In this document: positions 1-64,000 of the stretch, one piece after another | Numbering within the stretch: position 1 is the first letter of the stretch | Layout: each line of letters opens with the position of its first letter | DNA from: Cladocopium goreaui | Lineage: Eukaryota > Sar > Dinophyceae > Suessiales > Symbiodiniaceae | Direction: 5' to 3' | DNA length: 64,000 nucleotides | Assembly (NCBI GenBank): GCA_947184155.2 | Contig: CAMXCT020002369.1 | Coordinates: 304,662-368,661 of the forward strand | The notes under the pieces: model-generated | Told to the model about the DNA's origin: nothing | The model's input: only the letters and a program-made list of their open reading frames with translations | The model's database searches: none | Position numbers and translations under genes: made by a program

Positions 1-480
1 TGACCTCAGTTGCAAACAAAGGTGCGCAAACATAGTTGCAATGGAAATGCTAAAAAATCGCAAAAGTGCACAAGACCAAGCTCAGTACCATGATCAACGC
101 ACAATCCAATGCAAGGCATCCGCTCTTTGAGATACAAAATAAGCTCGGCACCATGATGCCGTGGATGACCTCAGTTGCAAACACAGGTGGGCAAACATAG
201 TCGCAATGGAAATGCTACAAAATGCAAAAGTACACAAACACAGGCTCCGTACCATGGCATCCAAGAGAATCTAGAAGTCCGTGCAAGAATGCTTTGAATG
301 ATTCCACAATAGCAAGTTCGATATCATGATGGCAAGGATGACACCTGTTTCACTGCATTTCTCCGATGTCCCTACAGGATGGAAAAAAATCTTTACAGAC
401 AAACAACAGTTGGCTACTGGTTTTGCATGTTCGTCACGAACAGTCTCTCCAGACGAACAGTGCTACAGATTAATTTGCAC
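1..480 (-). other. Intron-like repeated sequence, copy A (partial)
   Basis: This stretch reads on the minus strand as the intron that follows the exon ending at 481. It opens with GT followed by GCAAATTAAT and continues off the left edge. Its first 135 bases (477-345) closely match two segments of the upstream intron (about 1901-1773 and 1710-1577). A second block around 1-60 and 150-205 matches 1385-1450. No coding signal is seen. Confidence 0.55.
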
Positions 481-732
481 CAGGGCATCGAAGAAATCAT
501 CTGCGCAGCTGCAAACACAGATGGTGGTGCCTGCCTCCTTCCAATGGCACATTTTCTTCAAAACAACTGGCCAACCAGCTTTTACCAGATAGTGTCCGGT
601 TTCTGGTTGCAAAGAATATTTTGGAGCCAATTCAGCGCTCCCAGGCACAAATGAAAGAATGTGTCGTAGAATTTGTTCGTCAAAGACATCCGCCCTTGCA
701 CGGATTCCGGATGCATTCCCTCCACGGTCTTT
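481..732 (-). CDS. Exon-like open segment C of phosphatase-like gene
   Basis: An 84-codon open segment lies between a candidate acceptor (TTCTGCCAG, ending at 733) and a candidate GT donor at 480. It would encode a stretch containing KDRGGNASGIRARADVFDEQ near the start and a Cys-rich end (HWKEAGTTICVCSCADDFF). It is in phase with segment B if B ends at a codon boundary near 857 or 863. I do not recognise a domain. Its assignment to the phosphatase gene rests on strand, order, phase and the shared intron sequence at its 3-prime side. It could instead belong to another gene. Confidence 0.4.
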
Positions 733-856
733 CTGGCAGAACACACTTACATATCCAAATACTTTATGCGACATGTTTGTGCACCAAAATTTTGTTTGTT
801 GTTAACTGCTGTCATGTCCAACGATGTGGGCGCTGCCGCCGAGTATCTTTCAACAC

Positions 857-1146
857 CAAGACCCATAATCGGTTGGCATCATCTCTTGCTTCTTCATTTG
901 AAAACAGAATGTAATACAATGTGAAATCGAGCATGAGCTCATGCATCCAAGATAGTGGCAAATGGCCCCAGAAATGGCGGCCCATTTCCGGAGGGCCGTT
1001 CATGTGCACTTGATCGTAGATGTACAATTCTCTCGAACCGGCGTCCTTCCAGTCATGAATAGATACCAACAGCGCATCGTTCAAATCAACTGAATTTGTT
1101 TGAAACGAAGTATATTGCAATCTCCCCGCAGCTGCAAAGCAATCGG
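857..1146 (-). CDS. Exon-like open segment B of phosphatase-like gene
   Basis: An open segment follows a CTGGCAG acceptor ending at 1147. Joining the single G left over from segment A with CC restores codon GCC, and the frame stays open through ADCFAAAGRLQYTSF, then a hydrophobic and aromatic run ending near ANRLW. Possible donors at codon boundaries are GTCTTG at 862 or GTGTTG at 856. The internal ATG at 1162 is probably not a start, because it precedes the acceptor that keeps phase. No known domain is recognised. The sequence is rich in W, H and M residues and is unlike the surrounding repeats. Confidence 0.4.
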
Positions 1147-1899
1147 CTGCCAGGCGCGACATGCTGTTAGTACAGGCTACAGAAGTATTAATTGAAAGCG
1201 CCAGGTTTCGATATGTCCACTACAGCTTCACCTACAAACATCACATCTCTTGTGGCGAAACGCATCTTGTCCATTCGTTCACATCTGAGCCAAGGAATGT
1301 ACAACGCACAATCCAATGCGAAGCATCTGCTCTTTCATTTCGAAACTGAAAACACGACTCCTGAGTTTGACATACCGAATAAGCTCTCTACCATGATGCC
1401 GTGGATGACCTCAGTTGCAAACAAAGGTGCGCAAACATAGTTGCAATGGAAACGCTTCAAAATTGCACAAGTGCACAAACAAAGGCTCAGTACCATGGTA
1501 TCCAAAAAACAACAAGTGAACGCAGTGAATGATTCCACAATAACAAGTTCGATATCATGATGGCATGGATGACACCTGTTTCACTGCATTTCTCCGATGT
1601 CCCTACAGGATCGAACAATCTTTACAGACAAACAACACCTGGCTACTGATTTAGCACGTTTGCCACGAACAGTTTCTCCAGGCGAACAGTGGTGCACATT
1701 AATTTGTGAGCGCAGTGAATGATTCCACAAAAACAAGTTCGATATCATGATGGCATGGATGACACCTGTTTCACTGCATTTCTCCGATGTCTCTACAGGA
1801 TCGAACAATCTTTACAGACTAACAACACTTGGCTACTGATTTAGCACGTTCGCCACGAACAGTCTCTCCAGGCGAACAGTGGTGCAAATTAATTTGTGC
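1147..1899 (-). other. Introner-like intron, copy B
   Basis: A 753-bp intron is inferred from phase-preserving ends: donor GC followed by ACAAATTAAT at 1899, and acceptor CTGGCAG at 1147. Its 5-prime part matches the next intron of the same gene (copy A). It also contains an internal tandem duplication of about 191 bp (1516-1706 versus 1707-1900). A CTGTACTAAC branch-like sequence lies near 1175-1166. Confidence 0.5.
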
Positions 1900-2185
1900 C
1901 CGCCGCACTCAGTTCCATGTGCCACTTGGCCCGCAAGCCTTCCAGCTGCCACAAGGCCTCCAAGACATAGGGGCGATTGTGCCAAGGGCGCAAGGCAGGT
2001 CTTTTCTCAAGCAGCAACTGGACGGCATCCTCTGCAGAGTAGTTGTAACCCACGACGAGCCAAGCACATAAAACCCCAGCGCTTCGATTGATGCCTCCAA
2101 AGCAATGGAAGAGCACGTGCATGGATTCGCCCCTGGTCACTGCCAGCATGGACTGTTTCCAGAGTTGGCCACAAACAATTTTCCA
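1900..2185 (-). CDS. Dual-specificity protein phosphatase catalytic exon (partial gene)
   Basis: This exon encodes the active-site half of a Cys-based dual-specificity or tyrosine phosphatase, an enzyme that removes phosphate from protein Tyr/Ser/Thr through a thiophosphate intermediate. The signature HCFGGINRSAG is present as H-C-x5-R-S, with the catalytic Cys and the phosphate-binding Arg both intact. A hydrophobic helix (GVLCAWLVV) follows, then a segment resembling the family's C-terminal helices (YSAEDAVQLLLEKRP, then RPYVLEALWQLE). The likely acceptor is ACTTGTCAG ending at 2186. The exon ends in phase 1 at a GC donor. The N-terminal half of the domain, with its general-acid Asp, is not in this exon, and upstream DNA is only tandem repeats, so earlier exons may lie beyond a repeat-filled intron. 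The frame continues by chance into the 72-bp repeats to 2632, so that long ORF should not be taken as the protein. The gene may be functional or a remnant. Confidence 0.65.
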
Positions 2186-2755
2186 CTGACAAGTAAAATC
2201 GCAATTTTTCCTCAGTTTTTGACGTCCAACGTCCATTTCGTGCGAAAGGGTTGCGATTGACAACTCAAAGTCGCAATTTTTCCTCAGTTTTTGACGTCCA
2301 ACGTCCATTTCGTGTGTAAGGGTTGCGATTGACACCTCAAAAGTCGCAATTTCAGTTTTTGACGTCCAACGTCCATTTCGTGCGAAAGGGTTGCGCGCGA
2401 CCAATGAAAGTTGCAATTTTTCCTCAGTTTTTGACGTCCAACGTCCATTTCGTGCGAAAGGGTTGCGCGCGACCAATAAAAGTTGCAATTTTTCCTCAGT
2501 TTTTGACGTCCAACGTCCATTTCGTGTGAAAGGGTTGCGCGCGACCAATAAAAGTTGCAATTTTTCCTCAGTTTTTGACGTCCAACGTCCATTTCGTGCG
2601 AAAGGGTTGCGCGCGACCAATAAAAGTTGCAATTTTTCCTCAGTTTTTGACGTCCAACGTCCATTTCGTGCGAAAGGGTTGCTGGGGACGCTTCAAAATC
2701 GCAATTTTACCTAGGTTTTGGACGTCCAACGTGCATTTCGTGCGAAAGGGTTGCG
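2186..2755. repeat. 72-bp tandem array, GACGTCCAACGTCC variant
   Basis: About 7.5 copies of a unit with period 72 (for example the TTGCAATTTTTCCTCAG marker at 2411, 2483 and 2555). Each unit carries TTTCGTGCGAAAGGGTTGCG, whose TTTCG-TG-CGAAA core is self-complementary. Six-frame openness follows from 72 being a multiple of three. The frame shifts between the first four and last copies, which argues against coding. Confidence 0.9.
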
Positions 2756-2821
2756 TTTCGTGGCGCTCCGGCGGCACCGCCCCCGCCTTAAGAGAGAATA
2801 GAAGAAGAGCGAGAGGAGATC
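2756..2821 (+). other. Conserved linker between 72-bp array and GTGAAGAT array
   Basis: The linker has GCGTTTCGTGGCG, then a GC-rich GCGGCACCGCCCCCGCC run, then AAGAGAGAATAGAAGAAG. A homologous linker is at 7868-7935 in the same position between the same two kinds of array. Confidence 0.6.
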
Positions 2822-3670
2822 TGCAGATGTGAAGGTGTGAAGATCTAGATCTGCAGGTGTGAAGGTGTGAAGATCTAGATCTGCAGGTGTGAGGGTGTGA
2901 TGCTGTAGATCTGCAGATGTGAGGGTGTGAAGATCTAGATCTGCAGGTGTGAGGATGTGAAGATCTAGATCTGCAGGTGTGAGGATGTGAAGATCTAGAT
3001 CTGCAGGTGTGAGGGTGTGAAGATCTAGATCTGCAGGTGTGAGGGTGTGAAGATGTAGATCTGCAGATCTAGATCTTCACAGGTGTGAAAGTATGAAGAT
3101 CTAGATCTGCAGATGTGAAGGTGCGAAGATCTAGATCTGCAGGTGTGAAGGTGTGAAGATCTAGATCTGCAGGTGTGAGGGTATGAAGATCTAGATCTGC
3201 AGGTGTGAGGGTGTGAAGATCTAGATCTGCAGATCTAGAGAGGAAGGGGGGTAAGGGTTCACTCCTGGGGGGGGAAGATAGAGAGCCGCGAAGGGGGGAG
3301 GGTTGATGAAGAGAGAGAGAGAGAAGGCCGGCCCCATTGTGAGGGTGTTTTGGTTTTGTAAAAGATCTAGATCTGCAGGTGTGAGGGTGTGAAGATGTAG
3401 ATCTGCAGATCTAGATCTTCACAGGTGTGAAAGTATGAAGATCTAGATCTGCAGATGTGAAGGTGTGAAGATCTAGATCTGCAGGTGTGAAGGTGTGAAG
3501 ATCTAGATCTGCAGATGTGAAGGTGTGAAGATCTAGATCTGCAGATCTAGATCTTCACAGGTGTGAAAGTATGAAGATCTAGATCTGCAGATGTGAAGGT
3601 GTGAAGATCTAGATCAGCAGATGTGAAGGTGTGAAGATGTAGATCAGCAGATCTGAAGGTGTGAAGATGT
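2822..3670. repeat. 30-bp tandem array with AGATCTAGATCTGCAG
   Basis: Units of about 30 bp combine the palindromic AGATCTAGATCT with GCAGGTGTGAAGGTGTGA. The array is interrupted at 3235-3370 by a non-repeat GA-rich stretch and contains several short inversions (AGATCTAGATCTTCACAGG). It ends near 3670, followed by GAAGAACCCTTCGC and GCTCTCGGGAA. Confidence 0.9.
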
Positions 3671-3717
3671 AGTATAACGGCTGCTTTTTTACGAAGAACC
3701 CTTCGCAGGCGCTCTCG

Positions 3718-4150
3718 GGAACTACAAAGAGCACATTTGAAGATCTCCTAAGATCGCTAAGATCTCCTAAGATCTTATAAGATCTTCTATCATATCCTAA
3801 GATCTTCAATCATCTCCTAAGATCTCCTAAATCTGGTTTGAAATTATGTTTGATCCAGGTCTCGGTGATTGAGCTGCATCAGAGTCGAGCTCTCCTCCTG
3901 ACAAGTCTCCTCTTGACAGGCCTGATCCGCAAGCGCCTGCATCATAAGAACCGCGAGAACCGCAACCCTCACCATGACTTGATGCCGAGTCTCCCAGAAT
4001 ACTCCAAGAATCTGACAATTCGAAAGGATCCAAAAGGGCCTACCTGTTGAGCCGGGCACTGCAGTCTCAACGTGCTCAGCCCTCGACTGGGCTACACTGC
4101 TACACTGCAACTGACTCTCGGAAGCCGATGCTTCTCCAAAGCTGACAGCG
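3718..4150 (+). repeat. Direct repeat, left copy (AAGATCTCCTAAGATC segment)
   Basis: About 430 bp nearly identical, in the same orientation, to 21323-21750. The left copy contains an extra 23-bp stretch (around 3973-3996, CCGCAACCCTCACC...) that is absent on the right. It starts with short AAGATCT repeats, then a unique segment. No protein is recognised in any frame. Confidence 0.9.
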
Positions 4151-4523
4151 TATCTAAATTGCCACTTGCGAAGTGCTACGCAATATTCACAATCCCACTA
4201 AATGAAAACCTTCTGCATTGGTAGACGAATCCTGCATTCAGAGAATAATCATCTACCTCGGACTGCGTTCACTGTCTTGCATCTTTTTTGCCTGCAACAT
4301 CCAGCCACGATGCCCATCCAGTGTCGAAAGCAACTCAAGAGTTTTCCCCTGCTATGGAGCACGGGCTGTTCTAATAGCAGTGGGAAATCAGTGCCTTCCG
4401 CTAAGGTGCAACAGCCGGCCACCGAAGCGTCCCTTATATCGAACATGACTCCCTTGTGAATGGAACCTGAAATATCAGGATGGACTTCTTTTGCGGAAAA
4501 AAGTCAGATTGCATCACGGCTAA
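4151..4523. other. No recognised feature
   Basis: Unique-looking sequence between the left direct repeat and the palindrome. Short open frames (65-85 codons) overlap on both strands and show no recognisable domain. Confidence 0.5.
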
Positions 4524-4785
4524 ACTTGGCGTTGTTAATTCATATGTCCATATGTTTTTTTGGTTTGAACTTGTTTCTCTTCTCTGCGCGATGTTTTGCG
4601 TGGCAGGCACAGCACTTCTGTCTACGTACTACTTGGCTCAAGTATGTCATTTGCTTGGCTCTGGTTGCTGGCTGACCTAAGGCTTGCAAAGGACAAGGGT
4701 ATCTAGATTTTATGACTAAGATGGCTCAAGTTTTCAGGCTCAAGTTTAAATATCAACAGTGAGAGTGTCAAAAGAAAACTAGACG

Positions 4786-4965
4786 ACGGATGGCCCGAGA
4801 GCGTAGAGGAGCAGAGTCTTCTGTTGTTAGTATGGAGACACTATATTACAAGACAATATATTAAAGATGTATTATGGTCAGACGAGAAGAGTAGTATCAA
4901 GACAATATATTACAAGTACAAGACAATAGTTTGCATCGTATCTTTCGTAAAGTTACAGACAGACG
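4786..4965 (+). other. Conserved coding-like head segment, copy 1
   Basis: This segment encodes in one frame DDGWPESVEEQSLLLLV followed by RHYITRQYIKD. The same segment occurs at 57288-57465 (open) and inverted at 18470-18640 (with one stop). It always precedes a 16-bp array. It may be a captured exon or part of a transposon ORF. No family is recognised. Confidence 0.5.
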
Positions 4966-7383
4966 CCTTTATACAAAGAACTTTTTACAGACAGACGCTT
5001 TTATTATACACACAGAGGCTTTTACACACAGACGCTTTTACACACAGAGCTTTTACACACAGACGCTTTTACACACAGACGCTTTTACACACAGAGACTT
5101 TTACACACAGACGCTTTTACACACAGACGCTTTTACACACAGAACTTTTTACAGACAGACGCTTTTTTATTATACACACAGAGGCTTTTACACACAGACG
5201 CTTTTACACACAGAGCTTTTACACACAGACGCTTTTACACACAGACGCTTTTACACACAGAGACTTTTACACACAGACGCTTTTACACACAGACGCTTTG
5301 ACACACAGACGCTTTTATGCACAAACACTTTTGCACACAAACACTTTTACACACAAACACTTTTACACACAGACGCTTTTACACACAGACGCTTTTACAC
5401 ACAGATGCTTTTACACACAGACGCTTTTACACACAGACGCTTTTACACGCAGACGCTTTTACACCACAGAGGCTTTTACACACAGATGCTTTTACACACA
5501 GAAGCTTTTACACACAGACGCTTTTACACAGAGACGCTTTTACACACAAACACTTTTACACACAGACACTTTTACACGCAGACGCTTTTACACACAGACG
5601 CTTTTACACACAAACACTTTTACACACAAACACTTTTACACACAGACGCTTTTACACACAGACACTTCTACACACAGACGCTTTTACACACAAACACTTT
5701 TACACACAAACACTTTTTACACACAGATGCTTTTACACACAGACACTTTTACACAGACGCTTTTACACACAGACGCTTTTACACACAAACACTTTTACAC
5801 ACAAACACTTTTTACACACAGATGCTTTTACACACAGACACTTTTACACAGACGCTTTTACACACAGACGCTTTTACACACAAACACTTTTACACACAAA
5901 CACTTTTTACACACAGATGCTTTTACACACAGACACTTTTACACAGACGCTTTTACACACAGACGCTTTTACACACAAACACTTTTACACACAGAGACTT
6001 TTACCCACAGAAGCTTGTACACACAGACGCTTTTACATACAAACACTTTTACACACAGAGACTTTTACACACAGAAGCTTTTACACACAGACGCTTTTAC
6101 ATACAAACTTTCACACACAAACGCTTTTACAGACAGACACTTTTACACACAAACGCTTTTACACACAGAAGCTTTTACACACAGACCCTTTTACACACAG
6201 ACGCTTTTACACACAGACACTTCTACACACAGACGCTTTTACACACAAACACTTTTACACACAAACACTTTTTACACACAGATGCTTTTACACACAAACA
6301 CTTTTACACAGACGCTTTTACACACAGACGCTTTTACACACAAACACTTTTACGCACAGAGACTTTTACCCACAGACGCTTTTACACACAGACGCTTTTA
6401 CATACAAACACTTTTACACACAGACGCTTTTACACGCAGACGCTTTTACACCAAAGAGGCTTTTACACACAGATGCTTTTACACACAGAGGCTTTTACAC
6501 ACAGACGCTTTTACACACAGATGCTTTTACACACAGACGCTTTTACACACAGACGCTTTTACACAAACACTTTTACAGACAAACACTTTTACACACAGAC
6601 ACTTTTACACACAGACACTTTTACACACAAACACTTTTACACACAGATGCCTTTTAGACACAGACGCTTTTACACACAAACACGTTTACACACAAACACT
6701 TTTACACACGGAAGCTTTTACACACAGACACTTCTACACACAGACGCTTTTACACACAAACACTTTTACACACAAACACTTTTTACACACAAACGCTTTT
6801 ACACACAGACACTTTTACACACAAACACTTTTACACACTGACGCTTTTACACACAAACACTTTTACACACAGAAGCTTTTACACACAGACGCTTTTACAT
6901 ACAAACCCTTTTCCACACAAACGCTTTTTCAGACAGAGATTTTTACACGCAAACGCTTTTACACACAGACGCTTTTGCACACAGAAGCTTTTACACGCAG
7001 GGACTTTTACACACAAACGCTTTTACACACAGACGCTTTTAGACACAGACGCTTTTGCACACAAACACTTTACACACATACACATTTACACACAAACACT
7101 TTTACACACAGACACTTTTACACACAGACGCTTTTACACACAGACGCTTTTAATTACAAACAGACGCCTTTACACACAGATGCTTTTACACACAGACGCT
7201 TTTACACACAGACGCTTTTACACACAGACGCTTTTACACGCAGACGCTTTTACACACAGATGCTTTTACACACAGACGCTTTTACATACAAACACTTTTA
7301 CACACAGACGCTTTTACACCACAGAGGCTTTTACACACAGAAGCTTTTACACCACAGAGGCAGACACATTTACACACAGAAAA
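4966..7383 (+). repeat. 16-bp tandem array TTTTACACACAGACGC, left arm
   Basis: About 150 degenerate copies with common variants at the last bases (GACAC, AACAC, GAAGC, GATGC, GAGGC). Because 16 is not a multiple of three and the unit has no stop on this strand, all three plus frames stay open and read the same 16-residue periodic peptide. This yields open frames of up to 885 codons that I do not regard as genes. Confidence 0.95.
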
Positions 7384-7880
7384 AATCGCAATTTTACCTC
7401 AGTTTTGAGCGATCGAACCTCGTTTCGTGCGAAAGGGTTGCGCCGGACACTTCAAAATTGCAATTTTACCGCAGTTTTTAGCGATCGAACCTCATTTCGT
7501 GCGAAAGAGTTGCGCGGGACACCTTGAAATCGCAATTTTACCGCAGTTTTTAGCGATCGAACCTCATTTCGTGCGAAAGGGTTCGCGGGACGACTTGAAA
7601 TCGCAATTTTACCGCAGTTTTTGCCGATCGAACCTCATTTCGTGCGAAAGGGTTGCGCCGGACACTTCAAAATTGTAATTTTACCGCAGTTTTGAGCGAT
7701 CGAACCTCATTTCGTGCGAAAAGGTTGCGCCGGACACCTTGACATCGCAATTTTACCGCAGTTTTTAGCGATCGAACCTCATTTCGTGCGAAAGCGTTCA
7801 CCGGAAACACGAAATCGCAATTTTACCTCAGTTTTTAGCGATCGAAGCTCATTTCGTGCGAAAGGGATGCGTTTCGTGCC
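7384..7880 (+). repeat. 72-bp-type array, GCGATCGAACCTC variant
   Basis: About seven units of roughly 70-72 bp with GCAATTTTACCGCAG, AGCGATCGAACCTC and TTTCGTGCGAAAGGGTTGCG. It shares the last element and the GCAATTTT start with the array at 2186-2755 but has a different middle. Confidence 0.9.
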
Positions 7881-7935
7881 GTCTCGTTGGCACTGCCCCT
7901 GCTCCCGCCTTCAAGAGAGAAATAGAAAAGAAGGA
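7881..7935 (+). other. Conserved linker, second copy
   Basis: A GC-rich CCCCTGCTCCCGCC run, then TTCAAGAGAGAAATAGAAAAG, homologous to 2756-2821 and in the same position between a 72-bp array and a GTGAAGAT array. Confidence 0.6.
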
Positions 7936-8535
7936 GAGGGCAAGAGGGCAAGAGGGCAAGAGGAGAAGATGTGAGATGAGAAGATGTGAAGATGAGAAGA
8001 TGTGAAGATGAGAAGATGTGAAGATGAGAAGATGTGAAGATGAGAAAATGTGAAGATGAGCAGATGAGAAGATGAGAAGATGTGAAGATGAGAAGATGTG
8101 AAGAGGAGAAGATGTGAGGATGAGAAGATGTGAAGATGAGAAGCTGTGAGGAGGAGAAGATGTGAAGATGAGAAGATGTGAAGATGAGAAGATGTGAAGA
8201 TGAGAAGATGTGAAGAGGAGAAGATGTGAAGAGGAGAAGATGTGAGGATGAGAAGATGTGAAGATGAGAAGATGTGAGGAGGAGAAGATGTGAAGATGAG
8301 AAGATGCGAAGATGAGAAGATGTGAAGATGAGAAGATGTGAAGATGAGAAGATGTGAAGAGGATAAGATGTGAAGATGAGAAGATGTGAAGATGAGAAGA
8401 TGTAAAGATGAGAAGATGTGAAGATGAGAAGATGTGAAGATGAGAAGATGTGAAGATGAGAAGGTGTGAAGATGAGAAGATGTGAGGAGGAGAAGATGTG
8501 AAGATGAGAAGATGTGAAGATGAGAAGATGCTTTA
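7936..8535 (+). repeat. 16-bp tandem array GATGTGAAGATGAGAA, left arm
   Basis: The period is 16 bp (TGTGAA marker at 7985, 8001 and 8017), with about 37 copies. The minus strand is open in several frames for the same arithmetic reason as the other 16-bp array. It is followed by a boundary motif GAAGAACCCTGCGCTCAG and GCTCTCGGGAAAA at 8553-8585. Confidence 0.95.
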
Positions 8536-8579
8536 CAGACCCCCACTATTGGAAGAACCCTGCGCTCAGACGCTCTCGG

Positions 8580-9059
8580 GAAAATGGGTGGTGGTTTGGT
8601 GCGGGAATTTTATATAGGCTCAAGTCTTAAAGACGAACCATAACAGCGAGTGTGTAAAAAAAATGGGTGGTTGTTTGGTGTGGTAATTGCTCAAGTCTTA
8701 AAGACCGACCATGGCCAACCGATAAAAAGGGAAACTGGTGGTAAAGGTGGGCAACTGGTGGAGCTGTGGGCAGGATGGCTGGATGACTCGACGCTATGGG
8801 TTGTGCCACCCAAACATAATGAGCTTTTAAACTTGTGGGATGACAATGATGATACTTGAACATGATTCAATTTTGTTTGATTTAACTCGTTTCACTAACA
8901 TGTGATAAGCATCACCAAAACAAAAATAAAGAATATTAAAGTAAGAAGTAAACAACAGTAACAAAAAGTGATAATAATAAATAATGATAACAATAATAAC
9001 AATAGTAATGAAAGTAATAATAATAAAAATAATCAATGAACAACAACTAACAACAACAC
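8580..9059 (+). other. GGTCGGTC/CTTAAAGAC segment and AT-rich stretch
   Basis: Two copies of a unit with GGGTGG, TTTGGTG and CTCAAGTCTTAAAGAC lie at 8586-8720. A related pair in the right arm sits at 18640-18800, on the other side of the 16-bp array. From 8880 to 9060 the sequence is AT-rich with ATAATAA repeats. No gene is seen. Confidence 0.6.
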
Positions 9060-9575
9060 TGAACCATGAACCAGGAACATTTTTTTCAGTGATGGTGGTC
9101 TTACCCCTCACTTTTTCATATTTTTCATTTTTTTTGAGAAGAAGGTCTTACCCTTGGTCGTTTCATTTGTCAGTCCTCTGGTCTTCACCAGGTGGAGAAG
9201 AACTCCTGGTTGTTACAGTGCCAGATCAATGAACAACAACAGTAATTTTATTCAACAACAACACTGAACCATGAACTGTTTTTTCAGTGATGGTGGTCTT
9301 ACCCCTCACTTTTTTCATACTCATTTTTTGAGAAGAAGGTCTTACCCTTCTTCGTTTCATTTGTCAATCCTCTGGTCTTCACCAGGTGGAGAAGAACTCC
9401 TGGTTGCTACAGTGCCACAAAATCGGCAAAAAATCTGGAACCATGAGCATGTCATTTTGTTTTTGTTCAGTGATGGTGGTCTTACCCCTCACTTTTTTTC
9501 ATATTTTCATTTTGTCAATCCTCTGGTCTTCACCAGGTGGGAAAGACCTCCTGGTCTTCACCAGGGGGGGGCAGG
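9060..9575 (+). repeat. About 190-bp tandem repeats (GGTCTTACCCCTCAC)
   Basis: Nearly three copies (starting about 9075, 9265 and 9455) each contain TTCAGTGATGGTGGTC, TTACCCCTCACTTTTT, GTCAATCCTCTGGTC and TTCACCAGGTGG. The inverted counterpart is at about 14760-15140. Confidence 0.85.
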
Positions 9576-10199
9576 GCGTGCCCAAAAATCACCGCACGAT
9601 GCTGGGAGATAGTTTCAGTGGGACAGCTGCTGGTTGTATAGTTTCAGTGGGAGATGTTGGGCTTAACGCTCCCATGTTTGGTTGAAAAATCCATGCTTTT
9701 TAGTGTATTTTTCCATTAATTTGGTGGTTCTTTCCCCTTGGCTTTGTGCCATCAATTCAGTGGACCCGATCTCTTCTTCGGATTTTTATGGGCCCATGCT
9801 ATGATTCACAGCTGCTGGTTGGATAGTTTCAGTGGGAGATGCTGGGCGGATGTAATTGGATAAAACAAGTGGACATTTCAAGCACACTGGATTCCTAGAA
9901 TCATGTCTCGGACAGGATCTCGTGCACTAAACTATGTGGTGTTCGAAAGTCCTTTTGGGGCTCCGTTTCGGGACCATTACGGACACCACCAAAAGAGTGA
10001 TATGATATGATATGATATGATATGATATGTCACTAGTTGGTCATGAATTCCAGCCTACATACAATGTTGATGATACATTGCGAACTACGGATGCAATGGA
10101 TGACACTGGTTGGCACTATACGGATGTATTATTCCCTGTATTCCTTCTACTGGTTGCCACGTTCAAGATGGCCTTAGTTGCTTCTCAAATACTGCCAGC
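9576..10199 (+). other. Arm-specific segment with (TATGA)n
   Basis: This stretch carries the GGGAGATGCTGGGCG, GGACCATTACGGACACC and (TATGA)6 motifs and a CACTAGTTGGTCATGAATTC segment, all repeated inverted at 14020-14740. The short open frame at 10027-10368 has no recognised homology. Confidence 0.7.
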
Positions 10200-10920
10200 A
10201 CTGTTTGGCTCAGATTTTTTTTGCCGCAACCATTTTTATAAGGTGCCAATTTTTATTGTCAACTGTTTTGCTCCGATTTTTTTCCCAACAATCATGTTTA
10301 TAAGGCGCATGTTTTTTGATCCTACGCTGTTTGGTTCAGAATTACTTTGGGCACAGTCATTTTTATAAGGTGCCACTTTTTGCAACTGATTTGCTCCGAT
10401 TTTTGTTCGCAACAGTCATTTTTATAAGGCGCATTTTTTTATCCTACGCTGTTTTGTTCAGATTTTTTTGGGTACAGTCATTTTCATAAGGTGCCATTTT
10501 TTTCAACTGTTTTGCTCCGATTTTTTTGGCAACAGTCATTTTTTAAGGCGCATTTTTTTTATCCTACGCTGTTTGGCTCAGATTTTTTGGGCCGCAGTCA
10601 ATTTTATAAGGTGAATTTTTTGTTCAACTGTTTTGCTCCGAATTTTTTCGCAGCAGTCATTTTTATAAGGTGCGTTTGTTTATCCTTAGGTTGGCTCAGA
10701 TTTTTTTCGCCGCAGACATTTTTATAAGGTGCCATTTTTTTCAACTGTTTTGCTCCGATTTTTCTGGCAACAGTCATTTATAGATTGCTGGTTTTTTATT
10801 TTACGTTTTTAGGGTGCCATTTTTTCTTCAACTGTTTTGCTCCGATTTTTTTTGGCCACTGTCTTTTTTATAAGGTGCATTTTTTTACCTTACGCTGTTT
10901 GGCTCAGTTTTTTTTGGCAC
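10200..10920 (+). repeat. About 60/120-bp degenerate array (TTTTTATAAGGTGC)
   Basis: Alternating units with AACAGTCATTTTTATAAGG, CATTTTTTTCAACTG, TTTTGCTCCGATTTTTTT and TACGCTGTTTGGCTCAG. The inverted counterpart at 11410-13160 is more than twice as long. Confidence 0.9.
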
Positions 10921-11010
10921 CGCCCAAGTTCAAGATGACCTACGGTGCTTCTAAAAGGCTGCGCGTGCCACTGCCCTCTCAAATACTGCGCGCCTACTAC
11001 TGCCCATAGT

Positions 11011-11339
11011 TAGATACCAGAAACAGTAATCACCTAACTCACCGGGACCGGGACGAAAACATGTGACTAGGGTACAGCGGTACCAACGCTCAATTTATGG
11101 CTCCCTTACGCGCCCTCGGACCGGTCTGGCAATGCGTAAGGGAGCCATAAATTTATGGTTCCCTTACGCGCCCAACGCTCTAACGCTCTTTCGCGGCCCC
11201 GGACCGGTCTGGCAATGCGTAAGGGAGCCATAAAGTTGTGCATATGAATTAACGTCGCTCAATTTTTGATTTTTTTTGGTTGTAGTTACCATGTTGACTG
11301 AACTTTGACTGAACTTTTAACCAGTTAACATTAAATTTG
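11011..11339. other. Palindrome spacer with two tandem hairpins
   Basis: This central spacer contains TTTATGGCTCCCTTACGC (11094) and its reverse complement (ending at 11152), then TTTATGGTTCCCTTACGC (about 11153) and its complement (ending at 11235). Each pair encloses GGACCGGTCTGGCAATG. The stems are 18 bp and near perfect. They may be nested miniature inverted-repeat elements. Confidence 0.7.
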
Positions 11340-11409
11340 CGCAGTAGCAGGCGCGCAGTATTTGAGAAGGCAGTGGCACGCGCAGCATTTTAGAAGCACC
11401 ATAGGTCAT

Positions 11410-13160
11410 CTTGAACTTGGGCGGTGCCAAAAAAAATTGAACCAAACAGCGTAGGAAAAACAATGCGCCTTATAAAAATGACAGTGACCAAAAAAATGGA
11501 GCCAAACAGTTGAAGATAAAAAATTGGCACCTTAGAAGAATGTCTGTGGCAAAAAAATCTGAGCCAAACAGTGTAAGATAAAAAATGTGTTTTATAAAAA
11601 TGACTATTGCCAAAAAAAAATCGGAGCAAAACAGTTGGAAAAAAAAAAACATAAAAATGATTGCGGCGAAAAAAATCTGAGCCAAACAGTGTAAGATTAA
11701 AAAAAAATGTGCGGTATAAAAATGACAGTTGCCAAAAAATCGGAACAAAACAGTTGAAAAAAAATGGCGCCTAAAAAAAAAACAGTGGCCGAAAAAACTC
11801 TGAGCCAAACAGCATACGATAAAAAAAATGTGCCTTATAAAGATGATTGCTGCGAAAAAAATCGAAGCAAAGCAGTTGAAAAAAATGCACCTTACAAAAA
11901 TGATTGCGGCCAAAAAAAACAACCAAACAGTGTTGGATAAACAAATGAAACCTTATAAAAACGAGCCTTGCCAAAAAAATCGGAGCAAAGCAGTTGAAAA
12001 AAATGGCGCCTTATAAAGATGACTGTGCCAAAAAATCTGAACCGAACAGCGTAGGATAAAATAAATGCGCCTTATAAAAATATCAGTGGCCGAAAAAATC
12101 GGAACCAAACACTTGAAGATAAAAAATTGGCACCTTATAAAAATGACTGTGCCCAAAAAAATCTGAGCCAAACAGTGTAAAATAGAAAAAAAATGTGCCT
12201 AGGGCCAAAAAAATCGGAGCAAAGCACTTGAAAAAAAAATGCGCCTTATAGAAATGACTGCGGCGAAAAAAATTAACCAAACGGTGTAAGATAAAAAAAA
12301 AATGCGCCTTATAAAAATGACTCTTGCCAAAAAAAATCGGAGCAAAACAGTTGAAAAAAAATGCACCTTATAAAAATGACTGCGGCCAAAAAAAATCTGA
12401 ACCAAACAGTGTAAGATATAAAAATGCGCCTTAGAAAAATGACTGTTGCCAAAAAAATCAGAGCAAAGCAGTTGAAAAAAAATGTGCCTTATAAAAATGA
12501 TTGCGGCGAAAAAAATCAACCAAACAGTGTAGGACAAAAAAACATGTGCCTTATAAAAATGATTGTTGCCAAAAGAATCGGAGCAAAACAGTTGACAAAA
12601 AAATTGCACCTTATAAAAATGACCGCGGCGAAAAAAAAATCAACCAAACAGTGTAGGATAAAAAATTGTGCCTTATAAAAATGATTGTTGCCCAAAAAAT
12701 CGGAGCAGAGCAGTTGAAAAAAATGCGCCTTATAAACATGACTGCGGCGAACAAAAATCTGAGCCAAACAGCGTAAGATTAAAAAATGCGCCTTATAAAA
12801 ATGACTGTGGCCAAAAAAATCGGAGCAAAACAGTTGAAAAACAAATCACCTTATAAAAATGACAGCGGCCAAAAAAATCTGAGCCAAACAGTGTAGGATA
12901 AAAAAAAATGCGCCTTAAAAAATGACTGTTGCCAAAAAAAATCGGAGCAAAACAGTTGAAAAAAATGGCGCCTTATAAAAATGACTGCGGCCCAAAAAGA
13001 AACTGGACCAAACACCGTAGGATAAAAAAATGCACCTTATAAAAATGACTGTTGCCCAAAAAAACGGAGCAAAACAGTTGAAAAAAATGTAACCTTATAG
13101 AAATGTCTGTGGCCAAAAAAACAGAGCCAAACAGTGTAAGATAAAAAATGGCACCTTATA
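11410..13160 (-). repeat. About 60/120-bp degenerate array, right arm
   Basis: Reverse complement of the 10200-10920 repeat, with about 28 half-units. CCTTATAAAAATGACTG and GAGCAAAACAGTTGAAAAA recur throughout. Confidence 0.9.
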
Positions 13161-13169
13161 CTTGAAACA

Positions 13170-13995
13170 ACTATGTCCATTTTAAACGTGGCAGCTGGCA
13201 GGGGCAGTATTTGAGAAACAACTATGGCTATATTGAATTTGGGGAGTAGCAGGCGCAATATTCAAGAAACCATTATGTCGATCTTGAACGTGGCAACTGG
13301 CAGGGACAGTATTTGAGAAACAATTATGGCCATCTTGAACGTGGCAACTGGCAGGGGCAGTATTTGAGAAGCAACTGTGGCCATCTCGATCGTGGCAGCT
13401 GGCAGGGGCAGTATTTGAGAAGCAACTATGGCCATCTTGGACGTGGCAACTGGCAGGGGCAGTATTTGAGAAGCAACTATCGCCATCTTGAACATGGCAG
13501 CTGGCAGGGGCAGTATTTGAGAAGCAATTATCGCCATCTTGAACATGGCAGCTTGCAAGGGCAGTATTTGAGAAGCAATTACTGCGCCCTCCAGTTGCCA
13601 CGTTCAAGATGGCCATAGTTGTTTCTTAAATATTGCGTCTGCAATTTCCCAAATTTAATATGACCATAGTTGCTTCTCAAATACTGCCCCTGCCAGTTGC
13701 CATGTTCAAGGTGGACATAATTGTTTCTTAAATATCGCGCCTGCAACTTCCCAAATTTAATATGGCCATAGTTGCTTCTCAAATACTGCCCCTGCCAGCC
13801 GCCACGTTCAAGCTGGCCATAGGTGCTTTTCAAATGCTGCCCCTGCCAGTTGCCACGTTCAAGATAACCATAGTTGCTTCTCAAGTACTGCCCCTGCCAG
13901 TTGCCACGTCAAGATGGCCATAGTTGTTTCTCAAATGCTGCCCGTGCCAGTTGCCACGTTCAAGATGGCATTCTTGGACGTGGCAACTGGCAGGG
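13170..13995. repeat. About 50-bp array with internal inversion
   Basis: Units of GTTGCCACGTTCAAGATGG, CCATAGTTGCTTCTCAAA and TACTGCCCCTGCCA occur in reverse orientation from 13170 to 13605 and in forward orientation from 13600 to 13990. They form a secondary hairpin with arms of about 0.4 kb. Confidence 0.9.
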
Positions 13996-13999
13996 GCAG

Positions 14000-15560
14000 T
14001 ATTTGAAAAGCAGCTATGGCCATCTTGAACGTGGCAACCAGTAGAAGGAACACAGGGAATAATACATCCGTATAGTGCCAACCAGTGTCATCCACTGCAT
14101 CCGCAGTTCGCAATGTATCATCAACATTGTATGTAGACTGGAATTCATGACCAACTAGTGACATATCATATCATATCACTCTTTTGGTGGTGTCCGTAAT
14201 GGTCCCGAAACGGAGCCCCAAAAGGACTTCCGAACACCACATAGTTTAGTGCATGAGATCCTGTCCCAGACATGATTGTAGGAATCCAGTTTGCTTGAAA
14301 TGACATATAGAAAGTCCACTTATTTTATCCAATTAAATCCGCCCAGCATCTCCCTCTGAAACTATCCAACCAGCAGCTGTGAGTCATAACATGGGCCCAT
14401 AAAAATCTGAAGAAGAGATCGGGTCCACTGAATTGATGGCACAAAGCCAAGGGAAAACACTATAAATCATGGATTTGTTCGATCCAAAAAGGTGAGCGTT
14501 AAGCCCAACATCTCCCACTGAAACTATCCAACCAGCAGCTGTGAGTCATGACATGGGCCCATAAAAATCTGAAGAAGAGATCGGGTCCACAGAATTGATG
14601 GCACAAAGCCAAGGGGAAAGAACCACCAAATTAAATGGGAAAATGCAGTAAAAGTCATGGATTTTTTCGATCAAAAATGGTGAGCGTTAAGCCCAGCATC
14701 TCCCACTGAAACTATCTAACCAGCAGCTGTCTCACTGAAACTCTCTCCCAGCATCGTGCGGTGATTTTTGGGCACGCCCTGCCCCCCCCCCCGGTGAAGA
14801 CCAGGAGGTCCTTTAATTCCACCTGGTGAAAACCAGGGGATTGACAAATGAAACGAAGAAGAGTAAGACCTTCTTCTCAAAAAATGAATGTGAATCAAAG
14901 TGAGGGGTAAGACCACCATCACTGAAAAAATGTTCATGGTTCAGTGTTGTTGTTTCAGAATATTGTTATTATTATTATTGTTGTTGTTGTTCTTCATTGA
15001 TCTGGCACTATAAGAACCAGGAGTGCTTCTCCACCTGGTGAAGACCAGAGGATTGACAAATGAAACGACGAAGGGTAAGACCTTCTCCTCAAAAAATGAG
15101 TATGAAAAAAGTGAGGGGTAAGACCACCATCACTGAAAAAAATGTTCGTGGTTCATGGTTCAGTGTTGTTGTTAGTTGTTGCTCATAGTCTTCTATTTTT
15201 ATTATTACTACTATTGCTATTATTATTGGTGTTATTGTTATTTATTATTATCACGTTTTATTGTTGCTTACTTGTTACTTCTGTTCATATTCTTTATTTT
15301 TGTTATTGTGATGGTTCTCACATGCTAGTGAAACGAGTTAATCAAACTAAATTGAATCATGTTCAAGTATCATCATTGTAATCCCCAAATTTACCTTCCC
15401 CACACTGGTTAAGTTTAAAGCCTCATAATGTTCGGGTGGCACAAACCATAGCGTCCAGTCGTCCAGTCATCCTGCCCACATTTCCACCAGTTGCCCACCT
15501 TTACCACCAGTTTCCCTTTTTTCCCGAGAGCATCTGAGCGCAGGGTTCTTCCAATAGTGG
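14000..15560 (-). other. Right-arm counterpart of 8540-10190
   Basis: This stretch contains the inverted equivalents of the CACTAGTTGGTCATGAATTC segment, the GGTCTTACCCCTCAC repeats, the AT-rich stretch and the GAAGAACCCTGCGCTCAG boundary (about 15535-15575). The GGGAGATGCTGGGCT segment with ATCTCTTCTTCAG is duplicated here (14330-14500 and 14500-14700). No gene is seen. Confidence 0.7.
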
Positions 15561-15569
15561 GGGTCTGTA

Positions 15570-15990
15570 AAGCATCTTCTCATGTTCATACCTTCTCATC
15601 TTCACATCTTCTCCTCCTCACATCTTCTCATCTTCACATCTTCTCATCTTCACATCTTCTCATCTTCGCATCTTCTCATCTTCACATCTTCTCCTCCTCA
15701 CATCTTCACATCTTCTCATCCTCACATCTTCTCCTCTTCACATCTTCTCCTCTTCACATCTTCTCATCTTCACATCTTCTCATCTTCACATCTTCTCGTC
15801 TTCACATCTTCTCCTCCTCACAGCTTCTCATCTTCACATCTTCTCATCCTCACATCTTCTCCTCTTCACATCTTCTCATCTTCACATCTTCTCATCTTCT
15901 CATCTGCTCATCTTCACATTTTCTCATCTTCACATCTTCTCATCTTCACATCTTCTCATCTCACATCTTCTCCTCTTGCCCTCTTGCCCT
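15570..15990 (-). repeat. 16-bp tandem array GATGTGAAGATGAGAA, right arm
   Basis: Inverted counterpart of 7936-8535, about 26 copies. It ends in three copies of TTGCCCTC. Confidence 0.95.
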
Positions 15991-16002
15991 CTTGCCCTCT
16001 TA

Positions 16003-16190
16003 AATGAGGTTCGATCGCCAAAAACTGAGGTAACATTGCAATTTTGAAGTGTCCGGCGCAACCCTTTCGCACGAAATGAGGTTCGATCGCCAAAAACTGA
16101 GGTAACATTGCAATTTTGAAGTGTCCGGCGCAACCCTTTCGCACGAAATGAGGTTCGATCGGCAAAAACTGAGGTAAAATTGTGTTTTTT
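16003..16190 (-). repeat. 72-bp-type array, right arm
   Basis: About 2.5 units of the GCGATCGAACCTC variant in reverse orientation, contracted relative to the left arm. Confidence 0.9.
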
Positions 16191-18465
16191 TCTGTGTGTA
16201 AATGTGTCTGCCTCTGTGGTGTAAAAGCTTCTGTGTGTAAAAGCATCTGTGTGTAAAAGCCTCTGTGGTGTAAAAGCGTCTGCGTGTAAAAGTGTCTGTG
16301 TGTAAAAGCGTCTGTGTGTAAAAGCATCTGTGTGCAAAAGCGTCTGCGTGTAAAAGCGTCTCTGTGTAAAAGCGTCTGTGTGTAAAAGCGTCTGTGTAAA
16401 AGCATCTGTGTGTAGAGGCGTCTGTGTGTAAAAGCGTCTGTGTGCAAAAGCGTCTGTGTGTAAAAGTGTTTGTGTGTAAAAGTGTTTGTGTGTAAAAGTG
16501 TTTGTGTGTAAAAGCGTCTGTGTGTAATAAAAGCGTCTGTGTGTAAAAGCGTCTGCGTGTAAAAGCTTCTGTGTGCAAAAGCTTCTGTGTGTAAAAGCGT
16601 TTGTGTGTAAAAGTCTCTGTCTGTAAAAGCGTTTGTGTGGAAAAGGGTTTGTATGTAAAAGCGTGTGTGTAAAAGCTTCTGTGTGTAAAAGTCTCTGTGT
16701 GTAAAAGCGTCTGTGTGTAAAAGCGTCTGTGTGTAAAAGCGTCTGTGTGTAAAAGCATCTGTGTGTAAAAGTGTTTGTGTGTAAAAGTGTTTGTGTGTAA
16801 AAGCCCCTGTGTGTAAAAGCGTCTGTGTGTAAAAGTGTTTGTGTGTAAAAGTGTTTGTGTGTAAAAGCGTCTGTGTGTAAAAGCGTCTGTGTAAAAGTGT
16901 TTGTGTGTAAAAGTGTTTGTGTGTAAAAGCGTCTGTGTGTAAAAGCGTCTGTGTGAAAGCGTCTGTGTGTAAAACCGTCTGTGTGTAAAACCGTCTGTGT
17001 GTAAAAAATTCTGTGTGTAAAAGCGTCTGTGTGTAAAAACGTCTGTGTGTAAAAGTGTCTGTGTGTAAAAGTGTTTGTGTGTAAAAGTGTTTGTGTGTAA
17101 AAACGTCTGTGTGTAAAAGCGTCTGTGTGTAAAAGTGTTTGTGTGTAAAAGTGTTTGTGTGTAAAAGCGTCTGTGTGTAAAAGCGTCTGTGTGTAAAAGT
17201 GTTTGTGTGTAAAAGCGTCTGCGTGTAAAAGTGTCTGTGCGTAAAAGTGTTTGTGTGTAAAAGCATCTGTGTGTAAAAGCGTCTGTGTGCAAAAGTCTCT
17301 GTGTGTAGAAGCGTCTGTGTGTAAAAGCGTTTGTGTGGAAAAGGGTTTGTATGTAAAAGCGTGTGTGTAAAAGCTTCTGTGTGTAAAAGTCTCTGTGTGT
17401 AAAAACGTCTGTGTGTAAAAGTGTCTGTGTGTAAAAGTGTTTGTGTGTAAAAGCGTCTGTGTGTAAAAGCGTCTGTGTGTAAAAGCGTCTGTGTGTAAAA
17501 GCGTCTGTGTGTAAAAGCGTCTGTATGTAAAAGCGTCTGCGTGTAAAAGTCTCTGCGTTTAAAAGCGTTTGTGTGTAAAAGCGTTTGTGTGTAAAAGCGT
17601 TTGTGTGTAAAAGCGTCTGTGTGTAAAAGCGTCTGTGTGTAAAAGCTTCTGTGTGTAAAAGCGTTTGTGTGTAAAAGTCTCTGTCTGTAAAAGCGTTTGT
17701 GTGTAAAAGTTTGTGTGTAAAAGCGTCTGTGTGTAAAAAGCATCTGTGTGTAAAAGTCTCTGTGTGTAAAAGTGTTTGTATGTAAAAGCGTCTGTGTGTA
17801 AAAGTCTCTGTGTGTAAAAACGTCTGTGTGTAAAAGTGTCTGTGTGTAAAAGTGCTTGTGTGTAAAAGTGTTTGTGTGTAAAAGCGTCTGTGTGTAAAAG
17901 CGTCCGTGTGTAAAAGTGTTTGTGTGTAAATGTGTTTGTGTGTAAAAGCGTCTGTGTGTAAAAGCGTCTGTGTGTAAAAGTGTTTGTGTGTAAAAGCGTC
18001 TGCGTGTAAAAGCGTCTGTGTGTAAAAGTGTTTGTGTGCAAAAGCATCTGTGTGTAAAAGCGTCTGTGTGTAAAAGTCTCTGTGTGTAGAAGCGTCTGTG
18101 TGTAAAAGCGTCTGTGTGTAAAAGCTCTGTGCGTAAAAGCGTCTGTGTGTAAAAGCGTCTGTGTGTAAAAGCGTCTGCGTGTAAAAGTGTCTGTGTGTAA
18201 AAGTGTTTGTGTGTAAAAGCGTCTGTGTGTAAAAGCGTCTGTTTGTAAAAGTGTTTGTGTGTAAAAGTGTTTGTGTGTAAAAGCGTCTGTGTGTAAAAGC
18301 GTCTGTGTGTAAAAGCTCTGTGTGTAAAAGTCTCTGTGTGTAAAAGCGTCTGTGTAAAAGCGTCTGTGTGTAAAAGCTCTGTGTGTAAAAGTGTCTGTGT
18401 GTAAAAGCCTCTGTGTGTAAAAGCGTCTGTGTGTAAAAGTGTTTGTGTAAAAGCGTCTGTCTGTA
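16190..18465 (-). repeat. 16-bp tandem array TTTTACACACAGACGC, right arm
   Basis: About 140 degenerate copies in reverse orientation. The minus-strand frames are open to 837 codons because of the repeat arithmetic. Confidence 0.95.
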
Positions 18466-18469
18466 ACAT

Positions 18470-18800
18470 TACGAAAGATACGATGCAAACTATTGTCTTG
18501 TACTTGTCATATATTGTCTTGATACTACTCGTCTCGTCTGCCTATAATACATCTTTAATATATTGTCTTGTAATTTAGTGTCTCCATACTAACAACAGAA
18601 GACTCTGCTCCTCTACGCTCTTGGGCCATCCGTCGTCTAGTTTTCCGGTTGGTCATGGTCGGTCTTTAAGACTTGAGCAATTACCACACCAAACAGCCAC
18701 CCACTGTTTTTTTAACACTCTCGCTGTTGTGGTCGGTCTTTAAGACTCGAGCCTATATAATAACTACCGCACCAAACCACCACCCATTTTTTTCTTTTGA
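18470..18800 (-). other. Head segment (right arm) plus CTTAAAGAC units
   Basis: 18470-18640 reads on the minus strand as the conserved head (LDDGWPKSVEEQSLLLLV, then a stop in the RHYITRQYIKD part). 18650-18800 holds two copies of the CTTAAAGACCGACC unit with GAGAGTGTTAAAAAAA, which the left arm carries at 8586-8720 instead. Confidence 0.6.
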
Positions 18801-19045
18801 CACTCTCGCTGTTGATATTTAAACTTGAGCCTGAAAACTTGAGCCATCTTAGTCATAAAATCTAGATGCCCTTTTCCTTTGTAATTCTTAGTCAGCCAGC
18901 AACCAGAGCCAAGCACATGACATACTTGAGCCAAGTAGTACTTAGACAAAAGTGCTGTGCCTGCCACGCAAAACCTCGCGCAGAGAAGAGAAACAACTTC
19001 AAACCAAAAAAAAGCATATGGACATATGAATTAACAACGCCAAGT

Positions 19046-19875
19046 AAAAGAGTAGGAAATGGTTTAGGAAGACGCTACACAGGAATAGGAAATGGTTTGG
19101 AAAGGCGCTACATTATGCTAAATTTTGCTGCTAAATGCTAAATTGGTCTTTTCTTTCATATACTTTGATCCGTGTTTAGTAACCTTTGAGAGCAATTTGC
19201 CTTTCTACTCCTGTGTGCACGCAACATCACGCAACATGCTACAACGCATGTCTTCAACATGCCTTGCACATCTTCATTACTGGTTGATCACATGTTGGGC
19301 TTGACTCTATCATCAAACAGGCAGCATCCTCAACAGAAGCAGCTCCAAAAACAGCTCAACAGGAACCAAAGGACACCTCGGCGGTTCTGCTGCTGCTTTT
19401 GAGGTATACTCCGAGCCCTCATGAGCTACACTATGAGCCACAAGCAGACGACTCAACTGGGCCTGCCGTGCAGCCATCTGAATTGAGAACGAGCCAAGTA
19501 GCTGAGCCTTCAAACAATCTGCAGACCTCGTCTCTTGCGACAAGGACCGCCCAAAGCCTGGAGCAACCTGGTTTTTACTCTAATTGTAGTCCTTCTCTGT
19601 GTGGGCTTCTTTGGAAACTTCGCCCAACAAGCCCACCAGACCAACCACTGACATCAAGGGGAAGAATCAAGAAGCCAAAATAAGCCAATTACAGGCTGAA
19701 TATATATATATATGTCATGTCTTTCTTGACCAAGGTCTACTCAAAAGGCCCCCCACAGACTTTGGATAGAGTCACCCCACTGGCTGGCAATGCTAAAGGA
19801 CAACAAAACTGATCCTTCATGTTGATTCATTTTCAACCGTCAATCGGATTGGCGGCGGGTTCCCCCCGGACCAAA
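19046..19875. other. No recognised gene
   Basis: 19055-19140 has two copies of GGAAATGGTTTRGRAAGRCGC. Opposed open frames at 19313-19543 (minus, 76 codons) and 19399-19683 (plus, 94 codons) overlap and neither is recognised. A short (TA)n lies near 19705. Confidence 0.5.
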
Positions 19876-21045
19876 TCAATCGCCGACCAGCCAGCTGAAG
19901 GCACAAGACTCAATTAAGCAGTTCATACTTCGATCAAAAATGGTCTCCCAACTCACGTGGAGGAGTAGTTGGCAATGAACGAGGCGTTGGTGTCTGAGAT
20001 GAAGGGTGCAACAAGAAGACGAGATGGTGCCGGTTGCACATTACCACCCATGTTTCGGCCATACTCCAACAAGTCTGCGCACATACGGTCCATGTTCTGT
20101 GCCGACAGAATGCAGTACTCTCGATCCACGTGCCATGTCACTTCGGCTGGAGAACATTTGTAATTGTCGTAGGACGTACCGGTGGTGGAGCCAATGTACA
20201 CAATTGAGTCTCTGACTGGTTCGCGCCAGGTCTCGTTGAACATTTTGTATTCTTGTTCTGGCCAGTTCACGATGCGACAGATCTGTCCTCGCACAAAGGC
20301 CGTTGGATTTATGGATCGATTGAAGACACCACCCAAGCCGCCCGACAAAACCCCGTCAATGGGCCCGGCCGTGGAATGGACCCAGTGAAACTCATAGGTG
20401 TAGCCCATCTTCACATTTTTGCAAGATGTCCAGTTGTAATCATCCAAGGTCCAGCTGACATTGGTTGGTGGTCCCTGGTCCACCGAAGCGCAAAAATATC
20501 CTGGGCGGATGTCATTCGGAACGATATCCCCAAGCACGGCATCGGTATAGTTGAGGGAATAGCCCCCATCATCCACGTTTTGGTGTTCACCACCCAAGTG
20601 AAAGTGCGTGTTCACGTGGATCAGATTGGGGAACTCATCGTACAAACCTCGGAAATGATTCCAAACTCTTCCAACACATTCGATGGATTTCAACTCACAA
20701 CAGCGTTGAACAACAGTTGAACTGAAATCTATAGGTACTGGATGTTCTTTCCAATTCTAGTTTTACGATGTTTTACGGCATTAATTACATGCTCTTCACG
20801 GAACAAAACTTTGTGACTTTGTGTGATTCATCCAGGAACCGACGGGCTGCACTTCCGGAGGCAACAATCCACGAAATCTTTACTCACGTTGCGTGGCGAC
20901 TGCGGCTCTGAGTTGGAGCAAGGATAGCGTGGAGGCGCCGGGGGGGAGGAGGAGCTGGGTGACTCTCTCGACGTGAGTCAATGATCTTCTTCTTGACCCA
21001 CCATGGAAGACCCTCATTCAACTCATTGAGCTCATCACCCGTCAT
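19876..21045 (-). CDS. Delta-class carbonic anhydrase, three inferred exons
   Basis: Zinc metalloenzyme converting CO2 and water to bicarbonate and a proton. The delta class is typical of diatoms and dinoflagellates and serves carbon concentration. I infer complement(join(19876-19894, 19957-20721, 20888-21045)): 942 nt, 313 residues. Both introns (166 and 62 bp) start GTGAGT and end CAG, and phase is kept at both joins. Family motifs: NTHFHLGGEH near residue 80-90 (His-rich zinc site), YEFHWVHSTAG mid-protein, then GSTTGTSYDN and EVTWHVDREYCILSA near the C-terminus, all matching the TWCA1-type family as I know it. Cys residues suggest disulfides and several N-x-S/T sites suggest an extracellular or lumenal location, but the chosen start (ATG at 21045, after an in-frame stop at about 21075) gives no signal peptide, so a 5-prime exon may be missing. 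The very short last exon (ending WLVGD) is the least certain part. Length fits the family. It is the only intact-looking gene here. Confidence 0.85.
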
Positions 21046-21322
21046 CTCTCCTTGGCTAAGAAGTTTCAAGGCTTAAGACTCTCGCACCAAGCTCAAGGAA
21101 GACATCTGAACACAATCAACAAAGAACATTACCATAATCAAAAGAAGTATGTCCGAAAGCAAGTTCACCTAAAATAATCTAAAAGAAATGTCTGATATGT
21201 ATTGATATGGCTGCTGCAAACACAGATTCAATCGAATAATCGGCTTTATATTGATTTATGCCTTTCTTGATTGCCAATCCTCCAAGGGGCCCTTGTTCAC
21301 ACAATAGGCAGCTGTAGCTGGA
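21046..21322. other. Upstream region of carbonic anhydrase gene
   Basis: Noncoding sequence between the gene start and the right direct repeat. A CTTCTTAG site at about 21063-21056 could serve as a trans-splicing or intron acceptor. Dinoflagellates commonly lack TATA boxes, and none is seen. Confidence 0.4.
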
Positions 21323-21750
21323 GAACTACAAAGAACACATTTGAAGATCTCCTAAGATCGCTAAGATCTCCTAAGATCTTATAAGATCTTCTATCATATC
21401 CTAAGATCTTCAATCATCGTCCTAAGATCCCCTAAATTTGGTTTGAAATTATGTTTGATCCAGGTCTCGGTGATTGAGCTGCATCAGAGTCGAGCTCTCC
21501 TCCTGACAAGTCTCCTCTTGACAGGCCTGATCCGCAAGCGCCTGCATCATAAGAACCGCGAGAATGCCGAGTCTCCCAGAATACTCCGAGAATCTGACAA
21601 TTCGAAAGGATCCGAAAGGGCCTACCTGTTGAGCCGGGCACTGCAGTATTAAACACAATGGTGCTCAATGGTGCTCACTCCTCGACTCGGCTACACTGCG
21701 ACACTACAACTGACTCTCGGAAACCAATGCTTCTCGAAAACTGATAGCGA
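21323..21750 (+). repeat. Direct repeat, right copy
   Basis: Near-identical to 3718-4150 apart from a 23-bp deletion at about 21564 and a few substitutions. Same orientation. Confidence 0.9.
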
Positions 21751-23825
21751 CAATTATTTTTTCCTGGTTTGGAGAGATACAGTATCTAGAATCTCAATAA
21801 TGGTTCCAGGATGAATTCAATCGATTTCCAACTTGTGACTGTGGACACAAGATGCACAATCCGTCCAGAGTCTGGGTATTGGCGGCACAATTTACCTCTC
21901 ACTTGCTTGTCGTTTTGTTGCGTTGCGCCGAAAGGGAGCTAAACTGAAACCACGTGGACAGTAAATCTGCTGTGTCCTCACCTTGGAAATACTGTCATGA
22001 TCTTCCATGCCAAACAGCTGGGACAGTGTTTGAAGAAATGCATGTCGAGCCAAATTGGGACCCTCTCAAATCTGTTGTTGCATAGCTGCTAAGCAATTTC
22101 ACTGCACCATCTCCTTGGCTCAAATTTTGGATACCGATCATCCCGATGCACCTTCAAAAAAACAAATCCAGAAGACATCAGAAGACTGTGTAAATTGGGC
22201 ATTTTGGTGCAAGTCGTGCAAGTCGCACTTCCAACGGTCCGTGATTATCCCTTGTCCAGGACTGTCGCTTAACCAAGGTCTTGAACACAGCTGCATCATG
22301 ACCTGCCCATACCCATCCTGGATTCCAGTTGCCACTGTAGCAAGTATCACTGCGGAATCACCACCCCTCTCTTGGAGGTTGCTGTTTGCCTGCTGTATGG
22401 TGGATCTCCTGGATCCAGTGGGTTAGTTTATGTACAAAACAGGAACTTCCACAGCGTTGTTCAGCAGGTGAACTGTCAAAGATGACTTCCTGAGGTCCGG
22501 GGGAAGGCTGAACAAGGGCTGCAGCTTCTAGATGTTTGGTTCATAGCACAAGGTGGATTGAAAGTCACGGCTGGAATGTCCGTCCAGGATGTATTTGTTC
22601 AATGCTTCTGTACATCACAAAACTGAACCATAACCATCCATAACCTAGAGGTTGCAGTATGATGCAGACTTTCCAGTCAACAAGTCCAAATCTGGTTGGT
22701 GGTTTCTATCCTGGACGAAAGTCAGGTTGAAAGTTGAGACTAGCAGCCACAAATGGATCCTAAGCAGAGACGGGAACTTGGAAGTTGAATGGAATTATTG
22801 ACTGCACTCCCAAAAGTCAAACATCTATCTCTCCATTTCTCTTTGGGGACCTGTTGCATATGTTTTTCGGGCCTCGCAACCCCGCCCAGCTGGCCCTTGC
22901 CGAGGTGCAGGACACCCATCACCGTGCGACCCTTCATGAAGTTTTCAACCCAACCTTCAAGCGGCTTCGAGGATCTTCGAGGTGACCAAATCCCATGGTT
23001 TGGGACGGGCACATCTTGCAGATTTTCGCCCACTTGAAAAGTGACAGGAGCGAAGAAAAACAGTGACTCTGTTGTTTGGGTTCGGTTCGGGTACAATTTA
23101 CTTACCATCAATGTTTGATTGGCCAAAAGTCAGTCAAGTACCTCCAAAAAATGTGTCCGTAGGTCTTTAATGGAAAATCGAATATGTTGAGGTTGAATTT
23201 TGATTTTTTTTTCCCCGTTTTGTTGGAGTATCCACAAGTTTCCGCTATAAGATCTCCCCACCTTGTCCCCTCAAACATCTTCAAACCCCACAAAAGTCCC
23301 AGGATTGGGCAGGATTGCACATCTTTTGGTGTCCAGGAACTGCCAATGCCCGGCATTGCTTTGGTACCGGCCACCAACACCTCAGCATCAGCTGCAACAT
23401 CAACCAATCATCAACCATTGCGATCCTTTGTTTCGCAAACTTTGATACTTCCCAAACCTGAAATGGAAGCAAATTGGGGATTAATTCTCTCCAAATCAAA
23501 TCCGACCTGGCCACCATCTCCTGCAGTGAAGGTACGTCGCACTTATTCCCGATCGCCTTGTCCAACAGCTGTTCACCCAATTGCTGACCTGGAAGAACCT
23601 GGAACCCAAGGGCACCATAGGGCCATAGGATGCCAGAGGATGCCATAGGGACTCCACTGCTATGCCAGCATCTGGGGAGGCACCAAAGATCATGAACCCA
23701 AGGAAACCACCAGAGCCCCAATGGAGGGCTACCTTCGATGCATTTTGACAAGTGACAAATTCAGCCAACATAAACAAACCAAGTGACAACATGTGACGCC
23801 CTGCAACACAAGGCGGATCGTCTAC
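21751..23825. other. No recognised gene; scattered minus-strand open frames
   Basis: Minus-strand frames at 22740-23126, 23108-23407 and 23281-23751 are moderately coding-like (for example QQLGEQLLDKAIGNKCDVPS and EMVARSDLIWRELIPNLLPF), but I recognise no family. They could be exons of one gene or decayed retroelement sequence continuing from 24 kb. Confidence 0.35.
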
Positions 23826-23879
23826 CCGGGCATTTTAGGGTAAGAAATCTGATCCGATGTGCAACCGGGGAAAGAATGC

Positions 23880-24690
23880 AATTACACCGGCAAGAGGCCC
23901 GAAACAGTGTGGGGAATGGGATCGGATGGTAATGTGGTAGGGAAACTGACAACCTGCATGTGACACAGTGAAACGCATATTTTCCACTCGCGCGCACGAG
24001 GAGTGAAGCAGAACCCGATGCACACCAGAGGTTCTGGATGCCAGCAAGGCAGCGCAACGGGCACAATGAGGAACAACACCCTGCGCGGAACTGCAATGGA
24101 AAGGGCAAGAAGAACTTTGGCAAAGGCAATGTTTCGGCTGAATGCGTTGCCACTGTCGTGGGTCTCCAAAAGACGTTTCGCACCTACGACGGTGGCAAAG
24201 CATGGCTGCGGACTTTGCAGATGAGCGCGCAACCGCAGCTCTAGTTCAGTGCTGGCCAATGCTACCTCTATATGTGCTTGGCCAAGGAACAGCAAGGTGT
24301 AGCCAAATGGATCGGTTGGATGGCGAGCATGCACTTGCAACCAAGAACCCGGCAGCATGCCACAGTCTTGGCACACATCGCCTTGGGCCATTGAGTGATC
24401 TCCAGGACATAGTGGCGGAGCTTCTGGCACTTGCAACGCGCAGACTGAAAGACGCAGGCGGAATATTCCGTCTCATAGTATACTTTCCTGATGCCATGGC
24501 TGCTTCTTTGGGTAACTCCCAATGAAGACTACGCCCTGGGTTCTCGCGGACAGTGGCACCTCCCCGCTGCACCAGTGCATGGATCTCGTCCAAGACAAAG
24601 TCCGCGGCCTTGCTGTCTCGTTGAACTCGGGGCGCAAGTTTGGGAGCCCCTCTGGATGGCATTCTGAGCGGAGCGGCTTGGGTCATGGTC
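23880..24690 (-). pseudogene. Decayed retroelement-like polyprotein, C-terminal part
   Basis: Consecutive pieces of one conserved dinoflagellate retroelement-like protein appear in three different minus frames: ADFVLDEIHALVQRGGATV and NPGRSLHWELPKE (about 24620-24510), then YYETEYSACVFQSARCKCQK (about 24480-24420), then GMLPGSWLQVHARHPTDPFG and YTLLFLGQA (about 24360-24260). The family resemblance is from memory of repeated dinoflagellate sequences containing a similar 'fvldEi...vREnP..SLHWe.p' pattern. Two frame changes within 250 bp indicate an inactive copy. No reverse transcriptase core is visible downstream. Confidence 0.5.
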
Positions 24691-25009
24691 TGCCATCGTC
24701 AAAATGAACAGGGATTTGTCTGGCCCGTGATTTAGTGGAGCAGTCCAGTGCTGCCATAATACAGTCGACCCCTTGCAGCTGGTCATGGAGGGACTGCTGT
24801 CCGGCACTGTTGCTCAAGTCATGAGTTGGATCCAACGATGTCGATTGGAATCACTTTCCAACCGCACCATAGCAACGCCTTACTGACAGGAGCTCCAGGG
24901 CCGCTCATGATGTCAGCTGCCAAGGGCGGGGGTGGAAGCTTTCATGGAAACTCGACCCCTGAAAAGGCTTTCCGCCTCCTCTTCGGGGCCGCATCAATCC
25001 TTGATCACG

Positions 25010-25795
25010 GCGCGGCACATATGGGCGCTACAGGTGATCCGCAGACCCTGTCGCCTTTGGTGACTACTCCACACCTGTGGGCCCCATTGGTGCATTTGCC
25101 TTTTTGCTTGCAGTCACCTCATTGAAAGTTCTGGCATAGAATCGTGCCGTCGCGCATGACCTTTGCGACCCGCTTGCCGTTGATGGCCTTACCCGCCACG
25201 AACTTGCTAGGTGAAGTCGACGTAGGAGTCGTCCTGCTCGGTATAATTGGTGCTCCTGCATTGGAGGCCCCAGTGGGCTCACTGCCGACCAGCGGAATAC
25301 AATGGGCGTCCCTGGCCTGGAAAACCTCTTCGATGATGACCCCCAAAGTCTGCGTGCTCTCTCGGAATCTCGACGTCCACTCGGCACGCTCTTCCTGGTC
25401 CCGGGCCTGCAGCCATGCCATTCTTTTGCCCGAAACCAATAGCTCATGCAGACGTCCAAAGGCACCGCTGAGTACTCCAGCCCCCAAGGTGGCCTTGGTG
25501 GTGTCAGGCGTTGTCCCCGCACAGGAGGGGCCACCCCAGCAATTGCGTAGGCCAGGAGCAGGGTGTAGAGACGATCCAAGTAGGACTCCACGGTGTGCTG
25601 GCATGGTTCGTCCTCGTCCACTTCCTCAGTTGACAAGTTCTCCCCCAGCTTGCGCTTCTTCTGATTGGTTGTCAACTGAAATTGCAGTGTCTTGACCTTC
25701 CACAGGTTGAAGACGCACCGCATGCGCTTGGAGAGTTCCCTACCCACCCTCGAGACAGTTGTATCTGCTGGGCGCACTTCTGTCGGGAACTTCAA
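25010..25795 (-). pseudogene. Retroelement-like protein with CCCH-type zinc finger, stop-interrupted
   Basis: The minus frame reads TVSRVGRELSKRMRCVFNLW and KVKTLQFQL, then in another frame RFRESTQTLGVIIEEVFQAR and KRVAKVMRDGTILCQNFQ. An in-frame TGA at 25121-25119 follows, after which the same frame continues GDCKQKGKCTNGAHRCG. Together the last two give a C-x7-C-x5-C-x4-H cluster, a CCCH-like nucleic-acid-binding finger common in dinoflagellate mobile elements. The stop and at least one frameshift show decay. Confidence 0.55.
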
Positions 25796-25837
25796 GCCGT
25801 AGCGCCGAAAAGCAGCTCATGCTCGTCGAGCATGCTA

Positions 25838-26068
25838 TCATATGCTATCCAAGTCTGCCGCGCTGACCTTAGACCGGTCTTGTTTGGCCGTTTGATAAAA
25901 CAGGGAGACTGCTACCCAGGCTCGCCTCAGCCTAGCAATCTGCACCATCTTATCATCGGTCACTCCGACTTTCGTCACACAAGTTTCCACCTGGGCTCCA
26001 TCATGAGAGAAAAACCGAAATTCCTCTAGATTGGCAATCTTTTCTTTGATGAGCCCTATACCGATCAC
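25838..26068 (-). pseudogene. Retroelement-like polyprotein, helical region
   Basis: An open segment with IANLEEFRFFSHDGAQVETC, VGVTDDKMVQIARLRRAW and SKVSAADLDSI, typical of the N-terminal region of the same element. It runs directly toward 25795 in the same orientation, with a frame change between them. Confidence 0.5.
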
Positions 26069-26189
26069 GTCATCAAGGTTAAAGTTCTTCCCTAGTGCCG
26101 CTAGGGAAAGTTCCCCCTCTAGGTACCAACCCTGAAGAGCTCATACGGGTCACTCCCGAATCCTGCCCCCTTCGGTACCCCCGAGCAGT

Positions 26190-26540
26190 CCTACGCTATC
26201 TTGAGCAAAGGCTGCAGGGTACACACCTGCATGCGGTCACTCAGCTCGCCAATCATATGATTGTGATCCCCCCACAACACTTGTGGACTCGGACACCCCG
26301 ACTGTCCCGCCAGCACATCATGCACACCACTCACTGGTTCCCCCCCAGGAAAAAGAAAAACATCAATGAATCGTGGATCAACCTCCCACATCCCGGAACT
26401 CTGGCTCATGTCTTTCCGCACACAAGCTGTTAATCCGAGGATCTTGATCACGTCAAGAATGAATTGACATTGTACCAGCTGGCTCTGGATGAATTGAAAG
26501 TTTGTGAGAGAGGATCGGAGGGCCGCAATTACCCCCATAA
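26190..26540 (-). pseudogene. Possible retroelement-like segment
   Basis: An open minus frame with DPRFIDVFLFPGGEPVSG and a His-rich end. It lies between the phosphatase-like segment and the helical segment of the same element. The function is unrecognised. Confidence 0.3.
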
Positions 26541-26689
26541 ATGCACGCCTCTCTCTGCTCTTAGCCTACCAAAAAGAAGGGTCACCTGGTTTCAGGTGAC
26601 CCTGTTTGCCCTGCACAAAAAGGGGTTCACTCTGCCCCATGGGCGGCCCCAAGGCCACGGCTTCAGCCCAGTCCTCTGTGAACATGGGG

Positions 26690-27060
26690 TCAGTGAGGCG
26701 TGCCGCTTTGTCTGCCCTTTGGTGGTGCATGCACAGTGGAACCAACTTGAAGCCCTCCACATGGAGTGTGCTCCTGGTTTGCCAAGTAGCCGTCACGCCG
26801 TTCGGTGGCCCTGGTCGTCTCCTGTAACCACTTTGCCACCACCTTGTCACGGCAGAAGCCTGAGATGTCGGTGTCGCGCCTCTGGGCAATCCAGGCCGAT
26901 GCTTCTTCAAAGGTATCCCCCATCAGAACCGCGCGGGTCAGAGCTGTAGCACCCGCTGCGCGGTGGCGACCCGCGATGCAGTGAATCACAATCACTTCGC
27001 CACAGTAGACTTAGAGTGACTGCAGGATGAGCGGCCACAACTCCTTCCACGCCTCAGTCC
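26690..27060 (-). pseudogene. Phosphatase-like (HCx5R) segment inside retroelement
   Basis: The minus frame reads AWKELWPLILQSL, an in-frame TAA, then VYCGEVIVIHCIAGRHRAAG and FEEASAWIAQRRDTDISG. HCIAGRHR is an H-C-x5-R phosphatase signature followed by a helix, as in dual-specificity phosphatases. Its neighbours are segments of the retroelement-like protein, so it is probably a domain of that mobile element rather than a host enzyme. The in-frame stop upstream of the signature argues it is inactive. Confidence 0.5.
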
Positions 27061-27159
27061 TCTCCATCTCCACCGCAACCGGGAATCATCGAAGGAGCGC
27101 GTTGGGAAACACCACACCTCCTCGGTCTTCTGGGCGCTCCCCTGAGGGTCCAGGGATTG

Positions 27160-27400
27160 AATTTTTGCAATCTGAGTGATAAATTCAATAATTATTGATT
27201 TTTTTTCAATCCGGATTGAAAATCCAAAATTATTGAAAAATCAATATCCAGTTCAATAATTTTCGAAAAAAACAATAATTATTGAAATGGATATTGAAAA
27301 AAAACAATAACTATTGAATCTTTTGGCCATATAGAAATTCAATAATTCTTGATTATAGTTGTTGCTGCCAGAAAGCAATATGCACATCTTTTTGCTCATA
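27160..27400. repeat. AT-rich foldback sequence
   Basis: Repeated TTCAATAATTATTG and its complement CAATAATTATTGAA are interleaved with poly-T/poly-A stretches, so that 27190-27240 can pair with 27265-27340. It is possibly a miniature inverted-repeat element. Ends are not defined. Confidence 0.5.
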
Positions 27401-27694
27401 ATGCAACCACTGGTGACACAGAGGAGACATGATGTATGTATCAAAGCATGGCCTTTTTGAAGGCCTCCAGCTTGCCTTTGGCCTTGTGCTTGGTCCTTTT
27501 TCAAGCCACATATCTTGCCTGGCTTTGTTTCAAGCACCTGGCTGGCCCAAGGTCATGGCATTGGCTTTATCGCAAGCCACCCATTTGGTGGAGCCTGAGC
27601 TGCAGGCCTAGCAAATACTTTTCACAAAAGCTCTCTGACAGCTTTGTGTTCTTGGTTCCATGGCTGCAAGAATGAGCCACTGTTGCCATGCTGC

Positions 27695-28213
27695 CTACCC
27701 AAAATTCTTTGCCTGCTGGCTTTGTTTCAAGCCCCTCCTGCTTCTTTTCTGGCTTTGTCTCAAGTTTGTCATCTTTGCCTGTTGGCCTTGTTTCAAGCCC
27801 CTCCTGCTGCTCTTCCGGCTGTGTCTCAAGCCTCTCATTCTTGCCTGCTGGCCTTGCTTCACATGCTCTTCCTTTCCTTCCACCCCATCCTGGCTCCCCT
27901 TTGGTTGGCAGGCTTGTGAAGCTTCTGCATCCACCATCTCATCTGTGGCCTGAACTTCCTCCTCAGCAGCTTCCTGCTGCAAAGCAAGGGCTGCCATCCC
28001 GTCGCTTCCTGGCAATGCCTGGCTTTCTTCCAAGCCACTCCTGGCAGCATAATATTTCTGGAGGGAAGCATAATGCTTTCTCCCATTTTCTGTTCTTTCC
28101 TCACTGTCTGGATAGGCTTTCCTACCGTCAGGGCTCCAAGGGAAAGATGGCTCTGCCTCAGCTGCTACAGCTGAAGCTGCAGCCTTTTCATCTGCTGCAG
28201 CTGGCTTCTTCAT
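27695..28213 (-). CDS. Lys/Gln/Ala-rich hypothetical protein, 172 residues
   Basis: The open frame starts MKKPAAADEKAAASAVAAE, a KKPAAA-type basic N-terminus that is frequent in dinoflagellate nuclear and mobile-element proteins. The middle has RKHYASLQKYYAARSGLEE. The C-terminus is repeats of about 22 residues built on SRRGLKQGQQAKMTNLRQSQ (66-bp DNA repeats with CAAGCCCCTCCTGCT). It could be a small basic nuclear protein, an exon of a retroelement, or a chance frame. Plus-strand frames over the same repeats are shadows. Confidence 0.35.
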   Translation of the reverse strand: MKKPAAADEKAAASAVAAEAEPSFPWSPDGRKAYPDSEERTENGRKHYASLQKYYAARSGLEESQALPGSDGMAALALQQEAAEEEVQATDEMVDAEASQACQPKGSQDGVEGKEEHVKQGQQARMRGLRHSRKSSRRGLKQGQQAKMTNLRQSQKRSRRGLKQSQQAKNFG

Positions 28214-28419
28214 GGCTTTCTTTCAGGCCTCCCTTTGAAATTGTTGTTCCAAAGCTATTTTTTGCTTGAAGCTTCAAAAATGGCTGCAGGGACACACTTT
28301 GCACAGCAGTTGGCAACTAAATCTACTACATGCAGCTGCACAAAAGTTTCAAGTGCCAAAGTAAAACCTGATCTCACAGGGGATTTAATAAAGAGAGCTA
28401 GAATCACAAACGGGATTTT

Positions 28420-30605
28420 GTGAAGAATTCTGGCTTCACAAACTCAACTTTGTGAAGGATTTTGTTTTTCTGGCCTTTTTCAAGGCCACCCTTCACAAAG
28501 TCCAGTTTGCGAAGGGTTCTGGCTTCAAAAAGTCAAGTTTGTGAAGGATTTTGCCTTCATAAAGTCCAGTTTGTGAAGATTTCTGGCTTCACAAACTCAA
28601 GTTTGTGAAGCACTCTGGCTTCACAAACTCAAGTTTGTGAAGGACTCTGGCTTCACAAAGTCAAGTTTGTGAAGCATTCTGGCTTCACAAACTCAAGTTT
28701 GTGAAGGATTTTGCCTTCACAAATTCACGTTTGTGAAGGATTTTGCCTTCACAAATTCAAGTTTGTGAAGGAGTCTGGCTTCACAAAGTCAAGTTTGTGA
28801 AGAATTCTGGCTTCACAAACTCAAGTTTGTGAGGGATTTTGCCTTTACAAAGCCAAGTTTGTGAAGGATTCTGGCTTCACAAACTCAAGTTTGCGAAGGT
28901 TTTTGCCTTCACAAAGTCAAGTTTGTGAAGGATTCTTGCTTGGCAAACTTAAGTTTGTGAAGAAATCTGGCTTTACAAAGTCCAGTTTCTGAAGGATTTT
29001 GCCTTCACAAAGTCAAGTTTCTGAAGAATTCTGGCTTCACAAAGTCAAGTTTGTGAAGGATTCTGGCTTCACAAAGTCAAGTTTGTGTAGGATTTTGCCT
29101 TCACAAAGTCAAATTTGTGAAGGATTCTGGCTTCACATACTCAAGTTTGTGAAGGATTCTGACTTCACAGACTCCAGTTTGTCAAGGATTCTGGCTTCAC
29201 AGACTCCAGTTTGTGAAGGATTCTGGCTTCACAAAGTCAAGTTTGTGAAGGATTTTGCCTTCACAAAGTCAAGTTTGTGAAGGATTCTGGCTTCACAGAC
29301 TCCAGTTTGCGAAGGATTCTGGCTTCACAAAGTCAAGTTTGTGAAGGATTTTGCCTTCACAGTGTCAAGTTTGTGAAGGGATTGTGCCTTCACAAACTCA
29401 AGTTTGTGAAGGATTCTGCCTTCACAAAGTCCAGTTTGTGAAGAATTCTGGCTTCACAAAGTCAAGTTTGTGAAGGATCTTGCCTTCACAAAGTCAAGTT
29501 TGTGAAGGATTCTGGCTTCACAAAGTCAAGTTTGTGAAGAATTCTGGCTTCACAAACTCAAGTTTGTGAAGGATTTTGCCTTCACAAAGTCAAGTGTGTG
29601 AAGAATTCTGGCTTCACATACTCAAGTTTGTGAAGGATTTTGCCTTCACAAAGTCAAGTTTGTGAAGGAAGAATCCTTCACAAACTTAAGTTTGTGAAGA
29701 TATCTGGCTTCACAAAGTCAAGTTTGTGAAGCATTCTGGCTTCACAAACTCAAGTTTGTGAAGAATTCTGGCTTCACAAAGTCAAGTTTGTGAAGCATTC
29801 TGGTTTCACAAACGCACGTTTTTGAAGGATTTTGCCTTCACAAATTCAAGTTTGTGAAGGATTATGCCTCCACAAAGTCAAGTTTGTGAAGAATTCTGGC
29901 TTCACAGAGTCAAATTTGTAAGGGATTTTGCGTGCACAAACTCAAGTTTGTGAAGAAAAATTGCTTCACAAGTCAAGTTTGTGAAGAATTCTGCCTTTAC
30001 AAAGTCAAGTTTGTGAAGAATTCTGGGTTCACAAACTCAAGTTTGTGAAGGATTTTGCTTTCACAAAGTCAAGTTTGTGAAGGGTTCTGGCTTCACAAAC
30101 TCCAGTTTCTGAAGATTTTGCCTTCACAAAATCCAGTTTGTGAAGGATTCTGCCTTCACAAAGTGAGGTTTGTGAAGGATTGTGCCTTCACAAAGTCCAG
30201 TCTGTGAAAGATTCTGGCTGCACAAACTTCAGTTTGTAAAGGATTTTGCCTTCACAAAGTCAAGTTTGTGAAGGATTCTGGCCTCACAAACTCAAGTTTG
30301 TGAAGGATTTTGCATTCACAAAATCCAGTTTGTGAAGGATTCTTCGTTCACGTGTGTGAAGAAATCTGGCTTTACAAAGTCAAGTTTGTGAAGAATTCTG
30401 GCTTCACAAAGTCAAGTTTGTGAAGGATTTTGCCTTCACAAAGTCAAGTTTGTGAAGGATTCTGGCTTCACAGACTTCAGTTTGTGAAGGGCTCTGGCTT
30501 CACAAACTCTTCCAGTTTGTGAAGGATTTTGCCTTCACAAAGTCAAGTTTGTGAAGGATTCTGGCTTCACAAAGTCAAGTTTGTGAAGGATTTTGCCGTC
30601 ACAAA
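28420..30605. repeat. 32-bp hairpin array, about 68 copies
   Basis: The period is 32 (GGCTTCAC at 29225, GCCTTCAC at 29257). Each unit contains CTTCACAAA, a 6-nt loop (GTCAAG, CTCAAG or GTCCAG) and TTTGTGAAG: a perfect 9-bp stem. Units are separated by an 8-nt linker, mainly GATTCTGG or GATTTTGC. The array abuts the broken retroelement frame at 30605. Confidence 0.95.
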
Positions 30606-31320
30606 GTCCACAGCCAGTTGGCCAACAAAGCCATCCACTCTGGGTTGTTGTGCTCAGCTGCGGCCGTGACCGCCTCCAGGAATGGGATCATACCCGGCTC
30701 AGCCACCACCGCCTGCTGCCTCTTCCTGGTACGTGTGTTGGGAGCCTCAGGGACGCTGACATTCACCAGGTTCCAGTTCATGCAGCTTTGCTGAGCCACT
30801 TCAACGACGCAATGGCCATCACTGGGCCGTCAGCGCCTTCTTGCACGAACGTGGCGAAGTCTTCGACGACCTCGAGCCCTCTATCCTCTTGACAGTGCGC
30901 CAATTCTTTCCAGGTGCGAATCGCATTCATGATAGTTTGGCTATCAGCATGTGCGACTTTTTGCTGGGCAAGGTGGCGCAGCTTTTGCCATTCTGCCAGG
31001 CGATCTTCGGTGACCTGATGGGTCTGGGTCGTACCTGTTGGCAGCCAGGGACGCCTCTGGGTTCCGGCCTTCAGTGGGCTTTGGGACTCTATCGCCACCA
31101 CTAGAACTCCCTCGTCTGCCTTGGAGCGGGCTGCAACCCACTGCGCTGCCAGCGCAATGTCCACCCGCAGACATTGCGTCCGCATAGCTCGCGAAAGCGT
31201 AGGCCAGGTCGCCATCATCTATAAGCCGAAGTGTTGCCGCACCTCGAGAGCCCTTTCCAGGGGGACGTGACCTCGATGGCCTTTTCTGGGTCCCAGACCA
31301 CTTCCCCCACTGCCTCCAAC
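30606..31320 (-). pseudogene. Retroelement-like protein (recombinase-type N-terminal region), fragment 1
   Basis: Minus frames read IDDGDLAYAFASYADAMSAG, then, after a frame change, LRHLAQQKVAHADSQTIMNA, EVVEDFATFVQEGADGP and MAIASLKWLSK. Another shift leads to QAVVAEPGMIPFLEAVTAA and EWMALLANWLW. The last two blocks resemble the region preceding the catalytic domain of tyrosine-recombinase-type elements in dinoflagellates. The catalytic part itself is absent, because the frame runs into the hairpin array at 30605. Several frameshifts indicate decay. Confidence 0.45.
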
Positions 31321-31322
31321 TA

Positions 31323-32537
31323 AGACTTCTAAATTTATTTATTTTCACATCAGGCACTTAATGAAAATATTAGTAGTTATCTTAACTTATCATAGAAGTC
31401 ATTTTTACTTATTTTCACTTATTTTCACTTAATTTAGGTTAATTTTTCATTATTTTTTACTGTTTAAAATTGATAAAAGACGAAAGATGTTTCTGTCATA
31501 GGGTTTTGTAAAACATCTTTGAATTAAAAAAAATATAAGAATGTTGCGTTTTCTGTTTTTTGTTTGGATATTTTCATGGTTCCGATTTTATATATCTATG
31601 TATATATATATATTTCTGAATATTGCGATTTTTTTCGAATTATCTAAATTTCCTAAATTCTCTGGATTTTCTGAAATTTTTGAATTTTCTGAATTTCAGA
31701 ATTTTCATATTTTTTTTGTTTTTTTTAATTGTCTGAATTTTCTGAATTTTCAAATTTTCTGAATTTTCTGAATTTTCTGTTTTTTTCTAAATTTTCTGAA
31801 TTTTCTGAATTTTCTGAATTTTCTGAATTTTCTAAATTTTCTGAATTTTCTGAATTTTCTGAATTTAATATTTATATATATATATATATATCTGAAATTT
31901 CTGAATTTTCTGAATTTTCTAAATTTTCTGAATTTTCTGAATTTTCTGAATTTTCTGAATTTTCTGAATTTTCTGAATTTTATGAATTTTCTGAATTTTA
32001 GATTTTTTTTAATTTTCTGACTCTTCTGAATTTTTTAAATTTTCTAAATTTTCTGATTTTTTTGTTTTTTCCGACCTTTCAACATTTTCAATATTTTCTT
32101 CATTTTCTACATTTTCTCATTTTCAAAATTTTCTGACGTATATACATTAAAAATAATAAATTTGTTACCTTCTGTATGTTTAAGCATTATAAATTTTCTC
32201 AGTAAGTTACTTTTCTCCATTTATTTCTATTACAATCTTTTTTTGAGTGGTGTGTATTGTTTCCATGTCCATCAATGTTGAAAACTGACAAAAAACATAT
32301 TTTTACTTATTTTCGCTTCTTTTCCCTTATTTCAACTTATTTTTGAATAATATTCCACTATATTTACTTATATGTTCATTATTATGTTACAAGTTCACCT
32401 AAACGATTAGTGGAACTTAAAACAAAAAAATAAAAAAAAAACAATTTAAACAAGATATTAGCAAGATAATAGCAACTCATAATATACTTATAACTTCATT
32501 AAGTGCCTGATGTGAAAATAAATAAATTTAGAAGTCT
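31323..32537. mobile_element. Non-autonomous DNA transposon with 43-bp TIRs
   Basis: The left end AGACTTCTAAATTTATTTAT (31323 onward) and the reverse complement of the right end (32537 backward) are identical for 43 bp, through CAGGCACTTAATGAA. Both sides are flanked by TA (31321-31322 and 32538-32539), as expected for a Tc1/mariner-like TA target duplication. The interior is about 80 percent AT, with TTTTCTGAATTTTCTGAA repeats (31730-32050) and (TA)n. No transposase frame is found. It interrupts the surrounding retroelement-like pseudogene. Confidence 0.85.
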
Positions 32538-32539
32538 TA

Positions 32540-33330
32540 GAAAGCATAGCGCCCTTTGCCGCTCGCCATGCCGCAGCAGCCTAATTGAGCCAGCGCTGAG
32601 GGTATAGACGAAGATGAACTTGGTCCGGCACTCTCCCTCATAACCTCCTTGGAAACCCCCAGACAATGACAACCCAATCTCAGTTAGAGTCATCCGACTC
32701 CATCCGGCTCCATCCGACTCGCCGCAGAAGGGGCAGAACTCCACTCCGCATCGGCATCCTTCGCAGGCGCCACCACCACAGGTTGGGCACATGGTGAAAG
32801 ATGGCGTCCAACACAGCCTGCAGGGCCCCGGAATCCAGTGCTCCTCAGCCGCCAGATGCAGGATCCCTGCTGCTATGTTCTCCAGAGCTCGAAGAACTCC
32901 TGCATCGTGATTCCGTTATAGGAGAGAGGGCCAACCTGTCCAGCACACAGCGGTTGCGCTCGGGTAACGCGCGAAAAAAGGCTCTGCATGCCAGCAGTTC
33001 AAAAACCTCCTCGCAGCCATGGTAGCGCTCCCCAGCCGTCTCGGTCCAAATCCCCACAAAGGGAAAGCCAAAACCTCCCCAACGCGTCTCACACCGTACG
33101 CAGACTCCATCCTAGGTGTTCGCAGGACCCTCGGTAACTCCGGAATCCCCAAAACTTGCAGGTTGGTGTTAAACCCATTATGGATGACTTCCACTATCCC
33201 ACATGCAGGCAGTGCGCCTCGGCGACTCGGCCCAGCGCAGCAGCGACCGCACGTAGTTGGAGAAGTCCATCCATGCTGCGGCATGCAGTATCTCTGCATG
33301 CGTGCGCATAGCAACATGTACCCCGGGGAT
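32540..33330 (-). pseudogene. Retroelement-like protein, Cys-rich fragment 2
   Basis: The minus frame begins MCPTCGGGACEGCRCGVEF and CPFCGESDGAG, a Cys-rich zinc-ribbon-like segment. Upstream, in another frame, are GIWTETAGERYHGCEEVFEL and RAFFRALPERNRC. Across the TIR insertion the sequence continues at 31320 (WDPEKAIEVTSPWKG), so the two fragments were once contiguous. Function is inferred only by linkage to fragment 1. Confidence 0.4.
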
Positions 33331-33339
33331 TAGGCTGGA

Positions 33340-35475
33340 CAGTCAGTGCTCAACTCCACTTAGACCAGCTACGTCCCCTCACAAGGAAAACAATGCTGCT
33401 GTTTGGGATCAATATGCTTGAGCCAAATTTTGCATTTGTTTCACCTTATTTAACCAACCACCAAGAAATGACCACTGTCCACCCAGGCCTGCCAAACACT
33501 AGACATTTATATTATATATATCTCTCTCTCTCTGTGTGTGTAGTTGCTTGCAAGGTTCCCGTAAATCAGCATCTTTGTCGGATTCTTTTCCTCAATCACA
33601 TTGCCTTCCACTGTCTACCCCACGCTATGGGCGCCTGAATGTGCGTACCCAGCACTTCCTTCACCGATCCACCTAATGAGCACTGAAAAAAGGCACCCGC
33701 AAATCCGCAAACCATAGATTGTTCCAGAACAACATGAGCACCATGATCATGGAGCCATCGAAACATAAAAAATTTCTGTGCCAGCGGCAACCCACGCACA
33801 TTGAATTTCGCTCTTCACTATATCTCTTCATTTCACCCGGATTCAGGCCTCAAGATCAACCCTACGCACTTATGGATGGAAAACATATATCATGCACATA
33901 TAGTGCTTATTCATTAATCTGGTAAACCCAATAAACCACCCCAATTTGGGTTACCATTGGGTATACCTCTATGACTAGAATGATTTTAAAATGACCCCTA
34001 GTCATGGTTGGTTAACGGGATGCTCTGCTGAATTGGGGAATACCACATTCCCACGGCCGCCTCGCAAGATTCCTGCAGCTTCTTGAAAAAGTTCCTTCAC
34101 ACGGCAGGTGATTCGACTCTGCAAGATGCTGTGAGCTTCCGATATCGCCATACATGAAGACACGGCACGGCCTAAACTCCAAGCCACAGTTGGTATTGAA
34201 ACTGCTCATTGGACAGCTTCTATTCACTCAGGGGCTGAAGCTGTTGCACTCCTGCTGGGGAAGTTCATACCCTTCTTTTTCCGCCAGATGAGAGACAAAA
34301 TACATTTAAATATCCCCAGGTTCAATAGGCTGCACAGAAGCGATTAAATTCACAACCCAAGCCGCAAACCTTCTAATCCTTGTTCCGAAGATACTTTTAA
34401 TCCGCAATACCGTTGCAATCCGTGATCCGGGCTACCCATTGTGCAACCATGGAGGATGCTCAGGATCCTGCCCCTATCCCGTGTTAGGTTGGTGGCAGAT
34501 GACAATGGTTGGCTGAGGATGCTAGACCCTGGCAGACCCTGTCCTCTGAATCCTGAAGAGCCTTCGCCAGTTCCTTTAAGTGGCCGCGGTGTCCCATGAG
34601 TCCCGTGGTAACATTTGGAAAATTTTCATGTGGCTAGGAGCAAGAAAACCAGCCACAATTACGCCTGATCAGTTCTATGTATATGATTACATCATATTAC
34701 ATGTACATAGACTTGATTATACATGTGTCTTTTCTATGATATTTGATGGGTTGGGGCATCCATCAGGGACCGAGGAACCTAAGGGCAATATTGTTCGTCA
34801 TGTTCACTGTTGCAGAATTTGATCCTGGGGTCTATGCCCCAGACCTGATTGGCGCGCTCAATTGATCTGCTGGAGCAAGCATTTGTCCTTTGAATGCCCG
34901 TTGTTGTTGGTTGTTTCATCCCCATTTTCACCAATTTGGTCCTCAGTCTTGTCGGTTGTATCCTCACTATCGCTGATCACACCCTGTTTTTGCGTTTGAA
35001 AATTGTCAAATTGAGTCATATAGCTAGTTGTATTGTTGATGTAGGCCGTCATAGGTTTTTTTCTTGGTTACAAAATGCTGGTCGCTTCGCGACGACAACC
35101 GCCCACACCGGAATTGTTAGCTCTGGGTTGAACCTCTGAATCTACGCTGAAGTCTGCAAAAGTTGATTCACAGGGTTCTGGCCGCGCCCGAGTGAATTTT
35201 TGAATTTGAATTGAATATCAGCAAAATTTGGGAAGTGGGAGGCATGTTGGTTTCAAATGCATTGCAACATTTCTTGTGACCTACAGTATGCAGACCCAGA
35301 TGCTGAGCATAGTTTGGATCAGTTGATGCTTTTTGGGCTATGTATGGTTATGTTGGCATCATGTTTTGTGCGCAAACACTGGTTTGAAAAATACACCGGC
35401 AAGAGACCCCAAACACTTTGGGGGGCAGGAAGCCAATGTACCAGATACAACCAACTGTAGCTACGGAACAGTAAC
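33340..35475. other. No recognised gene
   Basis: Unique-looking sequence with small overlapping frames. The minus frame at 33596-33799 (LPLAQKFFMFRWLHDHGAH) is mildly coding-like but unrecognised. There are short (CT)n/(GT)n at 33520-33545 and a CTAGAATGATTTTAAAATGA inverted segment near 33975. Confidence 0.5.
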
Positions 35476-35479
35476 AGGT

Positions 35480-36210
35480 GAGCAGCAGGACCCTCTATAT
35501 ATATCTATACAGACGTCATCACAAGATCTTCATACAAGAACTTCCTACAAGAACTTCCTATGAGCATCCCAGAAGAACTTTCATACAAGCACCAATGCAG
35601 ACCATCTTCAAGATCTTACTGCAAGAACATCTCGAGGAGGATTTCAACAGGATCTCCACAAGGTCTTCTCACAAGGACCTGAACCAGATCATGTAAGAAC
35701 ACCTAGGGGATTTCACCAGGACCTATTCAAGAGCTTCTCACAAGGACCTGCACAAGATCATGCAAAGGCCTCTGACTGCATGTCACTAAGATCTCCACTA
35801 GGTCTTCTGACCAAGATCTTCATGCCGGGACCCCTAAGAGAATCTCACAAGATCGTCATAGACTGACCCTGCTGCTGGAGCGGATCTTACAAGGTCTTGA
35901 TACAAGAACCTGCAAAGAGCCTCCCACAAGAGCTCTCATACAAGCACCTCTCATACATGGCATCTGCGAGATCTTCATGCAAGGACCTCTTAGAGAGGAG
36001 ATAAGGATGTGTGCAAGATCATGCAAGGACCTCTTTTAAGAGCAGGATCTTCACAAGATCTTCTCATACCGACCTGTACAAGATCATGCAAGGACTTCTG
36101 AGAAGATTTCATCAGCATCTTCAAGACCTTAAGACTGCACCATGAAACCCTTGCAAGATTGTCATAGAACCTTCCAGAGAACTCATAAGATCTTTTACCA
36201 GGATCTCAAT
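35480..36210 (+). repeat. Degenerate AAGATCTTCxxACAAGxACCT repeats
   Basis: Irregular repeats built on ACAAGATCTTC, CAAGAACTTCCT and AAGGACCTC with no fixed period. They resemble a decayed array. Confidence 0.6.
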
Positions 36211-37390
36211 GAGTCAGCTCAAAATTCGCACCGCGCCACAGCGAGAGCAATCTGACCCATACAAAGTGCTGAGAGGGTTGCGCGAGCGATCGCAGAATTC
36301 GCGCCGCAACGAGAGCGATTGACACACGCACAAAGTCACGAGAGGGTTGCGGGAGCACATATTACAGATTTTCACAAACCTTGCGCGCACCACGAAAAAT
36401 TAACCTTGAAAAAGTAAAAAAAAAAACAGGTCTCAGCCACTTTTTTGTCGAGGTCTACAGAGTAATGCGCATGCCACGAAAAATGAGCCTGAGGCATCCG
36501 AAGTGCTGCACCTGCCACACAGATAATCATCATCATGTCCAAAATCAAATTCGACGACAATTTCACTTTTCACCGATTTTCGACCCTTTCAAAACGTCGT
36601 CCAAGTTCACACACAAATTGACCTCCAAAAGCACCTCTCGTTTTGACCCACGCCTGCCAACGTTTTAGCAACGTGCAGAAAGATCCCAGTTGGTACTACC
36701 CGGGAGGGTCCGGTCAGGGAAAATAGTCTTATTAATTTGATGGGTCTCAACCAATTCAAAATTAATATTCATGGGCCTTGACTTCCACTTATGGTGCAAC
36801 TTGAAACAACTTTACCCCCCCTCTGATCTATGACCAAAAAAATATTGTCCTGTTCCCGGACATTTGGCTAACACCCCACTTCTACATCTTCAAGATTGAA
36901 ACCCTGTGCCACAACCTATAGTGCAGAAATCTCATTTTTTCAAAATTAAAATGATCTGTAGCAACCTTTTTGCAAACTGTTTCCCCCTTCGTCAAAGTTG
37001 ATCTGGTGTCCCTCAACCTTTAATAGATTTTCATTTCCCCCCGTCAAAATTGTTCCCCAAACAGTGTTCAGTCGGTAGGGCCCGGTGTTCAGTCGAGGTG
37101 GTATCATACGTGCGCTGGATTTTTTGATGACCCTTACAACACAAAAGTTCCCTCATCTTCCATTTTCGACGGAAGTCTCCCACCGCGCTTGAAACAGATA
37201 GCCTTTGCACAAGGATCTTGCACTGAGATCTTCACAAGGGGAACTTGCAGAATCTTGCCTGGCATCTCTTCTTCCAGAGACCACCTTGAATGAACACCAT
37301 GCTATCACTACTAGGGTCGCTCTTGTCCTGCTAGCTTGCAGCCACTGATGATTTGAGGTCCTTTCCACCTTTCTCTTTAGAATCCTAACT
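36211..37390. other. No recognised gene
   Basis: 36225-36360 holds two related segments (GAGAGGGTTGCG, TCGCGCC, GAGAGCGATTGACAC) that recall the GGGTTGCG core of the 72-bp repeats. The remainder is unique sequence without a supported frame. Confidence 0.45.
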
Positions 37391-37440
37391 ACACACTGTT
37401 TGGGGTCTCTTGCCGGGATAATTCCCCAAACAGTGTGCTG
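37391..37440. other. 14-bp-stem hairpin
   Basis: CACACTGTTTGGGG (from about 37392) and CCCCAAACAGTGTG (ending about 37438) are exact reverse complements with an 18-20-nt loop. CCCCAAACAGTGTT occurs again at 37060. It could be a terminator-like RNA hairpin or the end of a foldback element. Confidence 0.6.
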
Positions 37441-37444
37441 CTAG

Positions 37445-38110
37445 AGGTTCTTAATGCTTTCTTTAGATGTCCGCCGTGGTGTTGGATGGTGCGTCCGCCT
37501 TCCCGAAGTCTTGTCTCCCGTTGTCTCCCTTCTTGTTTCCCTTTGTTGGATGGTGTGTCCGCCTTCCCGAGGTCTTGTCTCCCCTTGCCTTGCTTCTTGT
37601 TTCCCTCTGTTGGATGGTGAGTCCGCCTTCCCGAGGTCTTGTCTCCCCTTGTCTCCCATTGTCTCCCTTCTTGCTTTGTTGGATGGCGTGTCTGCCTTCC
37701 CTTCCGGATGCCTTGTCCCCCTTGTCTCCCCCTTGTCTCCCAGCTTGTCTCCCTTCTTGTTTCACTTTGTTGGATGGCGTGTCCGCCTTCCCACTCGTCT
37801 CCCATTGTCTCCTTGTTGCATGGTGTACCCGCCTTCCCGACCTTGTCTCCCTTGTCTCCCAGCTTGTCTCCCAGCTTGTCTCCCAGCTTGTCTCCCAGCT
37901 TGTCTCCCAGCTTGTCTTCCCGCTTGTCTCCCATCTTGTCTCCCAGCTTGTCTCCCAGCTTGTCTTCCCGCTTGTCCCCCAGCTTGTCTCCCACCTTGTC
38001 TCCCAGCTTGTCTCCCAGCTTGTCTTCCCGCTTGTCCCCCAGCTTGTCTCCCATCTTGTCTCACAGCTTGTCTCCCAGCTTGTCTTCCTTCTTGTCTCCC
38101 TTTCTTGGAT
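37445..38110. repeat. 12-bp array AGCTTGTCTCCC with about 70-bp repeats
   Basis: 37840-38100 has a 12-bp period (AGCTTGTCTCCC). 37450-37830 has longer repeats with TGGATGGTGTGTCCGCC, TTCCCGAGGTCTTGTCTC. All frames are open (GDKL, SLSP and GRQA peptides), which is expected from a 12-bp unit and is not evidence of a gene. Confidence 0.9.
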
Positions 38111-38560
38111 GGTGTGTCCGCCTTCTCGAGGCCTTGTTGGGCTACGTTGGGCCGAGTCACACCATTTGGACCCATGTTGAGCCTATATAGTATTCCAATG
38201 TTGGACCCATATTCAGCCTATGTCGCTCTGGCGATGTTGGGCCTATATTGGGCTTTCTTGTCCGGCAACCGTTTTTAGTACTTGTTCAAAAGCATTGCCA
38301 AAATAAAATAAAACAATGGATTCTGGAGCAAGAATCACCTCTCCTGCAAGATCCCCACATGAGTAGGCGGAGTCCTCCTCAGAAGGTGGAGTCATCGTCG
38401 TTCGGAACTTTCCCCGCGGCGCTGGCTGTGGCACCACATGGGCATGAAGGATCTCAACGGTGTCCTCCCAAGCCAAGGGGCGATGCCCTGGAAAGTGATG
38501 GAAATCTTGGACTGGGATGCAACGTTTTCGTACATGACTGGGAAATGCATAATTAAGGAT
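38111..38560. other. No recognised gene
   Basis: Some ATGTTGG/GACCCAT repetition occurs at 38170-38250. Opposed short frames at 38243-38476 (minus) and 38248-38556 (plus) are unrecognised. Confidence 0.45.
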
Positions 38561-38879
38561 ATCTATATCTCTATCTCTTTATATCTATAAATATATATAT
38601 ATATGTATATGTATATATATAACATATATGGTACCCCCTCCCCAACCCGCGGGGTCTACGTTTAATGTCATTTCCATGGTATTTACAGTGTCTTGTTGTT
38701 TTATGATCATTTTTGGGTCTTGCTTTTGAACTGTTGTTTTCCAATTGTTGTTGCCTTTGATGAAAGGGGGGGTTCTATATATATATATATCAAAAACTAA
38801 ATATTATACCAGTAGTACCCGCACGAGGCGGGGCGGAAGTTGCCTTAGGGATATATAAGACCTTTCTCATCTATAGATA

Positions 38880-39720
38880 TCTATAGAACTTACATGCGCC
38901 GTGCGCCAGCCAAGCCCGTGCGTGCCTGCATTCTGCGAAACATGTCACATTTGAAGCTCCACTTCGCCCTTCACACTTCTCACTGCACTCTTCACACTCC
39001 ACACTTCACACTCCACACTTCACACTTCGTTCTGCACTCTTCGCACTCCACGCTTCACACTTCACACTCCACACTTCACAGTCCACACTTCTCACTTCTC
39101 ACTGCTTTCTTCACACTCCACACTTCACACTTCACACTCCACACTTCACACTGCACTCTTCACGCCCCACACTTCACACTGCACTCTTCACACTCCACAC
39201 TTCATCTCATCTGAGCTCTTCTCACCTTATCCCAGCTCATCTCTTCTCATCTCATGTCTTCTCATATGTCATCTAAGCTTTCATGAATCACTTCCCAGTA
39301 TTACTACTAAGGAACTTGCATGCGCCGTGCGCCAGCCAGGCCCGTGCGTGCGTGCTTTGTGCGAAGCTGTTGCAGTGTTGTTGTCCAAGAACATGACCTG
39401 CGCGCGACCCCGGTGCAGTGCAACGCCAAGCAAACACTTTCCTCACACTTCACAATGCATCACACTTCACACTTGCACTTCCCACTCCACACTTCATCTC
39501 ACCTCAAATCACGTGAGGTCTTCTCACCTCATCTCAGCTCTTCTCATCTCATCCCATCTCTCCTCACTTGTCATCTAAGTAAGTTCTTCTCAACTCTTAA
39601 CGCGCTGATCTCACAGCTTGCACAGAGTACTCCCCAGTAGTACTTGAAGAAACACCTTTCACCTCATCTTACCTCTTCGTAACTCATCTCAAGTCTTCTG
39701 TATGCCAAATGCCAAAGGCC
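38880..39720 (+). repeat. Tandem duplication of about 426 bp with CACTTCACACTCCA arrays
   Basis: CATGCGCCGTGCGCCAGCC begins both copies (38894 and 39320), each followed by CACTTCACACTCCACACTTC-type repeats and then TCATCTCA-rich sequence. (TA)n-rich DNA precedes at 38560-38860. Confidence 0.7.
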
Positions 39721-40299
39721 TAGACCATAATATATTCACAACATTGAGGTGATTAATGCCAAGCATTCATGCATTGCATCAAATCGCAACCGCAAGTGTA
39801 AACATGGTGTAGTTGTTATCTGTCAATCAGACTCACGCAGTCCAAGGTCAACAGCTGCTTTTTTTTCCGCGCTGCACTTGGTCTAGGGTTTGGCAGCTCT
39901 TTCGACCCGCACTGGCACGAAAGGCTGGACAGCTGGCACGAAAGGCTGGACAGCTTAATCCGCAAACACTTGTTGGCAGGCTGGTTGGCAGTCATGGCAC
40001 TTCACGAAGCAAATCAGGCAAGAAGTTCTCACTATCCGCAATGACATTGCGGACCCAAGTTGCATCTGCTTGTGACAAACGACATTCTACACCCTCATCT
40101 GTCCTGGCAACGCAGCGCTGTTCTGCCAAAGCAGAAAAAAAGACGATTTTGAATCACTTAAAAAAAATAAAAGGAAATTTACTAGCCCCCAAATTGCGAA
40201 AATCTGCTGACAAATCGGCAATTCCAATACGATTTACGATCTTCAGCTGCGAAAAACAATGGTATTACGCATGCAGCCGCGGCACCGAGCAACTTTGAC
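39721..40299. other. No recognised gene
   Basis: A 161-codon plus frame (39813-40298) contains a 19-bp tandem duplication (GCACGAAAGGCTGGACAGC). It is Lys-rich at the end, has no recognised domain and runs into the satellite. Confidence 0.4.
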
Positions 40300-41609
40300 G
40301 CAGCCATTATTAATACAATGCCTTTCGAAGCATCACGTCGCAAACCTGCACGCATCTACGCACATGGCAACACCAGATGACAACAATCATGCAGCCATTC
40401 CAATGCGATCATTCAAGAAACGCATAGAACTACGCACACAGACACAACCATTCGTTGCAGAACACAGAACCTATCGCGTCCGGAACGACCGCAGCCGCAA
40501 CCGCCGCACACACGAGGTACCTTTCATCGCCGGCTGCAATCACTTTACACGGAAAAACACAAGGTTTCGTGCTCCGGCTTCCTCCCCAACACAACCCCCA
40601 TGCAACATTCATGCAGCCACTACAATGCATTTCGCAGCATCCGGTAGCAAGCCTGCATCTCTTTACAGACATGGCAACACCAGATGACAACAATCATGCA
40701 GCCATTCCAATGCGATCTGCAACCACAGATTGAAGAAACGCATAGAACTACGCACACAGACACAACCACTCGTTGCAGAACACAGAGAAGGAACCAATCG
40801 CGTCCGGAACGACCGCAGCCGCAACCGCCGCACACACGAGGTATATCATCGCCGGCTGCAGCCACTTTACACGGAAAAACGCAAGGTTTCCTGCACCGGC
40901 TTCCTCCCCAACACAACCCCCATGCAACATTCATGCAGCCATTACAATGCGTTTCGCAACATCCCGTAGCAAACCTGCATCTCTCTACACGCATGGCAAC
41001 ACCAGATGACAACAATCATGCAGCGATTCGAATGCGATCTGCAACCACAGATTCGAGAAACGCATAGAACTACGCACACAGACACAACCACTCGTTGCAG
41101 AACACAGAGAAGGAACCAATCGCGTCCGGAACGACCGCAGCCGCAACCGCCGCACACACGAGGTATATCATCGCCGGCTGCAGCCACTTTACACGGAAAA
41201 ACACAAGGTTTCGTGCTCCGGCTTCCTCCCCAACACAACCCCCATGCAACATCCATGCAGCCATTACAATGCATTTCGCAGCATCCCGTAGCAAACCTGC
41301 ATCTCTCTACACGCATGGCAACACCAGATGACAACAATCATGCAGCGATTCGAATGCGATCTGCAACCACAGATTCAAGAAACGCATAGAACTACGCACA
41401 CACACACAACCACTCGTTGCAGAACACAGAGGAGGAACCGATCGCGTCCGGAACGACCGCAGCCGCAACCGCCGCACACACGAGGTACCTTTCATCGCCG
41501 GCTGCAATCACTTTACACGGAAACACACAAGGTTTCGTGCTCCGGCTTCCTCCCCAACACAACCCCCATGCAACATTCATGCAGCCATTACAATGCGTTT
41601 TGCAGCATT
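40300..41609. repeat. 322-bp satellite, about four copies
   Basis: The marker CACCAGATGACAACAATCAT occurs at 40371, 40678, 41000 and 41322 (spacing 307, 322, 322). The first unit lacks about 15 bp (CTGCAACCACAG region). Open frames on both strands repeat with the unit and look like by-products. Confidence 0.9.
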
Positions 41610-42045
41610 CCCTTCATCACCACCTTCCTTCGTCACCACTTCCCAAAGTCACCACCCTCCCTTAGTCACCACTTCCCAACGTCACCACTTCCCAACGTCA
41701 CCACTTCCCATCGTCACCACTTCCCTTCCTCACCACTTCCCTTCCTCACCACTTCCCTTCGTCACCACTTCCCAAAGTCACCACCTTCCCTTTTAGTCAC
41801 CACTTCCCAACGTCACCACTTCCCATCGTCACCACTTCCCTTCCTGCCCACTTCCCTTCCTCACCACTTCCCTTCGTCACCATTTCCCAAAGTCACCACC
41901 CTCCCTCAGTCACCACTTCCCAACGTCACCACTTCCCGTCGTCACCATTTCCCAAAGTCACCACTTCCCAAAGTCACCACCCTCCCTCAGTCACCACTTC
42001 CCAAAGTCACCACTTCCCTTCGTCACCACGTCACCGCCCTTCATC
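41610..42045 (+). repeat. 16-bp array GTCACCACTTCCCAAC
   Basis: The GTCACC marker occurs at 41665, 41681 and 41697 (period 16), with about 27 degenerate copies. Confidence 0.9.
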
Positions 42046-42099
42046 AATGTCAAGTCTCACAATTCGATTTGTCCGTAACACGGAAGTATTGCTTCCCAA

Positions 42100-42770
42100 C
42101 TTGCTTTGATTATATATATATATATTGTATTATATATATATACATTCTATATGCATAATGTAAATAGTATCAAATATAAAATATATTATGTATTATATAT
42201 TAAATAAATATGTATTTATATATATATACTATAAAATATATTGTGTAAATTGTATTATATTATATTATATTGTATTATATTATATTATAGTAAAAGATGT
42301 TATTTTAAATGATATTTGGTTATATTAAACTATGTTAAATAAAATAAAATTATGTTAAATTATTATTTATGTTAAATCATTTATTTTATATTATATGTAT
42401 TATTATGTATGACAATTTATATCTTATATTTGATACGTTATGTGTTTAACTAAATTAAAACTTATTATCTATAGTAAATTATATTTTGTTATCTTGTATT
42501 ATATTAAATCAAATTATAGTTTATTTTATTTTATCTTATTTTATTTTATGCTATTAAATTATATTATATTATGTTTTACAACATTTTTAAGTTATATTAT
42601 ATTACAATATAATATATTCATTTTTTTATATCATATTATGTTATATTATATTATATATTAAATTATATTATATTATATTACTTTATATTATATTATAATA
42701 TTTTCTACTATATTCAAAAAAATATATTATATTATAATATACCATATTATATTATATTATTTTAGAGAAA
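42100..42770. other. Extremely AT-rich block
   Basis: Almost entirely TATAT/TATTATAT sequence with no coding signal. It borders the 3-prime side of the copia element. Confidence 0.8.
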
Positions 42771-42774
42771 AGAG

Positions 42775-43246
42775 GGGAACAACAAAGAAACAACCAAGTT
42801 GAACTCCTCAGCACCAAAATCAGCAAACGCCCTTTTTGCTATGGGCGCTTGAGCCATGTAGGTACGGAAGGCTACTATGACCAACCCTGCTGGAAGTTAG
42901 GGACGGTCAATTCCTACTCTACTACAGGGCTATTACTATATCTAACGCTTCTAGATATAGTTGGTTTCATAGCTACAGTGAGTAGTGAACTACAAGTAGA
43001 CTATACAGTGGGGGTAATGGGGTCGTAATATTTCTACTCCCCCCTACCCAGTCCCACTCTGGGAAATGTCTTCCTACAAGGCTACTTAGGGCGCGAGGAC
43101 GCAGCCCCTTCCTTGGATCTGAGTTCATTACTTAAATCGGTGCGAATGCCCAACAAGCAAGGTGCCAGAGCCCACTTTTGGGGTGGCAACGCCTTAGTAA
43201 AGATGTCTGCGGCTTCGCTGTCTGTTTGGCAATACCCAAGCTCGGC
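42775..43246 (-). other. 3-prime noncoding end of copia element (possible LTR)
   Basis: On the minus strand, downstream of the RNase H stop, a purine tract GGGGGGAGTAGAAA lies at about 43046-43033 and could be the polypurine tract that primes plus-strand synthesis. No second LTR copy is seen, so the LTR is an inference. Confidence 0.35.
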
Positions 43247-44131
43247 CTAATCGTCACGAAACACCTCTGAGAGGCCAGACAAGTCTACTTTGTGAGTGCG
43301 TGTTATATGCCTGAGCTTTGGGGAGCAACCTTTTCGGACTACTAGAATAGTAGCTTGGTGATCTTCCAAGACTCGGAGGGTCACAGTGCGTCCAAGGAGA
43401 AGCTCCCATAGCTGTAAAGCTGGTAAGCCCTCCTGGTAAAGGGAATGTGCCAATGACACCACCTCTGATTCGGTTCTAGAACGCGATGTGGACGTCTGGC
43501 GCTTGCTAACCCACGCAAGGGGAAAGAAGGAGTTAGGCCCGTATAAGACTAAGTACCCACCGGATGTGGATTTCCCGCTTGGACGATCACCGGCGAAATC
43601 GGCATCTACGTAAAAACGTAGTTCGAGATCTTCGGGATTATCTTTGATGGTAGTTACAAGCCGGTATTGGGGTGTAGAGTCTATATATTGGATGAGTCTT
43701 AACAACCTCTGATCATCCCCCCTGGACCAAGACTGCACTTTAGTCGCTAAATCGTTGATGGGCTTAATTATGTCAGGTCTAGACAGCCGACCAAGCCACA
43801 ACGCCTTCATAAGAATGCGACACGCATTGGGAGCCAGCTCACCTTTTGCCTCTTCATCATCAACTGAGACAGAACCCTCGGGTGCAAAAGGGGTGGCTGC
43901 GCGTTTCAAACTTTTAGTGTTGGTGATGGACTTATAAAGGTCTACTGTTTGGTGTGCATAATCTAGCATGTCAAAGACTAAGGCTGCTTGTGCGCGAAAC
44001 GCAGCACATTCCTCGGAACCTTCAGTTTTGGATAATGGCATTACTAGATGATTGCGACCTAAGATTCGGTATGTTGGTTCAGGTGGTTCAATACCCACAA
44101 CCGATGTTAGCTTTGTCCAAAAAGGCTTCAT
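43247..44131 (-). pseudogene. Ty1/copia pol: end of reverse transcriptase and RNase H
   Basis: RNase H of a copia-type polyprotein, which degrades the RNA strand of the RNA/DNA hybrid during retrotransposition. Visible motifs are RFYVDADFAGD (catalytic Asp), KSTSGGYLVLYG, WVSKRQTSTSRSRTESEVVS (Glu/Ser region) and the late KLRHITRTHKVDLSGLSEVF block. The first 40 residues continue the reverse transcriptase from the neighbouring frame. The junction is a shift within a TTTTT run near 44128, where the sequence after LHEA changes frame. The shift inactivates the copy unless read-through occurs. Confidence 0.85.
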
Positions 44132-44915
44132 GCAGATAGGAGGGTCCAGCTAATGTGAGGTCATCCACATAAGTGGAAAGTAACAACTTTGTGTCGGGGA
44201 AAAAGAAGTTACCTGGATATTCTGGCATCTCTTGACCTCCTAGGTTATGGATAATTTTCTTAAGGTGTTGCTCCCAGAGACCACCGGCGTCAGGATGGCC
44301 ATACAAGGCTTTAACTAAGAGGACAACGGGTTTAACAAACTTATCTCGCCAATGTTTAGGTCTTAGCTCCGGCGGAAGTTCTATCCATGTCTTATATTTT
44401 GAGGACAGGAGTGCTTGAACATACGCTTTAACTGCATCAGCTGCAGAAGAGCTATGGCCTGGCAAGGAACCGTATGCTAAACAGGCGTTTAAACCCTGGA
44501 CCGAAGTGGGGTTCGCTCCTAGTTCCTGATATACCGCCGCTGCACTGTGCTCATCTTTCGCGCAATCTCCACGGTAGACGATTCTACCCTTCATTTTGTG
44601 AAGATGTTGTGCGAGCTCAAAGAATTTGATGGAAGCGATGGTCATCAACTGTCCGAAGTGGACAGAGACCCCAGTGCGTTTCGCTTCTGCCCGGACCTCC
44701 TCTTTCTCACTGACCGAGTCGAGAGACCACGTCCCTGCCTTGATGAGCCCGTCAGCTTCCACTTTGACTGCTTCAAGTGCGAGGGGGTTTGACAACATCT
44801 CCGCCCTAGAGAGCAACTTCGTCACCATGGCTTGGACCTCGTGGTAGGGTCGAGTGTTATCTTCGGGCCCGAAGGCCTGTGACAACAAACGTTCATGGTC
44901 AAGGAGCTCTGCCAC
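44088..44915 (-). pseudogene. Ty1/copia reverse transcriptase (RVT_2)
   Basis: Copies element RNA into DNA. Motifs of the Ty1/copia reverse transcriptase family are an N-terminal acidic lead (AELLDHERLL), KMKGRIVYRGDCAKDE, PTSVQGLNACLAYGSLPGH, then LVKALYGHPDAGGLWEQHL and the active site STYVDDLTLAGP. The frame starts at or before 44915; upstream sequence is in other frames with stops. The frame ends prematurely at 44088 after the T-run shift, and the protein continues in the 43247-44131 frame. Confidence 0.9.
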
Positions 44916-44929
44916 TAAACCGTTTACTT

Positions 44930-45500
44930 TTGGATCTGTTTCTACGGCAACTGCAGGATCCTCGAAAGCAGATAGTGCTTAAGATGTTGTTCAACCTCTC
45001 GGTGCTCTTGGGGTTCAGTAGAACGGGGTGTGCAAGGCATGGCGGGAGCATGCTGTTGTGCGCACTTAGCAGGGTACAGCGCTTGGGTGATCAAAATGTC
45101 ATCTCTGGGGGATACATGGCTGATCGCGCCGTTTCCGAACCTTCACATTTTTCATGTTGATGCTCACAACTACACCTTTTATCTTTAAACGCATCTACTA
45201 TTCTTTGGGATGTAATGTTTACACGCCAGGGCTTTTTGATGGGAAGGAATACCCTTTTTGGATCTCAGGCCCACTGCGCATCCATCGAATTCGACCTCCA
45301 TAAACTCCGGGTGCGAATCAAAGACAGCTACGACATCTGGTCTCTTCCAGCCAATCGAGGGACGTGGCCATTCAAAAGAAACAGTGCCTCCTAGTTTCAA
45401 AACTCATTCAGCCCGTTTGGTGAAGCTTTTGAAGAGTCTTTTCGACTCACGGAGTTGGAGCGCTAATCTTTTCATAAAAGCAGCTCCTCCCTTCCTTCTA
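44930..45500 (-). pseudogene. Copia pol linker region with stops
   Basis: Minus frames continue the polyprotein: KRLALQLRESKRLFKSF, an in-frame TGA, then LGGTVSFEWPRPSIGWKRPD, FMEVEFDGCAVGLRSKKG and ALYPAKCAQQHAPAMPC, with several stops near 45180. The 'GGTVSFEWPR...FDGC..G' pattern is characteristic of dinoflagellate copia elements between integrase and reverse transcriptase. Stops confirm that the copy is dead. Confidence 0.65.
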
Positions 45501-46255
45501 TTAATATACTGCCAGAGGGGAACCAGATGTGCATGGTATGGACGACCAAAGATGAGGAGGTGCTACCTTAGCGGCTTCACTTATTTGGTAATCAAGTTGG
45601 GAACATTGATTTTCGTCACCCAGGTCTATCCTTTCCTTGCTTAACCCAATGTGATTTATATTGCATTGATCGCTAGCCAACCCAAGTTGTGAGTTGAGGG
45701 AACATGCAAACTCAAACAGTGTTGATCCCTCATTGGGCCTCTGGCTTTTCTTCAAGGCACGACGTTTTTGACGGTTGTTATTACTTTTAGGAGGCTGATT
45801 AACTGCGGGGCATGCAGGCATGGGCTGTGCACCGAACACTGGCAAGGAATCCCTACATAACTCAGCACAACTGGGAGATGTCTGGGGAAGAGTGGCAGCA
45901 CCAGAAACATAAGGGAGAGCAACTGTAATTTCACCTTCATCATCGAAGATGCTGTCTACCGGAGGTGGGTCCACGCGGGCATCCTCAAGTGCATCTGGGA
46001 TCTCACTGGGAGGCTCTACTACTACCGACTCGGACACAGGCTTAAACTTCTCTTCCAGCTCCTTTTCTTCATCTACAAGTTTCTGGAACCGCTTTCGGCA
46101 CTCCACTGTGCGGTGTCGAGTCTTGTTTGTACATCCTTTACAACCAGGGGTTTCCTTAAACTTTATGATACGGTCTAAGGTGATATAAACCGATCTAGGT
46201 TTCGGGCCAGGTGAAGCAATGCCACCGTCCGGTGGGAACGGAACATTTTCCAGGG
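45501..46255 (-). pseudogene. Copia pol linker with CxxC...HRTVECRKRF motif
   Basis: The frame from about 46255 reads LENVPFPPDGGIASPGPKPR and GCKGCTNKTRHRTVECRKRF, then an acidic low-complexity linker, and ends at a stop at 45501. The C-x2-C...H...C arrangement may bind zinc. The frame differs by one base from the integrase frame, which ends at 46256, so the two were once joined. Confidence 0.7.
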
Positions 46256-47459
46256 CTATTTCAGGGAGTTTAATTTAATGTCATCAGGATCATCCCCCCT
46301 GATCAAGGCTTGATGCTTTGAAAAACCAACTGGAAAGTATGCATCACCATCTGGAAGATACAATTCAGGCTCGGGAACATCAAAGACGCATGAAGCACCT
46401 CTGGTACGAAACTCTTGATAATCTAAAATCCGACCAACATATCTATAACGAAAACCAGAATCGATCCGCCAACCAAGAAACAAACCAGGAGCCATATTGG
46501 GTTCTAAGGTCCTCTTTGTTGGATGCTTCTTGCGATAGTACACTAGTTGACCAAAACACAAACGCTTACCATCGAACTTTTCACGTGTGAGAGCTTCCCA
46601 TTGGGTCTTCTCGGGATCCGCAATAGAAGGTCTATCAAAAATCATGGAAAGACATGAGTATGGGTAACTATAAGTGTGGTATTCATATGGCAAACGAGAT
46701 TGTAAATGAACCACCCTACAACACTCTTTCTCCTCCCTGATGTCGCGCTCCAGAAGAGCATTATGCGGCCAACGGTTGGGAAAGGACGTCTCAGGAACGA
46801 AGCCGACTTGGTGGGCAGCCTGCTCCAATTCCTGTGCTTCGTCCATTTTGATAAGTGTGTGGGTTGCAAGTTCATTGGCTTTTAGCCCTACGAAATGTCG
46901 GAAGTTTTTGGCATGGGACGCAACATCTCGCTTGGAAAGGGGATATGCTATTCGAGCACTAGAATAAAGGTCCCTTACCACATGGTGTGTTTTAACCCCA
47001 CCTATTCCTGTGCCAAAATGCTCTGACCCTTTTGCAAGGATAACGTCATCAGTGGCCAACTGCTCAAAGGGCTGCTTTGGAGGGTCAATCTTGTCATCGG
47101 ACTTACCGTCCTTAACATGAGAAACACGCATGGCAGTATCCTGACCAATGTGGCATAATGGGCAGTATGGATTCTTGGGATAGTGAGTCAGAAGATGCTC
47201 TAAGCTAGTGGCTTCCTTTTTCAAGACTTCATCTTTGATAGGGATACCATCGCCTAACTCTACAAGCAACTTATCATCTAAAGGGTGAGATGGCGCGCTA
47301 TGAGCAGCACCTTCCGGAACACTTGCATGTGGGCTGCTGGGGGCAGGTGCATCATCTGGAGGAACGGCCTCAGCAACCTCAGCCATTCGTGCGACATCTT
47401 CACCAGCAAAACTTCTTAAATAATCCCGTTTTTTGTAACTAGTTATGTAGAGTTATATT
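46256..47459 (-). pseudogene. Ty1/copia integrase
   Basis: Integrase inserts element DNA into the genome. An HHCC zinc-binding segment is seen as EHLLTHYPKNPYCPLCHIG. Catalytic-core landmarks are the acidic FEQLATDDVILAKG, HTLIKMDEAQEL (second Asp) and WPHNALLERDIREEKE (Glu), followed by LCFGQLVYYRKK and PGLFLGWRIDSGFRYRY, a C-terminal region typical of copia integrases. The frame is open upstream of the first ATG (47386) to about 47459, reading SFAGEDVARMAEVAEAV. No gag or protease follows upstream, so the element is 5-prime truncated or rearranged at about 47470. Confidence 0.8.
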
Positions 47460-47469
47460 AGCTATGTTG

Positions 47470-47942
47470 AGTTAACACCTAGTTAGCTAACTAGTTATAA
47501 CTCTTGCTAACTATTTTTTTGGTATTGCTAATTTGCAAAAAAAAAAGCAATCCTGGCTCAAGAAAAATCCATCCTGGACCACAAAAAAAACAGAATCCTC
47601 TGTATGATTTATTGCAAAGTAGGAGATTCAATGCAAAACATGTCAATTTATTGGGAAAAACATGGTAGCCATGTGGTTTTAAGTTGTTGGCGCAGGCTTT
47701 CATATCTTCAGCTGTGTGGAAAAGGACAAGCACTGCACAATGCAGTGCCATTCAAAGGCTAGGAAGAAAGAATGGAAAGCAACAAAATGGTATGTAATGC
47801 CTTGGGCTGGTAGAATGCCACAGAGGCTGCTGTGATTGCAACGCCATATATGTAGGCAATGTAATGCCAAAGGGCTATCAAAAGAAAAGCAGCCATGCAT
47901 GCAAACATGGCTGTAAGCACCTGTTGTTTTTTCTCCAGCCAA
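47470..47942. other. Junction region
   Basis: TAACTAGTTAT-type direct repeats at 47435-47510, then sequence with recurrent AATGCC motifs. This is noncoding sequence between the copia 5-prime end and the 3-prime end of the transposase-like gene. Confidence 0.5.
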
Positions 47943-48455
47943 CTAGAATTTGCTGTAAATCTGATAAGGCAAAAGCACTTTGGCTTCTTCTTGGTTATTG
48001 TGGCAAATGAGGGGCACCAAGATATCTGCAGTGGGCACAAATCCCAAGTTCTGGTCAAGCACAGTGCATGTGGCAAATTGCTGGTGTGGCACCCATTCCT
48101 TGACCTGCCAAGTCAAGCTCTGACTAATGTGGTCAAAGCTCCATGTAAAAGAAAATGTAATTGGATTTCTGAAACTTTCATGGTACCAGCTGTTTGGCAA
48201 ACCACAACATCATCCTTGTGGCACTCAACATGGTTGATTCTGGCACATTGACTGCTCATGGCTTCTTCCATTTCTCCACCAATCAAGCTGGACAAAGTTT
48301 GCAAAGTTTTTTTGGAAGCTTTCACTGGGCGAGCCAAATGGACACCATCTTGGAAAATATCTGCTGTGTCCAAATGGCAGATCTCTTGGGCAAGGGCTTG
48401 CTCCAGCAAGTTGGCCTCAATTTTTTCTGGTTCAGGAGGGCTTGGGCCAGAGCCC
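47943..48455 (-). pseudogene. Transposase-like gene, C-terminal part
   Basis: Minus frames continue the protein: LGALAQALL after an ERK-H-K-P region at about 48460, then LLEQALAQEICHLDTADIFQ, RINHVECHKDDVVVC, and in a third frame WVPHQQFATCTVLDQNLGFV, ending at a stop at 47943. The ERKHK-type block needs one missing A in GAAAGAAACATAAACC to stay in frame, and a second shift lies in the following A-run. Confidence 0.55.
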
Positions 48456-49969
48456 CTATTGGTTTATGTTTCTTTCATTGGCAAAGCGGGAGGGAAGAAA
48501 TCCAAATCTCTGGAGGGTGTCTGGCATGTGGAATTGCCAGTGCCACTTCTTGACCAAAGATATTTCAGGAAAGGCTTGGTGAAAAGTTTGGATGGCCTGT
48601 TCTACTGCTGGTAACAAAGTGGTTCTGGTGATGAGGCCAGATTGGTTTCCATCATGGACTTGGTCAATGAAAGCTGCCATTGCAAGAAAGGCTTGGCAAG
48701 CTTCAGGTTTATGACCTTTGGGCATTGCTACACTGTGGATGAAATGCCTGATGGTTGGGAACATGGCCAAACACTCAGAAACTTGGCAAGAAGGTTTTCC
48801 ATTTTGCTTATGGCTGGTCATTTTTCTTGGCAAAGTAGCTGCCAATGTGTTGGCTTTTCCAACTCCTGGGAAAAACCCAATGGGCAAAATAGCCTTCTAG
48901 AAATTGGTACATGTGGAAGATCTCCTCCATGGCAGAAATGAAGTGAAAGGAGGACGATTGGACCAGTTCCCTGGAAGACTCCATGCATATAATCATGGGT
49001 GAACTGGGCGCAAGGCTGTAGCAGGTCCATGGCCTTCAAAGCTGGATCTAGCATAAGTGCCATGCTGCTGTGGTTCCAGCCAGTGGCTTGTTGCCACATA
49101 TCAAAATCATGCTTGGTGGATGTTGCTTTTGCATCCAGCCGGGCATATGACTCAAGAACTTCGTCATCAGTGGTCAAGCTCAATTGATTGTATTGCAAGA
49201 TATTGCAATGCGTTTGGTCTTCAGTGGTCCTACGCACAAAAAAAATGGAGCCACTATCTCCCTTGGATCGGGCAGCTCCATCTGCCAAGAGCATTCCAAA
49301 AGTGAAATGCAATCTGATGTCACCTTTCTCTGGGTGCTTGAGAAGGAAGCCTGTAGGTGGATGGACTAAGGGGTTGCAAAAAAATGCTTTCAAGAGGGTG
49401 GCTGTCATTTGGCTGACACCTGCTTCCACACTGGCCACATGGTTGCTTCTGGCCAGACCTGTGGTCAGCCAACTGTCTGTGGAATGCAAATGTTGGCCAA
49501 ATCGCAGAAAGCTGCAGTACCAGTACCATGCCCAACTTTTTCTTTCTGCACGACCTAAAACATTACCTGGCACCAGTTCATCCAAGTACATCACCCGCCT
49601 CCATGGTTTGCTGGTTGAAGAAGGGCATGCTTCATGCCTGCTGGCCAATAGCTTCTGGAAACTGTTTCCTCTGGAAAACAGTGCTGATAGGTATGTGAGC
49701 AAACTGGTGAAAACAAAGGTTGATGGACTGCCATCAACTTGCTGTAGAGGTGCTTCTTGGATCAAAGGGCCTAAAGCACCCCCATGGCATGTCTTCAAAA
49801 GTTCTCTCCTGGCTTCCCTTTGGTGTTTGGAAGAACTGACTTCTGGGAGGCCACTGGATTTGGCCTCTTGAACCATAGCATGTAGGGCTGTCTGACTATG
49901 ATATGGGAGAGATGCCTTGAACTGTTGAAGCTTGGCAAGCTTCTGTGGCCTGCTGGAGTCAGATGCCAT
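48456..49969 (-). pseudogene. Transposase-like gene, core region (dinoflagellate family)
   Basis: From the ATG at 49969 the frame reads LAKLQQFKASLPYHSQTALH, then MYLDELVPGNVLGRAERKSW, FGMLLADGAARSKGDSGSIF and QFTHDYMHGVFQGTG. After a frame change come AMEEIFHMYQFLEGYFAHWV and SQVSECLAMFPTIRHFIHSV (as CQVSECLAMF), then KKWHWQFHMPDTLQRFGFLP. This matches a protein family I know as abundant in dinoflagellate genomes and probably transposon-derived (LDEvxPGN, HDxMH and ERKHK motifs, reminiscent of KDZ/TNP2-type transposases). The family name is uncertain. At least two frameshifts near 48990-48830 make this copy inactive. Confidence 0.6.
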
Positions 49970-50609
49970 GGCTTGGTCTTTCGATTGGTGGAAAATACTG
50001 CTGTGGCTGCAAAACATATGTTCAGTCATTGATAGAAATAGATTTCTACATATATACATGTGTGCACATTGCAAACACACAGTAAGCATAACAACACCAA
50101 TGATATATTGCCAAGGTTTGACAATTGTGTGGTGAGTTGATAGCTTGGACACTTGGCTGCATTCAATGCTCATGTGAAATGATCCTATGGCCTTGCAGCA
50201 GGAATTTGAACCAAGAAGTTTCAAGGAGAAACCTGACCTGTGTGCCTTGGCCATACTAATGGTTTGCAACGGGAAACAAAACACATGCTGGGTCTTTGCC
50301 ATTCTGCAATGCCACCAGGCAGAAAATACCATAACATGCCAAGATTTGACTTTGCCGATGCCACAATGGCTGCAACCACCAAGAAAATGGTGCAATGCCA
50401 TGGTGGCCAGGTGGAAAGCTGCTACATGCAACTCCATGGTAAAGCTGCTACAATGAAATGCCAAAGCACATGACTGCTCTTGCAAACCTTTTTGACCAAT
50501 GCCATCTGTCACCTTGGTTTGTGGCAGGGCCAAGCGCATTTGTGAACCCCATTGGCAAATCTCTTTGCTACCCCATACAAATGTCTATGGGCCCTTGGCC
50601 ATTGGCTTC

Positions 50610-50996
50610 TCATTTCAGATTGCCACCCAAGGCCATCTTGTACTTGGCCCATTGGTCCCTGGACTTGAACCTGAGGCCTTTAAATCCTGGCTGGGTGCAA
50701 GTCTCACAGCCTTTGGTGTTCCCCTTGCACCTGACACAGCCAAATGGGCCTCTGGGGCCTGGTGTGCCATAATAGCCAAAGTCTTGGGGCTTGGCTTGGC
50801 CAGCTTTTGGGCCAGGCTTGGCAACTGCCTTGGACATAGTCTTGTGTACTTTTGGTGCAGCCTTCTTTTCTTTTGCCTTGGCGCCTGCTTTGGAAGCTGC
50901 TTTGGCCTTGCTTTTGGCACCAGCTCTTGCTTTGGCCAATGTGTTGAAAGCATCTTGCTCATACTTGGCCAAATCATTGGCCTGTGGTGTCTTCAC
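50610..50996 (-). pseudogene. Transposase-like gene, Cys-rich exon
   Basis: An Ala/Lys-rich stretch is followed by FGCVRCKGNTKGCETCTQPG and FKGLRFKSRDQW. The C-x2-C-x5-C-x2-C knuckle with P-x-F-x-G-x-R-F is a block that commonly precedes the core of this dinoflagellate family. It probably binds zinc and nucleic acid. Flanking introns are noncoding. No break is visible in this segment. Confidence 0.55.
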
Positions 50997-51078
50997 CTGC
51001 CATGGCAGTGGCTGACAAGAACCTGGGATGAAATGCCATATATGGCAAACAATTATGATGCCCTAAGCCCTCAATCAT

Positions 51079-51489
51079 CTATTCAGTAACAATATGGACT
51101 GTGTACATGCAATATGCAATTTCTGCCTCAGCTTGGTTTGAAGGCAAAGAACAAATATGACAAATTCCAGCCTCATTGGAAGTTTGGCTTTCTGGTTCTG
51201 TGGTTGCAGCAGCTGCTGTGGCTTCCTGACTTTGTGCAGTAGCAGCTGGAGTAACTTCTGCAGGTTGGGCAGGCTGTGGTGCATGTATAGCCAGCTGGCT
51301 CTGGGCATGGCTGCCTGCTGGTCCCTGGAAATATGTGATCTGGGGCTCATGTGGTGCAAATCTGTCCAGCAGCTGGCTAAGCAAGCCAAAGACTTTGGCT
51401 TCTCCATTGGTGGTAGGCAAGGGCTGTGCAGCATGGTTGGAAGAAGCTTGGCTTTCCTGCAGAAGTTTGTTTCCTTTTCTGCAAATCAC
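51079..51489 (-). pseudogene. Transposase-like gene, Gln/Ala-rich exon
   Basis: An open frame with GEAKVFGLLSQLLDRFAPHE, a long A/Q/E/T-rich linker and GICHICSLPSNQAEAEIAYC. Its position between the 51556 and 50610 segments, in the same orientation, suggests an exon of the same gene. Confidence 0.4.
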
Positions 51490-51555
51490 CTTGGCTCACC
51501 AAAGTGGGGCTTGTAGTCAAACAGTGCCAAAACTAGAAATTTCAATGCAATCAAG

Positions 51556-52233
51556 TCACCATGCTCTTCCAGCCACCAGCAATGGACACCATGGCTGGCT
51601 CATCTGCACCATAGACTTGTCTAGCCATGCCTTTCCAAGTTCAGCTGGCTTGGCTGGGTATCTGTTCACACTTGGCACTGTGCCTGGTGGAGTCTTGGCA
51701 AACACAGCAGAAAACTCTTCCACCAAGGCATACCTGGTCTGTGGTGATGGCTGTGGTTGATGCCCTTTGTGGGTCAAACAAAAGCACACCACAGACATGG
51801 CTTCCACCTTGGCAGCTTCCTTCAGGGAAACAAACTTCATGGATCTCAGCCTGGAGGCAGTAATGGACATGGTATGCACTGTGTTGGCTGGTGCTTGGTC
51901 CATCCTGGCCCAATCCTCTTTGGACACATAGTGGCTAAAGCCTTCAATGTGCTGGCCTGCAATGACTGTCTTCAAGTGGCCAGTGCCAGCCAAGTCTATT
52001 TGGTCAATGGCATTTTGGATGGTCTTCTTCAAATCATTGGGCAAGCTGGCTTGGTCAAGCTTCTCCAGGACTTGGATGATGGTGGTGCTTGTCCATTCCC
52101 TGGATGCTTGCAACTTGGCACACAAGGATGTGGCCAGTGTCTGCACCAACTTGCTTTCTGGGTGGCTATGGGCACGCTTTTCCAAATGGTCTAGCTCCTG
52201 GACATAATCTTCAGCTTTCCAAAGTTGAGTCAT
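51556..52233 (-). pseudogene. Transposase-like gene, N-terminal ORF
   Basis: A 225-codon frame starting MTQLWKAEDYVQELDHLEKR, with helical repeats and HYVSKEDWARMDQAPANT, then LRSMKFVSLKEAAKVEAMSV. The 'yls..DW..l......l..R...lG...p.e.t.k' pattern recurs in dinoflagellate repeat-associated proteins found beside the core family. It is not interrupted, but no enzymatic motif is seen. It could be an accessory ORF or the 5-prime exon of the same element. Confidence 0.5.
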
Positions 52234-52239
52234 CCCTGG

Positions 52240-53000
52240 CTCTCAGAAGCACTGGTAAACTTGGGCTGCTGGCTGGTGCTTGAACTGAAAGAACAAAAAC
52301 ATACAGGGATTAGGGTGGCCTGTGGAAACAGTGTGCATGTGATCCATGAAGAAATGGTGCTGAATTCTGACACTGGTTGTAGGCGCAAGGTGTTCTTAGG
52401 AGAATTTAATGCCATAAGGTTGGCACATGCAACTTGGGAATGATAGCAACAAACCAAAGAGGGAACCAATCTTATATATGGGGCATGTACCGGCATGCTA
52501 TATCGGAAAGAAGCAATGCTGACGGTATCCTGGACTGGCCTGCAGCCATTCAAAGAAGCAACCATGGCAAACAACTGGATGACATTACCCTAGGAAATGC
52601 CATGAGTGGCTGATTGTGAAATGCCACCAATGGCAGAGTAGCATCAAACTTAATCACTTGCTTGAATTGCGACATGGCCAAGGTTCGAAATGCCATTGTG
52701 GGCTGACAGCATGTAATGCCATGGAAGGCTTCAGGTGGCTGACACATGTAATGCCACACAGGCTGGCAAGCACACTCTTTTTTGGTTGCATGCTTGGAAG
52801 TGGTCTCTACTGGTTCCTTGCCCAGCCTGGCTGCCTTGGATCATACCCTTGGTTCTCCATGGCCTCCTGGTGGTTGGCTATCTGAGCCCTCACAGTGGAA
52901 TCCAAATCCACCATTCATGGAGTTCCTGCAGCTTTCACCATTTGCGCTGGTGGTAGTTTTGGAGCCTGCCTGGGTTACCACTGCTGGAAGCCATGTGGTT
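52240..53000. other. No recognised gene; AATGCC-rich stretch
   Basis: 52590-52770 contains at least six AATGCCA motifs spaced about 25-35 bp apart with GTGGCTGAC-type sequence. Similar stretches lie at 50280-50460 and 47740-47930. Confidence 0.4.
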
Positions 53001-53049
53001 GTTCAGCTGGTCCCACAAGATTAGAACTTGGGCTTCCATACCATGGTTC

Positions 53050-53860
53050 TCATACATGGCCAGCATCCACACCATCTTGGCCCTCCAACCTGTTTGGTGG
53101 CTGCACCTGGCCTGGAAGTTCTTGGTGGTATGGCTGGCTCTGGTGGCCTGCTGGAACCATCTGGTCTGGATCCTGATGCTGCTGCATCAGATGTGGCTGG
53201 CATGGCATTGATTTGCTGGACTGGCACCACTGCCTTTGGTTCCTACTTTGTTGCAGATGCCTTGGCAGTGGTGCTGCTGGATTTGGCTTCTGCAGTTGCC
53301 TTGGGAATGGAGATGCTAGATGCTTCTGCTGCACCTGCTGTGGGGATGGTGCTGCTGGATACATCTGCATCCTGGTTCCATGCTCCGACGCCAAGAGACC
53401 TCGATCTAGGGCAGACTGAAGTAGAAAGCCAAGGCGAACTGCAACCAAAATTCCATGCTTCCTCCCCAAAAGAGTCGCACCGTCGGCCTTCTTGAAACCG
53501 GCCACACCTTCCTCCTCCACAGGCAACTCCAGTACAGACAGGTACATCGGACCTGCATCCAGAATCTTGAGGGCCAAATCCTCCATCTTCAGATCTCGGC
53601 CGGAACAGCAATGCCAGCGGCCAGGCAGTAGATCCTTGCTTCAGCTTTGCTAGGCCACGAGTGCGACAAGCTGCACTCGGTGAACCTGGGGAGCACGCGG
53701 TAGTACTCCGCTGCAGAGAACTGCTCCCAGGCTCGCTGAACTCGCTCCTCCTTGTCTCTGCCCAACTTTGAATCGAAGCCAACTCAAAACAGTGAGCAGG
53801 AGCCTTAGTGAGCAACTGAGCAACCTGATCGAAGGATTAGTTTTCGGAGACCGTGGCTGC
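53050..53860 (-). CDS. Unassigned minus-strand open frames
   Basis: 53586-53300 reads MEDLALKILDAGPMYLSVLE and LGFLLQSALDRGLLASEHGT, a coding-like stretch that degrades into P/Q-rich repeats (CAGCAG-type, 53050-53290). 53770-53610 in another frame reads FSAAEYYRVLPRFTECSLSH and ARIYCLAAGIAVPAEI, followed by a stop two codons before the first frame's ATG. The two may be one protein broken by a frameshift, or exons. No family is recognised. Confidence 0.35.
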
Positions 53861-54350
53861 TTCGGTGACCACGTCCCACTCTGAAGGCCCAGGAGCCCTA
53901 AGCAGAGGAGCACGGACAGAACCGTGGCTGGAAAGTCCAAGTGCTGACTCAAGAGAGTCAGCTATGCCTCAAGGCAACAATCGCAGCTTTAATGGCCCCT
54001 GTCAGGTGAGAAGCGGGCTCGCTCATGCAAGTAGGCCACGAGTCGACCAGAAGGGGAAGGCACAGGCGCAGGGCGAGGAGCAGGCACAGAACAGGACGGA
54101 GTCCAAAAGTGGAAAGTCCAAGCCAAGACCAGCAGTGCACCAAGACCAAACCCAGCAACGAAAATCGCAAGGGCAAAAGTCCAAGAGAAGGTGCAATGGG
54201 AAGGACAGGCAAGACCGAACCACCCGGAGGAAGAGCCTGCAAGGAGAAACCTCGTGGCCTCAACTACAAAAGGATGCATGCGTCTTGAGCGCCAACCGTT
54301 CGAACATTCGATTCAGAGTCGTCCATCATACTACAAATAATCCATGATCA
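53861..54350. other. Gln/Lys/Arg-rich frame, uncertain
   Basis: A 164-codon plus frame (53853-54347) is rich in K, R, Q and S (SKSGKSKPRPAVHQDQ). The minus complement is Leu/Pro-rich and also open. The composition looks like a low-complexity GAAxx repeat. Neither is supported as a gene. Confidence 0.3.
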
Positions 54351-54619
54351 CCCAACATCATCAAGAGCATCCCACTGAATCTTGATCCATATCAATAACG
54401 CGTCACCCTGCATCAATAGCAGGGACGGTGCAAGGCTTCCCCGAAATCATTTTTTTTTCCGACAGAAGCCTAGCATTGTGTTGGCGCCTTGTGGGCTTAT
54501 TCTAGAAAACTGCAATCTTGAAAAAATGCACCATGTAATGCAAAAGAAACAAATCAAAAATGCAAAAAATGCAATTGTTCTCCATTTGTCACCTGTGCCT
54601 CTTTCCACGTTGTCTTCAT

Positions 54620-54885
54620 TTGATACCGTGTCCTCTCTCAGACTTACATTGTTCAATATATTTTTTCGCAATTGTTATTTTCGCCTTTCTCAAACTTGCA
54701 TTTTTCAATTCCATTTTTTTTGCAATTGTCATCTTTGCCTTTCTCAAACTTGCATTGTTCAATCCCATTTTTTTTGCAATTGTCATTTTTGACTTTCTCA
54801 AACTGGCATTTTTCATTTCCATTTTTTTGCATTTGTCATTTTTGCCTTTCTTTGAGTTGCATTTTTTCAATCCCATTGTTGGCAT
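54620..54885 (+). repeat. 54-bp tandem repeats
   Basis: About five copies with TGCAATTGTCATYTTTGMCT and TTCTCAAACTTGCAT; TGCAAT starts at 54721 and 54775 and the related TGCATT at 54829. Frames over it are periodic by-products. Confidence 0.85.
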
Positions 54886-54889
54886 TGTT

Positions 54890-55495
54890 TCTGCATTTTT
54901 TCAAGCTGAAAATATTCTAGAACAAGCGCGATTTGACATCACAAGCCTAGCAACCGCATCCTTTGTTGCTACGGGTGAACCTCCACCGCACACCCGTTCT
55001 TGCGGAAGAAGATTTTCACCCTTTTGGTTGCAAACATACACTCTGAGACTGCACCTCTTCAGTAGTAAAACTGCTGAGAACTTGCAGAGCGTTGCGGCTT
55101 GTTTGGCATCCATCAAACACCACCTTGGCCAGTACGGCCGCCGGGTCAGCTAAGGAATGAAACTTCCAAGAAAACACAATAGGCTCCGCCACAAAACATG
55201 CTTTCGACATTTGGAAACCCGTGAAGCACATGTTAGGCATTGTTGAGCTACATCCAAACACTAACTAAGCGATGATGCGGGGATTCCGAAGAGGTCACAG
55301 GCATCCAAGGCATCCAAGGTGCCGTGTACTTCAGCCCCCGCGCTTGCGTTGGCGCCCAGTCTTTCAACGGGCAAACAAGGATACGGGTATGGGCGAAGCC
55401 TTAGACGACCGCAACTGTTTTAATATTAACATGCATCCCCCCGCTGCAAAGTAACAGGCCTGTACTTCCCCGGCCCACATGATACCACAACTGTT
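54890..55495. other. No recognised gene
   Basis: Minus frames at 55016-55261 (VFDGCQTSRNALQVLSSFTT) and 54901-55116 overlap and are weakly coding-like. They could be two halves of a frameshifted exon. No family is recognised. Confidence 0.35.
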
Positions 55496-55499
55496 TTGA

Positions 55500-55544
55500 T
55501 ATTCTCACTCACTGTATCAAGCAATGTATCAATGCATGTATGTA

Positions 55545-55575
<31 letters not shown>

Positions 55576-56500
55576 ATGTATGTATGTATGTGTATGTATG
55601 TATGTGTATGTATGTATGTGTATGTATGTATGTGTCTGTATGTATGTGTCTGTATGTATGTGTCTGTATGTATGTGTCTGTATGTATGTGTCTGTATGTA
55701 TGTGTCTGTATGTATGTGTCTGTATGTCTGTATGTCTGTATGTCTGTCTGTCTGTATGTCTGTCTGTCTGTCTGTCTGTCTGTATGTATGTATGTATGTA
55801 TGGGATGCATGGCATGGCATGGCATGGCATGGCATGGCATGGCACAGCACGGCACGGCACGGCATGGCATGGAGGTAGGTAGGTAGGTAGGTAGGTAGGT
55901 AGGCAGGCAGGGTAGGTAGGTTGGTGTGGTGTGGTGTGGTGTGGTGTGGAATCGTTTTGTTTTGTTATGTGATGTTATGTTATGTACTGGATGTAAAAAA
56001 TATGTAAATGATGTAGAGGATGTAAAGGGTGTACTGTATGTGATGTATGTAATGTATATGATGCATGTCATGTCATGTCATGTCAAGTGGATGTACATGT
56101 AAAACGTAAATGTAAATATAAGATGTAGATGTAAACCTAATGTACTGTAATGCAACGTAATGAAATGTAATATAGTGCTAGGTAAATGTAAATGTAAGTA
56201 TGCATGCGAATCTAATGTAAATGTAATGTAAATCTAATGTAAATGTAATCTAAATGTAATGTAAATCCAATGTAAATGTAATGTAAATGTAATGCAAATG
56301 TAATCTAAATGTAATGTAAATCTAATGTAAATGTAATGTAAATGTAATGTAAATGTAATCTAAATGTAATGTAAATCCAATGTAAATCCAATGTAAATGT
56401 AATGTAAATGTAATGTAAATGTAATGTAAATGTAATGTAAATGTAATGTAAATGTAATGTAAATGTAATGTAAATGTAATGTAAATGTAATGTAATTAGT
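55500..56500. repeat. Ladder of adjacent microsatellites
   Basis: In order: TGTC/TGTA and TGTATGTATG (55530-55800), GGCAT then GGCAC (55806-55870), GGTA (55872-55905), GGTGT (55923-55950), TGTTAT and TGATGTA (55965-56060), CATGT (56065-56085), and TGTAAATGTAA (56150-56495). Confidence 0.95.
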
Positions 56501-56873
56501 CTAATGCATTCATGAATGTATGGATGGCTGCATGCATGCATGCATGTACGCGCAGGCTGAGACTGCCTGCACCTCTCAAACTTGCTCAGGAATTTGAACA
56601 CTGACTTGCGTCTACAGTCTAAGTTTGTTGCAACCAATGATTTCAACTATTCTCAATACCGCGGCCCCTATCCCTACGAATACAGGGGATTCTATTCGCC
56701 AGTGCAAACTCTTGCAGAAATCATCTACGTAAATAAACCGACGCATCAATCTGCATCAGCACATACTCATTGTCATGTTAGATTATGTTAGGTAATTTTG
56801 TTCAAAGGATGCGTGGCCGCACCTTCAGAAACTTTGCCGTAGTATTGGATCCGTTCAATTTGGGGTGGATAAA
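56501..56873. other. No recognised gene
   Basis: A minus frame at about 56720-56600 (RIESPVFVGIGAAVLRIVEI) and a plus frame at 56582-56791 overlap. Neither is recognised. Confidence 0.35.
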
Positions 56874-57110
56874 CTAATCATCCAAACGACACCTTCCCCC
56901 CCTGATGTCCGAGGGTCTCTGCATCAAATAACTCGCCAGGGACTTGTGCAGCACCCTGCCTTGGCCATGCGAACCCAACGCCACAAAGTCAGCACTCTTC
57001 TCACCCACGAAGCGAGTGACGGCCGCACCAGGGGACATCCTGGTGGGCTGGGGGGTACCATGGGCATCAAGCCACCCATTTCGGGGTTCCAATGGTTGTG
57101 ATGAGGACCG
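56874..57110 (-). CDS. Universal-stress-protein-like C-terminal fragment
   Basis: The minus frame reads GAAVTRFVGEKSADFVALGS, HGQGRVLHKSLASYLMQRP and ends at a stop at 56874. 'ADFVALGSHGQG' followed by a helix resembles the last strand and nucleotide-binding GSxGxG region of UspA-type domains, which bind ATP or act in stress responses. The N-terminal two thirds of such a domain are not seen, because upstream DNA is the head of a repeat element at 57180. It may be a terminal exon of a split gene or a fragment. Confidence 0.4.
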   Translation of the reverse strand, partial: RSSSQPLEPRNGWLDAHGTPQPTRMSPGAAVTRFVGEKSADFVALGSHGQGRVLHKSLASYLMQRPSDIRGGRCRLDD

Positions 57111-57179
57111 CACACACAGATGGGCATATTTCATGATTGGGCAATCGAAATAATAAAGTATTGAAAAAAACATGAGGTA

Positions 57180-57465
57180 ACTTGGATGAAAATGAGCGCA
57201 ACAATTTTTTTTGGGACGCGAGGCCAAAGACCTGCTTGGGGCGCTGTGAGAGACTGGCTTTGGCGCAATGACCGCACTGCTTTGGAACTAGACGACGAAT
57301 GGCCCGAGAGCGTAGAGGAGCAGGGTCTTCTGTTGTTAGTATTGAGACACTATATGACAAGACAATATATTAAAGATCTAATATAGGCAGACGAGAAGAG
57401 TAGTATCAAGACAGTATTTTACAAATACAACACAATAGTTTGCATCGTATCCTTCGTAAAGTTTT
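57180..57465 (+). other. Conserved coding-like head segment, copy 3
   Basis: An open plus frame reads GTRGQRPAWGAVRDWLWRND, RTALELDDEWPESVEEQGLL and RHYMTRQYIKD. The second half is shared with 4786-4965 and 18470-18640. As there, it is followed by ATATATTAAAGAT, GTTTGCATCGTATC and a 16-bp array. It extends further upstream in coding-like form than the palindrome copies. Confidence 0.5.
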
Positions 57466-57715
57466 TCACACACGCAGACACTTTCACACACAGGGACTTT
57501 TACACACAGACGCTTTTACACACAGAAGTTTTTACACACAGAGACTTTTACACACAGACGCTTTCACACACAGAGAATTTACACACAGACGCTTTTACAC
57601 ACAGACGTTTTTACACAAAGACATTTTTACACACAGACACTTTCACACACAAACACTTTTACACACTGACACTTTTACACACAGAAGCTTTTACACACAG
57701 ACACTTTTACGCACA
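57466..57715 (+). repeat. 16-bp array, short copy
   Basis: About 15 units of the TTTTACACACAGACGC family. Confidence 0.9.
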
Positions 57716-58170
57716 CTAGACAAAATCGGATCTTTGAAAAGATCCATCAGGAACTGAGTCCTGTAACATGCAACCAGCCTAGACAATTAGACCTAAAGTA
57801 GATCCCGTAGTCGTACTTCGCGAGAACGATGAAGGTTTTCCGAAAATATCAAACGTAGACCAAACCAGAATACAAACGTCAAATAACTCGTCCTGACATC
57901 CAAAATCAGATAGCGGCGACCGTGTAAAATCATGTAAAATAGGTTATGTGGAAACGGCATGGTGGTTCTCGGGTTAGCCACGTCCCATTGCAGAAAAAAT
58001 TGACATGAAAAAACGAAGCAGGTACGTCGGGATGATCAGTCCCGATATCACAATCTCAAACCACCGTCTTCGTTGGGCAGTGGATGGAATGAGATTTACT
58101 GCCCCCCTGCTGTATTAGAAGGAGAGAGGAAAAAGGAAAGAAAGAAGAAGTTTTACATCTATTTAGATGT
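57716..58170 (+). mobile_element. Hairpin-bounded element, copy 1
   Basis: It starts TAGACAAAATC, then hairpin GGATCTTTGAAAAGATCC and hairpin CAGGAACTGAGTCCTG (57748-57763). It ends GAAGTTTTACATCTATTT with stem ACATCT/AGATGT (58155-58170), followed by (AC)n. No protein. Confidence 0.6.
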
Positions 58171-58933
58171 TACACACACACAGACACACACACACACACC
58201 CGGCCAGAGCCGGGTCAACCCTGAAAGGCAAGAGGAAGAAAAAAACGGACACAGACGACGGGCAAAAGGCCAAAACAGCGCAGGGGGGGGAAAGGAACGA
58301 ACGGTCCTCCAGAACCAACCTACGCGGCGAAACGGACCTGACAGAAACAGAGCACACACCTAAACCCCACGACACATTGGAGAAGAATTAGGGACCGAAT
58401 GGGGGACTAGTTGGTGACAAGCGTGAAAAAACCTAAACAATTAACCTAAAAAGGACCCAGTTCCACCTACAACAGAAGTCGTGCGCTACTCCCCTTCGGG
58501 ACCGTAGTCAAGTCGTGCCGCAATTGCATAAACGGCTGTTCAAGTTCCATCGAATTAGATGCACAATATGTTTAACCTCACCAGACACCATCAAAAGGAA
58601 AATAGTACCAAACCTGAACGCATGGACCTGCCTCTTTGGTGACTTCACTTCTGTTGCAACAATTTGTCAAAAGCTGAAGCTGCAGCGGTAAAGAAGAAGG
58701 TTTTGGCTGTTCGAGACGGCATCACTGTCGTAGAAGTGTGTTTCTCAAGGTTCCACTAGGGACCGCAGGAACGGCGGGACATCGCAAAATGGTGCATAAC
58801 CGAAAGGCCAACTGTTTCGCTTTACTTAGATGAATAAGTGTAAATTCGGAAGTCAAATTGGCCAACAGTCACCCACAACGGGGTTGCCTCAATTGGCTCC
58901 ATGGCACCATGTCGGAGCCACCATGGATATTAC
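58171..58933 (+). repeat. Interstitial segment C, copy 1
   Basis: It starts with (AC)n and hairpin CCCGGCCAGAGCCGGG, and ends ATGGCACCATGTCGGAGCC. It shares its start, middle (CAAGTTCCATCGAATTAG, CTCACCAGAC) and end with 59756-60662. No gene. Confidence 0.6.
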
Positions 58934-59390
58934 ACTAGACAAAATTGGATCTTTGAAGAGATCCATCAGGACTGAGTCCTGTAACATGCAACCAGCCTAG
59001 ACAATTAGACCTAAAGTAGATCCCGTAGTCGTACTTCGCGAGAACGATGAAGGCTTTCCGAAAATATCAATTTAAAAGTAGACCAAACCAGAATACAAAC
59101 GTCAAATAACTCGTCCTGACATCCAAAATCAGATAGCGGCGACCGTGCAAAATCATGTAAAATAGGTTATGTGGAAACGGCATGGTGGTTCTCGGTTAGC
59201 CACGTCCCATTGCAGAAAAAATTGGCATGAAAAACGAAGCAGGTACATCGGGATGATCAGTCCCGATATCACAATCTCAAACCACCCTCTTCGTTGGGCA
59301 GTGGATGGTCTGAGATTCACTGCCCCCCTGCTGTTTAGAAGGAGAGAGGCAAAAGGAAAAAAAGAACAACTTTTACATCTATTTAGATGT
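58934..59390 (+). mobile_element. Hairpin-bounded element, copy 2
   Basis: Near-identical to copy 1 (1219 bp upstream). Its first hairpin is GGATCTTTGAAGAGATCC, with a G-U pair, and its second is CAGGACTGAGTCCTG. It ends with ACATCTATTTAGATGT at 59375-59390. Confidence 0.6.
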
Positions 59391-59396
59391 TACACA

Positions 59397-59755
59397 CTAG
59401 ATAAGAATGGATCATTATAGTGATCCGTCAGGAACTGAGTCCTGTAACATGCAACTAGATTAGTTACTTATATAAGGATGAATACATATAAATATATATA
59501 TAAATATATATATATATAGGACTACGGTGGCCACCAGCTCCGACTTAAATGCGCCCAGGTGCACCACCGAAGTCCTGCGGGTACGTTTACACGGGTCCCG
59601 GGGAGGTGTCTTCATTGGTCACCGACCCCCCCGGGACCCCGGTGACCCCCCGCATATAGATATATATATATATATTATATAATTATATATATATATAGAG
59701 ATATATATATATATAGTAAAATAGAAGTTTTACAGTTTTACATCTGTACAGATGT
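59397..59755 (+). mobile_element. Hairpin-bounded element, copy 3
   Basis: It starts TAGATAAGAAT with hairpins GGATCATTATAGTGATCC and CAGGAACTGAGTCCTG, and ends ACATCTGTACAGATGT (59740-59755). The interior has (TA)n on both sides of a 140-bp GC-rich structured block (59518-59660). Confidence 0.6.
59518..59660 (+). other. GC-rich structured block, copy 1
   Basis: Stems GGACT-A-CGGTGG/CCACCG-A-AGTCC, GGGTCCCGGGG/CCCCGGGACCC and GCGGG/CCCGC lie within 143 bp flanked by (TA)n. I read the copy at 60784-60925 as identical. It could be a structured RNA or a nested insertion. Confidence 0.55.
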
Positions 59756-60662
59756 GTTACACACACACACACACTGCCTTTGGCAGGGTGGTGCCACGGA
59801 AGATGAGGTGAAGATGAGGATGAGAGGGGAGTGAAGGTGAGATGACCATGAAGATGAGATGAAGAATTACTTAACCAGGACGCGAAGAGGGGAACGCAAA
59901 AGAAGAAGGAGAGAACACCAACACGACACACCTGGCCCGGAGCGGGCAAACCCTGAAAGGGCAAGGGAAAAGAAAAGCGGAGGGTCGACGGACACGGAAC
60001 AAGACCAGCGGAGGGGGGGGAGGACGAAAGCGCCTGAACCAACCTAACACAGCGAGAACCTACACACACCTCAGCACGCGACGGAACCGACCTACCTGGG
60101 GAGGGAAGAACGCATGAGATAGGGGACCAATGGGGACTAGTTGGTGCAACCACAAAAAAGAAAAACAAGACTCAGTTCCTAGATACCTAGAGGTCGTGCG
60201 TTGTTCCCTTGCTGGGACCGTGGTCAAGTCTTGCCCCAATTAGCATAAACGGCTTTCAAGTTCCATCGAATTAGGTGCACAAAATGTTTGACCTCACCAG
60301 ACAACCATCAAAAGAAAGAATCACCACACCTGAAAGTCGCGTGCCTGCCTGGGATGTTGTTCATGCGACATGATTCTGTCTCTGATCAAAAGCTGAAACT
60401 GCAGGAAAAACGGAGTTTCTGAATGTTCAGCACGGCTTCACGCAGTAGAGAAACTTGTCCCAAGGATTTCAAGGGACAGCCGGATCGGCAGGACTTCACC
60501 AAAAAATGGCAGAAAACCGCAAGGCCAACTGTTGCACTTTACTTAGACGAATTACTAGATTAAAATGTGTAAATTCGGAAGACAGGTCAGTCGACAGTCA
60601 CCCTAAACAGGGTTGCCTCACTTGGCCCTATGGCACCATGTCGGAGTCACCATAGGAATCAC
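59756..60662 (+). repeat. Interstitial segment C, copy 2
   Basis: (AC)n, then a diverged version of segment C: CCTGGCCCGGAGCGGGC, AACCCTGAAAGGGCAAGGG, GACCTCACCAGAC, ending ATGGCACCATGTCGGAGTC. Confidence 0.6.
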
Positions 60663-60995
60663 ATGAGATAAGAATGGATCATTATAGTGATCCGTCAGGA
60701 ACTGAGTCCTGTAACATGCAACTAGATTAGTTACTTATATAAGGATGAATACATATAAATATATATATAAATATATATATATATAGGACTACGGTGGCCA
60801 CCAGCTCCGACTTAAATGCGCCCAGGTGCACCACCGAAGTCCTGCGGGTACGTTTACACGGGTCCCGGGGAGGTGTCTTCATTGGTCACCGACCCCCCCG
60901 GGACCCCGGTGACCCCCCGCATATAGATATATATATATATTATATATATATATATAAAGTAATAGAAGTTTTACATCTGTACACTGTACAGATGT
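60663..60995 (+). mobile_element. Hairpin-bounded element, copy 4
   Basis: Near-identical to copy 3, including the GC-rich block at 60784-60925. It ends with ACATCT...AGATGT having a longer loop (60973-60995). A 16-bp array follows directly. Confidence 0.6.
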
Positions 60996-61004
60996 GTCAC
61001 ACAC

Positions 61005-63000
61005 ACACACACACGCTTACGCTTTTAGGCAGAAGCTTTTACACACAGAAGCTTTTACACGCAGACCCTTTTACACACAGATGCTTTTACACATAGAAGC
61101 TTTTTTGCACAGACGCTTTTACACACAGACACTTTTACACACAGACACTTTTACACATAGAAGCTTTTTTTACACACAGAGACTTTTACACACAGCGACT
61201 TTTACACACAGAGACTTTTACACACAGCGACTTTTACACACAGACACTTTTACACACAGAGACTTTTACACACAGACACACACTTTTACACAGAAGCTCT
61301 TACACACAGAAGCTTTTAAAAGCAGAGGCTTTTACACAGAGACGCTTTTACACACAGACGCTTTTACACACAGAAGCTTTCACACACAGAGACTTTTACA
61401 CACAGAAGCTTTTACACAAAGAAGCTTTTACACACAGACACTTTTACACACAGACACTTTTACACACAGAAGCTTTTACACACAGAGACTTTACACACAG
61501 ACACTTTTACACACAGACACTTTTACACACAGAAGCTTTTACACACAAACACTTTCACACACAGAGACTTTTACACACAGAAGCTTTTACACACAAAAGC
61601 TTTTGAAGACAGAGACTTTTACACACAGAAGATTTTACACACTGAGACTTTTACACACAGATGCTTTTACACATAGAAGCTTTTTTGCACAGACGCTTTT
61701 ACACACAAACGTTTTCACACACAGACACTTTTACACACAGAAGCTTTTACACACAGAGACTTTTACACTCAGACACTTTTACACACAGACGCTTTTACAC
61801 AAAGGCACATTTACACACAGACACTTTTACACATAGAAGCTTTTACACACAGACGCTTTCACACACAGAGACTTTTGCACACAGAAGCTTTTACACACAG
61901 AAGCTTTTACACACAGACGCTTTTACACACAGACACTTTTACACACAGAAGCTTTTGCACACAGAGACTTTTACACACAGAAGCTTTTACACACAGACAC
62001 TTTTACACACAGAAGCTTTTACACACAAACACTTTCACACACAGAGACTTTTACACCCAGACGCTTTTACACACAGATGCTTTTACACACAGTGGACACA
62101 CAGAAGCTTTTACACACAGACGCTTTTACACACAGACACTTTTACACACAGACGCTTTTACACACAAACGTCTTCACACACAGACACTTTTACACACAGA
62201 AGCTTTCCACACAGACACTTTTACACACAGACGCTGTTACACACAAACACTTCCACGCATAGACGCTTTTACACCCAGACGCTTTTACACACAGACGCTT
62301 TGCGACGTAGACGCTTGTACACACAGAGGCTTTTACACACAGAGGTTTTTACACACAGAGGCTTTTACAGACAGAAGCTTTTACACTCAGAGACTTTTAC
62401 ACACAGACGCTTTTACACACAGACACTTTTACACACAGACGCTTTTAACACAGAAGCTTTTACACACAGACACTTTTACACACAGACGCTTTTACACACA
62501 AACAGTTTCACACAGAGAGACTTTTACACACAGACACTTTTACACACAGAAGCTTTTACAGACACAGACTTTTACACGCAGACGCTTTTACACACAGACA
62601 CTTTTACACACAGACACTTTTACACACAGACGCTTTTACACACACAGAAGCTTTTACACACAGAAGCTTTTACACACAGACGCTTTTACACACAAACGTT
62701 TTCACACACAGACACTTTTACACACAGAAGCTTTTACACACAGAGACTTTTACACACAGACGCTTTTACACACAGACACTTTTACACCCAGACGCTTTTA
62801 CACACAGATGCTTTTACACACAGACGCTTTTACACACAGTGGACACACAGAAGCTTTTACACACAGACGCTTTTACACACAAAGGCTTTTACACACAGAC
62901 ACTTTTACACACAAACACTTTCACACACACACACACTTTTACACGCAGACCCTTTTACACACAGAAGCTTTTACACACAGACACGTTTACACACACACAC
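61005..63000 (+). repeat. 16-bp array TTTTACACACAGACGC, right-end copy
   Basis: About 125 degenerate copies, with GAAGC and GAGAC variants more common than in the palindrome. Internal higher-order duplication: the segment with a CAGTGGACACACAG interruption occurs at about 62085 and 62835. Plus frames are open up to 454 codons for arithmetic reasons. Confidence 0.95.
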
Positions 63001-63556
63001 TAGACAAGAATGGATCATTATATGATCCGGCAGGAACTGAATCCTGAAACATGCAGATTAGATACGAAACAATGAAATTAACGATGCATCCTACGAATAA
63101 TAGAAGTACTTCAGAATGGTCATCGGGTTCAGAATCGACATCAAAAAGAATGAATAAACCAGCAATAATACCATCGGCGATGTCTCGGCGAAGCTTAGGC
63201 AATAAATAACTGTCGGCGACGATGGTGTCGGCGATCATGTAAACAAAATGTTACAAAATTGCTTTCTACGTCCTTGCTCTGAGGAAGGTTCTGATGCAAC
63301 CCGACATGAAGTTCAGATTGTGACAACCGTGCACATGTATCATGTTCGTCTTTGGGGTTCTTAGCTTGGCCCCTTGCTATTCCGGAAATTCGAACGGCAG
63401 GTACGCAGAGCTGATCAGGCTCTGTATCCCATACAATCAGGTAGCTTCGTTGGACGTGGTCCCTGATTGTATGCCACGTCCCCCTGCAAAAATAAACAGG
63501 TTGCCTGCAACAGTAAAAAGATAGAAGTCAAAGAAGTTTTACATCTGTTCAGATGT
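63000..63556 (+). mobile_element. Hairpin-bounded element, copy 5
   Basis: It starts TAGACAAGAAT with GGATCATTATATGATCC and CAGGAACTGAATCCTG, and ends ACATCTGTTCAGATGT (63541-63556), then (AC)n and CCCCGCTAGTAGCGGGG. The interior differs from the other copies. The 83-codon minus frame across it is not supported as a gene. Confidence 0.55.
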
Positions 63557-63673
63557 TACACACACACACCCCGCTAGTAGCGGGGTTTGATTTTTGGAAG
63601 ACCTTCGCAGCAAATGTCGGCAAGATTAGACACATAAAGCTTGGCCGGAGCTAATGTACATAACTGTATTCCG

Positions 63674-64000
63674 TCACTCAGAAGGTAGGCTCGTCCCAGC
63701 TTGAAGTGTTTCGATCGCGTCACGGAAGCTCATGTCCTCAAGCGCTCTCCACGTGTCGTTGGTTTCCCCAGATGCCATAGCAGCCCTCAAAGTGATTGAA
63801 AGTTGTTGGGCCAAGTCCTGGATCGTCGGAGTAAAGCGGGTTGCCTCCGTAGGTGCAGGGGTCGCAATGGGAACGTTTTGAAAAGGGTGATGTCCATGTA
63901 CTAGAGGAATTTCAAAATGATGTCTCCAATAGTCCGCTGTGCGCAGGGACCATTCCCAATTGCCCGAAAGACCATAAAAGTAGTGTTCAGGATCACGACA
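63674..64000 (-). CDS. Unidentified protein, C-terminal 108 residues (partial)
   Basis: The minus strand is open from the right edge to a TGA at 63676-63674. It lacks an ATG at its start and is therefore easy to miss. The first residues read CRDPEHYFYGLSGNWEWSLR, then YWRHHFEIPLVHGHHPF. The later part is helical (TIQDLAQQLSITLRAAMASG, ALEDMSFRDAIETLQAG). Composition is varied and non-repetitive, unlike neighbouring periodic frames, which supports real coding origin. I do not recognise the family; it may be a host gene terminus or a mobile-element ORF. Confidence 0.45.
   Translation of the reverse strand, partial: CRDPEHYFYGLSGNWEWSLRTADYWRHHFEIPLVHGHHPFQNVPIATPAPTEATRFTPTIQDLAQQLSITLRAAMASGETNDTWRALEDMSFRDAIETLQAGTSLPSE

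Follow-up and report, generated by a model that had tools for sequence, protein, structure and literature searches.

Among described foldback elements, Tetris of Drosophila virilis has target-site duplications (TSD) of 8-10 bp and arms of 1.7 kb, and the available part of its description records no autonomous relatives as found (PMC4079207). Target duplications of hAT transposons are given, in an excerpt of PMC12730594, as 8 bp, with 5-7 bp in hAT5/6/7. In Symbiodinium, a dinoflagellate, most CG sites are reported to be methylated and methyltransferases to lie inside retrotransposons, SymbioLINE-Dnmt and SymbioDIRS-Dnmt3, that carry a C5 DNA methyltransferase; the same source, in the portion available, mentions methyltransferase-bearing DNA transposons for marine viruses (PMC5890265). 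Tyrosine recombinases of Amoebidium have database matches that include dinoflagellates (PMC11244446, in extract). Among the titles and abstract beginnings listed by our searches of the open PMC literature we found no dinoflagellate DNA transposon with a methyltransferase, and the accessible part of the giant-transposon review PMC6431247 contained nothing of this kind.

A 14.5-kb palindrome with tandem arrays

The window, that is, the whole stretch of 64,000 nucleotides analysed here, corresponds to C2369:304662-368661 of the Cladocopium goreaui assembly (1.17 Gb, 6202 contigs), and this same assembly was the genome used for all copy counts. An initial annotation had described in it an imperfect palindrome of ~14.5 kb, with modules of tandem arrays in mirrored order and arms of 6.5 and 7.7 kb. 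This palindrome is real: the reverse complement of the right arm covered 6468 of the 6481 left-arm bases (the plain reverse covered 0 and the direct strand 44), the mirrored module order was recovered by self-comparison and the arms measured ~6.5 kb and ~7.7 kb. Its exact limits are 4525 and 19044 (14,520 bp), one base inside the 4524 and 19045 originally given.

The left arm begins with the tip CTTGGCGTTGTTAATTCATATG (4525..4546, +; detected in a scan for the 22-bp tip) and its outermost module is A (4525..4778, +). This is followed by a 3802-bp segment (4779..8580, +) containing the 177-bp unit B, a 16-bp array, a 72-bp array and an AAGATG array, then by module B', the CTTAAAGAC unit (8585..8722, +), modules F, G1 and G2 (8724..10196, +), a 59/121-bp array (10199..10918, +) that belongs to the element, being present in the copies on contigs C2835 and C1963 as well, and an inner mirrored edge (10918..11008, +). 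On the other side of the spacer we find the right inner edge (11341..11427, -), an expanded version of the 59/121-bp array (11425..13160, -), a pair of abutting inverted arrays (13164..13969), modules G2, G1 and F (13995..15521, -), a 3118-bp segment (15523..18640, -) with the same repeat as the left one at a different position, module B' (18646..18790, -) and the outermost module A (18791..19044, -), which ends in the right tip (19023..19044, -; same scan). The inverted arrays at 13164-13969 have a 51-bp unit and correspond to the extra inverted 50-bp array of the initial annotation. The central spacer reported there as ~330 bp is present too, and as the inner edges of the arrays are also mirrored its true length is ~340 bp (about 11009-11349). 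It holds strong hairpins (TTTATGGCTCCCTTACGC...GCGTAAGGGAGCCATAAA at 11094-11234) and, as a scan for the tip core GTTAATTCATATG showed, one internal occurrence of it (11241..11253, -).

Identity between the arms in five segments outside the arrays was 95.6% (A), 92.7% (B'), 95.8% (G2), 93.3% (edge) and 90.5% (F1); the 83.9% obtained for the F/G segment is in part an underestimate from misaligned internal repeats. With 90.5-95.8% in unique segments, the arms resemble each other neither by chance nor as an assembly mirror, for which arm identity of essentially 100% had been proposed as the diagnostic. An assembly artefact, either mirror or chimera, is thus extremely improbable, the unique segments differing by 4-10% between arms and the same design recurring in independent copies (see below). 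What speaks for it is a one-ended match on contig C6186 (267061-267987), which is 99.9% identical to the left end of the window element over 801 bases including the flank (100% in B), while the spacer and the right end were looked for on that contig and not found. C6186 is a second assembled version of the left end of the same locus.

No match reached the Pfam cut-off in the seven frames of the window element scanned outside the two 16-bp-array frames (4824-7481 and 15956-18469), and the strongest matches below cut-off fell in repeat arrays. Rfam and tRNA scans of the whole window gave nothing, and the only trace of a dinoflagellate spliced-leader relic in the window was one 12-base match with 1 mismatch. 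Elsewhere in the window there are about 66 copies of a 32-bp hairpin unit (28404-30608, CTTCACAAA..TTTGTGAAG), an array that matches its own reverse complement because the unit itself is a hairpin, and a 322-bp tandem repeat of about four copies (40314-41608). A Copia-like reverse transcriptase fragment (44088-44915, -; neighbouring frames 43247-47386) matched RVT_2 below cut-off (E 1.3e-5), and at 1889-2632 (-), adjoining a 72-bp array, a frame matches part of a dual-specificity phosphatase domain with a score over cut-off (DSPc, E 2.5e-9).

Insertion in a tandem array

The palindrome carries identical inverted 22-bp tips at both ends and TAAA abuts each of them (4521..4524 and 19045..19048), each TAAA being matched by the one on the other side and by an empty site. 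The latter, C2369:284440-284620, located 24.7 kb upstream, is uninterrupted by the element and has a single TAAA; compared with the joined flanks over 181 aligned bases it shows two base differences and one 2-base gap. The right flank repeats on C2369 and C6186, often at ~3.1-kb steps, with 9 further matches at 94-97% identity among the 15 matches listed. The unit to the right of the element holds a delta carbonic anhydrase gene (window 19953-20693), and part of this unit matches C2369:301369-302161 at 97%. An empty unit with one TAAA and a filled site with TAAA on both sides therefore show that the 14,520 bp were inserted, with a 4-bp duplication, into a single one of the ~3.1-kb units of a tandem array. 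The empty site illustrates how a transposon can pass for a giant satellite palindrome.

The initial annotation had offered three possibilities, a giant foldback transposon, a replication or recombination product and a chromatin-organising site. The first is supported by the target duplication, the empty site and the other copies, and the palindrome is very probably a non-autonomous copy of a family of foldback-type DNA transposons; the other two are not needed to explain the whole. A strand-switch or chromatin-boundary element would account for the mirror symmetry and for that alone, and the simple insertion within a tandem array leaves it a practically negligible probability. An inverted segmental duplication, or a replication or recombination product of ordinary satellite DNA without mobility, is very improbable as well: the arms do join at hairpins, their arrays are expanded to different extents, and the mirrored form seen in the window is more symmetric than the copy in C2835, where a single side of the spacer has the 59-bp array and the edge, but the exact tips, the 4-bp duplication, the empty site and the other copies argue against it. 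It survives only as the origin of the mirrored interior, which inverted copying may have produced within the foldback transposon.

Differences between the arms

In the copies of C2835, C3651 and C1963 module A is directly followed by B', as in the right arm of the window element. In the left arm, the unit that starts with B and continues with the 16-bp, 72-bp and AAGATG arrays separates A from B', and in the right arm it separates B' from F; the two segments sit at different A-runs with AAAA on each side (4775-4778 and 8581-8584 for the left one). B is a dispersed high-copy repeat with 1783 first-look candidates in the genome, and the 40 that were scored were all at least 95% identical; the left B was 98% identical to dispersed copies versus 97% to the right B. 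The placement of the CTTAAAGAC unit on opposite sides of the 16-bp array, which had been taken for a module relocation, is a true difference of position. Because of the A-B' adjacency in other copies, the AAAA flanks and the left B being as near to dispersed copies, the comparison is best read as two independent later insertions, one per arm, rather than as relocation. The two inserts total 6.9 of the 14.5 kb and include most of the array sequence; without them the element measures 7592 bp (7.6 kb), comprising arms and central hairpin region. Arrays related to the 72-bp and AAGATG arrays of the inserts, and ending similarly (GCGCTCTCGGGAA), are also present at window 2187-3720, as are another B unit with a 16-bp array at 57286-57715 and another 16-bp array at 61030-62995.

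Two families of related copies

A search of the same genome for similar loci, as the initial annotation had suggested, retrieved dispersed copies with the same tips, unrelated flanks and 4-bp duplications. The 22-bp tip (up to 2 mismatches) was found at 16 places genome-wide, 14 of them exact, against 1 for the reversed-pattern control, and all fall at module A loci. Module A itself gave 17 matches of at least 205 bases plus one fragment, distributed in six two-ended and five one-ended loci, and the arm ends that were read start with CTTGGCGTTGTTAATTCATATG or a sequence very like it, the flanks being different between loci. These copies (family 1) vary widely in size, from 11.2 kb in C1764 to 14.5 kb in the window, 17.1 kb in C2835, 24.0 kb in C5120, 32 kb in C2452 and 42 kb in C119, where the sequence examined contains N runs. 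Mirrored arms of 1.4-3.0 kb are found in C2835, C5120 and C1764. All 6 two-ended copies have an exact 4-bp target duplication (TAAA, ATGA, CAGG, TTTA, CAGG and TTGA for the window copy, C5120, C2835, C1764, C119 and C2452, respectively), compared with 13 equal pairs among 1536 4-mer pairs at other offsets.

Matches to the central hairpin (75%) and methyltransferases (~51% identity) on several shared contigs led to a second family. Its compact representative, at C5219:336835-344132, measures 7298 bp and has arms of 1399 bp (99.6% identical), tips CTTGCCGATGTTAA and duplication GGGA; inside it are frames for the C-terminal part of the transposase, central hairpins and a methyltransferase frame open over 430 aa. 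The 23-bp tip of family 2 was located at 42 places genome-wide (41 exact; control 0), and 9 of 13 two-ended loci had a 4-bp duplication, versus 0/154 for mismatched pairs. One of the copies with a duplication, C3689 (27 kb), has matches to the recombinase, the methyltransferase and the candidate transposase described below. No 4-bp duplication was found in C158, which has three tips, nor in C502:231901-254848, C779:879461-902458 and C3290:239926-262900. These last three measure 22,948-22,998 bp and have the recombinase, methyltransferase and transposase matches at equal offsets within ~40 bp. In the left flank of C502 a tip-like sequence is followed by GCTTAA and then by the tip, and the left flank of C779 likewise ends in GCTTAA. 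Pooling both families, a 4-bp duplication with varied targets was present in 15 of 19 two-ended copies.

Genes carried by the longer copies

A tyrosine-recombinase-like gene was found in four family 1 relatives; in C2835 and C5120 it is split between two frames, and in C1764 and C119 it contains stops. Its protein matched a PHROG integrase with E 5.4e-4 over only 57 residues, and gave no Pfam match and no significant match in the PDB search; inspected by eye, it appears to have the R..E / HxxRH / Y motifs. In two of these four relatives, C5120 and C119, the gene is accompanied by a C5 DNA methyltransferase and by a candidate transposase distributed in several frames, and no match to the latter was found in C2835 and C1764. 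The methyltransferase is clear, with PF00145 (5.9e-33 in C5120 and 4.4e-41 in C5219) and TIGR00675 over the cut-off and a HhaI match of 2.3e-25.

The candidate transposase reached neither Pfam nor NCBIfam cut-offs and had no significant PDB or PHROG match; in a test for a BED-like zinc finger it matched zf-C17orf113 below cut-off (E 0.0024). Inspection by eye suggests a zinc finger, two conserved Asp and a motif similar to hAT-C, features in which it would resemble hAT transposases. The hAT-C domain PF05699 had 15 matches in the genome, 12 over cut-off, and none at any candidate-transposase locus. An ordinary hAT is also excluded by the 4-bp TSD against the 5-8 bp given in the available extract of PMC12730594, and a member of the Mutator superfamily, proposed for Tetris with its TSD of ~8-10 bp (PMC4079207, partial text), by the 4 bp of 6/6 family 1 copies. 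Because both assignments fail, we keep the term "candidate". A colinear relative in C2391 is open in one frame over at least 1011 aa, and no scored methyltransferase lies within 10 kb of it.

In addition, the cores of C2835 and C5120 contain a frame of 838 or 784 aa (L012:1907-4420 (-); L009:2614-4965) with a RapZ-like C-terminal match below cut-off (E about 1e-4) and, for one of them, a very weak glycosyltransferase hint (E 0.04). Four scans of viral contigs, two with the candidate transposase and one each with the 838-aa protein and with the methyltransferase, yielded no relatives. Between copies, dN/dS was 0.30 and 0.28 for recombinase parts, 0.48 for the methyltransferase, 0.45 and 0.49 for the 838-aa frame, 0.27 for a 205-aa frame, 1.42 and 1.74 for a 212-aa frame, and 0.85, 0 (two differences) and 1.36 for other frames. 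The four transposase pieces gave 1.74, 0 (one difference), 0.55 and 1.00, and those with 1.00 and 1.74 give no sign of selection; with so few differences the whole set neither shows nor excludes it.

Candidate transposase and methyltransferase are regularly found together. After merging 98 transposase matches into 76 loci and 140 methyltransferase matches into 136 loci (counts that cover the scored candidates, 111 of 136 and 140 of 567, respectively), 62 of the 76 transposase loci were within 3 kb of a methyltransferase, when ~0.1 would be expected within 5 kb; seen from the methyltransferase side, this amounts to 62 of 136 loci. For the recombinase, 34 of 45 loci were within 12 kb of a methyltransferase or transposase, a count based on 38 methyltransferase places (of 140) and 20 transposase places picked by contig. 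In eight contigs, recombinase matches in both orientations flank a methyltransferase, so that these elements may often include genes in their mirrored arms.

The elements could alternatively be moved by the tyrosine recombinase rather than by the candidate DDE transposase. C2835 and C1764, with no match to the candidate transposase, do contain the recombinase-like gene, as do the three ~23-kb family 2 copies without target duplication, but the 4-bp duplication in 15/19 two-ended copies, including the recombinase-bearing C3689, and the compact C5219 element with no recombinase match make this unlikely. The ~23-kb copies, with all three genes present, count against our main reading.

Proposed mechanism

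For movement by the candidate transposase, we propose that this protein, encoded by the longer relatives, recognises the tips, in which the core GTTAATTCATATG starts ten bases in, and would make a 4-bp staggered cut. Allowing up to 1 mismatch, this core is confined to the two ends and the centre of the element in the window copy, C2835 and C5120, and to the ends in C1764. In family 2, for which a single copy was scanned, the corresponding core GTTAAATGTAGACC lies at the ends and the centre has a version of it with one mismatch; neither core appeared in copies of the other family (four of family 1 and one of family 2 scanned). The centre core thus tracks the end core by family, as expected of a shared binding site, and the central hairpins might act as an additional site of binding or regulation. 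Since C1764 has a duplication but now lacks a central hairpin, this hairpin is dispensable or was later lost. The fully mirrored form could have arisen if one half of the element was copied, inverted, across the central hairpins, after which the arms would have drifted about 5% apart. The methyltransferase of the relatives may mark or protect the DNA of the element, and the recombinase may act on intermediates or direct insertion.

Comparison with known elements

Like other foldback transposons, these elements have array-bearing long terminal inverted repeats, a target duplication with an empty site, and dispersed copies with unrelated flanks. The similarity to Tetris, as far as the accessible text of PMC4079207 describes it, extends to internal tandem repeats in long terminal inverted repeats, a variable middle, non-autonomous copies, few complete copies and rearranged forms, but here the TSD is 4 bp, the arms are longer and there are candidate autonomous relatives. 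The chances are about even that they represent a new superfamily of DNA transposons, characterised by CTTGSCG tips, a 4-bp TSD, a central hairpin with the tip motif of its own family and autonomous forms of ~23-24 kb with a DDE transposase, a C5 methyltransferase and a tyrosine recombinase, the last providing a second route of insertion without target duplication.

A methyltransferase that is a regular neighbour of the candidate transposase in DNA transposons would add another source of this enzyme, and why mobile elements carry methyltransferases would become testable in a single genome with many related copies. A DNMT retrotransposon was rejected, as no reverse transcriptase was present in the 19 frames scanned against Pfam (17 from C2835 and C5120, and 2 from C3651 that may or may not lie within the element). 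SymbioDIRS-Dnmt3 also combines a methyltransferase with a tyrosine recombinase, but SymbioLINE and SymbioDIRS have a reverse transcriptase, and the elements described here have terminal inverted repeats and a 4-bp TSD (PMC5890265, in the part available). The giant repeats of Amoebidium are similarly large and pair a Plavaka transposase with tyrosine recombinases; they are described in the excerpt of PMC11244446 as tandem gene clusters. Finally, fungal TET/JBP DNA transposons of several superfamilies also carry their own DNA-modification enzyme, in their case a dioxygenase that oxidises 5-methylcytosine (PMC12730594, in excerpt) and here a methyltransferase.
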